From the NCBI RefSeq assembly GCF_009674885.1, contig NZ_WKKA01000015.1, forward strand, positions 1 through 64,000: DNA of 64,000 nt, in the 5' to 3' direction. The DNA comes from Paracoccus sp. S-4012 (GTDB taxonomy: Bacteria > Pseudomonadota > Alphaproteobacteria > Rhodobacterales > Rhodobacteraceae). Positions 1-64,000 of the stretch are shown piece by piece. The translations under genes were made by a program, and so were the position numbers. The notes below the pieces were generated by a model, which did no database searches, was not told the origin of the DNA, and worked only from the letters and a program-made list of their open reading frames with translations. Position 1 is the first letter of the stretch; each line of letters starts with the position of its first letter.

Positions 1-79
1 GGTCATCGGGGTCTCCTGTGGTCCGTGGTTGAAGCGTCGAAACTCCACCTCGACCATACACCTCGATGGCCACCTCGGG

Positions 80-260
80 TTACACCGGCAGAGCCAGCGA
101 AATTACACCACCTGCGCGGACGCTAACTTTTCTGTGCTCGCGGATGGCCAGGCAGATCAGCTTCTCGGCGGCTTTCTCGGACGGGAGCGGGCCGGGGGTC
201 TTGATGGCCTTGCGGATCACCCGGTTGAGGCTTTCCACGGCATTCGTAACCGGTATGAGG
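80..260 (-). pseudogene. IS256-family transposase remnant (C-terminal piece)
   Basis: Read on the minus strand, this stretch gives the NAVESLN-x-VIRKAIKT signature followed by a PSEKAAEKLICLAIRE-like segment. This is the typical C-terminal part of IS256/Mutator transposases. Only about 45 recognisable codons remain, and the catalytic DDE core is absent. Upstream of the match the frame runs into unrelated sequence, and a stop is met at 80-82. It is therefore a decayed fragment and cannot be active. The family assignment rests on this one conserved block. Confidence 0.7.
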
Positions 261-495
261 TGACCGGGGCCCAGATTCCGGCCGTCGGTTCGCGCTGGCG
301 GCGTAGGCTGTGAGCATCCGGGACAGAGGCTCCGGGAGCACGAAGCTGCGGGCAGGCCGATGTATTCGATGAGCCTCGAGCTCGCGTCAGTAGATGGCCG
401 CCTCTGCGACTCGCCCGGTTGCGCTGCGCGTGCGGCTCCGTAGGTGTCGTGTCCCCCACGCCGCTCCCGTCATTGAGGCTGACAAGGAGGCGCAG

Positions 496-1366
496 ATGCG
501 ACGCGTGATCGGCATCGACGTCCACCGAACCTTCGGGGAGGAGGTGGAAAAGCGTCGTTCGGCGGGTGGGGCGGGTGGACATGACCCGCACGGCGCTGGA
601 GGGGTTCGGCAAGACGCTCGACGCTGCTGACGCGGTGTGATCGAGGCGACGGCAACAGCATGGCCGTGGCGCGTGCGCTGTCGCCGTTCGGGCGCGGGTG
701 GTGATCGCCAATCCCTTGCAGGTGAAGGCGATCGCCCCCGCCCATGGGCAGACCGACAAGGTGGATGCGGGGACTCTGGCGAACCTCTACGCCGCCGGCT
801 ACCTGCCCGAGATCTGGACGCCCGACGCCGCGACCGAGCGGCTGCGGCGGCTCGTGGCGCGACGCTACCAGATCGTGCGCATCGAACGCGGGTCAGGAAC
901 GAGGTGCATGCGATCTTGGCGCCGCCCCTCATAGCCGGATCAGCAAGATCGGCCGCAGCCCCGCGCACGCCCTGCTGGTCGAGGCGGCCGGGGCGGCAGC
1001 GAAGGCGCCGAGGCCTCTGCACGCCTTCTTCGTGCGCATCCGCGCCAAGCGTGGGCATCAGGTCGCCGCAGTCGCGCTGGCGCAAGCTGACGGTGCTCTG
1101 CTGGAATTTGCTGGCGAAGGAGCAGGACTATCTCTGGGCGCCCGGCTCTGGCCGCCAGGAAAGCGCGCGACATCGAGCTCCGGGCCGGGCTGCCACAGAA
1201 GAAGGGCCCCGGCGCGGCCCAGCCCACGCTTACAACGGGAAGGAGTTGCGAGCGCAGGAAGCCGCAGCCACGCGCAGGCCGACCCACGAGCAATTCGGCG
1301 CGCGCTGGAAACCACGACCGCCGAAGGTGTCGGCCGAGGCCTCTGGCCCGACGCGACACTCCGGGT
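496..1366 (+). pseudogene. IS110-family transposase remnant with several frameshifts
   Basis: The start MRRVIGIDVH matches the RuvC-like DEDD N-terminus of IS110 transposases. After a frame change the text continues as VIANPLQVKAIA and KVDAGTLANLYAAGYLPEIW (about 698-900). After another change come RVRNEVHAILA and LTVLCWNLLAKEQDYLW (about 890-1140). These are ordered segments of one IS110 protein spread over different frames, with a stretch apparently missing in the middle. The gene is broken and non-functional. The 280 bases after it, up to the next remnant, hold no recognisable gene. Confidence 0.8.
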
Positions 1367-1647
1367 AGCGCCGCCATCGTTCGAGTGTTCGATGCGCTCG
1401 GCCCCGACCGGTCCAAACCGGCGCCGCCGGCCGCGCGCTGCGCTGCGCCGTTGGCTTCGCGCGCGGCCCCTTCAACGATTTTGAGCGGTGCGCAGGCGCC
1501 TCAAGCCGGCAAGGCAAGGTTCGGCGGCCCGACGACGCTTGCAGCCGCCTTGGCGCGCTTCGCCACGAGGTCGCCTGCGCGCATGCAGATTACCACCGAA
1601 CGTCAGATCGCGCTTGTTGGCCTGCTGCCGGTTTCGTGGACGGCCGG

Positions 1648-2085
1648 TTACGGTAGCCCGGCGCGAGCCTCGAACTGAATTGGGCTGAGGTAGCCCGGTT
1701 TCGAGTGGCGCCGCTTTGGATTGTAGAACCTCTCGATGGAGTCGAACGTCGCGCTCGGCCTTCATCGACCAGCCCACGATGTGGCGTGAGAACAGGTCCA
1801 GCACGGCGGCGACGTAGAGCCAGCCCCCGGCTGTCCAGATGGAGGTGCAATCGGCCAGCCACTTCTGGTTGGGTCTGTCCGCCTGAAAGTCCCGATGGAG
1901 GAGGGTGTCGGCGATGACGGACTCGTCTTTCGGCAGGCCGCGACAGCGAGCCCGCGCCTTGAAGCCATTCGTCTGCATCAGCCGCTCGATGCGGTGGAGG
2001 CCGCAATGCAGGCCCGCCTCGAGAACGTCGCGCCAGATCCGACGGGCGCCGTAGGTGCGGGTGGTTGCCGCGGTCAGCCGGCGCC
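1648..2085 (-). pseudogene. IS3-family transposase OrfB remnant, internally deleted
   Basis: The minus strand reads TTRTYGARRIWRDVLEAG, then ADRPNQKWLADCTSIWT and GWLYVAAVLDLFSRHIVGWS, which is the integrase core of IS3-family OrfB. Near 1750 the frame jumps straight to a SIERFYNPKRRHSKPGYLSP-like C-terminus ending at a stop at 1648-1650. The jump removes the region that should hold the second Asp and the catalytic Glu. The N-terminus is also missing, cut at about 2085, just 37 bases before the next intact gene. Translation is impossible as one protein, so this is an inactive relic. Confidence 0.85.
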
Positions 2086-2122
2086 CCTACCCTCCCCATC
2101 GAAAAGCGGGTGGAGGGAGCGC

Positions 2123-2719
2123 ATGGCCCATATCGACTATTATCTCGGGACGGTTTCGCCCTGGTGCTACTTCGGCCACGACCGCTTCGAACAGATCGCC
2201 GCGCGGCATGAGGCCAGTGTCACCTACAAGCCGATCGACCTCTTCCAGCTCTTCGACCGGACCGGCGGCGTGCGGCCTCAGGCGCGGCACCCAAACCGCC
2301 TCGCCTACCGCTCGCAGGAACTGGCGCGGTGGGCGGACTATCTTGAGCTGCCGTTGAATGCGCCCCCGAACCCGTTTCCGAACACCGCGCCCTCCTCCTA
2401 CGCGATCATCGCGGCGCAGGCCTCCCGGACCGGCGACACCGGGCGGCTGGTCGGGGCCGTTCTGCGCGCGCATTTCGTCGACGGCCGCGACATCGCCGAC
2501 GACGCCACCCTCCGCGCGATCCTTCAGGAGACCGGCTTCGACCCCGGCCTCGTGGACAGCGGCCTCTTCGTCGGCGCCGAGACCTATGGCCGCAACCTCG
2601 ATCAGGCGATCGAGGCGGGCGTTTTCGGTGGGCCGTTCTACATCGTGCGCGAGACCGACCAGCGGTTCTGGGGCCAGGACCGGTTGGAGTTCCTCGAGCG
2701 GCATCTGGCCGCGCTGTGA
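2123..2719 (+). CDS. DsbA/GST-kappa-like thioredoxin-fold protein (2-hydroxychromene-2-carboxylate isomerase family)
   Basis: The 198-residue protein begins MAHIDYYLG and carries S-P-W-C at residues 12-15. This is the position where glutathione S-transferase kappa and 2-hydroxychromene-2-carboxylate isomerases hold their catalytic serine. The rest follows the DsbA-like helical insertion pattern and ends with a GGPFYIV strand and a WGQDRLEFLE helix typical of the family. The start at 2123 was chosen because GGAGGG lies six bases upstream; the open frame upstream runs into the IS3 relic. It overlaps the next gene by a GTGA junction, so the pair is probably co-translated. The substrate is unknown. 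Confidence 0.8.
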   Translation: MAHIDYYLGTVSPWCYFGHDRFEQIAARHEASVTYKPIDLFQLFDRTGGVRPQARHPNRLAYRSQELARWADYLELPLNAPPNPFPNTAPSSYAIIAAQASRTGDTGRLVGAVLRAHFVDGRDIADDATLRAILQETGFDPGLVDSGLFVGAETYGRNLDQAIEAGVFGGPFYIVRETDQRFWGQDRLEFLERHLAAL

Positions 2720-3483
2720 AGCTGGCCGGGCGTCACTGGGCCGGCGACAAGGCGCGGCCTGCGCTCGCGCTACATTGCTCGATGGGGTCGTCGTCCTACT
2801 GGGGGCCGATCGCGGCGCGGCTGGGCGGGATCGTCGACCTGCACGCCTTCGACGCGCCGGGTCACGGCCGCAGCGGCCCGCACGAGCCGGACGGGACGGA
2901 TTACCACACGCAGCTCACCGGCCTCGCCGCCGCCCGGCTGCCGAGCGGGGGCAAGGCGGACCTGATCGGCCACAGCCTCGGCGCGACGGTCGCCCTGCGC
3001 CTCGCGGTCGAGAACCCCGCGCGCGTGCGGACGTTGACGCTGATCGAGCCGGTGATGTTCGCTGCGCTGCCGGATGCCGGGTCCGTCTTCACCCGCGTTG
3101 ATGCGCTGCTGGCCGAAGGACGCGACGAGGACGCCACGCGCGAGTTCCTCGGCAACTGGGGCGACAAGCCCTTCGATGCGCTGCCAGCCGCAGCCCGGCA
3201 GCGCATGACGGCGCAGATGCGGATCGTGGCCGAGGTCAATGACAGCCTCGTCCACGACCGCGCGCGGATGCTGGCCGCGGGGCGGCTGGAGGCGGTCACG
3301 GCGCCGGTCATGCTGATCCGCGGCGCGGACTCGCCGGGCAGCATCGCGCGGATAGAGGAGGCCCTCGCAGCGCGGTTGCCGGATGCGCGGCAGGCGGTGG
3401 TCGCGGGTGCGGCGCATATGGTGCCGATCACCCATCCCGACGACGTCGCCGCGCTGATCGCGGAGAACCTCGCGCGCGCCTGA
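2716..3483 (+). CDS. alpha/beta-fold hydrolase
   Basis: This 255-residue protein has the alpha/beta hydrolase plan. There is a nucleophile elbow G-H-S-L-G with Ser87, an acid candidate in the LIRGADSPGS loop, and a catalytic His candidate at His234 in AAHMVPITHP. The oxyanion strand near residue 20 reads LHCSMGSSSYW, where many relatives have HG. The start is GTG, overlapping the stop of the thioredoxin-fold gene (GTGA), which implies translational coupling. No signal peptide is seen, so the protein is cytoplasmic. The specific ester, amide or lactone substrate cannot be deduced. Confidence 0.85.
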   Translation: MKLAGRHWAGDKARPALALHCSMGSSSYWGPIAARLGGIVDLHAFDAPGHGRSGPHEPDGTDYHTQLTGLAAARLPSGGKADLIGHSLGATVALRLAVENPARVRTLTLIEPVMFAALPDAGSVFTRVDALLAEGRDEDATREFLGNWGDKPFDALPAAARQRMTAQMRIVAEVNDSLVHDRARMLAAGRLEAVTAPVMLIRGADSPGSIARIEEALAARLPDARQAVVAGAAHMVPITHPDDVAALIAENLARA

Positions 3484-3486
3484 GAG

Positions 3487-3534
3487 CCGATCCTTCGCCG
3501 AAGGATCGGTCACGAATTTTCGTACGAAAATTCG
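3487..3534. terminator. tandem perfect palindromes, likely bidirectional terminator
   Basis: Two perfect inverted repeats stand side by side between convergent genes. The first (3487-3509) has 11-base arms around one base. The second (3513-3534) is a 22-base palindrome with an AT-rich core, AATTTTCGTACGAAAATT, that supplies T runs on both strands. The position between an incoming plus-strand hydrolase and an incoming minus-strand threonine aldolase fits a two-way terminator. Confidence 0.7.
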
Positions 3535-3539
3535 CGGTC

Positions 3540-4580
3540 TCAGCCGCGCAGCGTCGCGACGAGGCGGTCCACCTCGTCCGGCGTCGTGGACCAGCCGCAG
3601 ACCATCCGCACCGAGAGGTCGCCCTCCTCCGCCTGCACCCGCGGCCAGGGGTGATAGACCGCGCCCGCCTTGCGCGCGCGCGTATGTGCCTCCGCGGGCA
3701 GCGTGGCGAAGATCTGATTGGCCTGCCGCGGCACGTTTATGGTGACGCCCGGCACCGCGGCCAGCGCCGCCGCCAGCCGCTCGGCCATCGCGTTTGCATG
3801 CGCCGCCAGTTCCAGCCACAGCCCGTCGGTCAGCAGCGCCAGCATCTGCGCCGCAAGGAAGCGGTGCTTCGAGAGCAGATGCCCCGCCCGCATCCGCCGC
3901 ATCTCCAGCCCCGGCGCGCGGGCCGGGTCGAAGATCACCACTGCCTCGACCATCATGGCGCCGTTCTTGGTGCCGCCGAAGCTCAGCGCGTCCACCCCGG
4001 CACGGTGCGTCAAATCCGCCGGAGTGCATTCGAGCGCGGCGACCGCGTTCCCAAAGCGCGCTCCGTCCATATGCACCGCCAGCCCCGCGGCGCGCGCCTG
4101 CGCTGTCAGCGCGGCGACCTCGGCCGGGGCATAGACGCCCCCCGCCTCGGTCGAGTTGGTCAGCGTCAAGGCCGAGCGCTCGCCTGCATGGACATCGGGG
4201 CGGCTGCTCTCGTGGAGCGCCTGCGCGAGCGCGTCGGGGTCGATCTTGCCCGCCGCGCCCGGCACCGGAACCAGTGTCCCGCCGCCGGTCCAGAACGGGA
4301 TCGAGCCGCATTCGCTGGTCAGCACATGCGCGCCCTCGTGGCAGAAGACCTTGCCCCAGGACGGGACCAGCGACGAGATCGCAAGCGCGTTCGCCCCGGT
4401 GCCCGAGGCGATGAAATGCACCTCCGCCTCCGGCGCCTCCAGCACCTCGCGCACCCGCGCCTTGGCGGCCTCCGTCAGGGCGTCCGCCCCGTAGCTCGGC
4501 GCATGGCCCTCGTTGGCGCGGATCAGCGCCTCCATGACCTTCGGATGCACGGTCGAAGTGTTGTCGGAGGCGAAGTTCAT
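3540..4580 (-). CDS. ltaE: low-specificity L-threonine aldolase
   Basis: This PLP-dependent fold-type I enzyme of 346 residues cleaves L-threonine or allo-threonine to glycine and acetaldehyde. The PLP lysine is Lys205 in SFGGTKNGA, and the cofactor-binding HMDGARFGNA segment sits at residues 170-179. The N-terminus MNFASDNTSTVHPKV is the family start, so the internal ATG at 4580 is preferred over longer readings that run through the neighbouring gene. It lies two bases downstream of the YcgN-like gene on the same strand and probably ends a ribF - ycgN-like - ltaE operon. It converges on the hydrolase across a double palindrome. Confidence 0.9.
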   Translation of the reverse strand: MNFASDNTSTVHPKVMEALIRANEGHAPSYGADALTEAAKARVREVLEAPEAEVHFIASGTGANALAISSLVPSWGKVFCHEGAHVLTSECGSIPFWTGGGTLVPVPGAAGKIDPDALAQALHESSRPDVHAGERSALTLTNSTEAGGVYAPAEVAALTAQARAAGLAVHMDGARFGNAVAALECTPADLTHRAGVDALSFGGTKNGAMMVEAVVIFDPARAPGLEMRRMRAGHLLSKHRFLAAQMLALLTDGLWLELAAHANAMAERLAAALAAVPGVTINVPRQANQIFATLPAEAHTRARKAGAVYHPWPRVQAEEGDLSVRMVCGWSTTPDEVDRLVATLRG

Positions 4581-4582
4581 GG

Positions 4583-5020
4583 TCACAGGTCCTCGATGAT
4601 GTGGTCTTCCCAGTCGTCCTCGGTCAGCGTCAGCTCGCTCACCGTGCGCCCGCGGACCGAGGCGCCGGCGCGGTGGACCGCCTCCTTGTCGCCCGAGATC
4701 AGATGGTGCCAGGCGTAGAGCGGCTTGCGCTCGGCCCGCAGCCGGTAGGCGCAGGTCGAGGGCAGCCACCACGACACCTCCTCGAGCCGCGCCGGGTCGA
4801 GGACGACGCAATCGGGGACGTAGGTATGCCGGTCGCAGTAGGAGCTGCAGCGGCAGCTATGGCCGTCCAGAAGCTTGCAGGCGACGTTGGTGAAGGCGAC
4901 CTCGCCGGTGTCCTCGTATTCGATCTTGTGCAGGCAGCACTTGCCGCAGCCGTCGCAGAGCGCCTCCCATTCCTCGCTGTCGAGTTCGCCCAGCGGCAGC
5001 TCCCAGAACCGCTCGCGCAT
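4583..5020 (-). CDS. YcgN/UPF0260-type cysteine-cluster protein
   Basis: The 145-residue protein starts MRERFWELPLGELD and shows the cysteine pattern of the YcgN (UPF0260) family: C-D-G-C-G-K-C-C near residue 24, then CRCSSYC and DCVVLDP. These clusters suggest metal or iron-sulfur binding, but the role of the family is not firmly established. The length matches the family. Its ATG shares a base with the TGA stop of ribF upstream, and its own stop is two bases before ltaE, so the three genes look co-transcribed. Confidence 0.85.
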   Translation of the reverse strand: MRERFWELPLGELDSEEWEALCDGCGKCCLHKIEYEDTGEVAFTNVACKLLDGHSCRCSSYCDRHTYVPDCVVLDPARLEEVSWWLPSTCAYRLRAERKPLYAWHHLISGDKEAVHRAGASVRGRTVSELTLTEDDWEDHIIEDL

Positions 5021-5955
5021 CAGAGCCCGGCGAGGATGCGGCGGGCCTCGGCCACGTCCTGCTCCATCTGGATGATGAGCTGGTTGGCGCAGAGAAAGCT
5101 GGTCTCCGGGCGCAGGAACTCGATCAAGGCGACGGACAGGTGCCGGTCGTAGAGGTCGCCGTTGAAGTCGAGGATGAAGGTCTCGAGGTTCGGGGCGTTG
5201 ACGCCGAAGGTCGGGCGCACGCCGATGGAGGCGGCGCCGCGATGCGTCTCGCCCGCGCGCGGGCCGGTCAGGATGTCCACGAGCACCGCATAGACCCCGA
5301 AGCGCGGCAGATGCAGCCCGGTCAGGTCCATGTTGGCAGTCGGGAAGCCAAGCGTACGGCCGCGCTTCTCGCCATGCAGCACCGGCCCCTCGATCCGGTG
5401 CCAGTGGCCCAGCATCGCCTCGGCATCGCGGGGGCGGCCCTCCGCGAGGGCCTCGCGGATGGCGGTGGAGGAGACGCGATCCTGGCCATTGCCGATCATC
5501 GGCAGGATCGTGGTGCCGAAGCCATGCCGGCGTCCGAGCGCCTCGAGTGACGCGGCGTCGCCCGCCCGGCCCTTGCCGAAGCGGAAGTCCTCGCCGACCG
5601 CGGCATGGGCGACACCCAGACCCGCGCAGAGCACGTCGGCTGCGAAGGCCTCGGGGGTGAGGCCGGCGAGGACCGGGCCGAAGGGCAGTTCGTAGAGATG
5701 CTCGACGCCAAGGCGCGCGAGGCGGTTCGCCCGCGCCTCGGGGTTCATCAGCCGGAAGGGCGGCGCGTCGGGTTGGAAATACTCGCGCGGATGCGGCTCG
5801 AAGGTGATGACGCCCAAGGGGCGGCCCTCGCCCGCCGCGCGGGCAGCGTCGATCACGGCGCGGTGGCCGCGGTGGACGCCGTCGAAATTGCCCATCGCCA
5901 CCGAAGCGCCGCGAGTGCTTGCCGGAAGGCCGGTCCAGTCGCAATGGATGTGCAA
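5020..5955 (-). CDS. ribF: bifunctional riboflavin kinase / FAD synthetase
   Basis: RibF converts riboflavin to FMN and then FAD in the cytoplasm. The 311-residue protein has an N-terminal FAD synthetase nucleotidyltransferase module with GNFDGVHRGH near residue 22 and a VSSTAIREAL segment. The C-terminal riboflavin kinase has RTLGFPTANMDL, GVYAVLVD and the NLETFILDFNGDLY strand containing the catalytic Glu. The length matches bacterial RibF. It is the first gene of a tight reverse-strand run with the YcgN-like gene and ltaE, overlapping the former by one base. Confidence 0.93.
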   Translation of the reverse strand: MHIHCDWTGLPASTRGASVAMGNFDGVHRGHRAVIDAARAAGEGRPLGVITFEPHPREYFQPDAPPFRLMNPEARANRLARLGVEHLYELPFGPVLAGLTPEAFAADVLCAGLGVAHAAVGEDFRFGKGRAGDAASLEALGRRHGFGTTILPMIGNGQDRVSSTAIREALAEGRPRDAEAMLGHWHRIEGPVLHGEKRGRTLGFPTANMDLTGLHLPRFGVYAVLVDILTGPRAGETHRGAASIGVRPTFGVNAPNLETFILDFNGDLYDRHLSVALIEFLRPETSFLCANQLIIQMEQDVAEARRILAGL

Positions 5956-5991
5956 CAGTCAACGCCCCCGGCGGCGGCGGCGCGGTGGCCG

Positions 5992-6438
5992 TCAGTCGAA
6001 CTTGCGGCTCGGCGCCAGCACGACGGCCTCGCCCTTCAGCACGACCGTATCACCGACGCGGCACAGGGTTGCAAGCGTCACCCGGCGCCTGCCCATGTCG
6101 ATCGCCTCGACCCGGACCTCGGCGGTGACGGTATCGCCCGGCCGCACCGGGGCCATGAACTTCAGCGTCTGGCCCAGATAGACCGTCCCGTGCCCCGGCA
6201 GCTGCTCGCCGATCACGGCCGAGACGAGGCCCGCGGTCAGCATCCCGTGCGCGATCCGGCCCTCGAAGATCGTGTCGCGGGCATAGGCGTCGTCCAGATG
6301 CACCGGGTTGCGGTCGGTCGAGACCTCGGCGAACAGCTCGATATCCCGGTCGGTCACCTGCTTGGTCAGGTGCCGGGTCATCCCGATCTCGAGATCCTCG
6401 ATGACGATGGTGCCGCGGGGAAAGTTGTCGAGCATCAT
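5992..6438 (-). CDS. MaoC-family hotdog dehydratase
   Basis: This is a 148-residue hotdog-fold protein with the (R)-hydratase motif: the DRNPVHLDDAYA segment places Asp and His as in (R)-specific enoyl-CoA hydratases, followed by GRIAHGMLTAGLVS. Such enzymes hydrate trans-2-enoyl-CoA or related thioesters. The start at 6438 (MMLDNF) is chosen because the longer reading adds about 34 residues of non-conserved, arginine- and cysteine-containing sequence. The second ATG at 6435 is equally possible. It stands alone between ribF and the HAD gene, so no pathway can be assigned from context. Confidence 0.82.
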   Translation of the reverse strand: MMLDNFPRGTIVIEDLEIGMTRHLTKQVTDRDIELFAEVSTDRNPVHLDDAYARDTIFEGRIAHGMLTAGLVSAVIGEQLPGHGTVYLGQTLKFMAPVRPGDTVTAEVRVEAIDMGRRRVTLATLCRVGDTVVLKGEAVVLAPSRKFD

Positions 6439-6543
6439 GGGCCGCCGCCTTGGGTCAGGGGTGACGCATAGCAGCGGTGCGCGTGCGGCGCAACTATTAG
6501 TCGCGCCGCAACCCGAATACGAAAGATCGTTGCGCGGCACCGC

Positions 6544-7416
6544 TCACCGCAGCCGCCCGATGGCGTAGCGTGGCGCCTGTGTCTGCGACTCCAGCCAGGC
6601 CAGCAGTTGGGCCGATTCAGGCGCCTCCGGGTCAGGACCGAACTGATCGAAGGCCAGCCCTCCGGTTACGAAGAGGCAGTCGATCCCCTGGTTGGCCGCC
6701 CCGGCCGCATCGGTGGCGATGCCGTCGCCGGTGGCGAGGATGCGCGCGCCCGGACCGAGATCCAGCCGCTCCGCCGCGAGCTCGTAGATCGGCGCGTGGG
6801 GCTTGCCGACATAGATCGTCCGCCCGCCCAGTTCCTCGTAGAGCTGCGCGAGCGCGCCGGCGCAATAGAGCCGCTGGTCGCCGTAATCCACGACGATGTC
6901 CGGGTTGGCGCAGAGCATCGGCAGGTCGCGCGCGGCAGCAACCTCCAGCCGTGCGCGGTAATCCTCCGGCCCCTCGGTCAGGTCATCGAAAAGCCCCGTC
7001 GCCACGATCCCCTCGGCGTCTTCCAGCGGCACGCGCTCGATGGTCGGGCCGGCCGGCGTGTCGGCGGGCAGGTCGGCGAAGAAGGGCTCGTCCTTCACCG
7101 CGCCGATGTGCCAGACGCGGCGGCCGACCGCCCCCTTCAGCATCTCGTGCTGCGCCGCATCGCCGGAACTGACGACGATGTCCCAGACCTCGCGCGGGAC
7201 GCCGAGGCGGTCCAGATGCACCTTCACCGAGCCCGCGGGCCGCGGCGCGTTGGTGATGAGCGCCACCCGCCGCTGCCCGCCCGCGCGGAAGGCGCGCAGC
7301 GCCTCGACCGCCGCCGGGAAGGCCCGGCGACCGTCATGCAGGCAGCCCCAGAGGTCGCAATAGAGGACATCATAGTCCCCGGCGATGTCCGCGAGGGACT
7401 GCACGATCTTCGTCAT
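6544..7416 (-). CDS. HAD-superfamily class IIA hydrolase-like protein (TIGR01459 type)
   Basis: The 290-residue NagD-like HAD protein has motif I CDLWGCLHDG at residues 20-29, an ITNAPRP motif II, and a late GDGIATDAAGAANQG segment that holds the acidic metal ligands. The second Asp of the usual D-x-D motif, the general acid/base, is Trp23. That is characteristic, as far as I remember, of the alphaproteobacterial TIGR01459 group and raises doubt about ordinary phosphatase activity. It lies eight bases upstream of the pyrophosphatase on the same strand, with no overlap. The substrate is unknown. Confidence 0.8.
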   Translation of the reverse strand: MTKIVQSLADIAGDYDVLYCDLWGCLHDGRRAFPAAVEALRAFRAGGQRRVALITNAPRPAGSVKVHLDRLGVPREVWDIVVSSGDAAQHEMLKGAVGRRVWHIGAVKDEPFFADLPADTPAGPTIERVPLEDAEGIVATGLFDDLTEGPEDYRARLEVAAARDLPMLCANPDIVVDYGDQRLYCAGALAQLYEELGGRTIYVGKPHAPIYELAAERLDLGPGARILATGDGIATDAAGAANQGIDCLFVTGGLAFDQFGPDPEAPESAQLLAWLESQTQAPRYAIGRLR

Positions 7417-7423
7417 GGATGCG

Positions 7424-8341
7424 TCAGACCTTCAGGACCGGGATGATCTGCTTCTTGCGGCTCATCACGCCCGGCAGCACGACGGTGTCGCCGGTCACGG
7501 TCACGCCGAAGCTCTGCTCGGCCACGCGGCGGACGTAGTCGTTCGGGACCAGCAGCGTCGCTTCCTCATTGAGGATGTCCACGACGAACAGCAGCACCTC
7601 GTCGGCCCCGTCATCCACCGCGACGCCCGGCATCGCCGCCATCAGCGAGACCTTGCGGGCAAGCAGCACCTCGGGGGCCGTGGTCTCCAAGACCGACACC
7701 CGCAGGCGGCGGCCGTCGAGCTCGTATTCCTTGCTGTCCATGCGCAGCAGCATCTCGTCGGCAAAGGATGACACGTCGGACTTGGCGCGGAACATCTCGG
7801 TGGCGAATTGCGGGATCGAGACGTCGAGGTCCTTCGCCAGCTTCTCGGCCACCCAGCGGTCATGCGGCGTGGTGGTGGGGGAGCGGAACTCGAGCGTGTC
7901 CGACAGGATGCAGGTCAGCATCACGCCCTTGATCGCGCGGGGCGCGCGGTCGAGGTCGGCGCCGATCAGGTCGAACATCACCGTCGCGGTGCAGGCAACC
8001 GGGCGCAGCGTCATGTTGATCGGCAGGCGCGTGGTGAGGTTCCCGGCCAACAGGTGGTGGTCGATGATCTCGACGATCTCGGCGCCTTCGATCGAGGCGG
8101 GCAGCTCGATGGCGTTGTTGGTGTCGACGATGGTCACCTTCTCGCCCGGCGCCAGCTCGGTCACGATCTCGGGCTTGGCCACCTTCCAGTAGTCGAGCAT
8201 CCAGGCGGCCTCGGTGTTCGGCTCGCCGGTCAGGATCGCGCGCGCCTCCTGCTGGCGGATCTCGTTGAGATACCAGGCCCAGATGATGGGCGAGCCGGTG
8301 GAGTCGGTGTCGGGGGACTTGTGGCCGAGAACGGTGATCAT
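7424..8341 (-). CDS. ppaC: manganese-dependent (family II) inorganic pyrophosphatase
   Basis: This cytoplasmic enzyme hydrolyses pyrophosphate to two phosphates. Metal ligands are visible in GHKSPDTDS (His7, Asp11, Asp13), Asp73 in TIVDTNN, and the DHH triad at residues 94-96. The C-terminal SRKKQ signature (residues 294-298) binds the substrate. The 305-residue length is normal for the soluble form without CBS domains. The start at 8341 (MITVLGHKS) is the conserved family N-terminus; longer readings add unrelated proline- and glycine-rich sequence. Confidence 0.93.
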   Translation of the reverse strand: MITVLGHKSPDTDSTGSPIIWAWYLNEIRQQEARAILTGEPNTEAAWMLDYWKVAKPEIVTELAPGEKVTIVDTNNAIELPASIEGAEIVEIIDHHLLAGNLTTRLPINMTLRPVACTATVMFDLIGADLDRAPRAIKGVMLTCILSDTLEFRSPTTTPHDRWVAEKLAKDLDVSIPQFATEMFRAKSDVSSFADEMLLRMDSKEYELDGRRLRVSVLETTAPEVLLARKVSLMAAMPGVAVDDGADEVLLFVVDILNEEATLLVPNDYVRRVAEQSFGVTVTGDTVVLPGVMSRKKQIIPVLKV

Positions 8342-8475
8342 GGGGCGCCTGCCTTTGGGATCGGTCGCGGGGGTCTTAGCGGCGGCGACGGGGGTTGTCA
8401 CGCCGGGGCTGGCATCGGGCGGCGCGGCCCGTCCTCCGGATGGAAAGGGTCTGCCGGCTTTCGGCGCCCCCTGTC

Positions 8476-8826
8476 TCAGCTCTCGCTGTCGCCCCCCGGC
8501 CGCGTCTGCTGATGCTGGATCAATCTCCACCCCGCCTCCTGCCGCACCCAGGTCGAGGAGCAGCGAGCCTCATAGGTGCCGCCGTCGGCCCGGCGGGCGC
8601 GGGCGAGATAGGCGAGGACGGTGCAATCCTCGCTCTCGGTGGCGCGGCGGTCGGTCAGGGTGACGGCGGTCCAGCGCGGCGCGCGCTCGAGGCTGGCGAA
8701 GATCTCCGGGCCCTGCAGGATGGCATGGGCGAAGACCATGATGGCGGCCGGATGGGTGTGGCGGCGGGCCTCGGCGGTGCTGCCGGTCCACCAGGCTTCC
8801 TCGGCCTTCCAGCGATTCTCGAGCAT
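8476..8826 (-). CDS. SnoaL/DUF4440-like (NTF2-fold) protein
   Basis: The 116-residue protein begins MLENRWKAEEAWWTG and alternates helices and strands in the NTF2-like manner, ending in a WVRQEAGWRLIQHQQT strand typical of SnoaL/DUF4440 proteins. An unusually Trp-rich start and a THPAAIMVF strand line the likely pocket. No catalytic role is clear. It sits 34 bases from the start of the TraB/GumN gene on the same strand, so they may be co-transcribed with that gene first. Confidence 0.7.
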   Translation of the reverse strand: MLENRWKAEEAWWTGSTAEARRHTHPAAIMVFAHAILQGPEIFASLERAPRWTAVTLTDRRATESEDCTVLAYLARARRADGGTYEARCSSTWVRQEAGWRLIQHQQTRPGGDSES

Positions 8827-8860
8827 GGCGGTCCCCTTCCCCGGCTCCCGCTTCTTCTTG

Positions 8861-9874
8861 TCACTCGATCCGGGTGACGGTCCAGCCCTCGTCCTCGAGC
8901 AGCGCCAGCACGCCCGCCTCGCCCGGCAGGTGCAGCGCGCCGAAGGCGGCGACGATCCCCTGACCCGCCGCCGCCGCTTCCGCCGCGGCCTCGGTCAGCG
9001 GCGCGATCCAGTCGGCGTTGCGGCGGTCCATCAGTTCGCGCTGCGCGAGTTCGAGCTGGCGGTCCACCGCCTCGCGCGGCAGGCCGGAATTGGCATAGGC
9101 GTCGAAGCGGCCGAACTCCCACAGCATCCAGACGTCCTGATCGAAATAGGCCTCGATCAGCGTCGTGGCATAGTCGTCGGCGTGTTCGGCCGCGGGCAGG
9201 GCGGCGCGGATCATGTCGATCTCGTCGGTCTCGGTCAGGCTGTCGAAGACCGAAAAGAGCGTGTCCCACGGCTCGAGCGCGCGGACCGGCGTGCCCGCCT
9301 GACGGGCGGCGTCGATCAGCCGCTGGTCGAGCCCGCCGATGTCGCCCCCGGCCGTCGCCTGCTCGATCATGCAGGGCGAGAGGCCGAGCAGCGTCGCCAC
9401 ATACCAGGGCCGCATCCGCGAGGCGATCACCGCGGGCACGCCGCGCGCGGCCATGGCGGTGGAGAGGCGGCTCCACTCCTCGGGTTCCAGCCGCTCGGGC
9501 AGTGTCGGGCCCGTGATGTCGGCCATCAGGGCCGGGTCCGAGCCGAGGGCGGCGGTCAGCGCGCGTTCCTCCTCCGGGCCGGCCTCGACCAGCAGGCTGT
9601 GGGCCTCGGCGATCACCGGGGCGAAACGTTCGACCGCAAGGTCGTGGCGCGGGTCGCCGAAGTGATAGGTGCCGATCAGCGTCATGGCGGCCTCGCCCTT
9701 CTCGGCCCGCCAGAAGAGGCCGCGGCTGTGGGGCACGGCGTCAGCGGCCGCGCGCAGCTCCGCCTGCACCCCACGGGAGAGACCGGCCATCAGGTTGCGC
9801 CCCTCGCACACGCCCTGCGCGAGCGTGGCGGCGGGGGCGAGCACGAGGCCGAGGGCGAGGATCAGGCGGCGCAT
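8861..9874 (-). CDS. TraB/GumN family exported protein
   Basis: The 337-residue protein has a Sec signal peptide (MRRLILALGLVLAPAATLAQ, cleavage after about residue 19), so it acts in the periplasm or envelope. The mature part has the family hallmarks GTYHFGDPRH near residue 68 and a terminal AAFGALHLPGEAGVLALLEDEGW block, where GxxH motifs are thought to form a metalloprotease-like site. The family function is poorly defined. It is divergent from groES, whose promoter lies about 100 bases away. Confidence 0.82.
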   Translation of the reverse strand: MRRLILALGLVLAPAATLAQGVCEGRNLMAGLSRGVQAELRAAADAVPHSRGLFWRAEKGEAAMTLIGTYHFGDPRHDLAVERFAPVIAEAHSLLVEAGPEEERALTAALGSDPALMADITGPTLPERLEPEEWSRLSTAMAARGVPAVIASRMRPWYVATLLGLSPCMIEQATAGGDIGGLDQRLIDAARQAGTPVRALEPWDTLFSVFDSLTETDEIDMIRAALPAAEHADDYATTLIEAYFDQDVWMLWEFGRFDAYANSGLPREAVDRQLELAQRELMDRRNADWIAPLTEAAAEAAAAGQGIVAAFGALHLPGEAGVLALLEDEGWTVTRIE

Positions 9875-9976
9875 GGAAAAACCTTTGCAAGATCAGGAAC
9901 AAGCTGGCACGGCCGCGCGCGCGACCCAAGGGACAGATGGGCGCGCGAAGGCCTCGTCGCAACCGCCGCGCCCCCG

Positions 9977-10004
9977 TTGACAGCCCCGTGACGGGGGCCT
10001 AGAT
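9977..10004 (+). promoter_or_regulatory. groESL promoter
   Basis: A perfect -35 box TTGACA (9977-9982) is followed after 16 bases by CTAGAT (9999-10004), a plausible alphaproteobacterial -10. Transcription would begin near 10011, just before the CIRCE operator, which is the usual arrangement of HrcA-repressed groE promoters. Confidence 0.75.
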
Positions 10005-10013
10005 CAGCGCCCG

Positions 10014-10040
10014 TTGGCACTCGACCCATGAGAGTGCCAA
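10014..10040 (+). promoter_or_regulatory. CIRCE operator (HrcA-binding inverted repeat)
   Basis: TTGGCACTC, nine bases, then GAGTGCCAA form a perfect inverted repeat with the exact arm and spacer lengths of CIRCE (consensus TTAGCACTC-N9-GAGTGCTAA). It differs from consensus by one symmetrical base in each arm. It lies between the likely transcription start and the groES start codon, so HrcA should repress the chaperonin operon until heat or folding stress. hrcA itself is not in the window. Confidence 0.95.
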
Positions 10041-10078
10041 GGCAACACTGCAACCTGAAACACCGGAGTGTTCGAGAC

Positions 10079-10366
10079 ATGGCTTTCCAACCGCTGCATG
10101 ACCGCGTGCTCGTGCGCCGCGTCGAGTCGGAAGAGAAGACCAAGGGCGGGCTGATCATCCCCGATACCGCCAAGGAAAAGCCCGCCGAGGGCGAGGTGGT
10201 GGCGGTCGGCGCCGGCACCCGTGACGAGGACGGCGACCGCATCGCCATGGACGTGAAGGCGGGCGACCGCATCCTGTTCGGCAAGTGGTCGGGCACCGAG
10301 GTCACGCTCGACGGCGAAGAGCTGCTCATCATGAAGGAAAGCGACATCCTCGGGATCATCGGCTGA
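10079..10366 (+). CDS. groES: co-chaperonin GroES
   Basis: The 95-residue GroES forms the heptameric lid of the GroEL chamber. The family pattern is complete: [10 protein letters not shown] at the start, the mobile-loop [18 protein letters not shown], and the terminal [16 protein letters not shown]. The ATG at 10079 is chosen because the conserved protein starts MAFQPLHDR. An upstream in-frame ATG at 10028 lies inside the CIRCE spacer and cannot be the start. It is followed 44 bases later by groEL in the same operon. Confidence 0.98.
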
Positions 10367-10395
10367 TCCCTCGACGGACGCGCTTCAACCCCTAA

Positions 10396-12060
<1,665 letters not shown>

Positions 12061-12102
12061 TCCATCCGCCCTGCCCGGCCGCGGTCCGGGCAAGGCAAAG
12101 GA

Positions 12103-12131
12103 AAGGGCGCCCGTCACGGGCGCCCTTTTTT
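12103..12131 (+). terminator. Rho-independent terminator after groEL
   Basis: An 11-base stem (AAGGGCGCCCG / CGGGCGCCCTT) with a three-base loop is followed by a run of T, 43 bases after the groEL stop. It ends the groESL transcript and sits close to the 3' end of the convergent HdeA-like gene. Confidence 0.9.
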
Positions 12132-12162
12132 GTCGTTGCGCAGCTTGTCCGGTGGTTGTCGC

Positions 12163-12621
12163 CTACCCTTCCGAAGCCGTCAGCCGCTCGCTGATCGGCG
12201 CGTCGTCGAAGCCTTCGCAGCTTTTGATCAGGGCCGCGATCTCCGGGTCGGTGGCCGCCATGTCGGTGGCGGCGGTCGTGGTCGAGTCGCCCGTCGCCGC
12301 GGCGCCCGGCGCGGTCGCATCGGCGGCTGCCGCGCCGTCGGTCGTCCCGCCGCCGGCCGCCGCCGTGTCCGTCGCGGATGACCCGGCGTCCGTCGCCGCG
12401 CCACTGTCGGCCGCGCCGGCACTCGCCGGAGCGGTCGAGGCCGCATCTCCCGACATGCCGGCCGAGCGGACTGCATCCATCGCCGTCATCTGCTCGTCCG
12501 AAGTCAGGGCCTTGAACTCGGCGCACGTCATCGAAGCCGGGTCCGCTTGCTGTGCGAAAGCCCCCGTTCCGAGGGCCGCGATGACCCCCGAGAGCGCCAG
12601 TGTGCGTGTGAGATGTCTCAT
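12163..12621 (-). CDS. HdeA-like small periplasmic protein with Ala/Thr/Asp-rich insert
   Basis: The 152-residue precursor has a Sec signal peptide ending AFAQQ near residue 25. The mature protein starts with PASMTCAEFKALTSDEQ, with Cys33, and closes with EIAALIKSCEGF, with Cys135. This two-cysteine arrangement resembles HdeA/HdeB acid-stress chaperones. About 80 low-complexity residues of Ala, Thr, Gly, Ser and Asp separate the halves, much longer than the helix pair in HdeA itself. The start at 12621 is set by the signal peptide. It converges on the groESL terminator. The HdeA assignment is by pattern only. Confidence 0.65.
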   Translation of the reverse strand: MRHLTRTLALSGVIAALGTGAFAQQADPASMTCAEFKALTSDEQMTAMDAVRSAGMSGDAASTAPASAGAADSGAATDAGSSATDTAAAGGGTTDGAAAADATAPGAAATGDSTTTAATDMAATDPEIAALIKSCEGFDDAPISERLTASEG

Positions 12622-13086
12622 GAATCTTCCCTCCGGGCAGATCGGCACCAAGGCCGACGCGCGGAAACGCCGGAGTGGAGGAGATGTTCCATGCGGAAGA
12701 CGCGGCACCAGGTGGAACGCTGTCGGATCGACCGGCGCTGCTCCGCCCCAAGAGGGTGGCGCACTGCGCCACTCCCGGCAGTGAGCGATCTTCCGCCGCA
12801 ACCTGACGCTGCACCGCGGCAACTCGGACAGAACCTCTTGCGGAAATGTCAAGGGCACCCCAGTTCGTAAAGGAACCGGCGCAAGCCGTTCAAGTTATAT
12901 GGTTGACGCGTTCCGAACGCCCCTCGCCCGACTGACTTGCGCGGCGCGCATGGCGGGCATGCGGTTGAAGGCATATCGAAACGCGGCGGTGCAGCGTATG
13001 GTCGCGGCACTCGCAAAAGGTGAAGTCAGGGGGCTCGGCCCCGCGCCGGGACAACCGGCTGAGATACGTAGCAGGACGGTGGTGGC
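12622..13086. other. 465-base intergenic region
   Basis: This separates the divergent HdeA-like gene and the small plus-strand gene at 13087 and should hold both promoters. I see no convincing gene, tRNA, repeat or named RNA motif. A plus-strand reading from 12899 exists but has no coding character. The length is unusual for this tightly packed stretch and could hide a small RNA. Confidence 0.5.
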
Positions 13087-13416
13087 ATGCGTGATTTTGT
13101 TGATGGTGCGGTTTTCAACTACGAGCAGGGCGCGCGGGCGCGCAAGCTCTTCGCCGCGGTCGTGCTCGCCGCGCTTGACGATGCCATCGCGGACGACAAG
13201 AAATTCGGCAACGGCGCCGAGCAGATCGCCCGCTGGGCGCGCTCCCGCGACGGCCGCGAGGTGCTGAGCTGCGCCGGGATCGACCCGAACGAGCGCGTGG
13301 TGAAGGGCCTGATGGACTTCGTCGCCAAAGGCGTCCGCACTTCAGTCGCGCTGTCGCGCGAGGAAAGCGAGCGGCGCATGGCCGCCGAGCTGGAGGCTGC
13401 CGCCGAGGCCGCTTGA
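13087..13416 (+). CDS. small conserved Rhodobacterales protein (possibly DUF6280)
   Basis: The 109-residue soluble, helix-rich, charged protein begins MRDFVDGAVFNYEQGARARKL and contains the segments ALDDAIADDKKFGNG and FVAKGVRTSVALSREESERR. I recognise it as a conserved small protein widespread in Rhodobacterales, probably the group labelled DUF6280, but I am not sure of the number. There is no signal peptide, membrane segment or catalytic motif. It is a single-gene unit, with a long upstream region and its own terminator downstream, suggesting separate regulation. No function is assigned. Confidence 0.75.
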   Translation: MRDFVDGAVFNYEQGARARKLFAAVVLAALDDAIADDKKFGNGAEQIARWARSRDGREVLSCAGIDPNERVVKGLMDFVAKGVRTSVALSREESERRMAAELEAAAEAA

Positions 13417-13437
13417 GCCCCGCGCCATCGAAACCGC

Positions 13438-13463
13438 AAGGCCGCCCTCCGGGCGGCCTTTTG
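13438..13463. terminator. bidirectional Rho-independent terminator
   Basis: AAGGCCGCCC-TCC-GGGCGGCCTT forms a ten-base stem with a three-base loop and flanking T/A runs. It lies between the small conserved gene and the convergent sugar kinase, so it can serve both. Confidence 0.85.
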
Positions 13464-13466
13464 CGT

Positions 13467-14417
13467 TCACGCCATGCGCGTGATCTCGCGCATCTCGAGC
13501 AGCCGCTCGAAATCCTCGCGCCGGAACAGCTCCGTCGCAGGCGTCATGCAGGCAGCCGAGGCCGCCGCCGCGCCCCAGCCGAGCGCCTCGGGCAGATCGC
13601 CGCCCCTCGCCCGCGCCAGCACGAAGGCGCCGAGGAAGCTGTCGCCCGCGCCGACCTTGCTGACCACTGGCACCCGCAGCGCCTCGGCATGCCAGACGCC
13701 CTCGGCATCGGCGACGATGTTGCCGTCGCCGCCGCGGGCGACCAGCACCGCCTCGGCCACGCCACGACCGACGAGATCGGCCGCGAACTCGGCGCTCGCC
13801 CGGCGCGTCGGCAGCGGGCGACCGGCCAGGTCCTCGGCCTCGGCCCCGTCCATCCGCAGCAGCGCCAGCCCCGCCGGAACCCGCCCGATCGCATGCAGCG
13901 CCGGTCCGGAGGTGTCGACGTAAAGCCGCCGCTCCGACCCGAGGCCGGCCTGCATCCGCGCGGCGATGTCTTCGGGCACGCCAGGCGGCGTCGATCCCGA
14001 CAGCACCACCCGCGTCCCCGGCGGCGCCGCCTCTCGCACCGCGGCGACGGCGGCCTCGGCATCCGCCTCCGACCACTCCGGCCCCGGCATCATGAAGCGG
14101 AACTGCGCTCCTGTCAGCGTCTCGGTCACGGCGAAGGAGAGCCGCGTCTCGCCCGGCGCCGGCAGCGGCACGGTCGTGATCCCCTCCTCGGCCAGCAGCC
14201 GCTCCATCGCCTCGCCGTTCGGGCCGCCCAGCGACACCGCCGCCCGGCTCTCGCCATCGATGCGGGCGATGGCGCGGCTGACATTGATGCCGCCGCCGCC
14301 GGGATCGGCCAGCGGCGCGGCGCAGCGCAGCTTGATCTCGGGCACCACCCGCTCGATCGAGGTGGCGAGGTCATAGGCCGGGTTCAGCGTGACGGTGAGG
14401 ACAGGTTCCTGCGCCAC
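13467..14417 (-). CDS. PfkB-family 1-phosphofructokinase-type sugar kinase
   Basis: This 316-residue ribokinase-fold kinase has an N-terminal TVTLNPAYDLATSI and GGGGINVSRAIA (substrate-binding di-glycine), and the catalytic GAGDS motif with Asp259 as base. The TLNPA...D start is typical of the hexose-phosphate kinase branch (1-phosphofructokinase, tagatose-6-phosphate kinase, Pfk-2), so a fructose or tagatose phosphate is the likely substrate. No PTS gene lies nearby to narrow it. It begins four bases after the zincin gene upstream on the same strand. Confidence 0.85.
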   Translation of the reverse strand: MAQEPVLTVTLNPAYDLATSIERVVPEIKLRCAAPLADPGGGGINVSRAIARIDGESRAAVSLGGPNGEAMERLLAEEGITTVPLPAPGETRLSFAVTETLTGAQFRFMMPGPEWSEADAEAAVAAVREAAPPGTRVVLSGSTPPGVPEDIAARMQAGLGSERRLYVDTSGPALHAIGRVPAGLALLRMDGAEAEDLAGRPLPTRRASAEFAADLVGRGVAEAVLVARGGDGNIVADAEGVWHAEALRVPVVSKVGAGDSFLGAFVLARARGGDLPEALGWGAAAASAACMTPATELFRREDFERLLEMREITRMA

Positions 14418-14421
14418 CGCT

Positions 14422-14829
14422 TCACTCCCACCAGCGGTCGATGCGGGCGATGTCGTCGTCCGACCAGCCGAAATGATGCGCGAGCTCGTGGATCACCACG
14501 TTGCGGACCAGATCGCCGAGCGTCACGTCGCCGCGGCTGGCCCATTCATCCAGGATCGCGCGGCGGTAGAGCCGCACCGTATCGGGAAAATGCTGCGGGT
14601 CCGAGGCCAGCTTGTCGGTCAGCGGCACGCCGTCATAGAGGCCGGTCAGCTCCAGCGGGTCGTCGATCTCCAGCTCGTCCAGCGTCGCCTCGTCGGCGAA
14701 CTCCTCGACCCGCAGATGCACGTCCTGCGCGTGGCCCGCGAACTCGGCCGGCAGCCCCGCGAAGATCTCGCGCGCCATGCCCTCGATGTCGCCCAGATCC
14801 GGGGCCTTCGCTTCGGTCCAGTCGGTCAT
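14422..14829 (-). CDS. zincin-like metallopeptidase (DUF1025/MPP type)
   Basis: The 135-residue cytoplasmic protein is acidic through most of its length and carries an H-E-L-A-H zinc motif at residues 114-118, followed by HFGWSDDDI. This is the pattern of the small zincin-like metallopeptidase family PF06262. The preceding DTVRLYRRAILDEW segment is also typical. The start at 14829 (MTDWTEA) is preferred because upstream sequence in frame is the gltX leader read backwards. It is divergent from gltX, with about 80 bases between, and is followed closely by the sugar kinase. Confidence 0.85.
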   Translation of the reverse strand: MTDWTEAKAPDLGDIEGMAREIFAGLPAEFAGHAQDVHLRVEEFADEATLDELEIDDPLELTGLYDGVPLTDKLASDPQHFPDTVRLYRRAILDEWASRGDVTLGDLVRNVVIHELAHHFGWSDDDIARIDRWWE

Positions 14830-14908
14830 CGCGCCCTCCGCCTTGCCGGCCTCGGTATGGACAAGATTCCGCCCGTGTGAAAGAGCGGGCAGGACAGGGA
14901 GCCTTGCC

Positions 14909-16234
14909 ATGACGACCACCCGCTTCGCGCCCTCGCCCACGGGCCATATCCACATCGGCAACCTGCGCGCCGCGCTGATGAACTATCTCATCGCGCGCAA
15001 GGCAGGCGGGACCTTCATCCTGCGCCTCGACGACACCGACCGCGAGCGCTCGAAGCAGGAATATGTGGACGGGATCATGCGCGATCTCGACTGGCTGGGC
15101 CTGCACTGGGATCGGGTCGAGCGCCAGTCCGAGCGGCTGGACCGCTACGCCGCGGCGGCCGACCGGCTGCGCGAGGGCGGGCGGCTCTACGAGGTCTTCG
15201 AGACGCCGACCGAGCTGGACCTCAAGCGCAAGAAGCAGCTGAACATGGGCCGCCCGCCGGTCTATGACCGCGCCGGGCTGTCGCTGACGGACGAGCAGAA
15301 GGCCGCGCTGCGCGCCGAGGGGCGCGAGGGCTACTGGCGCTTCCGCCTCGACCACGAGCGGATCGAGTGGGAGGACGGGATCATCGGCCCGGTCTCGATC
15401 GACGCCGCCAGCGTCAGCGACCCGGTGCTGATCCGCCACGACGGCCAGGTCCTCTACACCTTCGCCAGTTCGGTGGACGACATCGACATGAATGTCACCG
15501 ACATCGTCCGTGGCGCCGACCATGTGACCAACACCGCAACCCAGATCCAGATCATGCGCGCGATGGGCGGCGCGCCGCCGCGCTTCGCGCATCACTCGCT
15601 GCTGACCGGTCCGCAAGGCGAGGAGCTGTCGAAGCGCCTCGGCACGCTGAGCCTGCGTGAGTTGCGCGAGCAGGGTGTGGCGCCCGAGGCGGTGCTGAGC
15701 CTCATGGCGCGGCTCGGCACCAGCCAGCCGGTCGAGCTGCGGCTGTCGCTCGAGGAGATCGCCGAGGGCTTCGAGGTCGGCCAGTTCGGCACCGCGCCGA
15801 CCAAGTTCGACCCCGAGGACCTGTGGCCGCTGACGCGCGAGAGGAACCAGCACCTGCCCTTCGAGGCAGTGGCCGACCGTATCGCCGGAATGGGCGTGCC
15901 CGACGACCTGGCGCCGCGCTTCTGGCGCGTGGCCTCGCAGAACATCACCACGCTGGACGATCTGGCGGGCTGGTGGCAGCTGTTCTCGGAAGGCGCCGAG
16001 CCGGAGATCGCGGAGGAAGATCGCGGCTTCGTGGCCGAGGCTCTGCAACTGCTGCCGCCCCGCCCGTGGACGGATGCGACCTGGGGCGAGTGGACCGCCG
16101 CGGTAAAGGCCGCGACCGGGCGCAAGGGCAAGGGCCTGTTCATGCCGCTGCGGAAGGCGCTGACGGGCCGCAGCGACGGGCCGGACATGGCCGAGATGAT
16201 GCCGCTTCTGCAGGTCGACCCGCGGGCGATCTGA
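14909..16234 (+). CDS. gltX: glutamyl-tRNA synthetase (short, zinc-less paralogue type)
   Basis: This class I synthetase of 441 residues charges glutamate onto tRNA. The HIGH motif is HIHIGNLRAA (about residues 12-21) and the KMSKS loop reads ELSKRLG. The segment after GRLYEVFETPTELDLKRKK lacks the cysteines that coordinate zinc in many GluRS. This fits one of the two GluRS paralogues common in alphaproteobacteria, where one copy may prefer tRNA-Gln for the transamidation route. The start at 14909 follows AGGACAGGGA and gives the conserved TTTRFAPSPTG N-terminus. Confidence 0.92.
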   Translation: MTTTRFAPSPTGHIHIGNLRAALMNYLIARKAGGTFILRLDDTDRERSKQEYVDGIMRDLDWLGLHWDRVERQSERLDRYAAAADRLREGGRLYEVFETPTELDLKRKKQLNMGRPPVYDRAGLSLTDEQKAALRAEGREGYWRFRLDHERIEWEDGIIGPVSIDAASVSDPVLIRHDGQVLYTFASSVDDIDMNVTDIVRGADHVTNTATQIQIMRAMGGAPPRFAHHSLLTGPQGEELSKRLGTLSLRELREQGVAPEAVLSLMARLGTSQPVELRLSLEEIAEGFEVGQFGTAPTKFDPEDLWPLTRERNQHLPFEAVADRIAGMGVPDDLAPRFWRVASQNITTLDDLAGWWQLFSEGAEPEIAEEDRGFVAEALQLLPPRPWTDATWGEWTAAVKAATGRKGKGLFMPLRKALTGRSDGPDMAEMMPLLQVDPRAI

Positions 16235-16382
16235 CCGCTCCCCGTGACGGTGCGTGCAGAGCCCGCACCCTGCCAGGCGTTGTGTCGGAAGACGCAGGGT
16301 GCGCACCATCCCCACCACCCCAAACTCCCCAACCTGCCCCTTGACCTCGCCCCGACACGACCGTAAATCGCCTCCACTCCGT

Positions 16383-16459
16383 GGCGGAGTAGCTCAGTTG
16401 GTTAGAGCAGAGGAATCATAATCCTTGTGTCGGGGGTTCAAATCCCTCCTCCGCTACCA
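16383..16459 (+). tRNA. tRNA-Met (anticodon CAT), elongator type
   Basis: A full cloverleaf is readable. The acceptor GGCGGAG pairs with CTCCGCT (first pair G-U). The D arm is GCTCAGTTGGTTAGAGC, the anticodon loop ATCATAA carries CAT at its centre, and the T arm is GGGGGTTCAAATCCCTC; CCA is encoded. The lack of unpaired initiator features and the similarity to elongator Met tRNAs of related bacteria favour tRNA-Met over the lysidine-modified tRNA-Ile. No integrase or attachment repeat follows it. Confidence 0.93.
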
Positions 16460-16640
16460 GTATTTCCCCCAGCCAGAGGTCCGAGGCGCCCGGCGATCTC
16501 GCAGCCGTGGCCTCCGTGTTCCCGGTCGTGGATGGCGACGGGCCCGACGAGGGACCGGAACGCCTCGAACACGCCGACGCCCTCTCCGGGGCGTGGACCT
16601 GCCCTTCATCGAGCGGCGCGACCTTCCTGCTGACGGCGCC

Positions 16641-17786
16641 TCAGCCGAAGCTGCGCAGCAATGCCAGCGACGGCACCCCCGTCGGTTGCTGGCCGATGCT
16701 CGCCTGATAGGCGCTGATGGCCGTGCGGCTCTTGTTGCCGATCACGCCGTCCGCCCCGCCGGTGTCGAAGCCGCGCGCGGTCAGCCTCTGCTGCAGGGCA
16801 ATCCGGTCGGCCTTGGTCAGGCCGTTGGCATCGGGCGGGAAGCCGCCCCTCAGGGGGCCGCCGCCGCCGATCCGGTCGGCCAGATGGCCCACCCCGATCG
16901 CGTAGAGGTCCGAGTTGTTGTAGCGCTTGATGGCGCGGAAATTGCCGGTCACGGCGAAACGCGGGCCGCCTGCCTGCGGCTGGATGATGCTGCCGCCAGC
17001 CGCACCGCTGCCGACCTCGCCGCCCCAGCGGGTCCCGCGGGTCCAGCCGCTGCGGGCCAGGTAGGAGGCCGTCGAGGCGAGGGAATCAGAGGGATCGTCG
17101 GACCAGATGTCGCGCCGGCCATCGCCGTTGAAATCGACGGCATGGCTCAGGAACGAGGTCGGGATGAACTGGGTGTGCCCCATCGCCCCGGCCCAGCTGC
17201 CGGTCATGCGCTCGGGGGTGATGTCGCCGTTTTGCAGGATGCGCAGGGCGGCGATCAGCTGGCTCTCGAAGAACGAACCCCGCCGCCCGTCATAGGCGAG
17301 CGTCGAGACGGCGGAGATCACCGGCACGTCGCCGCGTCGTTCACCGTAGAAGCTTTCCAGCCCCCAGATCGCCGTGATGATCGTCGCGTCGACCCCGTAA
17401 CGGCTTTCGAGTGCCGCCAGCACCGGGCCCTGGCGGGCATGGGCCTGCCGGCCCTTGGCCACGCGCTCGTCCGACACCGCGATCGAGAGATAGTCCTCGA
17501 GCGTCCGCGAGGATTCCGGCTGGTCCCGGTCGCGGGTGATGACACCGGGGAGGAAGCCCGCCGACCGGAATGCCGAAGCATAGGTCGCCTCCGAGATCCC
17601 CTGCCCCGTCGCCCGGCTGCGGAACGACGCGACCCAGGCGTCATAACCCGCATTGGGAACCGGGCGGAGGTCGTCCGGAAGAGGTGCCGGACCGGTCGCC
17701 CCTCGCGTCATCAGTCCCGGCGCCGCGCAGGCGGAAAGACCCAATACGCCCACGCCCAGGCAGAAATGCCGTCTGCTGAATCCCAT
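16641..17786 (-). CDS. lytic murein transglycosylase B-like lipoprotein with peptidoglycan-binding domain
   Basis: The enzyme cleaves the MurNAc-GlcNAc bond of peptidoglycan to form 1,6-anhydro ends. The 381-residue precursor starts MGFSRRHFCLGVGVLGLSAC: a twin-arginine-like start and a lipobox with Cys20, so it is probably a membrane-anchored lipoprotein. The SLT_2 (MltB) catalytic Glu144 lies in IWGLESFYGER, followed by GAMGHTQFIPTSF. Residues about 325-381 form a PG_binding_1 module. The start at 17786 is chosen because it puts the arginine pair and lipobox at normal spacing; a reading from 17846 adds 20 residues. Confidence 0.88.
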   Translation of the reverse strand: MGFSRRHFCLGVGVLGLSACAAPGLMTRGATGPAPLPDDLRPVPNAGYDAWVASFRSRATGQGISEATYASAFRSAGFLPGVITRDRDQPESSRTLEDYLSIAVSDERVAKGRQAHARQGPVLAALESRYGVDATIITAIWGLESFYGERRGDVPVISAVSTLAYDGRRGSFFESQLIAALRILQNGDITPERMTGSWAGAMGHTQFIPTSFLSHAVDFNGDGRRDIWSDDPSDSLASTASYLARSGWTRGTRWGGEVGSGAAGGSIIQPQAGGPRFAVTGNFRAIKRYNNSDLYAIGVGHLADRIGGGGPLRGGFPPDANGLTKADRIALQQRLTARGFDTGGADGVIGNKSRTAISAYQASIGQQPTGVPSLALLRSFG

Positions 17787-17931
17787 GTCACTGCCCGCCT
17801 GCTGCTTCGTTTTCCGCGAGGATAGACGAGAGAGGCGGAAGTGCAATCAGCCATGCCCCGGACCGGCGAGGGTCGGCCGGGCAGGCCGGAGCCGCGCTTC
17901 GCGCCGCCCCCGCGTCGCCCGCCTGACGCCC

Positions 17932-18723
17932 CTACCAGCGGACGGTCGGGTCCGGCGTCGGGATCGCGTCGAGGAGTTCGCGCGTGTAGTCGTGCTGCGG
18001 GTCCTCGAACAGCGCCTCGGTCGGCGCCTCCTCGACGATGCGGCCGGTCTGCATCACGATCACCCGGTCGCAGAGGCGGCGGATGACCGACAGATCGTGG
18101 CTGATGAAGGCCAGCGTGAGGCCGAGGTCCCGAACCAGTCCCTCCAGCAGGTTCAGCACCTGCGCCTGCGAGGACACGTCGAGGCCGGAGACGATCTCGT
18201 CGGCGAGGATGAAGTCGGGGCGCATGGCGATGGCGCGGGCGATGCCGATCCGCTGCCGCTGGCCGCCCGACAATTCGTGCGGGTAGCGGTGGACGAACTC
18301 CGCGGGCAGCCCGACATGGCCGAGCGCCTCGGCCACGCGCGGGTCGCGGCTCGTGGCGTTCAGCGGCGCGGCGATGATGCGGCCGATGGTCAAGCGCGGG
18401 TTGAGCGACGACATGGGGTCCTGGAAGATCATCTGGATGCGCTGCCTCAGCGGCCGCATCGCGGCGTCGGGCAGATGCGTGATGTCGGCGCCGTCGAAGA
18501 GGATGCGCCCCGCCGTCGGCTCCATCAGCCGCACGAGCGTGCGGCCGAGCGTGGTCTTGCCCGAGCCGGACCCCCCGACGATGCCGAGGACTGCGCCGCG
18601 CGGGATCTCGAAGTCGAGGCCCTTGAGGATCTCCAGCCGCGGGACGGGACCGAAGAGCGGCTTGCGCGTCATGTCCGGCAGTTCGACCCGCAGCGCCTCG
18701 ACGCGGAACAGCGCCTCAGCCAT
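17932..18723 (-). CDS. Dpp/Opp-type ABC transporter ATP-binding protein (system 1)
   Basis: The 263-residue ABC ATPase has Walker A GGSGSGKTTL, a Q-loop MIFQDPMSSLNPR, signature LSGGQRQR and Walker B FILADEIVSGLD, in the pattern of DppF/OppF. It is shorter than typical DppF and lacks the C-terminal four-cysteine region. It overlaps its partner ATPase by eight bases and is the last gene of an operon starting at 25080 with a FAD oxidoreductase. Its partner permeases are at 19594 and 20438. Confidence 0.9.
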   Translation of the reverse strand: MAEALFRVEALRVELPDMTRKPLFGPVPRLEILKGLDFEIPRGAVLGIVGGSGSGKTTLGRTLVRLMEPTAGRILFDGADITHLPDAAMRPLRQRIQMIFQDPMSSLNPRLTIGRIIAAPLNATSRDPRVAEALGHVGLPAEFVHRYPHELSGGQRQRIGIARAIAMRPDFILADEIVSGLDVSSQAQVLNLLEGLVRDLGLTLAFISHDLSVIRRLCDRVIVMQTGRIVEEAPTEALFEDPQHDYTRELLDAIPTPDPTVRW

Positions 18724-19597
18724 GCCGCGGCCTCCAGCTCCGGTCCGCGGCCGCGATCTCTGCGCCCACCGCATGCATCACGGCGGGCGGCACCGGCTTC
18801 AGGGACGAGGCGGGATCGGTGTGGCGAGGCGTCGCGGCCAGCAGCGCGGCGCTGTAGGGATGGGCGGGGGCCTCGAAGAAGCGCGCGACGGTCGTGTCCT
18901 CCACCACCTTGCCGGCATAGAGGACCGACAGGCTGTCGCAGATCTTGGCGACCACGCCGAGGTCGTGGGTGACGAACAGCAGCGCCGTGCCGTGGCGAGC
19001 CTGAAGCTCCGAGATCAGCCCAAGGATCTGCTTTTGCACCGTCACATCGAGGGCGGTCGTCGGCTCGTCGGCGACGATCAGCTCCGGCTCGGCCACGAAG
19101 GCCGAGGCGATCAGGATGCGCTGCCGCATGCCGCCCGACAGCTCGTGTGGATAAAGGCGCAGCACCCGTTCCGGCTCGGGGATGCGGACCTCGGCCAGCA
19201 TCTCGAGCGTGCGGCTGCGGGCGCGGGCCGGCTCCCAGCCGAGGATGTCGACAAGCCGGTCGGTGATCTGTCGCCCGATCCGCCGCGAGGGGTTGAGCGC
19301 GGTCAGCGGGTCCTGCGGGATCATCGCCGTGCGCGCACCGATCAGGCGGCGGCGCGCGACAGGGGGCATGGCCAGCAGGTCGCGGCCGTCGAGCAGGATC
19401 TCGCCCTCGACGATCTCCACCGCGCGGGGCAGCACGCCCAGCACCGCCCTGCCGATCATGCTCTTGCCGGCGCCGCTCTCGCCCACGAGGCCGCGCACGG
19501 TTCCGACCGGCACGTCGATGTCCACGGATCGCAGCAGCCGCAGGTCCGTGCCGCGCAGGACCGCCGAAAGGCCGCGGATCTCGAGGAAGGCGCTCAT
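18716..19597 (-). CDS. Dpp/Opp-type ABC transporter ATP-binding protein (system 1)
   Basis: This is the second ATPase of system 1, 293 residues, DppD-like: Walker A GESGAGKSMI, Q-loop MIPQDPLTALNP, signature LSGGMRQR, Walker [15 protein letters not shown]. The C-terminus lacks the Cys-rich tail present in the ATPases of systems 2 and 3, separating system 1 from them. The start at 19597 (MSAFLEIRGL) overlaps the permease stop by four bases, whereas a longer reading would run into the permease. Together the two ATPases drive uptake through the permease pair. Confidence 0.9.
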   Translation of the reverse strand: MSAFLEIRGLSAVLRGTDLRLLRSVDIDVPVGTVRGLVGESGAGKSMIGRAVLGVLPRAVEIVEGEILLDGRDLLAMPPVARRRLIGARTAMIPQDPLTALNPSRRIGRQITDRLVDILGWEPARARSRTLEMLAEVRIPEPERVLRLYPHELSGGMRQRILIASAFVAEPELIVADEPTTALDVTVQKQILGLISELQARHGTALLFVTHDLGVVAKICDSLSVLYAGKVVEDTTVARFFEAPAHPYSAALLAATPRHTDPASSLKPVPPAVMHAVGAEIAAADRSWRPRHG

Positions 19598-20445
19598 CGC
19601 AGCACCGGGTCGAAACGGTCGCGCAGGCCCTCGCCCAGTTGCGCGAAGGAGAGCACCGTCAGGAACAGCGCGGCCAGCGGGAAGGCCAGCACCCACCAGA
19701 CGTGATGAATGGCGATGCGGCCCTCGGCGATCATGCCGCCCCAGGTCGGGCGGTCGGTCGAGACCGAGAGGTTAACGAAGGACAGGATCGCCTCGACGAT
19801 CACGGCGATGCCCATCTCCAGCGTCAGCAGCGCGACGATGACCGGCAGCACGTTGGGCAGGATCTCGGCCATCAGCGTGCGCGGACGGCTGAACCCGGCG
19901 ACGCGGGCGGAATGGACGTAGTCCATCTGCGACTGGTTCAGCGCCTCGGCCCGGACCACGCGGCAGAAGCGGGTCCAGTCGATGACGATGATCGCGATCA
20001 CGACCGACGAGAGGCCGGTGCCGAGAACGGCGATCAGCAGGATCGCGAAAAGGACCGGCGGGAAGGCCATCCAGATGTCCACCAGCCTGCCGATGATGCG
20101 GTCGGTCCAGCCGCGATAGAAGCCCGCGATCAGCCCGAGGGTCGAGCCGATCAGGCAGGTGGCAGTCCCGGCCACGAGGGCAACGATCAGCGCCACCCGC
20201 GCCCCGTGGATCAGGCGGGAGAGCACGTCGCGCCCGAGGCTGTCGGTGCCGAGCCAGTAGCCGGGCTCGGTGCCCGGCAGCCAGAAGGGAGGCAGCCGGC
20301 CCAGCATCAGGTCCTGCGCCAGCGGATCATGCGGCGCGAGCCAGGGCGCGAACAGCGCCGCCAGCATCACCACGGCCTGCCACCCGGCCGAGAGCCAGAG
20401 GCGCAGCCCGGCCCGCCTGCGGAGCGCGCCGCGTCCGTCAAGCAT
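19594..20445 (-). CDS. Dpp/Opp-type ABC transporter permease, DppC-like (system 1)
   Basis: The 283-residue inner-membrane permease has about six hydrophobic segments. The DppC landmarks WLGTDSLGRDVLSRLIHGAR after the first helix and a coupling-helix region EALNQSQMDYVHSARVAG are clear. It pairs with the DppB-like permease upstream, overlapping its stop by eight bases. It ends EGLRDRFDPVLR, the usual DppC terminus. The substrate is probably a small peptide, amine or opine-like solute. Confidence 0.9.
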   Translation of the reverse strand: MLDGRGALRRRAGLRLWLSAGWQAVVMLAALFAPWLAPHDPLAQDLMLGRLPPFWLPGTEPGYWLGTDSLGRDVLSRLIHGARVALIVALVAGTATCLIGSTLGLIAGFYRGWTDRIIGRLVDIWMAFPPVLFAILLIAVLGTGLSSVVIAIIVIDWTRFCRVVRAEALNQSQMDYVHSARVAGFSRPRTLMAEILPNVLPVIVALLTLEMGIAVIVEAILSFVNLSVSTDRPTWGGMIAEGRIAIHHVWWVLAFPLAALFLTVLSFAQLGEGLRDRFDPVLR

Positions 20446-21442
20446 GGCGCAGCTTCGGGTTCAGCAGGACATAGGCCATGTCCACGACGAGGTTCACCAG
20501 CGTGAACAGCAGCGCAAACAGCAGCACGATCCCCTGGATCAGCGGCAGGTCGCGGGTGATGACGGCATCGATCGCCATGTTGCCGAGGCCCTCGTAGGAA
20601 AACAGCCGCTCGATGATGATCGTGCCGCCCATCAGGAAGGTGAACTGCACCCCGATCAGCGTCAGCGTCGGTAGCGCGGCGTTGGGCAGGGCCTCGGAGA
20701 GGATCACATGCCGCTCGGAATAGCCGCGGGTGCGGGCGAGGACGGCGTAATCGAGGTTGACGGTCTCCTTCAGCGATTGCTTGAGCAGCTGCGAGATGAT
20801 CGCCGCCAGCGGCAGGGCCAGCGCAAGCGCGGGCATCAGCATATGGGCGAGCAGGTTCCGCGTCAGGTCGAAGCGCAGCCTGAGGATGCTCTCGATCAGG
20901 TAGAAATTGGTCGAGAACGGCAGCTCGAGCCGCGGCGAGACCCGGCCCGAGATCGGGAACAGCGGCCAGACCACCCCGAAGAGGACGATCAGCGCCAGCC
21001 CCCAGAGGAAGTCGGGCACCGACAAGCCGATGCCGTTGGCCACGTCGATCCCCGCCTCGGCCCGCGTGCCGCGCAGCCGCGTGCCCGTCACCCCCAGGGT
21101 GCCGCCGATCAGCACCGCCATGAGCAGCGCCAGCAGCGACAGCTCCAGCGTGGCCGGCAGGCGGCCGAGGACAAGCGTCAGGACCGGCTGGCGGGCGGTG
21201 ATCGAACTGCCGAAATCGCCCTGCAGGACATTGCCGAACCAGATCACGAACTGCCCGCCGATGGACTTGTCGAGGCCGTAGAGGGTCCGCAGGCGGGCGA
21301 TGTCGGCCTCGGTCGCGCCGGGCGGCAGCATCATGGCGATCGGATCGCCCGGCACCACGCGGATGACGACGAAGACGATCACCGCCACGCCGAGCAGCGT
21401 GACCAGCGTGGTCAGGAGCCTGAGTGCGAAGATCCGCGCCAT
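20438..21442 (-). CDS. Dpp/Opp-type ABC transporter permease, DppB-like (system 1)
   Basis: The 334-residue permease has an N-terminal helix (FALRLLTTLVTLLGVAVIVF) followed by RVVPGDPIAMMLPPGAT, the standard DppB opening. The later LARTRGYSERHVILSEALPNA segment is the EAA coupling motif that contacts the ATPase. It lies 50 bases downstream of its solute-binding protein and overlaps the DppC-like gene by eight bases. Confidence 0.9.
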   Translation of the reverse strand: MARIFALRLLTTLVTLLGVAVIVFVVIRVVPGDPIAMMLPPGATEADIARLRTLYGLDKSIGGQFVIWFGNVLQGDFGSSITARQPVLTLVLGRLPATLELSLLALLMAVLIGGTLGVTGTRLRGTRAEAGIDVANGIGLSVPDFLWGLALIVLFGVVWPLFPISGRVSPRLELPFSTNFYLIESILRLRFDLTRNLLAHMLMPALALALPLAAIISQLLKQSLKETVNLDYAVLARTRGYSERHVILSEALPNAALPTLTLIGVQFTFLMGGTIIIERLFSYEGLGNMAIDAVITRDLPLIQGIVLLFALLFTLVNLVVDMAYVLLNPKLRHA

Positions 21443-21492
21443 GTTGAACGCGCCCCGGCGAGGACGTCAGCGCCGCGCCGGGGCCTTTGGGC

Positions 21493-23022
21493 TCAGCTGC
21501 CGCGGATCAGCTGCGGCAGCAGCGCGCCCGACTTGTGCGGCGTGACCTCCAGCCCCTGACGGTAGACGATCGGCTGGACATATTGCAGCAGCGGGATCGC
21601 CAACCCCTCCTCGGCAATGTAGCGCGACACCGCCTTCCAGCCCTCGATCCGCTTCTCCTCGTCGGGCTCGGCCCAGAGCGGCGCGATCATGTCGATCAGC
21701 TCCTGCCCGTCCCAGACCGAATGCGGGGTCGGCCCGAACATCGCGTGGCCGGTGGAGGTGGTCGGGTCGCCGATTGCGTTGCCCCAGTTGTAGAAGGCCG
21801 CCGGCGCCAGCTGGTCGGCCGCGCGCAGCTCGAAATGCTGGGCGATCTCGTAGACCTCGATTTCGGCCTCGATGCCCACGCGCCGCCACATGCCGACAAT
21901 CGCCTGGATCATCTCGTAATCCTTGGGCTTGAAGCCGCGCGTGGTCTGGATGGTGAAGCGCACCGGGTTCTCGGGCGAGAAGCCGGACTCGGCCAGCAGC
22001 GAGGCCGCCAGTTCGGGATCATAGGCGACCTCGATCCCCGGATCGAAGGCCAGGTATTCCGGCGTCTCCAGCGTGGACAGCGCGACGCCGTAGCCCAGCA
22101 GCAGCCGGTCGATCAGCAACTGCTTGTCGATAGCGTGGTGCGCGGCCAGCCGCACGTTGCGGTCCAGCATCGGATCGACGTCGTTGATGAAAATCATCGC
22201 GATGTCCGAGATGGTCTCGGCCGAGCCGTTGAAGCCCGCCGCCATCAGCCGGTCGTATTCCTCGTAGGGAATCTCGAGCGTGACGTCCGAGTTGCCGGAC
22301 TCGACCTCGGCCACGCGGCTCGCCGGGTCGGTCACGAACTTGATCGTCACGTTCTCGAAGGCGGGCTTCTCGCCCCAGTAGTCGGGGTTCGCCTTCAGGC
22401 GCACGAAGGCGTTGCGCTCGTAGCGGTCGACCATGTAGGGGCCGGTGCCGATCGGCGCGGCCTCGAAGCCCTCGGCGCCCACGCGCTCGTAATAGGCCTT
22501 GGGCAGCACGAAGCCGGTGAGGAAGGCCATCCACTTGAAGATGGTCGGCTCGAACTGCAGCACGTCGGCCTCGACCCGGTTGCCGTCCACGGTGAAGTTG
22601 CCGAGCGTGCCCCAGGTGAACTGGATCGGGTTGCCGGTCTCGGGATTGGCCGCGCGCTCCAGCGACCAGGCGACGTCCTCGGCGGTGAAGGGGCTGCCGT
22701 CGTGCCAGGTGACACCCTCGCGCACGACCATGAAGACCTTGCTGCGATCCTCGTTCCAGCCCCATTCGGTCAGCAGGCCGGGCGCGAGCGACAGGTCCGG
22801 GTTCTTGTGGATGAACCGGTCGAACACCGACAGGAAATAGCCCTGCAGCGTCGGGTTGACGCCGGAGGCGCCCACGGTCGGGTCCCAGGAGGGCAGGTTC
22901 ACGTTGTAGGCGATGGTCAGCTCGCTCGCACCCTGGGCGGCGGCGAAGCGCGGAAGGCCCGCGGCGGCCACGCCGATGGTGGCGAGCTTGAGGAGGGTGC
23001 GGCGCGTCGGATTGAGGTTCAT
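21493..23022 (-). CDS. extracellular solute-binding protein, SBP_bac_5 family (system 1)
   Basis: The 509-residue periplasmic receptor has a twin-arginine-type signal (RRTLLKLATIGVAAAGL, cleavage near AAAQG, residue about 30), suggesting Tat export. The mature protein follows the DppA/OppA fold, with LPSWDPTVG at the start, GVTWHDGSPFTAEDVAWSLE near residue 95, and a GTGPYMVDRYERNAFVRLK segment. It is encoded directly before its permeases and after the RidA-like gene. The ligand cannot be read from sequence; the adjacent amine-oxidase-like gene suggests an amine- or amino-acid-containing compound. Confidence 0.9.
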   Translation of the reverse strand: MNLNPTRRTLLKLATIGVAAAGLPRFAAAQGASELTIAYNVNLPSWDPTVGASGVNPTLQGYFLSVFDRFIHKNPDLSLAPGLLTEWGWNEDRSKVFMVVREGVTWHDGSPFTAEDVAWSLERAANPETGNPIQFTWGTLGNFTVDGNRVEADVLQFEPTIFKWMAFLTGFVLPKAYYERVGAEGFEAAPIGTGPYMVDRYERNAFVRLKANPDYWGEKPAFENVTIKFVTDPASRVAEVESGNSDVTLEIPYEEYDRLMAAGFNGSAETISDIAMIFINDVDPMLDRNVRLAAHHAIDKQLLIDRLLLGYGVALSTLETPEYLAFDPGIEVAYDPELAASLLAESGFSPENPVRFTIQTTRGFKPKDYEMIQAIVGMWRRVGIEAEIEVYEIAQHFELRAADQLAPAAFYNWGNAIGDPTTSTGHAMFGPTPHSVWDGQELIDMIAPLWAEPDEEKRIEGWKAVSRYIAEEGLAIPLLQYVQPIVYRQGLEVTPHKSGALLPQLIRGS

Positions 23023-23070
23023 GTCATCGGTCCCCGGTCAGGTAAGGGCTGGCTTGAAGGCAGGGCAGTC

Positions 23071-23472
23071 TCAAAGCGCGGCGGTCGCCTCGATCTCGAT
23101 CAGGAAGTCGGGCAGGGCGAGGGCCTGCACGCCGATGAAGGTGTTGGCGGCAGGCTCGGCGCCCCCGTAGAAGGCGACGATCTCGGCCGTGACGGGGCCG
23201 AGCTTCTCGGGCGAATGGCCGACGACATAGGTCCGCAGCCGGACAATATCCGCCGGGGTGGCACCGGCGGCCGCGAGCACCGTGCGCAGGTTCGCCAGCG
23301 CCTGCCGCGTCTGCGCGATCACGTCCCCCGGCCCGACCAGCTCGCCATCGGCGTTCCACGCGGTCTGCCCGGCGAGGTGCAGCGTCCGCCCGCCGTTCTG
23401 CTCGACGGCATGGGAAAAGCCGAAGGGGACCGCCTCGTACATCCCCTCCGGGTTGATCGCCTTGCGCTTCAT
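23071..23472 (-). CDS. RidA/YjgF-YER057c-UK114 family protein
   Basis: The 133-residue trimer-forming family member carries LAGQTAWNADGELVG, an ADIVRLRTYVV strand and a terminal LPDFLIEIEATAAL. In archetypal RidA, an Arg near residue 105 (PARSxV) is needed to hydrolyse enamine/imine intermediates. Here the matching stretch is PAANTFIGV, so that Arg appears to be missing and imine deaminase activity should not be assumed. It sits between a FAD oxidoreductase and the system 1 transporter in one operon, where many relatives act on products of amine oxidation. Confidence 0.85.
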   Translation of the reverse strand: MKRKAINPEGMYEAVPFGFSHAVEQNGGRTLHLAGQTAWNADGELVGPGDVIAQTRQALANLRTVLAAAGATPADIVRLRTYVVGHSPEKLGPVTAEIVAFYGGAEPAANTFIGVQALALPDFLIEIEATAAL

Positions 23473-23508
23473 CTCCGTCTCCTCCCCATCATCATTGCGC
23501 CGTCGCGG

Positions 23509-25080
23509 TCAGCCGCCGGCGAGGCGTCTCGCCAGCATGTAACCCGAACCGACGCCCACCCCCGCCCCCGGCCAGACGGCTGCGCCGGTCAGATGAAAAC
23601 CCTTGACCGGCGTGCGCCCGTCCGCGGCGCCGGGCGCCGGACGCAGGGTGAAGTTCTGCGCGAGGTGGTGGCTGCCGCAGATCTGGTCGCCGCCGACGAG
23701 ATTGGCGTTGTCGCGCTCGAGATCGGTCGGCGCGAAGACGGCGCGGCCGATGATCCGCGCGCGGAGGCCCGGCGCGTAGCGCTCAACGATGCCGATGGCA
23801 CGGTCGGCGAAGGCCTCGCGCGCGCCGTCCCAGTCGCGAGCGGCGATCTCGCCCGCCGCGTCGCCGCGGATCGTGCCCGGCGCCATGCGGACCTGAAGCC
23901 AGAGGATATGCCGCCCCTCGGGCGCGCGTGTGGGGTCGATGGCGGTCGGCTGGCCAGCGACGATCACCGGCTCGGCGGGCAACAGCCCCGCGAGTGCTTC
24001 CTGATAGGCGCGCGCCATCATGTCGAGCGAGGGCGCGAGATGCACATAGGCGAAGCGGCGCAGGTCGGGGCCCGCGGTCCAGCCGGGCAGATCGTCCAGC
24101 GCGAGGTGGATCATCATGGTGCCGGGCGCGTGGCGGAAGCGGCGCATGGCGCGATCGAAGCGCGCGTCGCCGCTGCCCTCGGGCAGCAGGCCCTGCAGCG
24201 CGCGCGGCGCAACCGAGCCGATCACCGCCTTGCGGGCCTCGATGCGGCGGCCGTCGGCGAGGATCACGCCCGCCGCGCGGCCGTCGCGGATCTCGACCCG
24301 CTCGACCCGCGCGCCGCATTCGATCCTGCCGCCGCCGGCCTCCACCAGGCCGGTCAGGGCCGAGATCATCGTGTCGGCCCCGCCGCGGCCCAGCACCATG
24401 CCGAAGCTCTGCCCGGCCATGCCCTCGAGATAGGGGAAGATCGCGCCCCCGGCGATGTCCGGGGCGAAGTCGAGGTGCATCCCCCAGGCACCCAGCAGCG
24501 CCTTGACCTCCCCGCTCTCGAAGGTCTCGTCGAGCCAGGCGCGGGGGGAGGACAGCAGGAACCGCACCAGCTCCATCGTCCCGCCGACGCCCTCGCGGCG
24601 CAGGGTCGAGAGCAGGACGCCCGCGACCGCGCGCTTGCGCATCGGCGCGCCGAGCAGCGCCGAGAGGCTATGCGCCCGTGCCGGAAAGGCCGCGATCAGC
24701 CCGTCCCAGGCGTCGGCATCGCGGGGCGAGATGGCCTCGATGCGGGCGCGGGTCGCCGCCGGATCGGTCGAGACGCCGAGCCAGCGGCCATCGGGAAACA
24801 CCGAGGCGAAGCAGTCCGCGACCGGAGCGAACGAGAGGCCGTGCGCGGCCAGTTCGCCGGCATGGGCCTTGTGGAAGGCGGATCCCGCAAAGAGGCTGAG
24901 GTTCATCGCGGCGAGATCGTGGCGGAAGCCCGGCAGCGTCAGTTCCCGCGTCTTCACGGCGCCACCGGGCCGATCCGCGGCCTCGAACAGCCCGATCGTC
25001 CAGCCGCGCTTCGACAGATGCGCCGCGCAGGCAAGCGCATTGCTGCCGGCGCCGATGATCACGGCATCATACGCGGTCAT
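23509..25080 (-). CDS. FAD-dependent oxidoreductase, phytoene desaturase/amine oxidase-like
   Basis: The 523-residue flavoprotein has an N-terminal Rossmann motif DAVIIGAGSNALACAAHL (G10-x-G12-x-x-A15), an acidic end of the second strand in GLFEAADRPGGA, and a terminal FAD segment LTGAAVWPGAGVGVGSGY. The overall layout is the phytoene dehydrogenase/PYROXD2 class. There is no signal peptide. As first gene of the system 1 operon, followed by a RidA-like gene and a peptide-type importer, it more probably oxidises an imported amine or related compound than a carotenoid; no other carotenoid genes are present. The ribosome site AGGAAACA precedes the ATG. Confidence 0.82.
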   Translation of the reverse strand: MTAYDAVIIGAGSNALACAAHLSKRGWTIGLFEAADRPGGAVKTRELTLPGFRHDLAAMNLSLFAGSAFHKAHAGELAAHGLSFAPVADCFASVFPDGRWLGVSTDPAATRARIEAISPRDADAWDGLIAAFPARAHSLSALLGAPMRKRAVAGVLLSTLRREGVGGTMELVRFLLSSPRAWLDETFESGEVKALLGAWGMHLDFAPDIAGGAIFPYLEGMAGQSFGMVLGRGGADTMISALTGLVEAGGGRIECGARVERVEIRDGRAAGVILADGRRIEARKAVIGSVAPRALQGLLPEGSGDARFDRAMRRFRHAPGTMMIHLALDDLPGWTAGPDLRRFAYVHLAPSLDMMARAYQEALAGLLPAEPVIVAGQPTAIDPTRAPEGRHILWLQVRMAPGTIRGDAAGEIAARDWDGAREAFADRAIGIVERYAPGLRARIIGRAVFAPTDLERDNANLVGGDQICGSHHLAQNFTLRPAPGAADGRTPVKGFHLTGAAVWPGAGVGVGSGYMLARRLAGG

Positions 25081-25460
25081 TGTTTCCTGTCCCTCGGGGA
25101 AATTCTTGGCACAGGCATCCCCGGCGGGTCCAGTGCTTCTTCGAAAGCCCGCCCGCGATTCGCAACGCCCTCGCGGGAGCCGCGGCGGCAGGCGAGGCCC
25201 CTCATGCCCCCACAGCCTTCGAGGTACGCGAGCGTTTCGCCGAGGCCATCCTTTCCCGCCATACCCGCGACTTCGCGTCGATCAGCACGCCGGGGCCGTC
25301 CGGCATCTGCACCCAGATGCCGGATCACGACCCTACGGCGGATACATGCATCTGCAACGGTCCGGTCGGGCCAGGTCGGCGGTCCGCGTCTGGACGTCCC
25401 ACCCTCGATGGTGCAGGCCCTCTGCAATCCTCTTGAGCCAAGACAGCACGGAGCTGACCG
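25081..25460. other. 380-base divergent intergenic region
   Basis: This lies between the divergent system 1 operon and the acyl-CoA dehydrogenase gene and must hold both promoters. I find no gene, strong palindrome or recognised regulatory motif. A TTGGCACAGGCAT stretch at about 25106 only half-matches the sigma-54 consensus. Confidence 0.5.
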
Positions 25461-26615
25461 ATGAGCCTCGATCCCGAAACGCTGGAGCAGTTCCGCAGCA
25501 CCATCGCCCGCTTCGTCCGCGAGCGCCTCATCCCGCTCGAGGACCGGGTGGCGGAGGAGGACGACATTCCGGCGGAGATCGTCGAGGAGTTCCGGCAGCT
25601 CGGCCTCTTCGGCATGTCGATCCCCGAGGAGTATGGCGGCCTTGGCCTCGGCATGTCCGACGAGGTCGCCATCGCCTTCGAGCTGGGCTTTACCTCGCCC
25701 GCCTTCCGCTCGCTCATCGGGACCAACAACGGCATCGGCTCGCAGGGCATCATCATGGATGGCACCCCGGAGCAGAAGCAAACCTATCTGCCGCGGCTGG
25801 CGACGGGCGAGCTGATCTCGTCCTTCGCGCTGACCGAGCCCGAGGCCGGCTCGGATGCGGGATCGCTGCGGACCTCGGCGCGGCGGGAGGGCGAGTTCTA
25901 CATCCTCAACGGCACCAAGCGCTTCATCACCAACGGGCCGCGGGCGGGGCTGTTCACGGTCTTCGCGCGCACCGATCCTTCGACCAGCGACGCCTCGGGC
26001 GTCAGCGCGTTCCTCGTAGAGGCGCCGAGCCCCGGCATCTCGCTCGGCCCCAAGGACCGGAAGATGGGGCAGGCCGGCAGCCATACCTGCGACGTGATCC
26101 TGCAGGACTGCCGCGTCCCTGCCTCGGCGCTGCTGGGTGGGGTCGAGAATGCGGGCTTCAAGACGGCGATGAAGGTCCTCGACCGCGGCCGGCTGCACAT
26201 CTCGGCGGTCTGCGTCGGCGCGGCCGAGCGGCTGATCCGCGACAGCCTCGCCTATGCCATGGAGCGCAAGCAGTTCGGCCGCCCGATCGCCGAGCAGCAG
26301 CTGGTGCAGGCCATGCTGGCCGACAGCCGGGCCGAAGCCTATGCCGCGCGCTGCATGATCGAGAACACCGCGCGGATGAAGGACGAGGGCCGGAACGTCT
26401 CGGAGGAGGCGGCCTGCACCAAGATGTTCGCCTCCGAGATGGTGGGCCGCGTGGCCGACCGGGCGGTGCAGATCCACGGCGGCGCGGGCTACATGCGCGA
26501 ATACGCGGTCGAGCGCTTCTACCGCGATGTCCGCCTGTTCCGCATCTACGAGGGCACCACCCAGATCCAGCAGCTGGTGATCGCCCGCAGCATGATCCGC
26601 AACGCCCGCCGCTGA
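25461..26615 (+). CDS. acyl-CoA dehydrogenase
   Basis: This 384-residue FAD enzyme oxidises acyl-CoA thioesters to trans-2-enoyl-CoA. It has the three-part fold: an N-terminal helical domain, a middle FALTEPEAGSDAGSLRTSA and FITNGPRAGLFTVFA region, and a C-terminal domain with QIHGGAGYMREYAVERFYRD. The active-site base is Glu364 in RIYEGTTQIQQ, as in short- and medium-chain and glutaryl-type enzymes. No electron-transfer flavoprotein genes are nearby. It is convergent with the GntR gene (19 bases apart) and is the only plus-strand gene between 16500 and 44900. Confidence 0.92.
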   Translation: MSLDPETLEQFRSTIARFVRERLIPLEDRVAEEDDIPAEIVEEFRQLGLFGMSIPEEYGGLGLGMSDEVAIAFELGFTSPAFRSLIGTNNGIGSQGIIMDGTPEQKQTYLPRLATGELISSFALTEPEAGSDAGSLRTSARREGEFYILNGTKRFITNGPRAGLFTVFARTDPSTSDASGVSAFLVEAPSPGISLGPKDRKMGQAGSHTCDVILQDCRVPASALLGGVENAGFKTAMKVLDRGRLHISAVCVGAAERLIRDSLAYAMERKQFGRPIAEQQLVQAMLADSRAEAYAARCMIENTARMKDEGRNVSEEAACTKMFASEMVGRVADRAVQIHGGAGYMREYAVERFYRDVRLFRIYEGTTQIQQLVIARSMIRNARR

Positions 26616-26634
26616 GCGCGGCGCTCGGGCTGGC

Positions 26635-27321
26635 TCAGGGGGCGGCGGGCGCCGTCTCGTCCGCCTGCTTGAGCCGGTCGGCGAGCTGCGCGCCGCCCTC
26701 GATCAGGTCCAGCTGCACCGCGAGGCGCAGGGCGAAGGGATCGCGGCTGCGCAGCGCGTCGATGATGTTCTCGTGCTGGTGGCGCGCCGCGTAGCGGGGC
26801 TTCGCATCCGGGTAGAGGGCCGAGAGGGTCGGCCCGATCCTGACCCAGAGGCTTTCCAGCACGTCGATCAGCTGCCTCTGCCCCGAGGTGCGGTAGAGGC
26901 CGAAATGGAAGTCGAAATTGGTCTGGAGGGCGACCGGCCAGTCCTCGCCCTCCTCGGCCGCGATCAGGGCCTCGTGGACCCCAACAAGGGCGTCGATCTC
27001 GGCCGGGGTGATCCGCAACAGCGCCCGCTCGGCCGCCATCGGCTCCAGCAGCAGGCGCATGTCGCGGATCTGGCGGTAGTCGTCGAAGTTCAGCCGGCGG
27101 ACGCGGATGTAATGGCGCGGCTTGATCTCGACCGCGCCATCGCGTGCCAGCTGGATGAGGGCCTCGCGCACCGGGGTTTCCGACGTGCCCATCTCGCGCG
27201 CGAGGTCGCGGACCTTCAGGCGCTGGTGCGGCGCCAGTTCGGCCCGCATCAACCCCTCGCGGAGGCGGTCATAGACCGCGTTCGACAGGATGCTGCCTTC
27301 CTCCACGCCCGGTGCATTCAC
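26635..27321 (-). CDS. GntR-family transcriptional regulator (FCD/FadR-type)
   Basis: The 228-residue regulator has an N-terminal winged helix (residues about 13-75) with the GntR hallmark MGTSETPVREALIQLARDG, then an all-helical FCD effector domain ending in the LRSRDPFALRLAVQLDLIEGG helix. Start codon GTG is one base after the aminotransferase stop, so it is the last gene of the system 2 operon beginning at 36415. The likely operator is a TGATATATCA palindrome overlapping that operon's -10 box, so I infer autoregulated repression relieved by an imported or processed ligand. Confidence 0.88.
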   Translation of the reverse strand: MNAPGVEEGSILSNAVYDRLREGLMRAELAPHQRLKVRDLAREMGTSETPVREALIQLARDGAVEIKPRHYIRVRRLNFDDYRQIRDMRLLLEPMAAERALLRITPAEIDALVGVHEALIAAEEGEDWPVALQTNFDFHFGLYRTSGQRQLIDVLESLWVRIGPTLSALYPDAKPRYAARHQHENIIDALRSRDPFALRLAVQLDLIEGGAQLADRLKQADETAPAAP

Positions 27322-27322
27322 G

Positions 27323-28564
27323 TCAGCGGCCCTGGGCGAGAGCCTTCATCGCATCGTCGGTCGCCGCAAGGGCGTCGTCGATGACCGCGTCGGTATGGGC
27401 GCAGCAGATGAACATGTTGTGCTTGTGATGCAGATAGACGCCGCGCCGGAGCGCCTCCTGGCAGAACCGCTCGCCCAGCTTCGCCTCCGGGTCGTCGGCG
27501 AACTGAACCAGCGGCATGGACGCGGGGCCGGTCTGGCGCAGCTCGAACCCGTGGCGCGCCGCCTGCTCGGCCAGCCCGGCGCGGAACCGCTCGCCCGCGC
27601 GGCGCATGAGCGCCGGGCCGTCGATCCGGGCCAGTTCGCGGATCGTGACCACGGCGGCGGCCATCGCCGCGCCCGTGTACCAGAACGAGCCGGTGACAAA
27701 GACCTTGCCGGCCGCCTCGCGCAGCCATTCGCTGCCCGTCACCGCCGCCAGCGGCCAGCCATTCGCGATCGCCTTGGAGAACGCCGTCAGGTCCGGGCGC
27801 ACGCCCGTCCCTTCCCAGCTGCCGCCCATGTGCAGCCGGAAGCCGGCCCGCACATCGTCGAGGATCAGCACCGCGCCCGCCTCGTCGCAGATCTCGCGCG
27901 CGGCACGGGCGAATTCGGGGTCCGGCGCCTCCTGCGGGATCGCGAGGTCGTGGCGGAAGGCCGAGACCAGCACCGCGGCCAGATCACCGCCCGCCTCGCG
28001 CGCGGCCGCGCGCAGGCTTTCGGGATCGTTGTAGTCGAAATGCAGCAGATGCGCGCGATCCTCGGCCGTGACCCCGGCGAGCGAGGGCGTGCACCACGGC
28101 ACCGCGCCGTGATAGGCGCCGCGCGCGACCAGCACCTTGCGCCGTCCGGTCGCTGCACGGGCGATGGTGACGCAGGCCGTGGTCGCGTCGGTCCCGTTCT
28201 TTTGCAGCATGGCCCAGTCCGCATGGGCGACCGTCTGCACCAGCAGCTCGGCCAGCTCGACCGTGTGCCGGGTGGGGCCGTCGAGACAGTCCCCGGCCAG
28301 CACCTGCGCCACCCCGGCCTCCTCGACCGCGCGATAGCGGTGCCCGAGGACGATCGGCCCCCAGGCGCACATGAAGTCGATGTAGGAATTGCCGTTGACG
28401 TCGGTCACCCGCGCGCCCTCGCCGCCCGCGAAATACTGGGGATAGCCCGCTGGCAGCACGGCTGCCCGCTGATGGCCCCACATCCCGCCGGGGATCACCG
28501 CGCTTGCACGCTCGCGCAGATCCGCATCGACATCATTCACGATCATACCCGGCATCTCCGTCAT
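27323..28564 (-). CDS. class III aminotransferase (glutamate-1-semialdehyde aminomutase-like)
   Basis: The 413-residue PLP enzyme of fold type I has the phosphate-binding KNGTDATTACVTIARAATG region at residues 122-140, the cofactor acidic pair in LILDDVRAGFR (Asp236/Asp237), and Lys264 in FSKAIANGWP. The sequence is closest to glutamate-1-semialdehyde 2,1-aminomutase-type proteins, but its position after an importer argues for a catabolic omega- or 2-aminotransferase. The start at 28564 is chosen for a GGAGG nine bases upstream; an earlier ATG at 28597 has no such site. It precedes the GntR gene by one base. Confidence 0.88.
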   Translation of the reverse strand: MTEMPGMIVNDVDADLRERASAVIPGGMWGHQRAAVLPAGYPQYFAGGEGARVTDVNGNSYIDFMCAWGPIVLGHRYRAVEEAGVAQVLAGDCLDGPTRHTVELAELLVQTVAHADWAMLQKNGTDATTACVTIARAATGRRKVLVARGAYHGAVPWCTPSLAGVTAEDRAHLLHFDYNDPESLRAAAREAGGDLAAVLVSAFRHDLAIPQEAPDPEFARAAREICDEAGAVLILDDVRAGFRLHMGGSWEGTGVRPDLTAFSKAIANGWPLAAVTGSEWLREAAGKVFVTGSFWYTGAAMAAAVVTIRELARIDGPALMRRAGERFRAGLAEQAARHGFELRQTGPASMPLVQFADDPEAKLGERFCQEALRRGVYLHHKHNMFICCAHTDAVIDDALAATDDAMKALAQGR

Positions 28565-28602
28565 TTTCCTTATCCTCCCGGCGTCGCGCGCCGTCATTCA
28601 AC

Positions 28603-29553
28603 TCAGACCAGATGGCAGGCGACCTGCCGCCCCTCGACCTCGCGCAGCGCCGGCTCGACCTGACGGCAGTGCTCTGTCGCGAGCGGGCAGCGCGTGCTGA
28701 AGTTGCAGCCGCGGGGCTTGTTCAGAAGGCTCGGCACCTCGCCGCCGAGAACCGGCGGGCGCTGACGCTTGCGCGCGCGCGGCACCGCATCGAGAAGCGC
28801 ACGGGTATAGGGGTGCAGCGGGCGCTGATAGAGGTCCGAGCGCTGCGCCAGCTCCACCACCTGCCCGGCATAGAGCACCGCGATCCGGTGCGAGGCGGCG
28901 CGGACCACCGCGAGGTCATGGGCGATGAACAGGTAGCTCAGCCCCATCCGGTCCTGCAGGTCCTTCAGCAGGTTGATGATCTGCGCCTGCATCGACACGT
29001 CGAGCGAGGCCACCGCCTCGTCGCAGATGACGAAGTCGGGGTTAAGCGCGAGCGCCCGCGCGATCACGATGCGCTGCCGCTGCCCGCCCGAGAACTCGTG
29101 CGGGAAGCGGTCGAGGAAGTTCGGCGGCAGGCCGACCAGCTCCATCAGCTCCTCGACGCGGGCATGGCGGTCGGCGCGGCTCATGCCGCCCTTCACCTCC
29201 AGCGGCTCGGCGATGGACTGGCCGACCCGCATCCGCGGATTCAGCGCCGCATGCGGGTCCTGGAACACGAACTGCACCCTATGCCGCAGCGGCTTCCAGG
29301 CGCGGTCCCGCGACTGCGGCGTGATCCGGGTGCCGAAGAGATCCACGGTGCCCTCGCTCGGCGGCAGGGCGCCCACGAGGACCTTGCCGATCGTCGACTT
29401 GCCCGAGCCGGATTCCCCGACGAGGCCCAGGGTCTCACCACGCCGGATGTCGAAGGACACATCCTCGACGGCCTTCAGCAGCTGCTTGCCGCCGGCGCCG
29501 CCCTGGACGAAGGTCCGCGTCAGGTTGCGGACGGATACGATGGTCTCGGTCAT
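28603..29553 (-). CDS. Dpp/Opp-type ABC transporter ATP-binding protein, OppF-like (system 2)
   Basis: The 316-residue ATPase has Walker [14 protein letters not shown]-loop FVFQDPHAALNPR, signature FSGGQRQR and Walker B FVICDEAVASLDVS. The C-terminal oligopeptide extension contains CNFSTRCPLATEHC and a last CHLV: four cysteines in the spacing reported to hold an iron-sulfur cluster in some Opp/Dpp ATPases. It overlaps the partner ATPase by four bases. It lies fifth in the acylase - transporter - aminotransferase - GntR operon. Confidence 0.9.
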   Translation of the reverse strand: MTETIVSVRNLTRTFVQGGAGGKQLLKAVEDVSFDIRRGETLGLVGESGSGKSTIGKVLVGALPPSEGTVDLFGTRITPQSRDRAWKPLRHRVQFVFQDPHAALNPRMRVGQSIAEPLEVKGGMSRADRHARVEELMELVGLPPNFLDRFPHEFSGGQRQRIVIARALALNPDFVICDEAVASLDVSMQAQIINLLKDLQDRMGLSYLFIAHDLAVVRAASHRIAVLYAGQVVELAQRSDLYQRPLHPYTRALLDAVPRARKRQRPPVLGGEVPSLLNKPRGCNFSTRCPLATEHCRQVEPALREVEGRQVACHLV

Positions 29554-30536
29554 GCCACGGCCCGCTTGTCGGTCACATGCAGGGTGCAGCGCACGGCCCT
29601 GCCGCCGCCTGCCTCCAGCATCGGCAGCACGGTATTGCGGCAGTCGGCCTTCTGATGCGGGCAGCGCGGCGCGAAGCGGCAGCCCGCGGGGCGGCGGGTC
29701 GGCTCGGGGATGGAGCCGGCGATGGTCGGCAACCGGTCGAGGTCGCTGTCCAGATCCGGAATCGCCGAGATCAGCCCGTCCGAATAGGGGTGCAGCGGCA
29801 GGTCGAACAGCGCATCGACGGGCGCCATCTCGATCGGCTGGCCGGCATACATGACCATCACCCGGTCGGCGAACTCCGAGACCAGCCCGAGGTCATGCGA
29901 GATCAGGATGACCGACATGCCCAGATCGGCGCGGAGCTGGCGCAACAGCTCCATGATCTGCGCCTGCACCGTCACGTCTAGCGCCGTCGTCGGCTCGTCG
30001 GCGATCAGCAGCTTCGGCTGGCAGGCGATGGCGATGGCGATCATCACGCGCTGACGCTGGCCGCCGGAAAGCTGGTGGGGATAGTCGTTCACGCGCCGCG
30101 CGGCATCGGGGATGCGCACCGTGTCCAGCAACTCGATCGCCCGCCTGCGCGCCGCCGCGCCAGTCATGCCTTGATGGATCCGCAAGCTCTCGCCGATCTG
30201 GTCGGCGATGTTCAGAACCGGGTTCAGGGTGTGGATCGGGTCTTGGAACACCATCGCGATCTCGCTGCCGCGAAGCTGCTGCAGTTGCCCGCGGCTGAGC
30301 TTCAGCACATCGCGGCCGCGCCAGAGAACCTGGCCCTCGATGCGGGTGTTGCGCTCGGCATGGAGGCGCAGCAGCGACAGCGCGGTCACGCTCTTGCCCG
30401 ACCCGCTCTCGCCCACGATGCCCAGCGCGTCGCCCTCGCCCAGCGTGAAGTTCACGCTGTCCACGGCGGGAATCCAGCCGCGGTCGGTGCGGAACGAGAC
30501 CGCCAGGTCGCGCACGTCCAGAAGTTTGTCGGTCAT
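29550..30536 (-). CDS. Dpp/Opp-type ABC transporter ATP-binding protein, OppD-like (system 2)
   Basis: This 328-residue partner ATPase has Walker [14 protein letters not shown]-loop [13 protein letters not shown], signature [10 protein letters not shown] and Walker [15 protein letters not shown]. The C-terminal tail shows [14 protein letters not shown] and a final CTL, the four-cysteine pattern also seen in its partner. It begins four bases after the DppC-like permease ends and overlaps the OppF-like gene. Confidence 0.9.
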
Positions 30537-30540
30537 GTCG

Positions 30541-31443
30541 TCACCCCTCGATCTTCAGCCGCGGGTCAAGGACATCGCGCAACCCGTCGCCCATCAGGTT
30601 GATCGACAGCGCCGAGATGCTGATGGCGAGGCCGGGGAACAGCATGATCCACCAGGCCTCCACCGCGAAGTCGCGCCCCTGCGCCACGATGTTGCCCCAG
30701 CTGGCATGCGGCGGCGGCGTGCCGATGCCAAGGAAGCTGAGCGTCGCCTCCGCCAGGATCGCGTAGGCGAAGACGAAGGTGAGCGTGACCAGCAGCGGCG
30801 CGAGGCAGTTGGGCAGGATGTGACGCAGAATGATGCGCAGGCTCGACGCGCCCGAGATCCGGGCCGCCTCGACGTAATCCTGCTCGCGGATCACCAGCGC
30901 CGAGGCCCGCACCATCCGGGCGCAGCGCGGGATATAGGCCGAGGTCAGCGCGATGATGACCGAGGACAGCTGCGGTCCCAGAACTGCGCTGACGCCGATC
31001 GCCAGCAGGATCGCGGGGAAGGCCATGAGCGCGTCCATGATCCGCATGAGCAGGCTGTCGAGCCGCCGGAACCATGCCGCGCAGACCCCGATGATGCCGC
31101 CGAAGAAGGCCGAGAGGAGCGCCACCGTGAACCCGATCCACAGCGACACCCGCGCGCCGTAGACCACCCGCGTCCAGAGATCGCGGCCGAAGTTGTCGGT
31201 CCCGAACGGATAGTCGAGCGACGGCGGAGTGAAGCGCACCCGGACCGAGGTCGCGTTGGGTGTGCCGTTGGTGATCCAGGGCGCGGCCCAGGCCAGCAGC
31301 ACGATGAGCAGCAGCATCACCAGCCCCACCCGGAACGACCGGTGCCGCATCAGCCGCCGCAGCGCCAGGCGCATCGGGCTGTTGGTGGAAACCCGCGCCG
31401 GGCCGGGAGTCGCGGCACCCACGCCGTGTGTCGCGTCAGTCAT
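30541..31443 (-). CDS. Dpp/Opp-type ABC transporter permease, DppC-like (system 2)
   Basis: The 300-residue inner-membrane permease has the first helix [20 protein letters not shown], then the DppC landmark [20 protein letters not shown]. The coupling segment [22 protein letters not shown] is present and the C-terminus reads [13 protein letters not shown]. It overlaps the DppB-like gene by eight bases. The N-terminal 25 residues are hydrophilic and cytoplasmic. Confidence 0.9.
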
Positions 31444-32380
31444 AGCGAACCCTCGGATCGACGACGGTATAGAAGATGTCCACCAGCACGTTGATCGCGA
31501 CGAACATGAAGCCGAGGAACAGCATCGTGCCCTGCACCACCGGAATGTCGCGCGCCATGATCGCCTGCACCAGCAGCCGCCCGATGCCGGGCAGCGCGAA
31601 GATCTGCTCGATCACCACCGAGCCGCCGACCAGAAGGCTGAAGATGTAACCCGAGACGGTCAGCACCGACACCAGCGCGTTGCGGAAGGCGTGTTTCGCG
31701 ACCGTGCGGAGCTCCGAGACGCCCTTGGCGCGGGCGGTGCGGACATAGTCCTGGTCCATCACCTCCAGCATCTCCGAGCGCGTCATCCGGGCCAGATAGC
31801 CGATCTGGAACAGCGCCAACACCGCGGCCGGCATGATGAGCGAGCGCAGCCAGAGCCAGAGCCCCTCGTCGATCGGCACGTAGCCCGCCGAGGGCAGCCA
31901 GCCCAGCGTGACCGAGAAGAGGATGATGGCGAGGATCGCGAGCCAGAAGTTCGGCACCGAGACCCCGACCAGCGCCAGCGACATCACCGCCGTATCCACC
32001 CAGCTGTCGCGCCAGTAGGCCGCGACCATGCCCATGATGATCCCGATGGGGATCGTCATGACGAAGGCGACCATCGCCAGCGAGAGCGTCACGGGCAGGC
32101 GCTCGACGATGGCCTCGGCCACCGGCTGGTTCAGAAACAGCGACCGGCCGAGGTCGAACCGCGCGAGATCCGCCAGCCACGAGCCGAGCTGGATCAGCAA
32201 GGGCCGGTCGAGCCCTAGCTCGCGGCGCAGGGCGTCGACCTTGTCGAGGTCCGCCCCTTCGCCCGCCAGTAGGACCGCGGGATCGCCCGGCAGGAGCTTC
32301 ATCAGCACGAAGGTGAGGATCGCCACGATCAGCATCACCGGCACTGCCTGCGCCAGTCTTGTCAGGATGAGCTTGATCAT
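31436..32380 (-). CDS. Dpp/Opp-type ABC transporter permease, DppB-like (system 2)
   Basis: The 314-residue permease opens [21 protein letters not shown] and [17 protein letters not shown], typical of DppB, with the coupling motif [23 protein letters not shown]. The ATG at 32380 was chosen because GGAG lies five bases upstream; a GTG six bases earlier would place the site too close. It follows the system 2 solute-binding protein by about 110 bases and overlaps the DppC-like gene. Confidence 0.9.
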
Positions 32381-32487
32381 CGGCACTCCGGGAGAGGCGA
32401 GTCACCCGCCGCAGGCCGCGGCGAAGGCGAGGACGATGGGAGGCGACCGGCCCGCGAGGGGCCGGTCAGGGGCACGGAAGGCGCGGG

Positions 32488-34038
32488 TCAGCGCATCCAG
32501 ACGCCCCAGAAGAAGTTCATGTAGTACTCGGGATAGCCGCCGATATCGCCGGGCCGATAGGCGCGGGCCGAGGCGCGGTTCGAGACCTTGATCATGTAGG
32601 CCTCGTCAAGGATGCGGTTCTCGATCTCGAGCCAGGCCGCGCGCCGGTCCTCCGCGTCCAGCGACGAATAGAACTTGTCGAAGTTCTCATCCATCACGGC
32701 GTCGTCCTTCACCTGCGGGAAGGTATAGACGACCGAGCGCCACTGCTGCGGCCCCAGAAGCGGGTTCGAGCAGAAGGAGGTGGTGGCGACGTTCCAGCGC
32801 CCGGAGCCGGTGCTCATGTTGGTCGACTGGGTCGGCCAGTCGGTCACATCGACCTTGGTGTTGAAGCCGGCCATCTTGAGTTGCTCGTCCAGCATCACGA
32901 TGCTGTCGCGCATGTAATCGTAGTTGGTGTTGGTCTGCAGGACGAGTTCCTCGGAACCGTAGCCCGCTTCCTTCAGCATCGCCGCGGCAGCGTCGGGGTC
33001 GTTCTGGTTGTAGAACGGCGCAGAGTTTTCCTCCGAGTAGTAGAACCCGCCCTCATAGGCCATGCCCGGCGCCAGCGTGGCCGGGTCTCCCGCGACCAGC
33101 ATGATGTCCTCGGCATTGACCGCGGTGCGCAGCGCTTTGCGGACGGCCGAATTGTCGGTCGGCGCCTGCTGGCTGTTCACGACCAGATACTGCTGGCAGT
33201 AGGGCACGATCTCGACCGTCTGCACCCCCTCGACGCTCTCGAGCGACCGCACGGAGTCGAGGTTCAGGGGCGTCACGACATGCGCCTCGCCGGTCTGGAT
33301 CGCGGCGGATCGGGCGTTGGTTTCGGTCAGGAAGTTGACGCGGACGCTGTCGAGCCAGACCTTCTTGTTGCCGGCATAGCCCGAGGGCTCATGCGCGGTG
33401 TCAGCGGTGTAGTCGTCGAACCGCTCGAGATAGAGGTGGCTGTCGCGCACCCAGTCGCCCAGCTTGAACGGGCCGGTGCCGATCGGGTCGTTCTCGCGCG
33501 CGGGCTTGTCGGCCTGCGAGGCGGGCAGGATCACGACCGGATAGACCGGCGATTTCAGCGCGTCGAGGAAGGCGGCGTTCAGCGTCTTGAAGTGGATGAT
33601 GAAGGTGTGGTCGTCCGGCGTCTCGTAGCGGTCGACATCGTCGAGCAGCGAGGCGTTGGAGCTGACTTCGGCATAACGCTCGAACGAGGCCAGCACGTCG
33701 GCCGAGGTCATGACCGAGCCGTCATGGAACTTCACGCCCTCGCGCAGCTTGAACGACAGCGTCATCCCGTCGTCGCTGAGCTCGTAGCTTTCGGCCAGCA
33801 TCGGCGCAGTGTCGTAATTCTCGTCGATGGTGACGAGGCCTTCATAGATCTGATGCATGACCTCGAGGTCGATCAGCGCGCTGGCCACATGCGGGTCCAT
33901 GTGACCCGGACCGCCGTTGGTGGCGTAGATCAGCGTGCCGCCCTCCTTGGGCGCATCCTGGGCCAGTGCGGGCCCGGCCACCAGCGCGCTGCCGGAAAGC
34001 AGCGCCGCGAGAAGCGATCTGCGAAGGGTAAGGCTCAT
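32488..34038 (-). CDS. extracellular solute-binding protein, SBP_bac_5 family (system 2)
   Basis: The 516-residue periplasmic receptor has a Sec signal peptide ([22 protein letters not shown], cut after about residue 26). The mature chain begins with [20 protein letters not shown] and has the family segments [25 protein letters not shown] and [17 protein letters not shown]. It lies between the acylase gene and the system 2 permeases. If the operon is one pathway, its ligand would be an acylated or peptide-like compound that the cytoplasmic acylase later cleaves. Confidence 0.9.
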
Positions 34039-34114
34039 CTGGAACTCCCTTTGTCGGAACTCTTGGGTTCGTCTGTCGGTGCCCCGTACCCGGCCGGAAG
34101 CCGGGCGGGGGTCT

Positions 34115-36415
34115 TCACTGCGTGGAAAGCACCGTCCGCCGCCGCGTCAGCGCGCGGACCTTCGCCTCGGACCAGGGCGCGGGGACCAGCTCGCCCCGCG
34201 ACCAGGGACCGTTCTGGTTGCTGTAATGCGGATCGCCCGGCACGCCCGAGGCGCCGTGGAACACCACCCAGGAGCAGTTGTCCCAGTCCGAGAGATCCCA
34301 GATGTATTTCGCCACCGGCCCATAGACCGAGGCTGAGCCGGTTGCCGGCAGGCCCCCGGTCGCCAGCACGCAGTCGCCGTCGCCCGAGACGGGGGCCGAG
34401 TCCGGCGCCCATGCCTTCGCCTCCGGGAAGGCCGAGGCCAGCGGATGCGCGAAGGACGGATGATGCGCCTCGCCCCAGGAGCGCGGAGTGAAATCGGCAG
34501 CGACGGCGGCGATGGCCTCGTCGATGACCGAGTTCCAGTCGCCCCCCTGCCCCAGCAGGCTGGTGTCGTCGCGGCGCAACTGGTCGGGCAGCGCCCACCA
34601 TAGATGCGTCAGCGGGCTGATCCCTGGCGGCAGCTTCGCAATCTCGCTGTCGGCCACGGCGCCGAGGCCGGAGCGCGCCACGAGGATGCGCGTCATCTGC
34701 TGGCGGATCGCGTAATAGACGGTCGGCGCGAGCTCGGTCGCCGCCATCAGCCCGTTCCAGCCCTCCAGCGCATTCACGAGGTCACGGCCCGCGCCCGCGG
34801 CCGGACGCCGCGCAACGATCCGCGCCGCGATCTCGCGCGCGACGGCGGAGCTGTGATCGTGGAGGAGCGGCAGCATGTCCTCGGGCGCGAACGGCCCCTT
34901 GGCCGACAGCACCTCATGGATGCGGTTCGCCCGCGTGCTGGGATGGCAGTCGGTGCAGATGTAATCCGGCCAGTCGTCGGGCACCGTGCGGTTGTTCGCG
35001 GTGACGACGATCCCCGTGGCGGGGTTCTCCTCGCGCGGCATCCGCGCGAAGGGGATCAGCCCGCGCCATTCATGCGCCCCGGTCCAGCCGGGCACCGGCA
35101 ACCAGCCGTTCAGGCGGTCGCGCTCGGGGAGGCGCGCGCGAACCTGCACGCCGATGTTGTTCTGGCGGTCCGCGGCGACCAGGTTGTGGTCGATCAGGCC
35201 CCAGGGCTCCATCAGGTCGTAGAAGGCAGTGATCGTTTTCGCGCTCATCATCGGGCGCAGGCAGTCGAGGGAGCGGTCGTCGGGCCGGAACTGCATGGAC
35301 TTGAGCGCCAGTCCCGCGCCCTCGGCCGGGCCGCCGAGGATCAGCGGGCCGTGCCGGGTTTCCCAGACGTCGATGGTCACATCGGCCTCGCCGCGCAGGC
35401 GGATCACCTCCTGACGGTGGGTGGCCGGCTCGCTCCCGGTTTCGGTGCGGTAGTGTCCCTCGGGAAGGCCGCTGAAATCCTCGACATAGAGGTCATGGAT
35501 ATCGGCGAAGGCGTGGGTCACGCAGAAGGCGATGTCCTCGTTATGGCCGAAATGCGGGGTGCCGGGCACGCCGGGGACGGTCAGGCCGAGCACGTCCAGA
35601 TCGCCGCCGGTCAGGTGGATCTGGGCATACATGCCGGGAATCTCGTAGGCGCGGTGGGGGTCGCCCGCCACGATCGGCATGCCGGTGGTGGTATGGCGGG
35701 CATCCACCGCCCAGTTGTTCGACCCGCCGCCGGTGACGTCCTGCCCGAAGAGGCGCGACAGCCCCTCGATCGCCGGGGCGAGATCGGCCAGCGCCGCGGT
35801 CCAGCGGCGGTCCTGCCGCTCCTGCGGCACGACGAAACGCTCCAACCCGCCATCCTCGTAGCGCAGCAGGTTGAGGTGATCGGGACCGATTGCGGCAAAA
35901 GCCGCCGCGCGCCACAGCTTGAACCAGATCGAGCCCATCAGCATGCCGCGCTGACGCATCACGACGACGCAGTGCCACGGCTCCCAGTCCTCGGGCGTCT
36001 CGCCAAGCAGGCCGTATTCGGGCGGCAGCTCGCCCGCGGCGATGAAGGCGTTCACGCCCGCCGAGTAGGCCTCGCACATGGCCTTCGTCTCGGGCGACAG
36101 CGCGTCGTAATTCGCCCGCGACACCTGATCGACGCCCAGCCGCCGCATCAGCGTGTCCGACGCGAGGCCCTCGCCCCCGACCCACTCGCCCCAGCGCCCG
36201 AGCGCCCGACGCCGCGCGGCATCCATCTGCCAGAGCCGCTCGGCCGCATGGACCCAGCCATTGGCGAAGAAGAGGTCCGGCTCGTTCCCGGCGCGGATAT
36301 GGGGGACGCCCCAGACGTCATGCCGGATCTCGACTGGGGCGCTGAGGCCCTCCAGCAGGACATAACGCTCCGCCGCGCCGCCGGCCTTCATGTCGCCGGA
36401 AATCTCGCTCGCCAT
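34115..36415 (-). CDS. penicillin acylase-family Ntn-hydrolase without signal peptide
   Basis: The 766-residue precursor belongs to the penicillin G acylase/AHL acylase family, which self-cleaves to expose an N-terminal Ser that hydrolyses an amide bond. The cleavage site and nucleophile are [12 protein letters not shown], Ser232. The downstream [13 protein letters not shown] and [12 protein letters not shown] (with the oxyanion Asn) are conserved. Most relatives are exported, but this N-terminus ([20 protein letters not shown]) has no hydrophobic stretch, so the enzyme appears cytoplasmic. It is first in the system 2 operon, which suggests import of an N-acyl or amide compound followed by intracellular deacylation. 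Acyl preference is unknown. Confidence 0.87.
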
Positions 36416-36439
36416 AGGTTCCCCCGTTCCCTCCGCGTG

Positions 36440-36474
36440 TCTGATATATCAGATCTGTGAAGGCGGGTCGTCAA
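36440..36474 (-). promoter_or_regulatory. promoter with operator over the -10 box of the acylase/importer operon
   Basis: On the minus strand TTGACG (36474-36469) is separated by 17 bases from TGATAT (36451-36446), a good sigma-70-type promoter 25-60 bases before the acylase start. The 14-base perfect palindrome TCTGATATATCAGA (36440-36453) covers the -10 box. Its size and symmetry suit a dimeric GntR/FCD regulator, such as the one encoded at the end of the same operon. Confidence 0.75.
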
Positions 36475-36564
36475 CCTTATTCTGGCGCGTGGATGGAAGG
36501 GGGAAATACCGGTACGAAGCGGAAGTCCGCTGGCCTGCAGGTCCTCTCCCCTGCCGGAGGAGCT

Positions 36565-36577
36565 GCTGATATATCGG
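36565..36577. promoter_or_regulatory. second, imperfect TGATATATC operator-like site
   Basis: The sequence CTGATATATCGGC repeats the palindrome core at 36440-36453 with decay on one side. It lies about 125 bases further upstream of the acylase operon, just after the amidase stop. Two copies of a rare AT-rich motif inside 140 bases of GC-rich DNA suggest cooperative or looped binding. Confidence 0.5.
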
Positions 36578-36607
36578 CCTGTCCGAAACGGTTTGAAAGA
36601 GTGGGCC

Positions 36608-38053
36608 TCAGCTTAAGCCGGGCGGCAGCGCATCCAGCCAAGGGCTGATCCGGTCCCACGCCGCCACGGCGCGCAGCAGCCGGTGGTCGCCGCGCGGGGG
36701 GCCGATCATTTGCATGCCCATCGGCAGGCCCTCCGGGCTGAAGCCCGCGGGAACGCTGACGGCGGGGCAGCCCGACATCGTCGCGCCCACGACCACCTCC
36801 ATCCAGCGGTGATAGCTGTCCATCCGGCGGCCGCCGACCTCCTGCGGCCATTCGATGCCGGCGGCGAAGGGGAAGACCTGGGCCGCGGGCAGCAGCAGGA
36901 AGTCGTGGCGTTCGAACAGTTCCAGCATCCGGCGATACCAGGCCCCGCGCACCACCCCGGCCCGCCAGAGGTCCAGCGAAGTCAGCTTCAGGCTCTCCGA
37001 GACCTCCCACTGCGCCTCGGGCTTCAGCAGCGCGCGCTGCGCCGGGTCGGCCCAGTGATCGGCGTGACGCCCGCCGATCGAATGCTGGCGCAGCCGCACG
37101 AAGGCCTGCCAGAGCGCCTCCATGTCGAAGCCGATCCCCACCGGGTCGACTGACGCACCGGCGTCGGCCAAGCGGCCCGCAGCCGCCTCGACCAGTTCCA
37201 GCACGCCCGGCTCGAACGGCAGATGGCCGTCGAAATCCCCCAGCCAGCCGAACCGCAGGGTCGCGGGGTCGAGCGGCTCCGCCGCCGTGGACCAGTCCTC
37301 GCCCTCGCCCAAGGACAGCGGCGCCCGCGGGTCGTATCCGGCCTGCACGCCCATCAGCATCGCCAGATCCTCGGCCGAGCGGCCCATCGGCCCGTCGGTC
37401 GCCATCTGGCCGTAGAACGGATCGATCAGCTCGGCGGGCACGCGGCCCTGCGAGGGGCGGAAGCCGTAGACGTTATTCCAGGCCGCCGGATTGCGCAGCG
37501 AACCGCCCATGTCACTGCCATCCGCCACCGGCAGCATCCGCATCGCCAGCGCCACGCCCGCCCCGCCGCTGGAGCCGCCGCCGACGCGTTCGGGGTTCCA
37601 GGCGTTGCGCGTCAGCCCGAAGATCGGGTTGTAGCTGTTTGATCCGTAGCCGAATTCCGGCACGTTGGTCTTGCCGATGATGATCGCCCCGGCATCGCGC
37701 ATCCGCTCGACGAAGATCGCATCCGTCGCGGGCACCAGATCGGCGAACAGCGGCGAGCCGAAGGTCGTCCGCAGCCCCTTGGTGAAGGCCAGATCCTTGA
37801 TCGCCTGCGGCAGCCCGTGCATCGGCCCGACCGCATCGCCGCGCGCCACCGCCTCGTCCGCCGCCTGCGCCTCCGCCATCAGCGCCGCGCGCGGGCGCAG
37901 CGAGATGATGGCGTTCACCGCTGGGTTCACCGCCTCGATGTGATCGAGATAGGCGCCCATCACCTCGCTGGCCGAGACCTCGCGGCGGCGGATCATCCCG
38001 GCGAGGGGGACCGCGTTCAGCCGGCAGAGTTCCGGCACGGTGTGGCTGGTCAT
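36608..38053 (-). CDS. amidase signature-family enzyme
   Basis: The 481-residue amidase uses the Ser-cisSer-Lys triad. Lys is in GLPQAIKDLAF near residue 88, and the Ser pair is in the GGGSSGGAGVALA and ADGSDMGGSLRNPAAW blocks at about residues 160-190. Members hydrolyse amides such as aryl, acyl-amino or urea-like amides. No signal peptide is seen. It lies 74 bases downstream of the aldehyde dehydrogenase gene on the same strand, probably as the last gene of the system 3 leftward operon, and immediately before the promoter region of system 2. Confidence 0.88.
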   Translation of the reverse strand: MTSHTVPELCRLNAVPLAGMIRRREVSASEVMGAYLDHIEAVNPAVNAIISLRPRAALMAEAQAADEAVARGDAVGPMHGLPQAIKDLAFTKGLRTTFGSPLFADLVPATDAIFVERMRDAGAIIIGKTNVPEFGYGSNSYNPIFGLTRNAWNPERVGGGSSGGAGVALAMRMLPVADGSDMGGSLRNPAAWNNVYGFRPSQGRVPAELIDPFYGQMATDGPMGRSAEDLAMLMGVQAGYDPRAPLSLGEGEDWSTAAEPLDPATLRFGWLGDFDGHLPFEPGVLELVEAAAGRLADAGASVDPVGIGFDMEALWQAFVRLRQHSIGGRHADHWADPAQRALLKPEAQWEVSESLKLTSLDLWRAGVVRGAWYRRMLELFERHDFLLLPAAQVFPFAAGIEWPQEVGGRRMDSYHRWMEVVVGATMSGCPAVSVPAGFSPEGLPMGMQMIGPPRGDHRLLRAVAAWDRISPWLDALPPGLS

Positions 38054-38127
38054 GAGGGCTCCGCTCTCCCTGAAACGTGGCGCTGCACCGGGCGCGGCGG
38101 CCCGGTGTAGCGGCTGAGGGCGTCCCG

Positions 38128-39564
38128 TCAGCCCTTCCGGGTGACGAAGCGCGTCTCGAGATAGGCCTCGATCGCCTCGGAGCCGCCCTCGGTGCCGTGG
38201 CCGGAATCGTTGATCCCGCCGAACGGCACCTCGGGCAGCGCGAGGCCGATATGGTTGATCGAGGTCATGCCCGCCGCAATCTCGCGGCCGAGCCGGTTCG
38301 CCGTGGCGCTGTCGCGGGTGAAGGCATAGGCGGCGAGGCCGAAGGGCAGCCGGTTGGCCTCGGCAATGGCCTCGTCCAGATCGCCGAAGCGGTTGATGAC
38401 CGCGACTGGGCCGAACGGCTCCTCGTTCATGATGCGGGCCTCGACCGGCACCTCGGCGAGGACCGTCGGCTCGAAGAACCAGCCCTCGTTGCCGATCCGC
38501 CGGCCGCCGGTCGTCAGCCGCGCGCCGCGCTCGACCGCGTCGGCGATCATCCCCTCCAGCGCCGGGATGCGGCGCTCGTTCGCCAGCGGCCCCATCTCGA
38601 CACCCTCATCGAGGCCGCTGCCAATCTTCACCGCTGCGGCGATCTCGGTGAACCGCTCGGTGAACTCGTCATGCAGCGCATCCTGCACGAGGAAGCGGGT
38701 GGGCGAGATGCAGACCTGCCCCGCGTTGCGGAACTTGTAGGGCGCGATCACGTCCAGCGCCTGGTCGATGTCGGCGTCGCCCGCGACGATCACCGGGGCA
38801 TGGCCGCCAAGCTCCATCGTCGCGCGCTTCATGTGCAGCCCGGCCAGCGCCGCCAGTTGCTTGCCCACCGGCGTCGAGCCGGTGAAGCTGATCTTGCGGA
38901 TCACCGGATGCGGGATGAGGTATTCCGAGATCTCGGCCGGGTTGCCGTAGACGAGGTTGATGACGCCCGCGGGCACGCCCGCATCGACAAAGGCGCGGAC
39001 CAGTTCGGCCGGGCTGGCCGGGGTTTCCTCGGGGCCCTTGACGATGATCGAGCACCCGGCGGCGAGGGCCAGCGACAGCTTCCGCACGACCTGGTTGACC
39101 GGGAAGTTCCACGGCGTGAAGGCCGCGACCGGGCCGACCGGCATCTTCATCGCGATCTGGATGACGTCGGGCGCGCGCGACGGGATCACCTGACCATAGG
39201 CGCGCTGCCCCTCGCCCGCGAACCAGTCGATGATGTCGGCGCCGGACATGATCTCGATGCGCGCCTGCGCGAGCGGCTTGCCGTTCTCCAGCGTCAGGAT
39301 CGGCGCGATGACGTCGGCACGGTCGCGCAGCAGCTGAGCGGCCTTGCGCATGATCTTGCCGCGCTCGAAGGCGGAGACCCGGCTCCACTCGGCGAAGCCG
39401 CGCTCGCAGGCGGCGAGGGCCGCATCCAAGTCGGCGCGCGTGGCGCGGGCGACGCGGCCGATCTCGCGCGAGGTCGCCGGGTTCATCACCGGCAGGCTCT
39501 CGCCGGTCTCGCCGGGACGCCAGGCGCCGTCGATCAGAAGCTGGGTGTCGGGATAGCTGGTCAT
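38128..39564 (-). CDS. NAD(P)-dependent aldehyde dehydrogenase (succinate-semialdehyde dehydrogenase-like)
   Basis: This 478-residue ALDH oxidises an aldehyde to its acid. The catalytic Cys285 lies in [11 protein letters not shown] and the base Glu251 in MELGGHAP; the [11 protein letters not shown] cofactor loop is at residues 228-237. The sequence resembles succinate-semialdehyde and related dehydrogenases. The start at 39564 is supported by GAGGAAG nine bases upstream, whereas a reading from 39606 overlaps the CoA-transferase gene and lacks a site. It stands between a CaiB CoA-transferase and an amidase, suggesting amide to acid to CoA ester conversions. Confidence 0.9.
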
Positions 39565-39602
39565 CGGTTCTTCCTCGGTCTGGTCCGCCCGTGCGGCGCG
39601 AA

Positions 39603-40859
39603 TCATTGCGGGGCGAGGCTGCTGGTGGATGCGGGCGCCTCGTCCGCGGCATGGCAGGCGACGACGCCGCGCGCGGCCAGGCCCTCGATCTCGTCCTCGC
39701 CGAGGCCCAGCACCTCGCGCAGGACCGTGCGCGTGTCCTCGCCCAGCAGCGGCGGTGCCTTGGCCGGGCGGTCGGGATCGTTCTGCGCCGCGAGCCCCTG
39801 CGCGGCGCGGATCAGCGAGATGGTGCCGAGCTCTGGATGCTCGATCTGCTGGATCACCCCGCGCTCGACCACCGAGGGCGCGCTCAGGGCCTCGGAGACC
39901 GTTTTCACCGGCCCCGCGGGCACATCCGCCGCGCGGCAGGCGTCGAGCCAGTGCTGCGAGGGCCGCGTCAGCATGATCTCCTGCAGGATCGCCAGCAGTT
40001 CCGGCCGGTTCAGCGCTCGCTGATGCGAGGTCGTGAAGCGCGGATCGGTGGCGAGATCGGGCCGGTCGACAACCTTGGTGCAGAAATCCGCATACATGCG
40101 GTCGTTGCCCACCGCGAGCGCGAAGCTGCCATCCGCGGTCTGCAGCACCTGGTAGGGCACCACGGTCGGATGCGCGTTGCCGTAGCGTTTCGCCTCGACC
40201 CCGGCGTTGAGATAGCCGGTGCCGACGTTGATGAGCAGGTTCAGCGTGGTGTCGAGCAGCGCCACGTCGATGAACTGCCCCTCGCCGGTGTCGCGCCGCT
40301 GGTAGAGGGCGGCGAGGATCGATTGCGTGGCCACCATGCCGGCGACGACATCGGTGAAGGCGACCCCCAGCCGGTTCGGCGGGCCGTCCACCTCGCCGGT
40401 GATGGACATCAGCCCGCTCTCGGCCTGCATAATGAAGTCGTAGCCGGGCCGCGTCCGCTCGGGGCCGGTCTGGCCGTAGCCCGAGATCGAGCAGTAGACG
40501 ATGCCCGGGTTGATCGTGCGGATATCCTCGTAGCCGATGCCGAGCCGGTCCACCGTCCCGGCGCGGAAGTTCTCGACCACCACATCGGCGCGCGCGGCGA
40601 GGTCGAGGACGATCTGCCGCCCCTCCGCGGTCTTCAGGTCGACCGCCACCGAATGCTTGCCGCGGTTGGCGCAGAGGTAATAGGTGCTGACGCCCTTGAA
40701 GCTCGGCACCGACCAGGCGCGCGTGTCGTCGCCGCCGCGGATGTTCTCGATCTTCCAGACCTCGGCCCCGAGATCGCCAAGGCTCATGGTGGCCCAGGGC
40801 CCGGCCAGAACCCGCGTCAGGTCCAGCACCTTAATCCCCTCCAGCGGCAAGGCAGTCAT
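39603..40859 (-). CDS. CaiB/BaiF-family (class III) CoA-transferase
   Basis: The 418-residue enzyme transfers CoA between acids. The N-terminal [18 protein letters not shown] and the [13 protein letters not shown]-like strand are classic for the family. The catalytic aspartate is Asp170 in [11 protein letters not shown], at the position known from formyl-CoA transferase. [12 protein letters not shown]-like CoA-binding turn lies near residue 67. It follows the system 3 ATPase by 15 bases and precedes the aldehyde dehydrogenase, so the acid made by that enzyme is a plausible CoA acceptor. Confidence 0.9.
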
Positions 40860-40874
40860 TCGTTGCTCCTCAGA

Positions 40875-41897
40875 TCAGGTTCGCGCCGGCGCATCGCCGA
40901 GCAGCCCGGTCGCCTTGGCGACGGGGAAATGGCAGGCGACGGCATGTCCGGCGCCATGGTCGATCAGCGGCGGCTCCTTCTCGGCGCAGAGCGGCTGCGC
41001 GATTGGGCAGCGGGTGCGGAAGCGGCAGCCGGAGGGCGGGTCGATCGGGCTCGGGACGTCGCCCTGAAGCACGATCCGCCGCCGGCTGCGCTCGCGCACG
41101 GGGTCGGCCAGCGGCACCGCGGACATCAGCGCATGGGTGTAGGGATGCAGCGGCGCGCCGTAGAGCTGCGCCTTCGGCGCGATCTCGACGATCTTGCCCA
41201 GATACATCACCGCGACCCGGTCGCTGATGTGCTGCACCACCGAGAGGTCATGCGCGATGAACAGGAACGCCGTGCCCTGATCGCGCTGCACGTCCTTGAG
41301 CAGGTTCAGCACCCCCGCCTGAACCGAGACGTCGAGCGCCGAGACCGGCTCGTCGAGGACCAGCAGTTCCGGCTTCAGCGCGAGCGCGCGGGCGATGACG
41401 ACCCGCTGACGCTGACCGCCCGACAGCTCGTGCGGGTAACGCTCGGCGTGTTCGGGGTTCAGCCGCACGAGCTCCATCATCTCGGCCACGCGGGCCTTGC
41501 GCCCGGCCGCATCGAGGTCGCTGATCCGCAGCGGCTCGGCGATGTTGGCGCCGATGGTCATGCGCGGATGCAGCGAGGCGTAGGGGTCCTGGAACACCAG
41601 CTGCACCCTGCGCCGCAGCTGCCGCATCGCCTCCGGCGGAAGCGTGTTGATGTCGGTGCCGTGAAACAGCGTCTGGCCCGAACTCGGCTCGATCAGGCGC
41701 AGGATGCAGCGGCCGAGCGTGGACTTGCCGCAACCGGATTCGCCGACGAGGCCCAGCGTCTCGCCCGGCATCACGTCGAAGGAGACATCGGCCACGGCGC
41801 TGACCTGCGCGACCTCCCGCTCGATCAGGAGGCCGCCCTTCACCGGGAAGCGCTTCACGAGGTTGCGGACCGAGAGGATGGGATCGTGGCGGGTCAT
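40875..41897 (-). CDS. Dpp/Opp-type ABC transporter ATP-binding protein, OppF-like (system 3)
   Basis: The 340-residue ATPase has Walker [14 protein letters not shown]-loop [13 protein letters not shown], signature [10 protein letters not shown] and Walker [15 protein letters not shown]. The extended C-terminus carries [14 protein letters not shown] and a late CHF, the four-cysteine motif shared with system 2 ATPases. It overlaps the OppD-like partner by four bases and lies fourth in the leftward IclR-controlled operon. Confidence 0.9.
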
Positions 41898-42892
41898 GCG
41901 GCGCGTCCGGCCCGGTCAAAGGCGAAATGGCAGGCGGCGCCATGCGCGCCCTCGAACAGCATCGGCGGCGCGTCCCGGCGGCAGATGTCGCGGGCCATGG
42001 GACACCGCGGGGCGAAGGGGCAGCCCGGCGGCAGGGTGCCGATCGGCGGCGGCGAGCCCTCGATCGAGAACAGCCGGTCGGTCTGGCTCGCCATGTTCGG
42101 GATCGAAGCGATTAGGCCGCGGGTATAGGGATGGCCGGGCCGGGCGAAGAGGTCGTTGACCCCCGCCTCCTCGACCACCCGCCCGGCATAGACCACCGCC
42201 ACCCGGTCGGCATGGCCCGCGAGCACGCCGAGATCATGGGTGATGAGGATCATCCCCAGCTTCAGCCGCTGCTGCAGTTCGGCCAGCACGCCCATGATCT
42301 GCGCCTGCACGGTGACGTCGAGGGCGGTGGTCGGCTCGTCCGCGATCAGCAGGTCGGGATCGTTCGCCACCGCCATGGCGATCATCACCCGCTGCCGCAT
42401 CCCGCCCGAGAACTCGTGCGGATACTGCGAGATCCGGCGGTCGGGCTGCGGAATGGCGACCAGCGCCAGCAGGTCCTTGGCCCGATCCATCGCGGCGCGC
42501 TTCGACATGCCCGGATTGTGCAGCCACACCGCCTCGGCGATCTGGGCGCCGACCGTCATCACCGGATTGAGCGAGGACAGCGGATCCTGGAAGATCATCG
42601 CGATGCGCGAGCCGCGCAGCGAGCGCATCTCGGCGCGGGGCAGTTCGGTCAGTTCGCGCCCCTTGAAGCGCACCGAGCCGGAGACCCGCGCGCCGCGCGG
42701 CTGCAGGCCGATCGAGGCAAGCATCCCGAGGGACTTGCCCGATCCGCTCTCGCCGACGACGCCCAGCACCTCGCCCGGCGCGACATGCAGGCTGATGCCG
42801 CGCACCGCCTCGAGGCTGCGGCCGCGCTTCTCGAACGTGACGCGGAGGTCGCGCACCTCGAACAGGGGGGTGGTGCCGGTCGCGGGCATCAT
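41894..42892 (-). CDS. Dpp/Opp-type ABC transporter ATP-binding protein, OppD-like (system 3)
   Basis: The 332-residue ATPase has Walker [14 protein letters not shown]-loop [13 protein letters not shown], signature [10 protein letters not shown] and Walker [15 protein letters not shown]. The C-terminal [14 protein letters not shown] plus CHF cysteine motif is present. Start codon 42892 overlaps the permease stop and follows GAGG by five bases. A much longer open reading upstream is the permease gene in another frame. Confidence 0.9.
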
Positions 42893-43740
42893 TCCGACCT
42901 CGGATCGAAGTAGTCGTGGAGGCCGTCGCCGATGAAGTTGAAGCCCAGCACGATGGTCAGGATCGCAAGGCCGGGACCCAGCGCCACCCACCAGGAGTAG
43001 AACTGCGACGCCCCGTCCGAGATCATCGAGCCCCATTCCGGCGTCGGCGGGGTCGCGCCAAGGCCGATGAACGACAGCGAAGCGGCGAGCAGGATCACCT
43101 GGCCAAGGTCCATCGTCGCGCTGACGAGCACCGGGGTCCAGCAGAGCGGCAGGATATGCCGGATCAGCACCCGAGGCCGGGTCGCGCCGGAGGCCACGGC
43201 GGCCTCGACATGCTCGCGCTCGCGCACTTCCAGCACCTGCGCCCGCATCAGCCGCGCATAGACCGGCCACCAGACGATCACCATGGCGATGGCAGCGTTG
43301 CCGAGGCCCGGTCCCAGCGAGGCGGCGACGGCCATCGCCAGAAGCATCGGCGGGAAGGACAGGGTCACATCGACCAGCCGCATGATGACCGCGCCCACCC
43401 AGCCGCCGAGATAGCCCGACAGCGCGCCGAGCGTGGCGCCGATCAGCACCGACAGCGCGACTACCATCACCGCCAGCGGCAGCGAATGGACCGCGCCGTG
43501 CAGCGTGCGGCTGAGAACATCGCGGCCGAGCGCATCGGTGCCGAGCCAGTGCTCCCAGCTCGGCGCCTGCAACCGGCGGCCGACCAGGTCGAGCGGATCG
43601 TAGGGCGCCACCAGGGGGGCGGCTACGGTCATGATGGCCCAGAAGCCGACGATCAGAAGCCCCAGCATCATCGGCAGCGACAGCCAGTGCGGCCAGTGCA
43701 GGGCGAGGCGCGAGGCGCGGGAGGGGGAGACGAGGGTCAT
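42889..43740 (-). CDS. Dpp/Opp-type ABC transporter permease, DppC-like (system 3)
   Basis: The 283-residue permease has the first helix MMLGLLIVGFWAIMTVAAPLV, then HWLGTDALGRDVLSRTLHGAV. The coupling region QVLEVREREHVEAAVASGATRPR and the end [13 protein letters not shown] are typical DppC. The start at 43740 gives a short hydrophilic N-terminus and sits two bases after the DppB-like stop; a longer reading would cover that gene in another frame. Confidence 0.9.
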   Translation of the reverse strand: MTLVSPSRASRLALHWPHWLSLPMMLGLLIVGFWAIMTVAAPLVAPYDPLDLVGRRLQAPSWEHWLGTDALGRDVLSRTLHGAVHSLPLAVMVVALSVLIGATLGALSGYLGGWVGAVIMRLVDVTLSFPPMLLAMAVAASLGPGLGNAAIAMVIVWWPVYARLMRAQVLEVREREHVEAAVASGATRPRVLIRHILPLCWTPVLVSATMDLGQVILLAASLSFIGLGATPPTPEWGSMISDGASQFYSWWVALGPGLAILTIVLGFNFIGDGLHDYFDPRSE

Positions 43741-43742
43741 GC

Positions 43743-44756
43743 CTAGCCCAGCCGGACGCGCGGATTGGCCACGACATAGGCCACATCCGTGATGAGGTTG
43801 GTGATGAGGAAGATGACGCCGCCGACGATCGTCACGCCGATGATCGCCGGAAAGTCGAGCCCGCGCGCCGCCTCGACCGCGTAGGAGCCCATGCCGGGCC
43901 ACGAGAAGATGGTCTCGGTCAGCACGGCCCCGGTCAGCAGGTAGGCGAAGGAATAGCCGATCACCGTCAGCGTCGGCACCAGCGTGTTGCGCAGCGCGTG
44001 GCGCAGGATGACGCGGCGCTCGCCGGCCCCCTTGGCGCGGGCGGTGAGGATGAACTCACGGCTCAGGACCTCAAGCATGTTGGCCCGCACGAGACGCGAG
44101 ATGGTTCCCGCGACCGCCCAGCCGAGGACGAAGGCCGGCAGCAGCAGATGCCAGAGCGCGTCGAGAAACAGCCGGAGGTGTCCGGCGAGCAGCGTGTCGA
44201 TGGTCAGGAACCCGGTGACCGAGGGCGGCAGCGCGGCCCTCGGGTCCACGCGCCCCGGCCCCGGCATGATCCCCCACTTGACCGAGAACACGTAGAGCAG
44301 CGCCAGCCCCATCCAGAAGACCGGGATCGACGAGCCGATCAGCGCGAAGAGCCGCGCCACATGGTCAACCACGGTGTTGCGGAAGGCCGCCGCCAGCACG
44401 CCGAGGGTGATCCCCATGCTCGACCCGACGATCAGGGCGGCGATGACCAGCTCCATCGTCGCGGGCAGGCGATAGAGCACGTCCTGCGCCACCGGCCTGC
44501 GGGTGATGAACGAGGTGCCCATGTCGCCCTGCAGGAGGTTGCCGACATAGATGAGGTAACGCTCGGGCAGGCTGCGATCGAGGCCCCACTTCGCCCGCGC
44601 CGCGGCCACCACCTCGGGGTTGTTCATCTGCCGGTCCGAGATGATCGCGGTCAGCGGGTCGCCCTTGGTGACCGCCGTCAGCAGGAAGGCCAGCGTGACC
44701 ACCCCGAGAATCAGGAACGGCATCGCGGCGAGGCGGCGCAGGATGTAGCGGGTCAT
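43743..44756 (-). CDS. Dpp/Opp-type ABC transporter permease, DppB-like (system 3)
   Basis: The 337-residue permease begins MTRYILRRLAAMPFLILGVVTLAF and AVTKGDPLTAIISDRQMNN. The coupling motif FILTARAKGAGERRVILRHALRN is followed by further helices, and the end is VANPRVRLG. It is the first gene of the leftward operon and is divergent from the iclR gene. The binding protein for this importer is not here but at 49427, beyond the dehydrogenase genes. Confidence 0.9.
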   Translation of the reverse strand: MTRYILRRLAAMPFLILGVVTLAFLLTAVTKGDPLTAIISDRQMNNPEVVAAARAKWGLDRSLPERYLIYVGNLLQGDMGTSFITRRPVAQDVLYRLPATMELVIAALIVGSSMGITLGVLAAAFRNTVVDHVARLFALIGSSIPVFWMGLALLYVFSVKWGIMPGPGRVDPRAALPPSVTGFLTIDTLLAGHLRLFLDALWHLLLPAFVLGWAVAGTISRLVRANMLEVLSREFILTARAKGAGERRVILRHALRNTLVPTLTVIGYSFAYLLTGAVLTETIFSWPGMGSYAVEAARGLDFPAIIGVTIVGGVIFLITNLITDVAYVVANPRVRLG

Positions 44757-44848
44757 GCAGCTTTCCCCGTGAAACGCAGGGCACGGGCGCCAGACGTCCG
44801 GTCCTGCCGCGCATCATTGACAAGCGCGGCGGCGCTCGTCAACATAAA

Positions 44849-44863
44849 TGGAATTATATTCCA
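44849..44863. promoter_or_regulatory. IclR-type operator TGGAAT-N3-ATTCCA
   Basis: A perfect palindrome with six-base arms sits between the divergent permease and iclR start codons. It matches the general IclR-family operator form (TGGAAT-like arms). Its centre contains TATATT, usable as a -10 for iclR, and TTGACG lies next to it (44842-44837, minus strand) as a possible -35 for the permease operon. One bound dimer could control both directions. Confidence 0.75.
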
Positions 44864-44908
44864 CCTGCGCTCGGGGCGGCCGCGGGGACCCTGGGGACGA
44901 ATCTGCCG

Positions 44909-45769
44909 ATGCGCAAGCGCGCGAAGAACCTCGACGGAAACGGCGGCGCCGATTCTGCCGCCACCTCCACCTCGCTGACGCGCGGGCTCGATATCCTGCG
45001 CGCCTTCAGCCAGCAGGACGCGACCCTCGGCAACCTGGAACTGCTGGAGCGGACCGGGCTTCCCAAGGCCACGGTCTCGCGGCTGACGGCGGCCCTGGTG
45101 GCGCAAGGCTATCTCAACTACGACGATCTTCTCGGGCGCTACAGCATCGGCCCGGCGACGGTCTCGCTGGGCTATTCGGCGCTGAGTTCCAGCCCGGTCG
45201 TGCAGATGGCCGTCCCGCTCATGCAGGAGCTGGCGGACGAGACCGGGGTCGCCGTTTCGCTGGGAATGCGCGACGAGCTGGAGATGGTCTATCTCGCCAA
45301 CTGCCGCTCGATGAGCCCGGTCACGCTGCGGCTCAACGTCGGCTCGCGGCTGCCGGTCTGGCGCACGGCGATGGGTCTGGCCTACCTCGCCGGGATGAAG
45401 CCCGAGCCGCGCAAGAGCCTCGTGGCCGAGCTGATGCGGCGCGAACCGGCGCAGGCGGAGCGCATCCGGGCGCTGGCTGAGGACGCGGTCGAGAGCCTCC
45501 GCACCCGCGGCTTCGTCACCAGCCTCGGCACCTGGTACAGCTACATCAACGCGGTCGGCGTCGCGTTCCGGCCCACGGACGGCACGCGGCTGGTCGCGCT
45601 GACCTGCGGCGGCATCGTCGATCTCGTCCCCGCCGAAAACTGCACCGACATCGCCGGCCCGGCCTTGGTCCGCATGGTCGAGCGGCTCCGCGACCGGCTG
45701 GAGGGCCGGGAAAGCACCGCGACCCGTCCCCCTGCCCGTCCGCAAGGCTGGAAGACGACGGCGGACTGA
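44909..45769 (+). CDS. IclR-family transcriptional regulator
   Basis: The 286-residue regulator has an N-terminal winged helix (residues about 20-80), TSLTRGLDILRAFSQQDATL then RTGLPKATVSRLTAALVAQGYL. The C-terminal effector domain carries the segments LADETGVAVSLGMRDELEMVYL and GWLTSL-like RGFVTSLGTWYSYINAVGVAF. It is the first rightward gene next to the palindrome at 44849, with the E2 gene 33 bases after it. I infer that it controls both its own operon and the divergent importer. Confidence 0.9.
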   Translation: MRKRAKNLDGNGGADSAATSTSLTRGLDILRAFSQQDATLGNLELLERTGLPKATVSRLTAALVAQGYLNYDDLLGRYSIGPATVSLGYSALSSSPVVQMAVPLMQELADETGVAVSLGMRDELEMVYLANCRSMSPVTLRLNVGSRLPVWRTAMGLAYLAGMKPEPRKSLVAELMRREPAQAERIRALAEDAVESLRTRGFVTSLGTWYSYINAVGVAFRPTDGTRLVALTCGGIVDLVPAENCTDIAGPALVRMVERLRDRLEGRESTATRPPARPQGWKTTAD

Positions 45770-45802
45770 CCGCCGCCCGGCCTCATCCCTCAAGGAGCTG
45801 CC

Positions 45803-47098
45803 ATGCCCGTTCCCGTTCTCTTTCCCAAGGTGAGCCTCGAGGAGACCACTGGCCGCGTCAGCCGCTGGCTCGTCCCCGCGGGCGAGGCGGTCACCGCCGG
45901 GCAGGTGCTGTTCGAGATCGAGAACGACAAGGCGGCGGTCGAGGTCGAGTCGCCGGCGGCAGGCATCCTGCGCGATCTGGTGGCCGAAGGCGACACGGTG
46001 GATGTCGGGGCGCCGGTGGCCAACATCTATCAGGAAGGGGAGGCCGCGGGCGAAGCGCCGCAACCCGCCCCTGCGGCGGGACCAAGCGGGGCGCAGGCGC
46101 CCGAGGCCGCGCGCGAGGAGGAGCACGCCCCGCCCCGGGGCCGTCTCAAGGGCCCGAACCCCACCCCCCTCGCCCGCCGCATCGCGCGCGAGAACGGGAT
46201 TTCGCTCGCGGGGATGCAGGGCTCGGGGCCGAACGGCAGGGTTCAGAAGAAGGATGTGCTGGAGAGCCTGACCTCGCAGCCGTCCGAAGCGCCCTCCGCC
46301 CCTGTGGCGCACCGGCCCGCCGTTTCGAGCGCCGGGGGGCCGCTGCATTCGGTCTGGCTGCGCAAGGGCGAGGGCACGCCCGTGGTCCTGCTGCATGGCT
46401 ACAGCGCCGACCTCAACAACTGGCGCGGGCTGTTCGCGGGGGCCTCGACCCCCTGGCCGGTTCTGGCGCTGGACCTGCCCGCGCATGGCGGCTCGCCGCG
46501 CGCGGTGCCCGAGGACCTCGACGCGCTCGCGGGCGAGGTCGAGGCGAGCCTCGAGGCGCTCGGCGTTACTTCCTGTCATCTTGTCGGCCATTCCTTCGGC
46601 GCTGCCACCGCCGTCCGGCTGGCCTCGCGGGCGCAGATCGACATTCGCGCCCTCGGGCTGATCTCGCCCGCCGGTCTCGGCCCCGAGATCAACCACGCCT
46701 TCACGGCCGGCATCCTGCGCGCCAGCAGCGCCGCGAGCCTGCGGCCCTGGCTGGAGCTTCTGGTCGAGGACCCGCGCGTCATCTCGGAGGCGTTCCTGCG
46801 CGCGGTCGAGGCGAGCCGGACGGACGAGGCGCTCACCGCCGCGATGGGCGCCTTCGCCGCCCGCTTCTTCGCCGACGGCACGCAGACCTTCTCGATCCGG
46901 GAGGAACTCGCCCGGCTGCGGATGCCCGCCCGCGTGATCTTCGGCCGCCAGGACCGCATCCTGCCCTTCGCGTCGAGCCGCGGGCTGCCGGGCAATGTGG
47001 GGCTGCACGCCTTCGACGGTTGCGGGCACATGCCGCATCTGGAGCATCCCGGCCCGGTGCTGGCGCTGCTCTCGGAACTGATCCGCAGTGCCGCCTGA
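45803..47098 (+). CDS. lipoyl-carrying E2-like protein with alpha/beta-hydrolase domain (AcoC type)
   Basis: The 431-residue protein has an N-terminal lipoyl domain (residues 1-80, lipoylated Lys43 in ENDKAAVEVES), an Ala/Pro-rich linker, and an E3/E1-binding domain at about 118-157 (TPLARRIARENGISL). In place of the usual acetyltransferase core it has an alpha/beta hydrolase domain with VVLLHGYSADLNNW and the nucleophile elbow GHSFG (Ser264). This architecture is that of AcoC of acetoin dehydrogenase. It is encoded between iclR and the fused E1, so the two should form one 2-oxo-acid or acetoin-type complex. No E3 gene is present in the window. Confidence 0.88.
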   Translation: MPVPVLFPKVSLEETTGRVSRWLVPAGEAVTAGQVLFEIENDKAAVEVESPAAGILRDLVAEGDTVDVGAPVANIYQEGEAAGEAPQPAPAAGPSGAQAPEAAREEEHAPPRGRLKGPNPTPLARRIARENGISLAGMQGSGPNGRVQKKDVLESLTSQPSEAPSAPVAHRPAVSSAGGPLHSVWLRKGEGTPVVLLHGYSADLNNWRGLFAGASTPWPVLALDLPAHGGSPRAVPEDLDALAGEVEASLEALGVTSCHLVGHSFGAATAVRLASRAQIDIRALGLISPAGLGPEINHAFTAGILRASSAASLRPWLELLVEDPRVISEAFLRAVEASRTDEALTAAMGAFAARFFADGTQTFSIREELARLRMPARVIFGRQDRILPFASSRGLPGNVGLHAFDGCGHMPHLEHPGPVLALLSELIRSAA

Positions 47099-47149
47099 AT
47101 GCGCTTGCGCGGCGAGGACGGCGCGGCATAGGCTCGCCGAAAAATAAAA

Positions 47150-47164
47150 CGGAATTAATTTCCA
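47150..47164. promoter_or_regulatory. second IclR-type operator, GGAA-N5-TTCC
   Basis: CGGAATTAATTTCCA has the same layout as the site at 44849 (GGAA, five A/T bases, TTCC, then A). It lies 46-61 bases before the E1 start, where a promoter would be expected in the 112-base gap after the E2 gene. It suggests that E1 and the binding protein also answer directly to the IclR regulator. Confidence 0.7.
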
Positions 47165-47210
47165 CTGCCGGCGGATGGCCGGCGACGGATCAGCACGCCC
47201 GAGGCCCCGA

Positions 47211-49385
47211 ATGACACAACGCACCCCTCTTGCGCCCTCAGCCTCGTGGTTCCGGCTCGAGAACGATGCCGCCGACTGGGCCGCGCAGAGGCCCGCGGAC
47301 CTCGTTCACTGGTACGGCCAGATGCTGCTGATCCGCCGCTTCGAGGAAAGGCTGCTCGAACTTGAAAAGGCCGGACTGATCCACGGCCCGGCCCATGCCA
47401 GCATCGGTCAGGAGGCCGGGGCGGTGGGCGCGATGTCGGTGCTGGGGGCAGGTGACAAGATCAACGGCACCCACCGCGCCCATCATCAGGTGCTGCTGAA
47501 GCTGATGAACCCCGAGATCCCCGAGGGCTGGGACGCCCTGAAGGACGACTTCACGCCCGGCATGGACGAGGCGATCCATCGCTTCATGGCCGAGATCATG
47601 GGCCTGACGCCGGGCTATTGCGGCGGCCGCGGCGGCTCCATGCACATGCGCCATGCGGATGCGGGGGTCGTCGGCACCTCGGCCATCGTCGGCGGCAACC
47701 CGCCCCACGCGGTCGGCTATGCGCTGGCCGACAAGATGCTCGGCACCGGCAACGTCTCGGTCACGTTCTTCGGCGACGGCGCGACGCAGAACGGTGCCAC
47801 CTACGAGGCCATGAACATCGCCGCGGCGCAGTCGGTGCCGGTGATCTTCTTCATCGAGAACAACCTCTACGGCGTCTCGACCCATATCTCGGACGTGACG
47901 CGCGAGACCCGCATGACCTCGCGCGGCGCCATGCTCGGCATCCCCTCCATCGAAGTCGACGGCATGGATGTGGTCGCGGTCCACCGCGCCATGGCCGAGG
48001 CCCGCCGCATCATCGCCGAAGAAGGCGGCCCGGTGGTGGTCGAGGTCATGCTCTACCGCTTCCTGCACCAGTCGGGCGGCCGCAGCGGCAGCGATTTCGG
48101 CTACCGAACGAAGGAGGAGGAGGAGGAGTGGCGCGGCCGCGATCCCCTCGCCCTGGCCGAGAAGCGGCTGGCGGATCTTGGCATCCTGTCGGCCGCGGAC
48201 TTCGCCCGCATCGACGAGCTGATGGCGGATCGCGTGTCCGCCGCCGCGACGCGGCTGACCGAGACCGTGCCGGGCGGCAACGCGCTGCAAATTCCCGACC
48301 ACCTCTGGCCTGATCCGGCGCAGCGCGACCACGGCATCCTGGGCGACCTCTCGGAGATGGCGGACCGGCGCATCCTCGATCACGCCGACCTGCGCGGCAT
48401 GGCGACCGAGAAGGTCAAGTTCGTCACCGCCGCCTCGGAGACCCTTGCCGCCGCGATGGAGCGCGACCCGCGCATCATCGTCATGGGCGAGGACGTGCAC
48501 CAGATGCGCGGCGGCGTCTCCGGCTTCACCAGGGGCGCGCTCGAACGCTGGCCGGAGCGCGTGCTGCCGATGCCGATCTCGGAGAACGGCTTCACCGGCG
48601 TCGCCGTGGGCGCGGCGCTGAACGGGCTGCGGCCGGTGGTCGAGGTGATGTTCGGCGATTTCTGCTTCGTCGCCGCCGACCAGATCGGCAATGGCGCCGG
48701 CAAGGTCCGGCACATGTTCGGCTCGGGCTTCGGGGTGCCGCTGGTCATGCGGGTCCGGGTCTCGCCGCATACCGGCTACGGCTCGCAGCATTCGACCGAC
48801 CCCTCGGCGCTGTTCGGCCTGTTTCCGGGCTGGCGAATCTTCGTGCCGACCAACGCCTTCGACTATGTCGGCATGCTGAACGCGGCGCTCGCCTGCGAGG
48901 ACCCGGTGGTGATCCTCGAGCATACCGAGTTCTATCAGCGCGAGGCCGAGGTTCCCGCGGGCGACCGCGGCTACTGCATCCCCTTCGGCAAGGCGCATGT
49001 CGTGCGGTCGGGAACCGCCTGCACCGTTCTTGCGACCTCGGTCATGGTCCAGAACGCCGTCCGCGCCGCCGAGGAGGCGGGGATCGACGCCGAGGTGATC
49101 GACCTGCGCAACCTCGACGTGCACGGCATGGACTGGGAGACCATCGGCGAGTCGGTCGGCCGCACGGGGCGCATCGTCATCGCCGAGCAGACCGCGCGCA
49201 GCATGTCGATGGGCGCGACCTGGGCCGACGGCATCCAGTCGCGCTTCTTCGACTGCCTCGATCATGAGATCATCCGGGTCACCGGCGGGCTTGCGGCACC
49301 CACGGTCTCGGCGGTGCTGAACAAGGCGGCGCTCGGGACGGCGGCAGACATCCGCGCTGCGCTCGAGCGCATCACGGCCCACTGA
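47211..49385 (+). CDS. fused E1 alpha-beta subunit, thiamine-diphosphate 2-oxo acid/acetoin dehydrogenase
   Basis: This 724-residue single chain joins the two usual E1 subunits. Residues about 1-370 are E1-alpha, with the ThDP motif GDG at 188-190 through NN at 217-218 and PGYCGGRGGSMHM. Residues about 400-724 are E1-beta, with IIVMGEDVHQMRGGVSG and the PISENGFTGVAVGAALNGLRP block. It decarboxylates or cleaves a 2-oxo compound and passes the acyl group to a lipoyl E2. The start at 47211 (MTQRTPL) was preferred to 47175. The neighbouring E2 is AcoC-like, so acetoin or a related ketone is possible; the substrate is unproven. Confidence 0.9.
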   Translation: MTQRTPLAPSASWFRLENDAADWAAQRPADLVHWYGQMLLIRRFEERLLELEKAGLIHGPAHASIGQEAGAVGAMSVLGAGDKINGTHRAHHQVLLKLMNPEIPEGWDALKDDFTPGMDEAIHRFMAEIMGLTPGYCGGRGGSMHMRHADAGVVGTSAIVGGNPPHAVGYALADKMLGTGNVSVTFFGDGATQNGATYEAMNIAAAQSVPVIFFIENNLYGVSTHISDVTRETRMTSRGAMLGIPSIEVDGMDVVAVHRAMAEARRIIAEEGGPVVVEVMLYRFLHQSGGRSGSDFGYRTKEEEEEWRGRDPLALAEKRLADLGILSAADFARIDELMADRVSAAATRLTETVPGGNALQIPDHLWPDPAQRDHGILGDLSEMADRRILDHADLRGMATEKVKFVTAASETLAAAMERDPRIIVMGEDVHQMRGGVSGFTRGALERWPERVLPMPISENGFTGVAVGAALNGLRPVVEVMFGDFCFVAADQIGNGAGKVRHMFGSGFGVPLVMRVRVSPHTGYGSQHSTDPSALFGLFPGWRIFVPTNAFDYVGMLNAALACEDPVVILEHTEFYQREAEVPAGDRGYCIPFGKAHVVRSGTACTVLATSVMVQNAVRAAEEAGIDAEVIDLRNLDVHGMDWETIGESVGRTGRIVIAEQTARSMSMGATWADGIQSRFFDCLDHEIIRVTGGLAAPTVSAVLNKAALGTAADIRAALERITAH

Positions 49386-49426
49386 GACGTCACGAAAGAG
49401 AAGAACCCAAGGGAGGACATGGGCTC

Positions 49427-51028
49427 ATGCTTCGGACTATGAGGAAATCGAAGGTCCTGCTGGCGTCGCTGGCGCTGTCGGCGGCCATGCTCGGCCTCGC
49501 GGCGCCGGGCGCACAGGCGCAGGAGCGCGCGCTCATCATCGCGCGCGACATGGACGTCAACTCGCTCGATCCGGCGCGGGCGTGGTGCGACACCTGCCAG
49601 ATCTACAACTCGTCGGTCTATGAGCAGCTGGTCACGCTGGACAAGGACAACAAGGTCGTCCCCCTTCTGGCCGAAAGCTGGACCGTGAACCCGGAGCAGA
49701 CGGAGTTCACCTTCAAGCTCGATCCGGCCGCGAAGTTCTCGGACGGCTCGCAGGTCGAAGCGAAGGACGTGAAGTGGTCCTTCGAGCGGCTCAAGCACAT
49801 GAAGGCCAGCGGCTCGTTCCTGGCCGATCCGATCACCAATATCGACACGCCCGACGCCGCGACCGTGGTCGTCACGCTCGCCAGCCCCAACTCGGAGTTC
49901 CTCAGCCAGCTCGCGGCCGGATTCCTCGGTGTCATCAACAGCGATGTGGCCATCGAGAACGGCGCCATCGCCGACGAGACGACGGCCGAGAACGACGACT
50001 CCGAGACCTGGTTCCTGCAGAACTCGGCCGGCAGCGGCCCCTTCGTTCTGGCGAATTACGAGCCGAACTCGGAACTGCGCCTGACGCGGAACGAGAACTA
50101 CTGGCGCGACAAGCCGCAGCTGCCGGAGGTGATCTTCCGCCAGGTCAAGGATGCCGTCGCCCAGGCCCAGATGCTGCAGTCGGGCGCCGTGGACCTCGCC
50201 ATGCAGATCGACCCGGAAACCGCGAAATCGCTCGAGGGAACGGATGTCGTTGTCGAGCAGCTCCCGTCCTACAACTTCGTCTACCTCGCCCTGTCGCCCG
50301 GCGCCAAGGCCACGCCGATCGAGATGACGCCCGAGGTGCGCGAGGCGATCTCGCTGGCGATCGACCGCGACGGCGTGATCGACTTCACGCTCGGCGGCGC
50401 GGGCCGCAAGCTCGCGGCGCCGATCCCGCTGGGCTTCCCCGGCGGCGACGGCCATGAGGAGCCCGCCTATGACCCCGAGCGGGCGAAGGAGCTGCTGGAG
50501 GCGGCGGGTCATGGCGACGGCTTCACGCTGCAGTCGATCTATCCCGACCTCAACGTCTATGGCGTGGACTTCTCGCTGATGATGCAGAAGGTCCAGCAGG
50601 ACCTCTCGAAGGTGGGGATCAAGGTGGAGCTTTCGCCGGTGCCCTTCGCCAACTGGCGCGAGGTGGCGAACGGCGACCACATCCCGCTGACCGCGGTCTT
50701 CTTCGCCCCCGACTTCTTCGGCACCTCGCAATATGTGGACGTGTTCGGGCTGGCCGAGGGCTCGGTCTGGGCGAACCGCGCCGGGGCCGAGACCGATCCC
50801 TCGATCGCCAACCCGCGCGCGAAGGAACTGCTGACCGCCGCGCTGGGGGCCGCCACCCCGGAAGAAGCGGAAAAGATCTGGTTCGAGGCCGGCGAGGAGA
50901 TGATCGAGGACCGCATCATCCTGCCGATGGTCAGCCCTGACCTGATCCTCGCCTACCGGCCCGAGATCAAGGGCGTGCGCTACAGCGCCTGCTGCAACCT
51001 GCCGCTGGCCGAGATCACGAACCAGTAA
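49427..51028 (+). CDS. extracellular solute-binding protein, SBP_bac_5 family (system 3)
   Basis: The 533-residue precursor has a Sec signal peptide ending GAQAQ near residue 32. The mature protein has the family segments DVNSLDPARAW, SDGSQVEAKDVKWSFERL and NSAGSGPFVLANYEPNSELRL. It has four cysteines, Cys54 and Cys57 in CDTC and the vicinal Cys522-Cys523, which could form disulfides in the periplasm. It is 41 bases after E1 and ends at a strong terminator. The permeases and ATPases it should serve are transcribed the other way from 44756. Confidence 0.9.
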   Translation: MLRTMRKSKVLLASLALSAAMLGLAAPGAQAQERALIIARDMDVNSLDPARAWCDTCQIYNSSVYEQLVTLDKDNKVVPLLAESWTVNPEQTEFTFKLDPAAKFSDGSQVEAKDVKWSFERLKHMKASGSFLADPITNIDTPDAATVVVTLASPNSEFLSQLAAGFLGVINSDVAIENGAIADETTAENDDSETWFLQNSAGSGPFVLANYEPNSELRLTRNENYWRDKPQLPEVIFRQVKDAVAQAQMLQSGAVDLAMQIDPETAKSLEGTDVVVEQLPSYNFVYLALSPGAKATPIEMTPEVREAISLAIDRDGVIDFTLGGAGRKLAAPIPLGFPGGDGHEEPAYDPERAKELLEAAGHGDGFTLQSIYPDLNVYGVDFSLMMQKVQQDLSKVGIKVELSPVPFANWREVANGDHIPLTAVFFAPDFFGTSQYVDVFGLAEGSVWANRAGAETDPSIANPRAKELLTAALGAATPEEAEKIWFEAGEEMIEDRIILPMVSPDLILAYRPEIKGVRYSACCNLPLAEITNQ

Positions 51029-51044
51029 GCAGCCCGGAAACGGC

Positions 51045-51075
51045 AAGGGGGCGCGATGATCCGCGCCCCCTTTTT
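51045..51075. terminator. Rho-independent terminator
   Basis: AAGGGGGCGCG and CGCGCCCCCTT form an 11-base stem with a six-base loop, followed by five T. It closes the iclR - E2 - E1 - binding protein transcript and faces the convergent transaminase gene. Confidence 0.9.
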
Positions 51076-51094
51076 CATGCCCTGATCGCAGCCG

Positions 51095-52057
51095 CTATTC
51101 GTAGGAGACCGCGAAGCTGGCCTCGGGATCGTAGTGCTGGTCCCAATAGGCCTTCCACAGCGCCTGCGTGACCGGCCCTACGCTGCCGTCGCCGACCTTC
51201 TCGCCGTCGAGCGTCGTGACGGGCATCACCCCGCCGGCGGTGGTCACGAACATCATCTCGTCGCAGTCATAGGCGGCGCTGACAGGGACATCGGTGATCT
51301 CCCACGGAATGCCGAGGCGGTCGGCGGCAAGCAGGACCGACTTGCGGGTGACCCCCTCGAGGACGCCGCGCGCGGGCGTGAAGAGCCTGCCATCCTTCAC
51401 CAGCACGACATTGAAGCCAGAGCCTTCAGCCAGGTTGCGGTCGCCATCGGTCAGCAGCGCGTAGGAGCAGCCGCGGTCCCGCGCCTCCAGCAGCGCGCGG
51501 GTGAAGTCGCCCCATTGCAGGTTCTTCACCGTCGGGTCCATCGCTCCGGGCGGCACCCGGCGCACGTCCCGCGCGATGATCGCGCTGGCCCCGGTCTTCT
51601 GCAACTCCTCGTCGATGACCCAGAGGAAGGGCGTCACCATCAGATAGCAGCGGTTCTCGCATTCCTCCGGCGCATACTGGCGCAGGTAGCGCAGGCCGCG
51701 GGTGACGATCATCATCACATAGGCGTCGCGGATGCCGCTTCTGGCGACCATCTCGATCAGGCGATGGCGCAGCTCCTCGCGCGGGATCGGGCATGTCAGC
51801 CGCAGCTTCGCGCAGCTGCGCTCGAAGCGCTCGATGTGGTCGTCCAGGCGGAAATACCGCCCGTCCCAGACCGCCGGCACGTCATAGGCGAGGTCGGATT
51901 TCATGAAGCCGTTGTCGAGCAGTGGGACCGTGGCCTCATGCACCGGCATGTAGTCGCCCCCCGTCCAGGCGATCCCGTCGGCGAAGGGATTGGTGCTCTC
52001 GCGCAGTTCGGCCAGCCGCTTGCGGTAGCCCTCGAAGATATAGTCGGTATAGGCCAT
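51095..52057 (-). CDS. class IV aminotransferase, (R)-selective amine transaminase-like
   Basis: The 320-residue fold-type IV PLP enzyme has the internal lysine Lys178 in DPTVKNLQWGD and the cofactor-binding Glu in NLAEGSGFNVVLV. Several blocks (NPFADGIAW, SDLAYDVPAVWDGRYFRLDDHI, VARSGIRDAYVMMIVTRGL, TTAGGVMPVTTLDG) match my memory of the Aspergillus terreus (R)-amine transaminase closely, more than branched-chain or D-alanine transaminases. The start at 52057 (MAYTDYIF) is chosen by that similarity. It converges on the IclR regulon. It could deaminate an amine delivered by the importer. Confidence 0.85.
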   Translation of the reverse strand: MAYTDYIFEGYRKRLAELRESTNPFADGIAWTGGDYMPVHEATVPLLDNGFMKSDLAYDVPAVWDGRYFRLDDHIERFERSCAKLRLTCPIPREELRHRLIEMVARSGIRDAYVMMIVTRGLRYLRQYAPEECENRCYLMVTPFLWVIDEELQKTGASAIIARDVRRVPPGAMDPTVKNLQWGDFTRALLEARDRGCSYALLTDGDRNLAEGSGFNVVLVKDGRLFTPARGVLEGVTRKSVLLAADRLGIPWEITDVPVSAAYDCDEMMFVTTAGGVMPVTTLDGEKVGDGSVGPVTQALWKAYWDQHYDPEASFAVSYE

Positions 52058-52189
52058 GTGCAGCCCCTCCCTTGCCGCCGGGTTCGGACTGCCGAAGCCT
52101 CGGTCCCCTGATCGGCCCGTCGCGGGCCTTCCGCTTGAAATCACAGGTCGGGAGGGCGGTCCAGCACCCTGCCGGTGATCCGCATCGGC

Positions 52190-52846
52190 TCAGGCGCGCG
52201 GCATCTTCGAGTGGCCGTAATAGCGGTAGCGCCGATGCACCTCGGCCAGTTGCTCCTCCGTCAGCAGGACCGGCGTTCCGGCCTTCGTGGCGAGGATATA
52301 CTGCCGCGCCAGCGTTTCGAGCTTCACGGTCAGGTCGCCCGCCTGCCCCAGCGAGCGGCCGAGCGCGATCATGCCGTGGCTGGCCATCAGGCAGCCCATG
52401 TGCCCGCGCGCTGCCTCGACCACCGCGAAGGCCAGCGCGTCCGAACCGAACGGCTCATAGTGCGCGCAGGGAATGGAATTGCCGCCGAAGCTGGCGATCA
52501 TGTAGTGGAACGGCGGGACCGGCTTCTGCAGGCAGGACAGCGCCACGCAATGATCGGCGTGGCTGTGGACCACGGCCTCGATCTCGGGCCGGTCACGGTA
52601 GAGTTCGGTGTGGATCCTCCATTCGGTCGATGGCACCGCCTCCGCATCGTCCAGAAGCTCGCCCTCGACGTCGATCGCCACGATCCGCGCGGCGGTCAGG
52701 TTCGCGGCCCGCGCCCCCGCCGGGGTGATCAGGATGCGCTCGCCGTGCCGCATGCTGATGTTGCCTGAACTGCCGTGATTGAGCCCCATGGTCTCGAGGC
52801 GGGCGACCATCTCCACGATCTCGCGGCGTTTGTCTTCTTCGTTCAC
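52190..52846 (-). CDS. class II aldolase/adducin family protein (OtnC-like)
   Basis: The 218-residue zinc-dependent class II aldolase fold has GSSGNISMRHGERILITPAG at residues 21-40 as the phosphate and substrate loop. Metal-binding histidines lie in VVHSHADHCVALS and the later His in EAARGHMGCLMASHGMIALG. Relatives include fuculose-phosphate aldolase and 3-oxo-tetronate 4-phosphate decarboxylase OtnC. The latter is favoured because an OtnK-like kinase is encoded 110 bases upstream on the same strand. Substrate stereochemistry cannot be told. Confidence 0.82.
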   Translation of the reverse strand: MNEEDKRREIVEMVARLETMGLNHGSSGNISMRHGERILITPAGARAANLTAARIVAIDVEGELLDDAEAVPSTEWRIHTELYRDRPEIEAVVHSHADHCVALSCLQKPVPPFHYMIASFGGNSIPCAHYEPFGSDALAFAVVEAARGHMGCLMASHGMIALGRSLGQAGDLTVKLETLARQYILATKAGTPVLLTEEQLAEVHRRYRYYGHSKMPRA

Positions 52847-52955
52847 TTCGCGTTCCCCGGTCGTTGCGGCGGCATGTTAGTGATCGGGCCCCGACATGCC
52901 AGAGCAGGCGGGGTGCAGCCAGGACCTTCCGGGACGGGTAATGGGGCGGCGCGTC

Positions 52956-54221
52956 CTACGGATCACCCATCAGCTCGAGCGCGCGCGCGAAGACATCATC
53001 CGCCCCGAGCTTGCCCGACTTGAGGAACAGCGCCATCGGCGTCTCGCCTTCGGTCACGCAGAAGCCGCTGCCATGCGGGGTCTCGGGCAGCGCCCGGACT
53101 TTTTGCGCGCCCAGGGCGGCCACGACCGCGCCCGAGGTTTCGCCTCCCGAGACAACCAGCCGGCGGATGCCGCGCTCGCGCAGGCCTGCCCCAATGCCCG
53201 AAAGCAGCCGTTCGGCCTTCCGGGCTGCGCCCGTCTGGCCCAGCGCCGCCTGCACCCGTTCGACCGCGTCGGGCGCCGCGGTGGTCGCAATCGCGAAGGG
53301 ACGCGCGCCGATGCGCGGCGCCGCCCATGCCAGCGCGCGGGCCACGGCCGCCGGCTCGGGCGCGCCTTCGAGAAGGTCCAGCGTCAGGATCTCGTGCCCC
53401 TCGGCGGCGAAGCCTGCGATCTGCGCCTCCGCGGTCGGACCGACGCTGCCGACCAGCACGGCGCCGGGTCCGTTGATCCTCCGCGGCGCGCGCGTTGGGC
53501 CCGGCTGTGCCGCGTTGCGCGCCAGCGCCGTAGCGTAACCGATAATGAGGGGATCGCTCGCCACCACGACCGGCTCGACCGCGAGGGCCAGTTCGACCGA
53601 CAGCGCCACGTCGCCGTCGTCGCTCGCATCCGCCAGCACATGCCGGGCCCCGCCCGCGGTCAGCCGGTCCCATTCGGCCCGCGCCGCCGCAAGCCCGCCC
53701 AAAAGCTTGAGATGCGACAGAAGCGAAACGGGCGAGCGTGTCTGCCGCGACAGGAAGCGGACGACGTCCGGGTCGCTCATCGGCGTCAGCGGATCGAACC
53801 GCTTGACCGATTCCGAGACGAGCCGCCCGCGATAGAACAGATAGCCCTGATGCACTGTCGCGTTGAAGCGCGGGAAGCCCGCGCTCATCAGCACTGGGCG
53901 GCCGCCGGCACGGTCCGACAGCAGCTCGGCCGCCAGGCCGATGTTGCCCTCCTCGGTCGAGTCGAAGCTGGCGCAGGCCTTGTAGGCCAGACGCCGCGCC
54001 CCCGCCCGGTCGAGCGCCTCAGCCCCCTCGCGGATGAGGTCGCGGGCTTCCTCCACCGGCACCAGCCGGCTGCGGGTGGCAAGGACGAGCACCGCCCCCT
54101 CGCCCTTCACGCTTGCGGCATCGAAGAACACGGGCGCGGTGATCCCCGCGCCCTCGAGAACCCCGGCCACGAGGAGCGCCCCGGTGAAGTCGTCGGCGAT
54201 GATCCCAAGCTGCGGCGTCAT
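52956..54221 (-). CDS. otnK: four-carbon acid sugar kinase, OtnK-like (DUF1537)
   Basis: The 421-residue two-domain kinase begins with LGIIADDFTGALLVAGVLEGAG, the substrate-binding start of the DUF1537 family. A C-terminal nucleotide-binding part carries IRRLVVSGGETSGAVVAALG and SGFCVTEGETPMALFLKSGKLGADD. OtnK phosphorylates 3-oxo-tetronate at O4, and the following aldolase-like gene would decarboxylate the product to dihydroxyacetone phosphate. The start at 54221 (MTPQLG) is conserved, while a reading from 54275 adds 18 unlike residues. No dehydrogenase (LtnD) or isomerase of the pathway is adjacent. Confidence 0.85.
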   Translation of the reverse strand: MTPQLGIIADDFTGALLVAGVLEGAGITAPVFFDAASVKGEGAVLVLATRSRLVPVEEARDLIREGAEALDRAGARRLAYKACASFDSTEEGNIGLAAELLSDRAGGRPVLMSAGFPRFNATVHQGYLFYRGRLVSESVKRFDPLTPMSDPDVVRFLSRQTRSPVSLLSHLKLLGGLAAARAEWDRLTAGGARHVLADASDDGDVALSVELALAVEPVVVASDPLIIGYATALARNAAQPGPTRAPRRINGPGAVLVGSVGPTAEAQIAGFAAEGHEILTLDLLEGAPEPAAVARALAWAAPRIGARPFAIATTAAPDAVERVQAALGQTGAARKAERLLSGIGAGLRERGIRRLVVSGGETSGAVVAALGAQKVRALPETPHGSGFCVTEGETPMALFLKSGKLGADDVFARALELMGDP

Positions 54222-54343
54222 GTAAGCTCCTGTGCGACCCGGCCCGGATTGCCCCGACTGGCGCAGGGGTTGCAAGCCCGTGCCTCGCCCGCCGAACCGG
54301 GGTCGCAGAACCGATCCTGCAGCGCGCGGCCGCCCTCTACCCC

Positions 54344-54359
54344 GATCGACGCGTCGATC
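54344..54359. promoter_or_regulatory. 16-base perfect palindrome in the pre-polysaccharide intergenic region
   Basis: GATCGACG-CGTCGATC is perfectly symmetrical and lies between the divergent otnK-like gene and the polysaccharide cluster. It could be an operator for either direction. An additional hairpin with eight-base arms (CGCCGGGC, ten-base loop, GCCCGGCG, 54493-54518) stands nearer the leader ORF. In the 381-base gap I see no other structure. Confidence 0.4.
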
Positions 54360-54535
54360 CGGATGGATAGTTCCCGCCCCCCAACGCCGGGTCCGGTCGC
54401 AAGAGCGTAAACCTTCCGGCGGTGATCGGGGCGTTCCATCCCCCGAACAGGTGAGTTCCGCTGCGCGGGAACCTGCCCATAGCGTTCCTCAACGCCGGGC
54501 GCTGCAAGGAGCCCGGCGCAACGGAGGGGAAACTG

Positions 54536-54598
54536 ATGATTTCCGCTGCAAGGGCGTCGGGGGGCGCCCGGCCGATGCGTCCCGCGGGTTGGAACTGA
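54536..54598 (+). CDS. 20-codon leader ORF before the sugar transferase
   Basis: A short ORF encoding MISAARASGGARPMRPAGWN has an excellent ribosome site, GGAGGGG, six bases before its ATG. It ends with TGA four bases before the ATG of the sugar-phosphate transferase, which itself has no good site. The arrangement suggests translational coupling or a regulatory leader: ribosomes ending the leader would restart on the long gene. The peptide has no recognised family. It is too short to be certain, but the site quality is clearly above its surroundings. Confidence 0.5.
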   Translation: MISAARASGGARPMRPAGWN

Positions 54599-54602
54599 CG
54601 CC

Positions 54603-56018
54603 ATGGTTCAAGCTGCCCTGCGCCATGAGATGGAACTGCTCCGCCCGGAAGCCACGGGCTTCGGCGGGTCTCACTTCCAGTCCGTTCACTCTGCCGTGCC
54701 CGACGCCGCGAGCGGCGCCGTTGCGCGGCCCGACGGCTCCGCGTGGAGCGCCGCGGCTGCGCCCTTGGCCCTGCTCGCGGGCGATGCCGGAACCTTCGCC
54801 ATCGCGGCGAGCCTCCTCGCCCCGTTCGGATCGTTCGCGGGCGACATGCCCGCCCTGTCTGCCCTCGTGGCGGCGGCGGTCCTGCTCCTTTACTGGTCGG
54901 ACGGGCTCTATCCCGGCTACGGCATCTACCCGCATGAGCTTCTGCGGCGCCGTTTTGCCGCGGCTGGCAAGGTTGCGCTTCTGACGGGGGCCGGGGCGAT
55001 GCTGCTGACGGGGAGCTGGCGCATGGCAGCTCTCAGCCTGTCCCTGTTGGCGATCGCGCTTGTCCTGCAACCGGCCGCCCGTGCGCTGGTCCGGTCGGCC
55101 CTCGCGCGCGCCGGCCTCTGGGGCAAGCCGGTGACGGTCCTCGGCGACGCGGTCGAGGCCGACGCTCTGCGCGATTACCTGGCGACCAACTGGCAGATCG
55201 GCATGACCTGCAAGGGTCCGGGCCGTGAAGGGGGAGGCCAGACCGCGCTGGTTCTGGGGCTTCAGACGCCCGCCGACGGGTTCGACATCAGCGGGCGGTT
55301 CACCGAAGTGATCGCGGTCGAGGGCCTGCCCGGCGCGCCGGGCCTGCGGCCGGATTTCGGCGGCGGCATCGGCCTGCGACTGCGGGGGCGTGCCAAGGCC
55401 GCGCCCGGATGGGCCGGGCGGGCGATGGACCTGGTGGTCGCGGGGCTTGCGCTGCTGCTCGTCGGACCGATCCTCCTGCTCGCGGCGGCGGCAATCTATC
55501 TGACGGACCCCGGCCCGGTGATCTACCGCCAGACGCGCGAGGGGCTCGGCGGGCGTCCGTTCAGCATGCTGAAGCTGCGGACGATGTACCGGGATGCCGA
55601 GCAGCGGCTGGAACGGTTGCTGCAGGAGGACGAGGCCGCCCGCGCCGAGTGGTCCACGCATTTCAAGCTGCGCAACGATCCGCGCGTCCTGCCCGTCATC
55701 GGCGCGTTCCTGCGGGCGAGCAGCATCGACGAGCTGCCCCAGCTTCTCAACGTCATCCGGGGCGAGATGCGCACCGTGGGGCCGCGGCCATTCCCGGCCT
55801 ACCACCTCGCGGCGATGGATCCCGAGTTCCGGGCCAAGCGCTGCACCGTGACGCCCGGCGTCACCGGGCTGTGGCAGATATCGGGCCGCAGCAACGCCGA
55901 CATCAGCCGCCAGCAGGCGCTCGACGGCTTCTATATCGACAACCGCTCGTTCTGGTTCGACGCGCATATCCTGCTGGGAACCTTCGCCGCCGTGTTCCGG
56001 GGGCACGGCGCGTACTGA
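54603..56018 (+). CDS. initiating sugar-phosphate transferase of polysaccharide synthesis (WcaJ/ExoY family)
   Basis: The 471-residue polyprenyl-phosphate hexose-1-phosphate transferase starts a surface polysaccharide by loading the first sugar on undecaprenyl phosphate. The N-terminal half has four or so hydrophobic helices and a CoA-binding-like Rossmann region, as in WcaJ. The C-terminal catalytic part has a re-entrant helix ([20 protein letters not shown]), [27 protein letters not shown], then [24 protein letters not shown] and [13 protein letters not shown]. The start is uncertain because the ribosome site is weak; the leader ORF four bases upstream may supply ribosomes. It leads the cluster. 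Confidence 0.9.
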
Positions 56019-56053
56019 GCACCTCAAGAAGCCCCTCTCAAGGAGTACGGGAC

Positions 56054-57079
56054 ATGGCGCGCATGCGCATACTGGTGACCGGCGGGGCGGGCTTCCTCGG
56101 CTCGTTCCTGTGCCAGCGTCTTCTGGCGGACGGACACGACGTCCTCTGCGTCGACAACTTCTTCACGGGCTCCCGCGACAACGTCCTGCATCTGCTGGAC
56201 GATCCGCGGTTCGAGGTCATGCGCCACGACGTGACCTTCCCGCTCTATGTCGAGATCGACCAGATCTACAACCTCGCCTGCCCGGCCTCGCCGATCCACT
56301 ACCAGTACGATCCCGTCGCCACCGTGAAGACGAGCGTGCATGGCGCGATTAACATGCTCGGCCTCGCCAAGCGGACCCATGCGCGCATCTTCCAGGCCTC
56401 GACCAGCGAGGTCTATGGCGACCCGACCGTGCATCCGCAGCCCGAGAGCTATCGCGGCTCGGTCAACCCGGTGGGCCCGCGGGCCTGCTACGACGAGGGC
56501 AAGCGCTGCGCCGAGACGCTGTTCTTCGACTATCACCGCCAGTACGGCATCGACATCCGGGTCGCCCGCATCTTCAACACCTACGGCCCGCGGATGCATC
56601 CCAACGACGGCCGGGTGGTGTCGAACTTCATCGTGCAGGCGCTCAAGGGTGATCCGATTACCCTTTACGGAGAAGGGCTTCAGACGCGTTCCTTCTGCTT
56701 CGTCGAGGATCTGATCGAGGGTTTCGTGCGCTTCATGGCCGCGCCCGCCGGGGTCACCGGGCCGATCAACCTCGGCAACCCGAGCGAGTTCACCATCCGC
56801 GCCCTGGCCGAGATGATCATCGAGCTCACCGGCTCGCGGTCGCAGATCGTCTACCGGCCATTGCCGCAGGACGACCCGCTGCAGCGCCAGCCGGACATCC
56901 GCCTTGCCTCAGAGCAGCTGGGCTGGCGTCCGGCCGTCCCGCTGCGCGAGGGGCTGGTGAGGACGATCGCCTATTTCGAGACGATGCTGCGCGGCGCGGA
57001 CCTCCACGTGCTTCCGGCAGCGCGGGCGCCGGTGCGCCTGCATGGCGGAGCCCCGCTCGCCGTGGCCGCGCAGGGCTGA
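56054..57079 (+). CDS. NAD-dependent UDP-glucuronate decarboxylase-like SDR (UXS family)
   Basis: The 341-residue extended SDR has NAD motif [11 protein letters not shown] (residues 10-20) and the catalytic pair Tyr146-Lys150 in ACYDEGKR. The phrases [16 protein letters not shown] and [21 protein letters not shown] are strong UXS signatures; UXS converts UDP-glucuronate to UDP-xylose. An alternative is a dTDP-glucose dehydratase-like role, less likely given the [11 protein letters not shown] motif. It follows the sugar transferase by 35 bases. A UDP-glucose dehydrogenase is not in the window. Confidence 0.88.
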
Positions 57080-57140
57080 TGGGGGCTGATCCGATCCGGG
57101 CGCAGCCTGCCTGCGCTCGGAAGCCAGAGGTCGTCCGCGC

Positions 57141-58616
57141 ATGAGCAAGGTCCGCACAGGCATCTTCTTCTCGGCTGCGGACAAGTATGCGACGCAGGCC
57201 CTCGCCGTCGCGACCATGGCCATCATGTCGCGCCTCCTCACCCCGGCGGAGACCGGCCTTTACCTGGTCGCGAACGGCCTGATCCTGCTGGCCGACCAGT
57301 TCCGCGCCTTCGGAGTCGGCGTCTATATCGTGCAGGAGCGCGAGCTGGACCGGAACGCCGTGCGCGCCGGGTTCACCGTGACCTTCGCCATTTCGCTCGC
57401 CATCGGCGCCGCGGTCTGGGCCAGCGCCGACCTCGTCGCCGCATTCTACGGCGATCCGGCCCTGGCCCGGCTGCTGGTCATCGCCGCCCTCGCCTTCGCC
57501 GTGATCCCCTTCGGCAGCCCCGTCATCGCCCTTCTCCAGCGGGAGCTGGCCTTTGGAATGGTGGCCCGCATCAACGTCACGGCCGCCGTGGCGGGCTTCG
57601 TCGTCACGGTCGGGCTGGGGCTCGCAGGCTTCGGTCCCGACAGCTACCTCTGGGGCTTCGTTGCGACCAGTGCGACGCTGGCGGTCATGGCCTTTGCCGT
57701 GCGGCCGGAGACCTGGATCTACCGGCCGTCGCTGAGGCGGGCGCGGCGCGTGCTCTCGTTCGGGATCACTTCCTCGGCGGTGACGCTGATCAACGTGGCC
57801 TATGACATGCTGCCGCGGCTGGCCTTCGGGAAGATGCTCGGGTTCGATGCCGTCGGCCTCTATTCGCGCGCGCTGACGGTGTGCCAGCTTCCCGACCGCA
57901 TGATCGGATCGGCGCTGCAGCCGGTGATGCTGCCCGCGATGGCCGCCGAGGCGCGGGCGCAGGGCGACCTGAAGGCCAGCTATTTGCACGGCCATGCGCT
58001 GATGTCGGCGGCGCAATGGCCGGCGCTGGTCCTGCTGGCGCTGCTCGCCGATCCGGTCGTGCGGATCCTGCTCGGCAACCAGTGGGGCGAGGCCGTGCCG
58101 CTGGTGCGGATCGTCGCCATGGCGAACATGGCGCTGGCCCCGGCCTTCATGACCTTCCCGCTGCTGGTGTCGCTGGGGCGCATCCGCGACGCGCTGACCG
58201 CGAGCCTCATCAGCCTGCCGCCCTCGGCCGCCATCACCATCTTCGCGGCCAATTTCGGCCTGACCGCGGTGGCGGCGAGCCTGTTCGTCACGGCGCCGTT
58301 TCAGATGCTGGTGGCGCTCTACTTCATCCGCCGCGTCATCGGTCTGACCTGGGGCGAACTGCTCCGCGCCTCCGGCGCTAGCGCGGCGGTCACGGCGGCG
58401 ACCGCGGCATGCCCGGTGCTCGTCATCCTGCTCTCGGCCGATGGCCTCGCGCTCGGCTGGGGCGGGACGGCGCTTGCCCTCGGCGGCGCGGCGCTGGGCT
58501 GGGTCGCGGCGGTCATGCTGCTCGATCATCCGCTGCGGCGCGAACTATGCGTCATCGCGGACATGGCGGCCGGCGTGCTGAGTCGCCGCCGGGCCGCGCG
58601 CGCCCCGCAGGCATAA
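57141..58616 (+). CDS. oligosaccharide flippase (Wzx/MATE-fold, polysaccharide biosynthesis family)
   Basis: The 491-residue integral membrane protein has about 12-14 hydrophobic segments spread through its length. It opens with FSAADKYATQALAVATMAIMSRLLTPAETGLYLVANGL, the usual first-helix and LLTPxExG loop of Wzx/WzxC flippases. It probably moves the lipid-linked repeat unit across the inner membrane. It lies after the UXS gene and is followed by a terminator-like hairpin, so the next genes may form a second transcript. Confidence 0.87.
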   Translation: MSKVRTGIFFSAADKYATQALAVATMAIMSRLLTPAETGLYLVANGLILLADQFRAFGVGVYIVQERELDRNAVRAGFTVTFAISLAIGAAVWASADLVAAFYGDPALARLLVIAALAFAVIPFGSPVIALLQRELAFGMVARINVTAAVAGFVVTVGLGLAGFGPDSYLWGFVATSATLAVMAFAVRPETWIYRPSLRRARRVLSFGITSSAVTLINVAYDMLPRLAFGKMLGFDAVGLYSRALTVCQLPDRMIGSALQPVMLPAMAAEARAQGDLKASYLHGHALMSAAQWPALVLLALLADPVVRILLGNQWGEAVPLVRIVAMANMALAPAFMTFPLLVSLGRIRDALTASLISLPPSAAITIFAANFGLTAVAASLFVTAPFQMLVALYFIRRVIGLTWGELLRASGASAAVTAATAACPVLVILLSADGLALGWGGTALALGGAALGWVAAVMLLDHPLRRELCVIADMAAGVLSRRRAARAPQA

Positions 58617-58634
58617 GGACAAGGCATGGTCAAA

Positions 58635-58668
58635 GGACGCGTCCCGCGCTGGCGGGACGCGCGTCCTT
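58635..58668 (+). terminator. terminator-like hairpin after the flippase gene
   Basis: GGACGC-GTCCCGC, a four-base loop, then GCGGGAC and GCGTCC (with a two-base bulge) give a 13-pair stem, 18 bases after the flippase stop. The T run after it is short (TTCTTC), so it may be a weak terminator or a transcript-end stabiliser. The following 220 bases before the acetyltransferase hold no gene. Confidence 0.6.
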
Positions 58669-58889
58669 CTTCGCGCCGCGGGATCGAACCCCGGCCCGAT
58701 TCAATCGGCCGGACGCATCCCCGAAAGAGGTAGATGCCCGCCGCGCCCGCGCTGAATGAACTAGCCCGCCCGCCTCACGCGCTTAGCGGCGGCTGCGCCG
58801 GAACCTCTTTTTGGTGCGCTCGCGCCTTTCACGAAACCGCTTACGACTGGTTGCAGGAAAGTGGCCGAACGCGGTCCCGGAGGACAGGA

Positions 58890-59426
58890 ATGCCGATCAA
58901 CAACTGCATCATCGAGGACGGTGTCGTCTTCACGCACCCGGATCTCGTGAACACCTATGGTTGCCGGATCGGCGCCGGAACGCGCGTGGGGCCCTTCGTC
59001 GAAATCCAGAAAGGCAGCGACATCGGCGCGCGCTGCAAGATCTCGTCGCACTCCTTCATCTGCGAGGGCGTCACCATCGAGGACGAGGTCTTCGTCGGCC
59101 ACGGCGTGATGTTCACCAACGGCCTGCTGCCCCAGGCGACGAACGAGAGGGGCGCGTTGCAGACGGACGAGGACTGGGAATGCACCCCCACCCTCGTTCA
59201 ACGCGGGGCCTCGATCGGCTCCAACGCGACGATCATCTGCGGGGTCACGATCGGCGCCAAAGCCCTCGTGGGTGCGGGCGCGGTGGTCACCCGCGACGTA
59301 CCCGATTTCGCGATCGTCGCGGGAAACCCGGCGCGGGTGATGGGCGATGTCCGCAACCGCCCGGCCGCGTCCCATCCCAACCGGCTGCGCCGTGCGGCGC
59401 CGCTTCAGCAAGTGAGCGTGGCATGA
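58890..59426 (+). CDS. left-handed beta-helix N-acetyltransferase (WbpD/WlbB-like)
   Basis: The 178-residue hexapeptide-repeat acyltransferase has repeats such as IGAGTRVGPFVEI, IGARCKISSHSFI and IGSNATIICGVTIG forming the beta-helix, followed by GAGAVVTRDVPDFAIVAGNPARV. The closest remembered group is WbpD/WlbB, which acetylates the 3-amino group of UDP-GlcNAc3N-uronate. The start at 58890 (MPINNCIIEDGV) has AGGACAGGA before it. It shares an ATGA stop-start with the next gene, a WbpB/WlbA-like dehydrogenase, so the enzymes are co-translated. Confidence 0.85.
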   Translation: MPINNCIIEDGVVFTHPDLVNTYGCRIGAGTRVGPFVEIQKGSDIGARCKISSHSFICEGVTIEDEVFVGHGVMFTNGLLPQATNERGALQTDEDWECTPTLVQRGASIGSNATIICGVTIGAKALVGAGAVVTRDVPDFAIVAGNPARVMGDVRNRPAASHPNRLRRAAPLQQVSVA

Positions 59427-60451
59427 TCCGGGTCGGTATCGTCGGCTATGGTTACTGGGGACCGAACCTCGCGCGTGCGGTGTCGGAGACGGAAGCCTTC
59501 GGTCTCGCGATGATCGCCGACATGTCCGCGGCGGCGCGCGAACGCGCCGGCCGCCGCCATCCCGGCGTGACGCTGACCGCCGACTGGCGCGAGTTGATCG
59601 CCGATCCCGACGTGGACGCCGTCATCGTCGCGACCCCGGTGCACACGCATTTCGAGATCGCCCGCGCGGCGCTGAAGGCCGGCAAGCATGTGCTGGTTGA
59701 AAAGCCGATGACGGATTCCCCTGTAACCTCGTCCATCCTCGTCGAGGAGGCGGCGCGGCGCTCCCTCGTCCTGATGGTGGATCACACCTTCGTCTATACC
59801 GGGGCGGTGCGGACGATCTCGAACCTGATCGCCCAAGGGGAGCTCGGCGAGGTTTATTACTACGACTCCACGCGGGTGAATCTCGGCCTGTTCCAGCGCG
59901 ACGTGAACGTGATCTGGGATCTCGCCGTCCATGATTTCGCGATCATGGACCACCTGCTGAAGGCGGACCCAATCGCCGTTTCCGCAAGCGGCGCCTGTTT
60001 CGTCCCGAACAGCCCCGAGAACATGGCGCATCTTTCGGTGTTCTTCGATGACGGCTCGATGGCCCATCTGAACGTCAACTGGCTGGCGCCGGTGAAGATC
60101 CGCCAGACGCTCATCGGCGGCAGCCGGCGGATGGTGATCTATGACGACATGCAGACCAGCGAGAAGGTCAAGATCTACGATCGCGGGGTCCTGCCCAGCG
60201 ATCCCGCGGCGCCCAGCTACGAGCACCTCGTCTCCTACCGCATCGGCGACATGTCGGCACCGGCGATCTCCTCCAAGGAGGCGCTGCTGACCGAGTTCGA
60301 GGAATTCGCGCGCTGCATCCAGACCGGCGCCGCGCCCCTCACCGATGGTCAGTGCGGGCTCAGGGTCGTCGAAATGCTCTCGGCCGCGACGCGCTCGATG
60401 ACGCTTCGCGGCCATCCCATCGAACTCACTGCGGAGCGCCTCGCCTCATGA
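59423..60451 (+). CDS. Gfo/Idh/MocA-family sugar-nucleotide 3-dehydrogenase (WbpB/WlbA-like)
   Basis: The 342-residue NAD-dependent oxidoreductase has the Rossmann start VGIVGYGYWGPNLARAV (residues 4-20), the EKPM motif with its Lys in GKHVLVEKPMTDS near residue 95, and a C-terminal sheet carrying DLAVHDFAIMDHLL. Beside an N-acetyltransferase and a DegT aminotransferase it fits WbpB/WlbA, which oxidises C3 of UDP-GlcNAc uronate. It overlaps both neighbours by four bases. Confidence 0.87.
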   Translation: MIRVGIVGYGYWGPNLARAVSETEAFGLAMIADMSAAARERAGRRHPGVTLTADWRELIADPDVDAVIVATPVHTHFEIARAALKAGKHVLVEKPMTDSPVTSSILVEEAARRSLVLMVDHTFVYTGAVRTISNLIAQGELGEVYYYDSTRVNLGLFQRDVNVIWDLAVHDFAIMDHLLKADPIAVSASGACFVPNSPENMAHLSVFFDDGSMAHLNVNWLAPVKIRQTLIGGSRRMVIYDDMQTSEKVKIYDRGVLPSDPAAPSYEHLVSYRIGDMSAPAISSKEALLTEFEEFARCIQTGAAPLTDGQCGLRVVEMLSAATRSMTLRGHPIELTAERLAS

Positions 60452-61560
60452 TCCCGTTTCTCGATCTGCAAGCCCAGTATCGGACCGTCGGCCCCGAAAT
60501 CGAGGCCGCGGTGCTGCGCACGCTGCGCGGTTGCAGCTATGTCCTCGGCCCGGAGGTCGAGCGCTTCGAGGAGGACTTCGCGGCCTATTGCGGCACGAAG
60601 CACGCGGTCGCCGTCAGCACCGGCACCTCGGCCCTTCACCTCGCGCTGCTCGCGGCGGGCATCGGCCCCGGCGACGAGGTCATCACGGTGCCGATGACCT
60701 TCGTCGCCACGGTCGCGGCCATCGTCTATGCCGGCGCCACGCCCGTCTTTGCCGATATCGACCCGCACACTTGGAACCTCGATCCGGCGGCGGCCGAGGC
60801 CGCGATCACCCCGCGCACCAGGGCCATCCTTCCGGTCCATCTGCACGGCCGCCTTGCGGACATGGACGCGCTGAGGGCCATCGCGCGGCGCCACAACCTC
60901 GTCCTGATCGAGGATGCGGCGCAGGCGCACGGGGCCGAGCGCGGGGGCGTCCGGGCGGGCGCATTCGGCGCGATGGGCTGCTTCAGCTTCTATCCCGGCA
61001 AGAACCTCGGCGCGGCCGGTGAGGGGGGCGCGGTCACCACCAACGACGCCGCCCTGGCCGATGCGATCCGCTGCCTGCGCGACTGGGGCCAGCAGGGGAA
61101 ATACAACCACGTCCGCCACGGCTTCAATTATCGCATGGAGGCCATCCAGGGCGCGGTCCTGGGGGTCAAGCTGCGCTATCTGGATGGCTGGAACGACGCG
61201 CGGCGGCGCATCGCCGACGCCTACAGCGACGGGCTGGCGCCGGAACTCGTCCGACCCGCCCCGTTCGGGCTGGACCATGCCTGCCATGTCTACGCGATCC
61301 GCGTCCCGGACCGCGACCGCAGCCGCGAGGCGTTGCAGCGGGCCGGCGTCTCCACAAACATCCACTATCCGACGCCGGTCCACCTGCAGCCCGCGTATGC
61401 GGGTCTGGGCTACCGCAAGGGCCAGTTCCCGGCTTCCGAGGCCTTCGCCCGCGAGACGCTGTCCCTGCCCCTCTTCCCCGAGCAGCAGCCCGAGCAGGTC
61501 GCTGCCGTGATCGAAGCCGTCAACCGCGTCGCCGCCGGCGCGCTTGCTGATCCCGCGTAA
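60448..61560 (+). CDS. DegT/DnrJ/EryC1/StrS sugar aminotransferase (WbpE/WlbC-like)
   Basis: The 370-residue PLP aminotransferase begins IPFLDLQAQYRTVGPEI, with the PLP region VSTGTSALHLALLAAGIGPGDEV, the aspartate in LIEDAAQAHGAE, and the cofactor Lys in SFYPGKNLGAAGEGGA. In WbpB-WbpE pairs this enzyme puts an amino group on the C3 ketone made by its partner. It starts on an ATGA overlap with the WbpB-like gene. Together with WbpD-like acetylation the trio would give UDP-2,3-diacetamido uronic acid or a related sugar. Confidence 0.88.
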   Translation: MIPFLDLQAQYRTVGPEIEAAVLRTLRGCSYVLGPEVERFEEDFAAYCGTKHAVAVSTGTSALHLALLAAGIGPGDEVITVPMTFVATVAAIVYAGATPVFADIDPHTWNLDPAAAEAAITPRTRAILPVHLHGRLADMDALRAIARRHNLVLIEDAAQAHGAERGGVRAGAFGAMGCFSFYPGKNLGAAGEGGAVTTNDAALADAIRCLRDWGQQGKYNHVRHGFNYRMEAIQGAVLGVKLRYLDGWNDARRRIADAYSDGLAPELVRPAPFGLDHACHVYAIRVPDRDRSREALQRAGVSTNIHYPTPVHLQPAYAGLGYRKGQFPASEAFARETLSLPLFPEQQPEQVAAVIEAVNRVAAGALADPA

Positions 61561-61571
61561 GGAACACCCGC

Positions 61572-62564
61572 ATGTATGACCTGAGTGGAAAGAAGGTTCT
61601 GGTGACGGGGGGCGCCGGCTTCGTCGGCTCGCACATCACCGACCTGCTGCTGGAGGAGGGCTGCGAGCGCGTCGTCGTGGTCGACAACATGGTGCGCGGG
61701 CGCGTGGCGAACCTGTCCGGTGCCATCCAGAGCCAGCGCGTCGATCTGGTCCACGGGGATATCCGCGACACCGACCTGATGCGGCGACTGGTGGCGGGCT
61801 GCGACACGGTGTTTCATCAGGCCGCGCTGCGCATCACCCACTGCGCGGCCGAGCCGGACCAGGCCATGCAGGTGATGGTGGATGCCACCTTCGACCTGAT
61901 GCAGCTCTGCGTCGAGCATCGCGTCCGCAAGGTCGTCTTCGCCTCCTCGGCCTCCGTCTACGGCATGGCCGAGGCGTTCCCGACGACCGAGGCGAACAAC
62001 CCCTACCAGAACCGCACCCTCTACGGCGCGGCCAAGACCTTCGGCGAGGGCCTGCTCCGCTCCTTCAACGACATGTATGGGCTCGACTACGTCGCGCTGC
62101 GCTATTTCAACGTCTACGGCCCGCGCATGGACCTGCATGGCCGCTATACCGAGGTGATGGTCCGCTGGATGGAGCGGATCGAGGCCGGCGAGCCGCCGAT
62201 CATCTTCGGCGACGGCACGCAGACGATGGACATGATCCACGTCACCGACGTCGCCCGCGCGAACATCCTGGCGGCGCGGGCCGAGGTCAGCGACGCCGTC
62301 TTCAACGTGGGCAGCCAGACCGAGACCTCGCTGGCCGAACTCGCGGCCGAGATCGCCTCCGCCATGGGCCGCGAGGACCTGACGCCGGTGCGGCAGCCCG
62401 CCCGCGCGGTCAATCCGGTCCCGCGGCGGCTGGCCTCGGCCCGGCTGGCACAGGAAGCGCTGGGCTTCGAGGCCCGTGTCGGGCGCCGCGAGGGCCTCCG
62501 GGATCTGGTCGAATGGTGGCAGGCCGAGCGTGCCGCGGCCCAGCGCGAGGAGAAGATCTCGTGA
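61572..62564 (+). CDS. NAD-dependent sugar epimerase/dehydratase (extended SDR)
   Basis: The 330-residue extended SDR has the NAD motif TGGAGFVGSHI near residue 12, the active-site Ser-Tyr-Lys region ASSASVYGM and LYGAAKTFGE, and RYFNVYGPRMD downstream. It resembles the UDP-glucose/UDP-GlcNAc 4-epimerase branch. The product may be the substrate for the aminotransferase that follows. It is 11 bases after the WbpE-like gene and overlaps the next gene with GTGA. Confidence 0.85.
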   Translation: MYDLSGKKVLVTGGAGFVGSHITDLLLEEGCERVVVVDNMVRGRVANLSGAIQSQRVDLVHGDIRDTDLMRRLVAGCDTVFHQAALRITHCAAEPDQAMQVMVDATFDLMQLCVEHRVRKVVFASSASVYGMAEAFPTTEANNPYQNRTLYGAAKTFGEGLLRSFNDMYGLDYVALRYFNVYGPRMDLHGRYTEVMVRWMERIEAGEPPIIFGDGTQTMDMIHVTDVARANILAARAEVSDAVFNVGSQTETSLAELAAEIASAMGREDLTPVRQPARAVNPVPRRLASARLAQEALGFEARVGRREGLRDLVEWWQAERAAAQREEKIS

Positions 62565-63736
62565 TCCCGATCACCCTTCCCCTTGTCGGGCCCGAGGAGG
62601 CCGATGCGGCGCGCGACGTCGTCCTGTCCGGCTGGCTCTCGCAGGGACCGCAGGTGGCCGCCTTCGAGGCCGAGTTCGCGGCGAAGGTCGGCGCGGCGGA
62701 TGCCTGCGCGGTCTCCAACTGCACCACCGCCCTCCATCTGGCGCTGCTTGCGATCGGCGTGAAGCCGGGCGGCGAGGTCATCACCGTCAGCCACTCGTTC
62801 ATCGCGGGGCCGAACGCGGTGCGCTACTGCGGCGCCGAGCCGGTCTTCGTCGATGTCGAACGCGACGGCTTCAACATGGACCCAACGCGCATCGCCGAGG
62901 CGATCACGAGCCGGACCCAGGCCATCCTCTGCGTCCACCAGATGGGAATGCCCTGCGACCTGAAAGCGATCCTCGAGGTCGCGCGGGCCTATGGCATCCC
63001 CGTCGTCGAGGACGCCGCCTGCGCCGTCGGCTCGCGCATCCTGATCGACGGCGAATGGCGCAGCATCGGCCGCCCGCAGGGCGATGTCGTCTGCTTCTCG
63101 TTCCATCCGCGGAAGGTCATGACGACCGGTGAAGGCGGCATGCTGACCACCGACAATGCCGAGTTTGCCCGCTTCTTCCGGCTGGTGCGGCAGCATGGCA
63201 TGTCGATCCCCGACACGGTGCGGCATTCAAGCGCCGAAGTGGTGTTCGAGGAATACCCGGTCGTCGGCTACAATTACCGGATGACCGACATGCAGGCGGC
63301 GATCGGGCGCCAGCAGCTCAAGCGGCTGCCGGAAATCATCACCCGGCGGCGCAGCATCGCGCAGCGCTACGAGGCGCTGCTCGAGGCCATTCCCGGCGTC
63401 GAGGCCCCGCGCGAGCCCGGATGGGCAAGGAGCAACTGGCAGAGTTATCCCGTCCGGCTGGCGAGGCATCTGGACCAGAGGTCGATCATGCAAAGCATGC
63501 TGGACCGGGGCGTGGCAACCCGGCGGGGGATCATGTGCGCCCATCTCGAGGCGCCCTATGCCGGCGCCGCGCGCCACCCGCTGCATGCGTCCGAAGCCGC
63601 GCAACGCCACTCGATCCTGCTGCCGCTCTATCCGCAGATGTCGGTTGAGGATCAGAACCAGGTGGTGAGCGCGCTGCGCGATGCGGTCGCGGGCGCCGTC
63701 CCTGCCCGCGCGGTCCATGACAGGCTCACGGCATGA
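62561..63736 (+). CDS. second DegT/DnrJ/EryC1/StrS sugar aminotransferase
   Basis: The 391-residue PLP aminotransferase starts at GTG: VIPITLPLVGPEEADAA with VLSGWLSQGPQVAAFEAEFA, the opening typical of perosamine synthetase-like enzymes. The aspartate is in VVEDAACAVGS and the cofactor Lys in CFSFHPRKVMTTGEGG. It differs clearly from the WbpE-like enzyme two genes upstream, so the cluster makes at least two amino sugars or two aminated positions. The GTGA overlap couples it to the epimerase, and its own stop overlaps the next ATG. Confidence 0.87.
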   Translation: MIPITLPLVGPEEADAARDVVLSGWLSQGPQVAAFEAEFAAKVGAADACAVSNCTTALHLALLAIGVKPGGEVITVSHSFIAGPNAVRYCGAEPVFVDVERDGFNMDPTRIAEAITSRTQAILCVHQMGMPCDLKAILEVARAYGIPVVEDAACAVGSRILIDGEWRSIGRPQGDVVCFSFHPRKVMTTGEGGMLTTDNAEFARFFRLVRQHGMSIPDTVRHSSAEVVFEEYPVVGYNYRMTDMQAAIGRQQLKRLPEIITRRRSIAQRYEALLEAIPGVEAPREPGWARSNWQSYPVRLARHLDQRSIMQSMLDRGVATRRGIMCAHLEAPYAGAARHPLHASEAAQRHSILLPLYPQMSVEDQNQVVSALRDAVAGAVPARAVHDRLTA

Positions 63737-64000
63737 GCGCAGGGCATGCCGCAAGGGCCGAAGCGGACGGGTCCGACATTCTGGGCAGCATGCGGCGACG
63801 GATCGAGGCGCTCGACCTCGATCTGCGCGGTTTCCTCGTCATCACCGAGGCGGCAACCGGTGCCTATGCCTGCACCGCCCCGCTGGCGGCGATGGCGGGC
63901 GCGCGTGTTCACGCGATCGGCCGTGACACCGCGCGGCATGGCTCCTTTCAGGACGCCGTGGAGTCGACGACGGCGCTGGCCGAAGCCGCCGGCGTGGCCG
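63733..64000 (+). CDS. unrecognised polysaccharide-cluster protein, cut by the window end
   Basis: The ATG at 63733 overlaps the previous stop (ATGA), and 89 codons stay open to the window edge. The visible N-terminus is hydrophilic and helical (MSAGHAARAEADGSDILGSM), then a strand-turn pattern LDLRGFLVITEAATGAYACT, followed by PLAAMAGARVHAIGRDTARHG. This looks like a nucleotide-binding or Rossmann-like start in which a ligand loop (EAATGAYA) follows the first strand. I do not recognise the family. Its place at the end of a coupled sugar-nucleotide operon suggests a role in sugar or glycan modification. Confidence 0.7.
   Translation, partial: MSAGHAARAEADGSDILGSMRRRIEALDLDLRGFLVITEAATGAYACTAPLAAMAGARVHAIGRDTARHGSFQDAVESTTALAEAAGVA

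Follow-up and report, generated by a model that had tools for sequence, protein, structure and literature searches.

What controls the penicillin-acylase operon of Paracoccus sp. S-4012, and does the operon carry the gene of its own repressor? The question is raised by two palindromes located in the gap between an amidase gene (36608-38053) and an acylase gene (34115-36415), both transcribed from the minus strand. The DNA analysed here, referred to as the window, comprises positions 1-64,000 of the forward strand of contig NZ_WKKA01000015.1 (assembly GCF_009674885.1). The evidence assembled below, drawn from sequence comparison across genomes, indicates that the two palindromes are very probably operators of a repressor whose gene is the last of this same operon.

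The operon and its promoter

The acylase gene is the first of the following run of genes:

34115-36415, minus strand: penicillin-acylase-family protein, first gene of the operon (PF01804, E 1.1e-174)
32488-34038, minus strand: ABC transporter substrate-binding protein (SBP_bac_5)
31436-32386, minus strand: ABC permease, DppB-like (presumptive name)
30541-31443, minus strand: ABC permease, DppC-like (presumptive name)
29550-30536, minus strand: ABC ATPase, OppD-like (presumptive name)
28603-29553, minus strand: ABC ATPase, OppF-like (presumptive name)
27323-28597, minus strand: class-III aminotransferase (best NCBIfam match glutamate-1-semialdehyde aminomutase, below cut-off)
26635-27321, minus strand: GntR-FCD regulator, last gene of the operon (PF00392 and PF07729; recognition helix TSETPVREAL, with Glu48)

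The names of the four ABC genes are our assumption from sequence and gene order. The genes from acylase to regulator are all encoded on the minus strand, none more than 101 nt from the next, and the regulator gene starts 1 nt past the stop codon of the aminotransferase gene, from which we infer a single transcript. A matrix scan of the 64-kb window (see below) detected no further operator of at least 14 bits, and the acylase promoter is accordingly the one regulated route into the regulator gene that can be seen. Feedback, which the original prediction had read from the place of the regulator as the last gene of the unit, follows if the run is indeed one transcript, because the GntR gene ends a closely packed series of genes read in one direction and the scan of the window revealed no other operator.

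The gap upstream of the acylase gene contains the following elements:

36469-36474, minus strand: -35 hexamer TTGACG, read from the sequence; TTGACG is also present before the Falsigemmobacter acylase gene
36446-36451, minus strand: putative -10 hexamer TGATAT at 17-nt spacing, weak (3/6 against TATAAT)
36440-36453, no strand assigned: predicted proximal operator TCTGATATATCAGA, a perfect 14-bp palindrome on the -10 position of the acylase promoter
36565-36578, no strand assigned: predicted upstream operator GCTGATATATCGGC, with 6/7 palindromic pairs and the GATATATC core intact

The centres of the two predicted operators are 125 bp apart, and 26 nt separate the 10-bp core of the proximal one from the acylase ATG. 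The 14-base perfect palindrome that the original prediction had placed over the -10 box was found as TCTGATATATCAGA, spanning TGATAT at 36451-36446, and TGATAT makes up the first six bases of the operator core in the minus-strand reading. As for the decayed copy said to lie 125 bases upstream, the copy and the distance were borne out, but the decay affects only the flanks. The proposed TTGACG/TGATAT promoter stands in part: both elements are present at the 17-base spacing, but the -10 hexamer is poor, and a consensus sigma-70 promoter at the acylase gene was rejected, as the scan of the gap under A2/T6 rules accepted no promoter. TTGACG was retained as the -35 element because at 8 of the 14 site-bearing aminotransferase promoters TTGAC is found again 21-24 nt ahead of the operator, and because TTGACG precedes the Falsigemmobacter acylase gene.

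Predicted operators beside relatives of the regulator

The identity of the regulator was addressed by comparing loci in other genomes. Relatives of the regulator were sought in overlapping samples at the level of family (394 genomes), order (390) and class (385), and further in 17, 22 and 43 genomes around relatives, plus plasmids, and the surrounding DNA was read. At a cut-off of 14 bits, sites were present at 20 of the 25 loci examined. Where the regulator was at least 45% identical, 19 of 21 loci carried a site, the window being counted among them (window, G255 with two loci, G188, G192, G215, G092, G585, G1046, G1039, G1053, G981, G1031, G1033, G825, G1059, G1061, Variovorax and Pseudoroseomonas); the two with no accepted site were Falsigemmobacter (L021) and the truncated contig L036 (58% identical). 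Among loci with a regulator 39-41% identical, one of four carried a site (Rhizobium, 41%). In the same identity range, G009 had no site of 14 bits, G091 had nothing with at most one mismatch in the 3.6 kb seen, and G075 had four AT-rich matches of at least 14 bits in a region of 58% GC, which were counted as unclear.

The site matrix was trained on 21 sites. When ten loci fetched after training were scanned, each contained at least one site of at least 14 bits, the means for shuffled sequence being 0.00-0.23 per locus. Four of six other stretches scanned had no site at this threshold; the remaining two were G075, with four, and Falsigemmobacter, with two. A matrix built without the window sites placed the proximal operator first in the 64 kb (23.4 bits) and the upstream operator second (11.5 bits), the next match reaching 6.4 bits.

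Falsigemmobacter has the operon order of the window minus the aminotransferase gene, and its GntR protein is 63% identical. Only CTGATGCATCC occurs at the matching place; TTGACG is followed after 18 nt by TGATGCATCC, in which the central TA has become GC, and the two matches above the cut-off (14.6 and 14.9 bits) lie at two other places and lack the GATATATC core. A further candidate, GGATATATCC at L027 18956, was not used because it is inside the acylase reading frame. The open reading frames called at the loci of relatives over-extend some starts and include some frames on the wrong strand (for example at L055 and L051); acylase starts alone were reassigned, at the eight loci with a site before this gene.

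Sites in relatives precede aminotransferase, acylase, transporter, regulator and split-transketolase genes, and genes for dimethylformamidase-like, sugar-acid-kinase-like and class II aldolase proteins lie nearby. The likely common theme is the catabolism of an amide or peptide-like compound taken up from outside. In the neighbourhoods of L026, L043 and L044, genes for a class-III aminotransferase, split transketolase, a dimethylformamidase-like protein, a 3-oxo-tetronate-type kinase and a class II aldolase recur in varying sets. The association extends to plasmids of Variovorax paradoxus (CP063167.1) and Pseudoroseomonas cervicalis (NZ_CP115853.1), where a regulator 48-51% identical is accompanied by a site before an aminotransferase gene. 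The Variovorax region also contains amidase, penicillin acylase and ABC transporter genes, with a second site before the gene of the substrate-binding protein; unlike in the window, its regulator gene stands among the first genes of the cluster, next to split transketolase genes, and the acylase gene has no site immediately before it. The Pseudoroseomonas stretch differs in having no acylase gene.

Spacing of paired sites

Of the ten acylase genes at these loci, eight are directly preceded by a site, with an in-frame start 17-31 nt past the core in every case (several have further possible starts), which puts the site at the -10/start region. The exceptions are Falsigemmobacter, with no clear site, and Variovorax, whose site follows the acylase gene and precedes the substrate-binding protein gene. 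A partner site is located 118-128 bp upstream at five of the eight (125 bp in the window, 128 in G255, 128 in G1039, 127 in G1053 and 118 in G1046).

The distances between neighbouring sites are not evenly spread. For all 25 neighbour spacings of 40-300 bp between sites of at least 14 bits, R was 0.74 at the best period of 10.55 bp and 0.72 at 10.5 bp, falling to 0.41 at 10 and 0.47 at 11.5, and none of 5000 jittered sets was as good. Because the loci are related, this figure is too good; when near-identical spacings were collapsed to 16 lengths, R was 0.62 and 46 of 5000 jittered sets matched it, a fairer figure that still ignores kinship. The test left out the spacings of 24 bp (L034) and 31 bp (L041) and dropped the L058 sites repeating those of L051, and it kept the middle L026 site, which spoils the phasing. 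Spacings of 194, 120 and 132 bp were out of phase. In the window, 125 bp corresponds to 11.90 turns at 10.5 bp per turn and 11.79 at 10.6, that is, 0.1-0.2 turn below a whole number. Since the spacings cluster at whole turns, DNA looping or side-by-side pairing of dimers on the paired sites is likely. It should be noted that only 11 of the 20 site-bearing loci have two sites of at least 14 bits separated by 40-300 bp. Pairs set much closer together, 24-31 bp apart, are found in one related family (L034 8271/8295, L041 8401/8432 and L042 11433/11464, the second L042 site scoring 13.5 bits); they would suit adjacent dimers rather than a loop.

The same regulator could also bind the two operators independently and with no loop, the proximal one repressing the acylase promoter and the upstream one being separate, vestigial or a barrier to transcription reading through from the amidase gene. 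Of the two, the upstream site scores lower (11.5 against 23.4 bits), it lies 31 nt past the amidase stop codon, and a terminator search of 36380-36640 found none. Many of the relatives' pairs are flanked by divergent genes and could serve one promoter each, and some relatives have single sites (L035, L044, L054 and L055). Nevertheless, independent action would not lead one to expect spacings clustered at whole helical turns, nor a pair kept 118-128 bp apart at five acylase promoters, and we regard it as unlikely, if worth keeping in view.

Position of the predicted operator on the promoter

The placement of TTGAC relative to the operator bears on the direction of regulation. It is found 21-24 nt before the core at eight site-bearing aminotransferase promoters (L022, L023, L024, L025, L026, L033, L051 and L053) and is not so placed at the other six (L034, L041, L042, L043, L044 and L045). 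Within 45 nt of any site, TTGAC was present on 16 of 122 sides, compared with 165 of 4868 control sides, although six of these 16 occurrences are at distances unsuited to a promoter running through the site. The 17 nt that follow TTGACG in the window set the operator on the -10 element itself, whereas the 21-24 nt seen elsewhere set it slightly downstream. The sign of regulation is unreadable from sequence, and a weak -10 element would suit a promoter that is activated. But a proximal site at or just 3' of the -10 element, in the window as at these eight aminotransferase promoters, occupies a position that blocks the polymerase, which makes an activating role for the regulator at these sites improbable. 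The reading of the regulator as a repressor is the one followed here.

Specificity of the predicted operator sequence

A 10-mer, TGATATATCA, was used to follow the operator through whole genomes. Its exact form occurs once in the 3.80-Mb genome of Paracoccus sp. S-4012. As the control (the pattern read backwards) occurs twice, the genome scan by which the original prediction would have defined a regulon establishes that the exact site is unique, but does not demonstrate enrichment. With one mismatch there are nine places in the genome, against two for the control; seven of the nine are outside the amidase-acylase gap, and the GATATATC core is broken in all seven.

The exact 10-mer was further searched in 37 genomes, the presence of the regulator being judged at E 1e-50, so that distant relatives count as absent. 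Twelve genomes with the regulator contained 17 exact sites, 16 of them in the fetched regulator-linked regions; exact sites were present in seven of these genomes, and the other five have sites with mismatches. In the 25 genomes with no close relative, five exact sites were found, in four of them. The backward control occurred once in all 37 genomes.

These stray sites, together with the nine further GntR homologues of the Paracoccus genome, one of which (C33:237376) also carries the SETP motif described below, would be compatible with binding by a different regulator, for example another GntR protein of the genome. However, across genomes the sites track the locus of the 26635-type regulator, and the absence of any other site of at least 14 bits from the 64-kb window also speaks against this assignment, which is very improbable.

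Within the window, perfect palindromes of at least 14 bp are as frequent as chance predicts (11 observed, approximately 10.5 expected), and for this reason the 14-bp palindrome taken alone was dropped as evidence. The core is a different matter: GATATATC was observed twice, both times in the amidase-acylase gap, against 0.10 expected, and TGATATATCA with at most one mismatch matches only the two operators, a count of two that none of 100 shuffles attained. A chance origin of the palindromes in the AT-rich surroundings of a promoter, as palindrome frequency by itself would allow, is hardly credible in view of the core count and of their first and second rank under a matrix derived from other genomes.

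The regulator and its recognition helix

The protein encoded at 26635 belongs to the GntR family, FCD subfamily, with scores of 60.9 bits for PF00392 and 84 bits for PF07729, both above the gathering cut-off. Its best sequence match among solved structures is E. coli McbR/YncC (PDB 4p9f, E 4.7e-20). The profile NF008504 (PRK11414, GntR regulator), which we take to be the McbR/YncC model, gave 90 bits, below its curated cut-off of 225. An AlphaFold2 model made from two sequences was of low confidence (mean pLDDT 55).

An alignment leaving out the truncated L036 showed the recognition helix SETP(V/I)REA in all 20 site-bearing regulators and in that of Falsigemmobacter; the corresponding motif is SVTP in G009, SITP in G075 and SATP in G091. 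Glu48 is present in all 20, that of the window included, and none has Arg at the position of FadR Arg45, the equivalence of the two positions resting on the pattern (R/E)-T-x-x-R. According to a study on Atu1419, Arg45 in FadR and Atu1419 makes a conserved guanine contact typical of the GntR family, whose operator signature is GT(N)xAC (PMC7797058). The conserved core here, GATATATC, has no GT...AC. This regulator subfamily departs from the usual GntR pattern both in having Glu for Arg45 and in its operator. Among the nine other homologues in the genome, one has SETP, three have Arg and five have other residues; because one paralogue also has SETP and Arg is missing in six of the nine, Glu by itself is no marker of the motif, and its association with the motif may simply follow one clade.

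Comparison with known systems

By analogy, the nearest known mechanism is that of Atu1419 from Agrobacterium fabrum, an FCD-GntR protein of the VanR group; this group is described as lacking an additional helix downstream of the linker in the effector domain and as including McbR, and Atu1419 as binding 10-bp palindromes 190 bp apart with loops seen by electron microscopy and, at another promoter, a degenerate partner 109 bp away (PMC7797058). The two systems have in common an FCD-GntR regulator, a 10-bp AT-rich palindrome, two operators (predicted ones in the window) per promoter region and sites at or near core promoter elements; the pair in the window is 125 bp apart, a helically phased distance. 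They differ in that the Atu1419 operator, given there as ATGTATACAT, combines GT...AC with the guanine contact of Arg45, whereas here TGATATATCA is combined with Glu.

E. coli McbR/YncC is likewise an FCD-GntR protein, but has Ile where Glu48 is found here. Its sites are said to seem to include ATATAT, which fits the ATATAT-cored operator of the window. The canonical operators of the FadR subfamily consist of TKGT/ACMA boxes in which GT and AC are 2-3 nt apart, BioR and NanR being among the known exceptions (PMC4494728). The present sites resemble these in being short AT-rich palindromes, and the same paper describes divergons with double sites, but the TKGT/ACMA consensus is absent here. In the open-licence literature, no GntR paper appeared, by title, among the matches listed for TGATATATCA; GATATATC searched together with GntR gave nothing on such an operator in titles and the beginnings of abstracts, and penicillin acylase with GntR gave nothing related by title.

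Proposed circuit and its significance

The observed sites, their position, the gene order, the co-occurrence with the regulator and the phasing can be assembled into a model, in which binding, repression, looping, the single transcript and the inducer are the inferred parts. The FCD-GntR protein (26635-27321) would bind the GATATATC-cored sites as a dimer; on the proximal operator, the dimer would cover the -10 region and exclude RNA polymerase. Occupancy would be raised, through a DNA loop or dimer pairing, by a second unit bound at the upstream operator, which lies 125 bp off and faces nearly the same side of the helix. The trigger for release would be a small molecule, probably from among the substrates and products of the transporter/acylase/aminotransferase route. 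Because it would be made from the same transcript, the regulator would limit its own synthesis. We hold this model as a whole, from both operators and the -10 block to ligand release and self-limitation, to be probable.

The comparison across genomes supports the original prediction in substance. Its assignment of the operators to the GntR protein encoded at 26635, a guess from a single genome, agrees with the same-sequence sites found at 19 of the 21 loci whose regulator reaches 45% identity, and with the acylase promoter of five genomes, the present one included, at which the pair is 118-128 bp apart. Its repression geometry for a GntR/FCD dimer holds for the position at the -10 box, but a single dimer on one site is probably too simple, since paired, phased sites suggest two dimers or a tetramer. 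What emerges is very probably a real and fairly ordinary autoregulated repressor circuit of known kind, distinguished by its operator and by recurrent phased pairs, the latter not part of the original prediction.

An operator for which no description was found in the literature searched can now be tied to a regulator and a gene set, and its regulon therefore becomes predictable in genomes carrying the regulator. The altered motif, coupled with the altered residue at the Arg45 position, offers a testable step in the recognition code of a very large regulator family, and the phased spacings make looping in FCD regulators testable by simple insertions. More tentatively, and with rather less than even confidence, we propose that an FCD-GntR subfamily of Alpha- and Betaproteobacteria has a changed DNA code (Glu for Arg45; TGATATATCA lacking GT...AC) and acts largely via operator pairs on the same helix face, looping being its usual way of controlling amide/peptide-type catabolic operons.

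Other observations

In G1042, a genome with no close relative of the regulator, two of the five exact TGATATATCA sites found in such genomes occur 1018 bp apart (L086 8897 and 9915; G1042:C14:191896 and 192914) at the promoters of a divergent Opp-type transporter. The 20 kb read around them contain a single GntR match, 32% identical, and another regulator may use the same motif there. In the window itself, a co-directional run upstream of the amidase gene (38128-44756) contains an aldehyde dehydrogenase, a CoA-transferase and a second Opp-like transporter, and relatives of both window transporters are found near the same regulator in other genomes. Finally, a 22-bp perfect palindrome, CGAATTTTCGTACGAAAATTCG, is located at 3513-3534 between the convergent open reading frames 2716-3483 (plus strand) and 3540-4811 (minus strand), where it is perhaps a two-way terminator.
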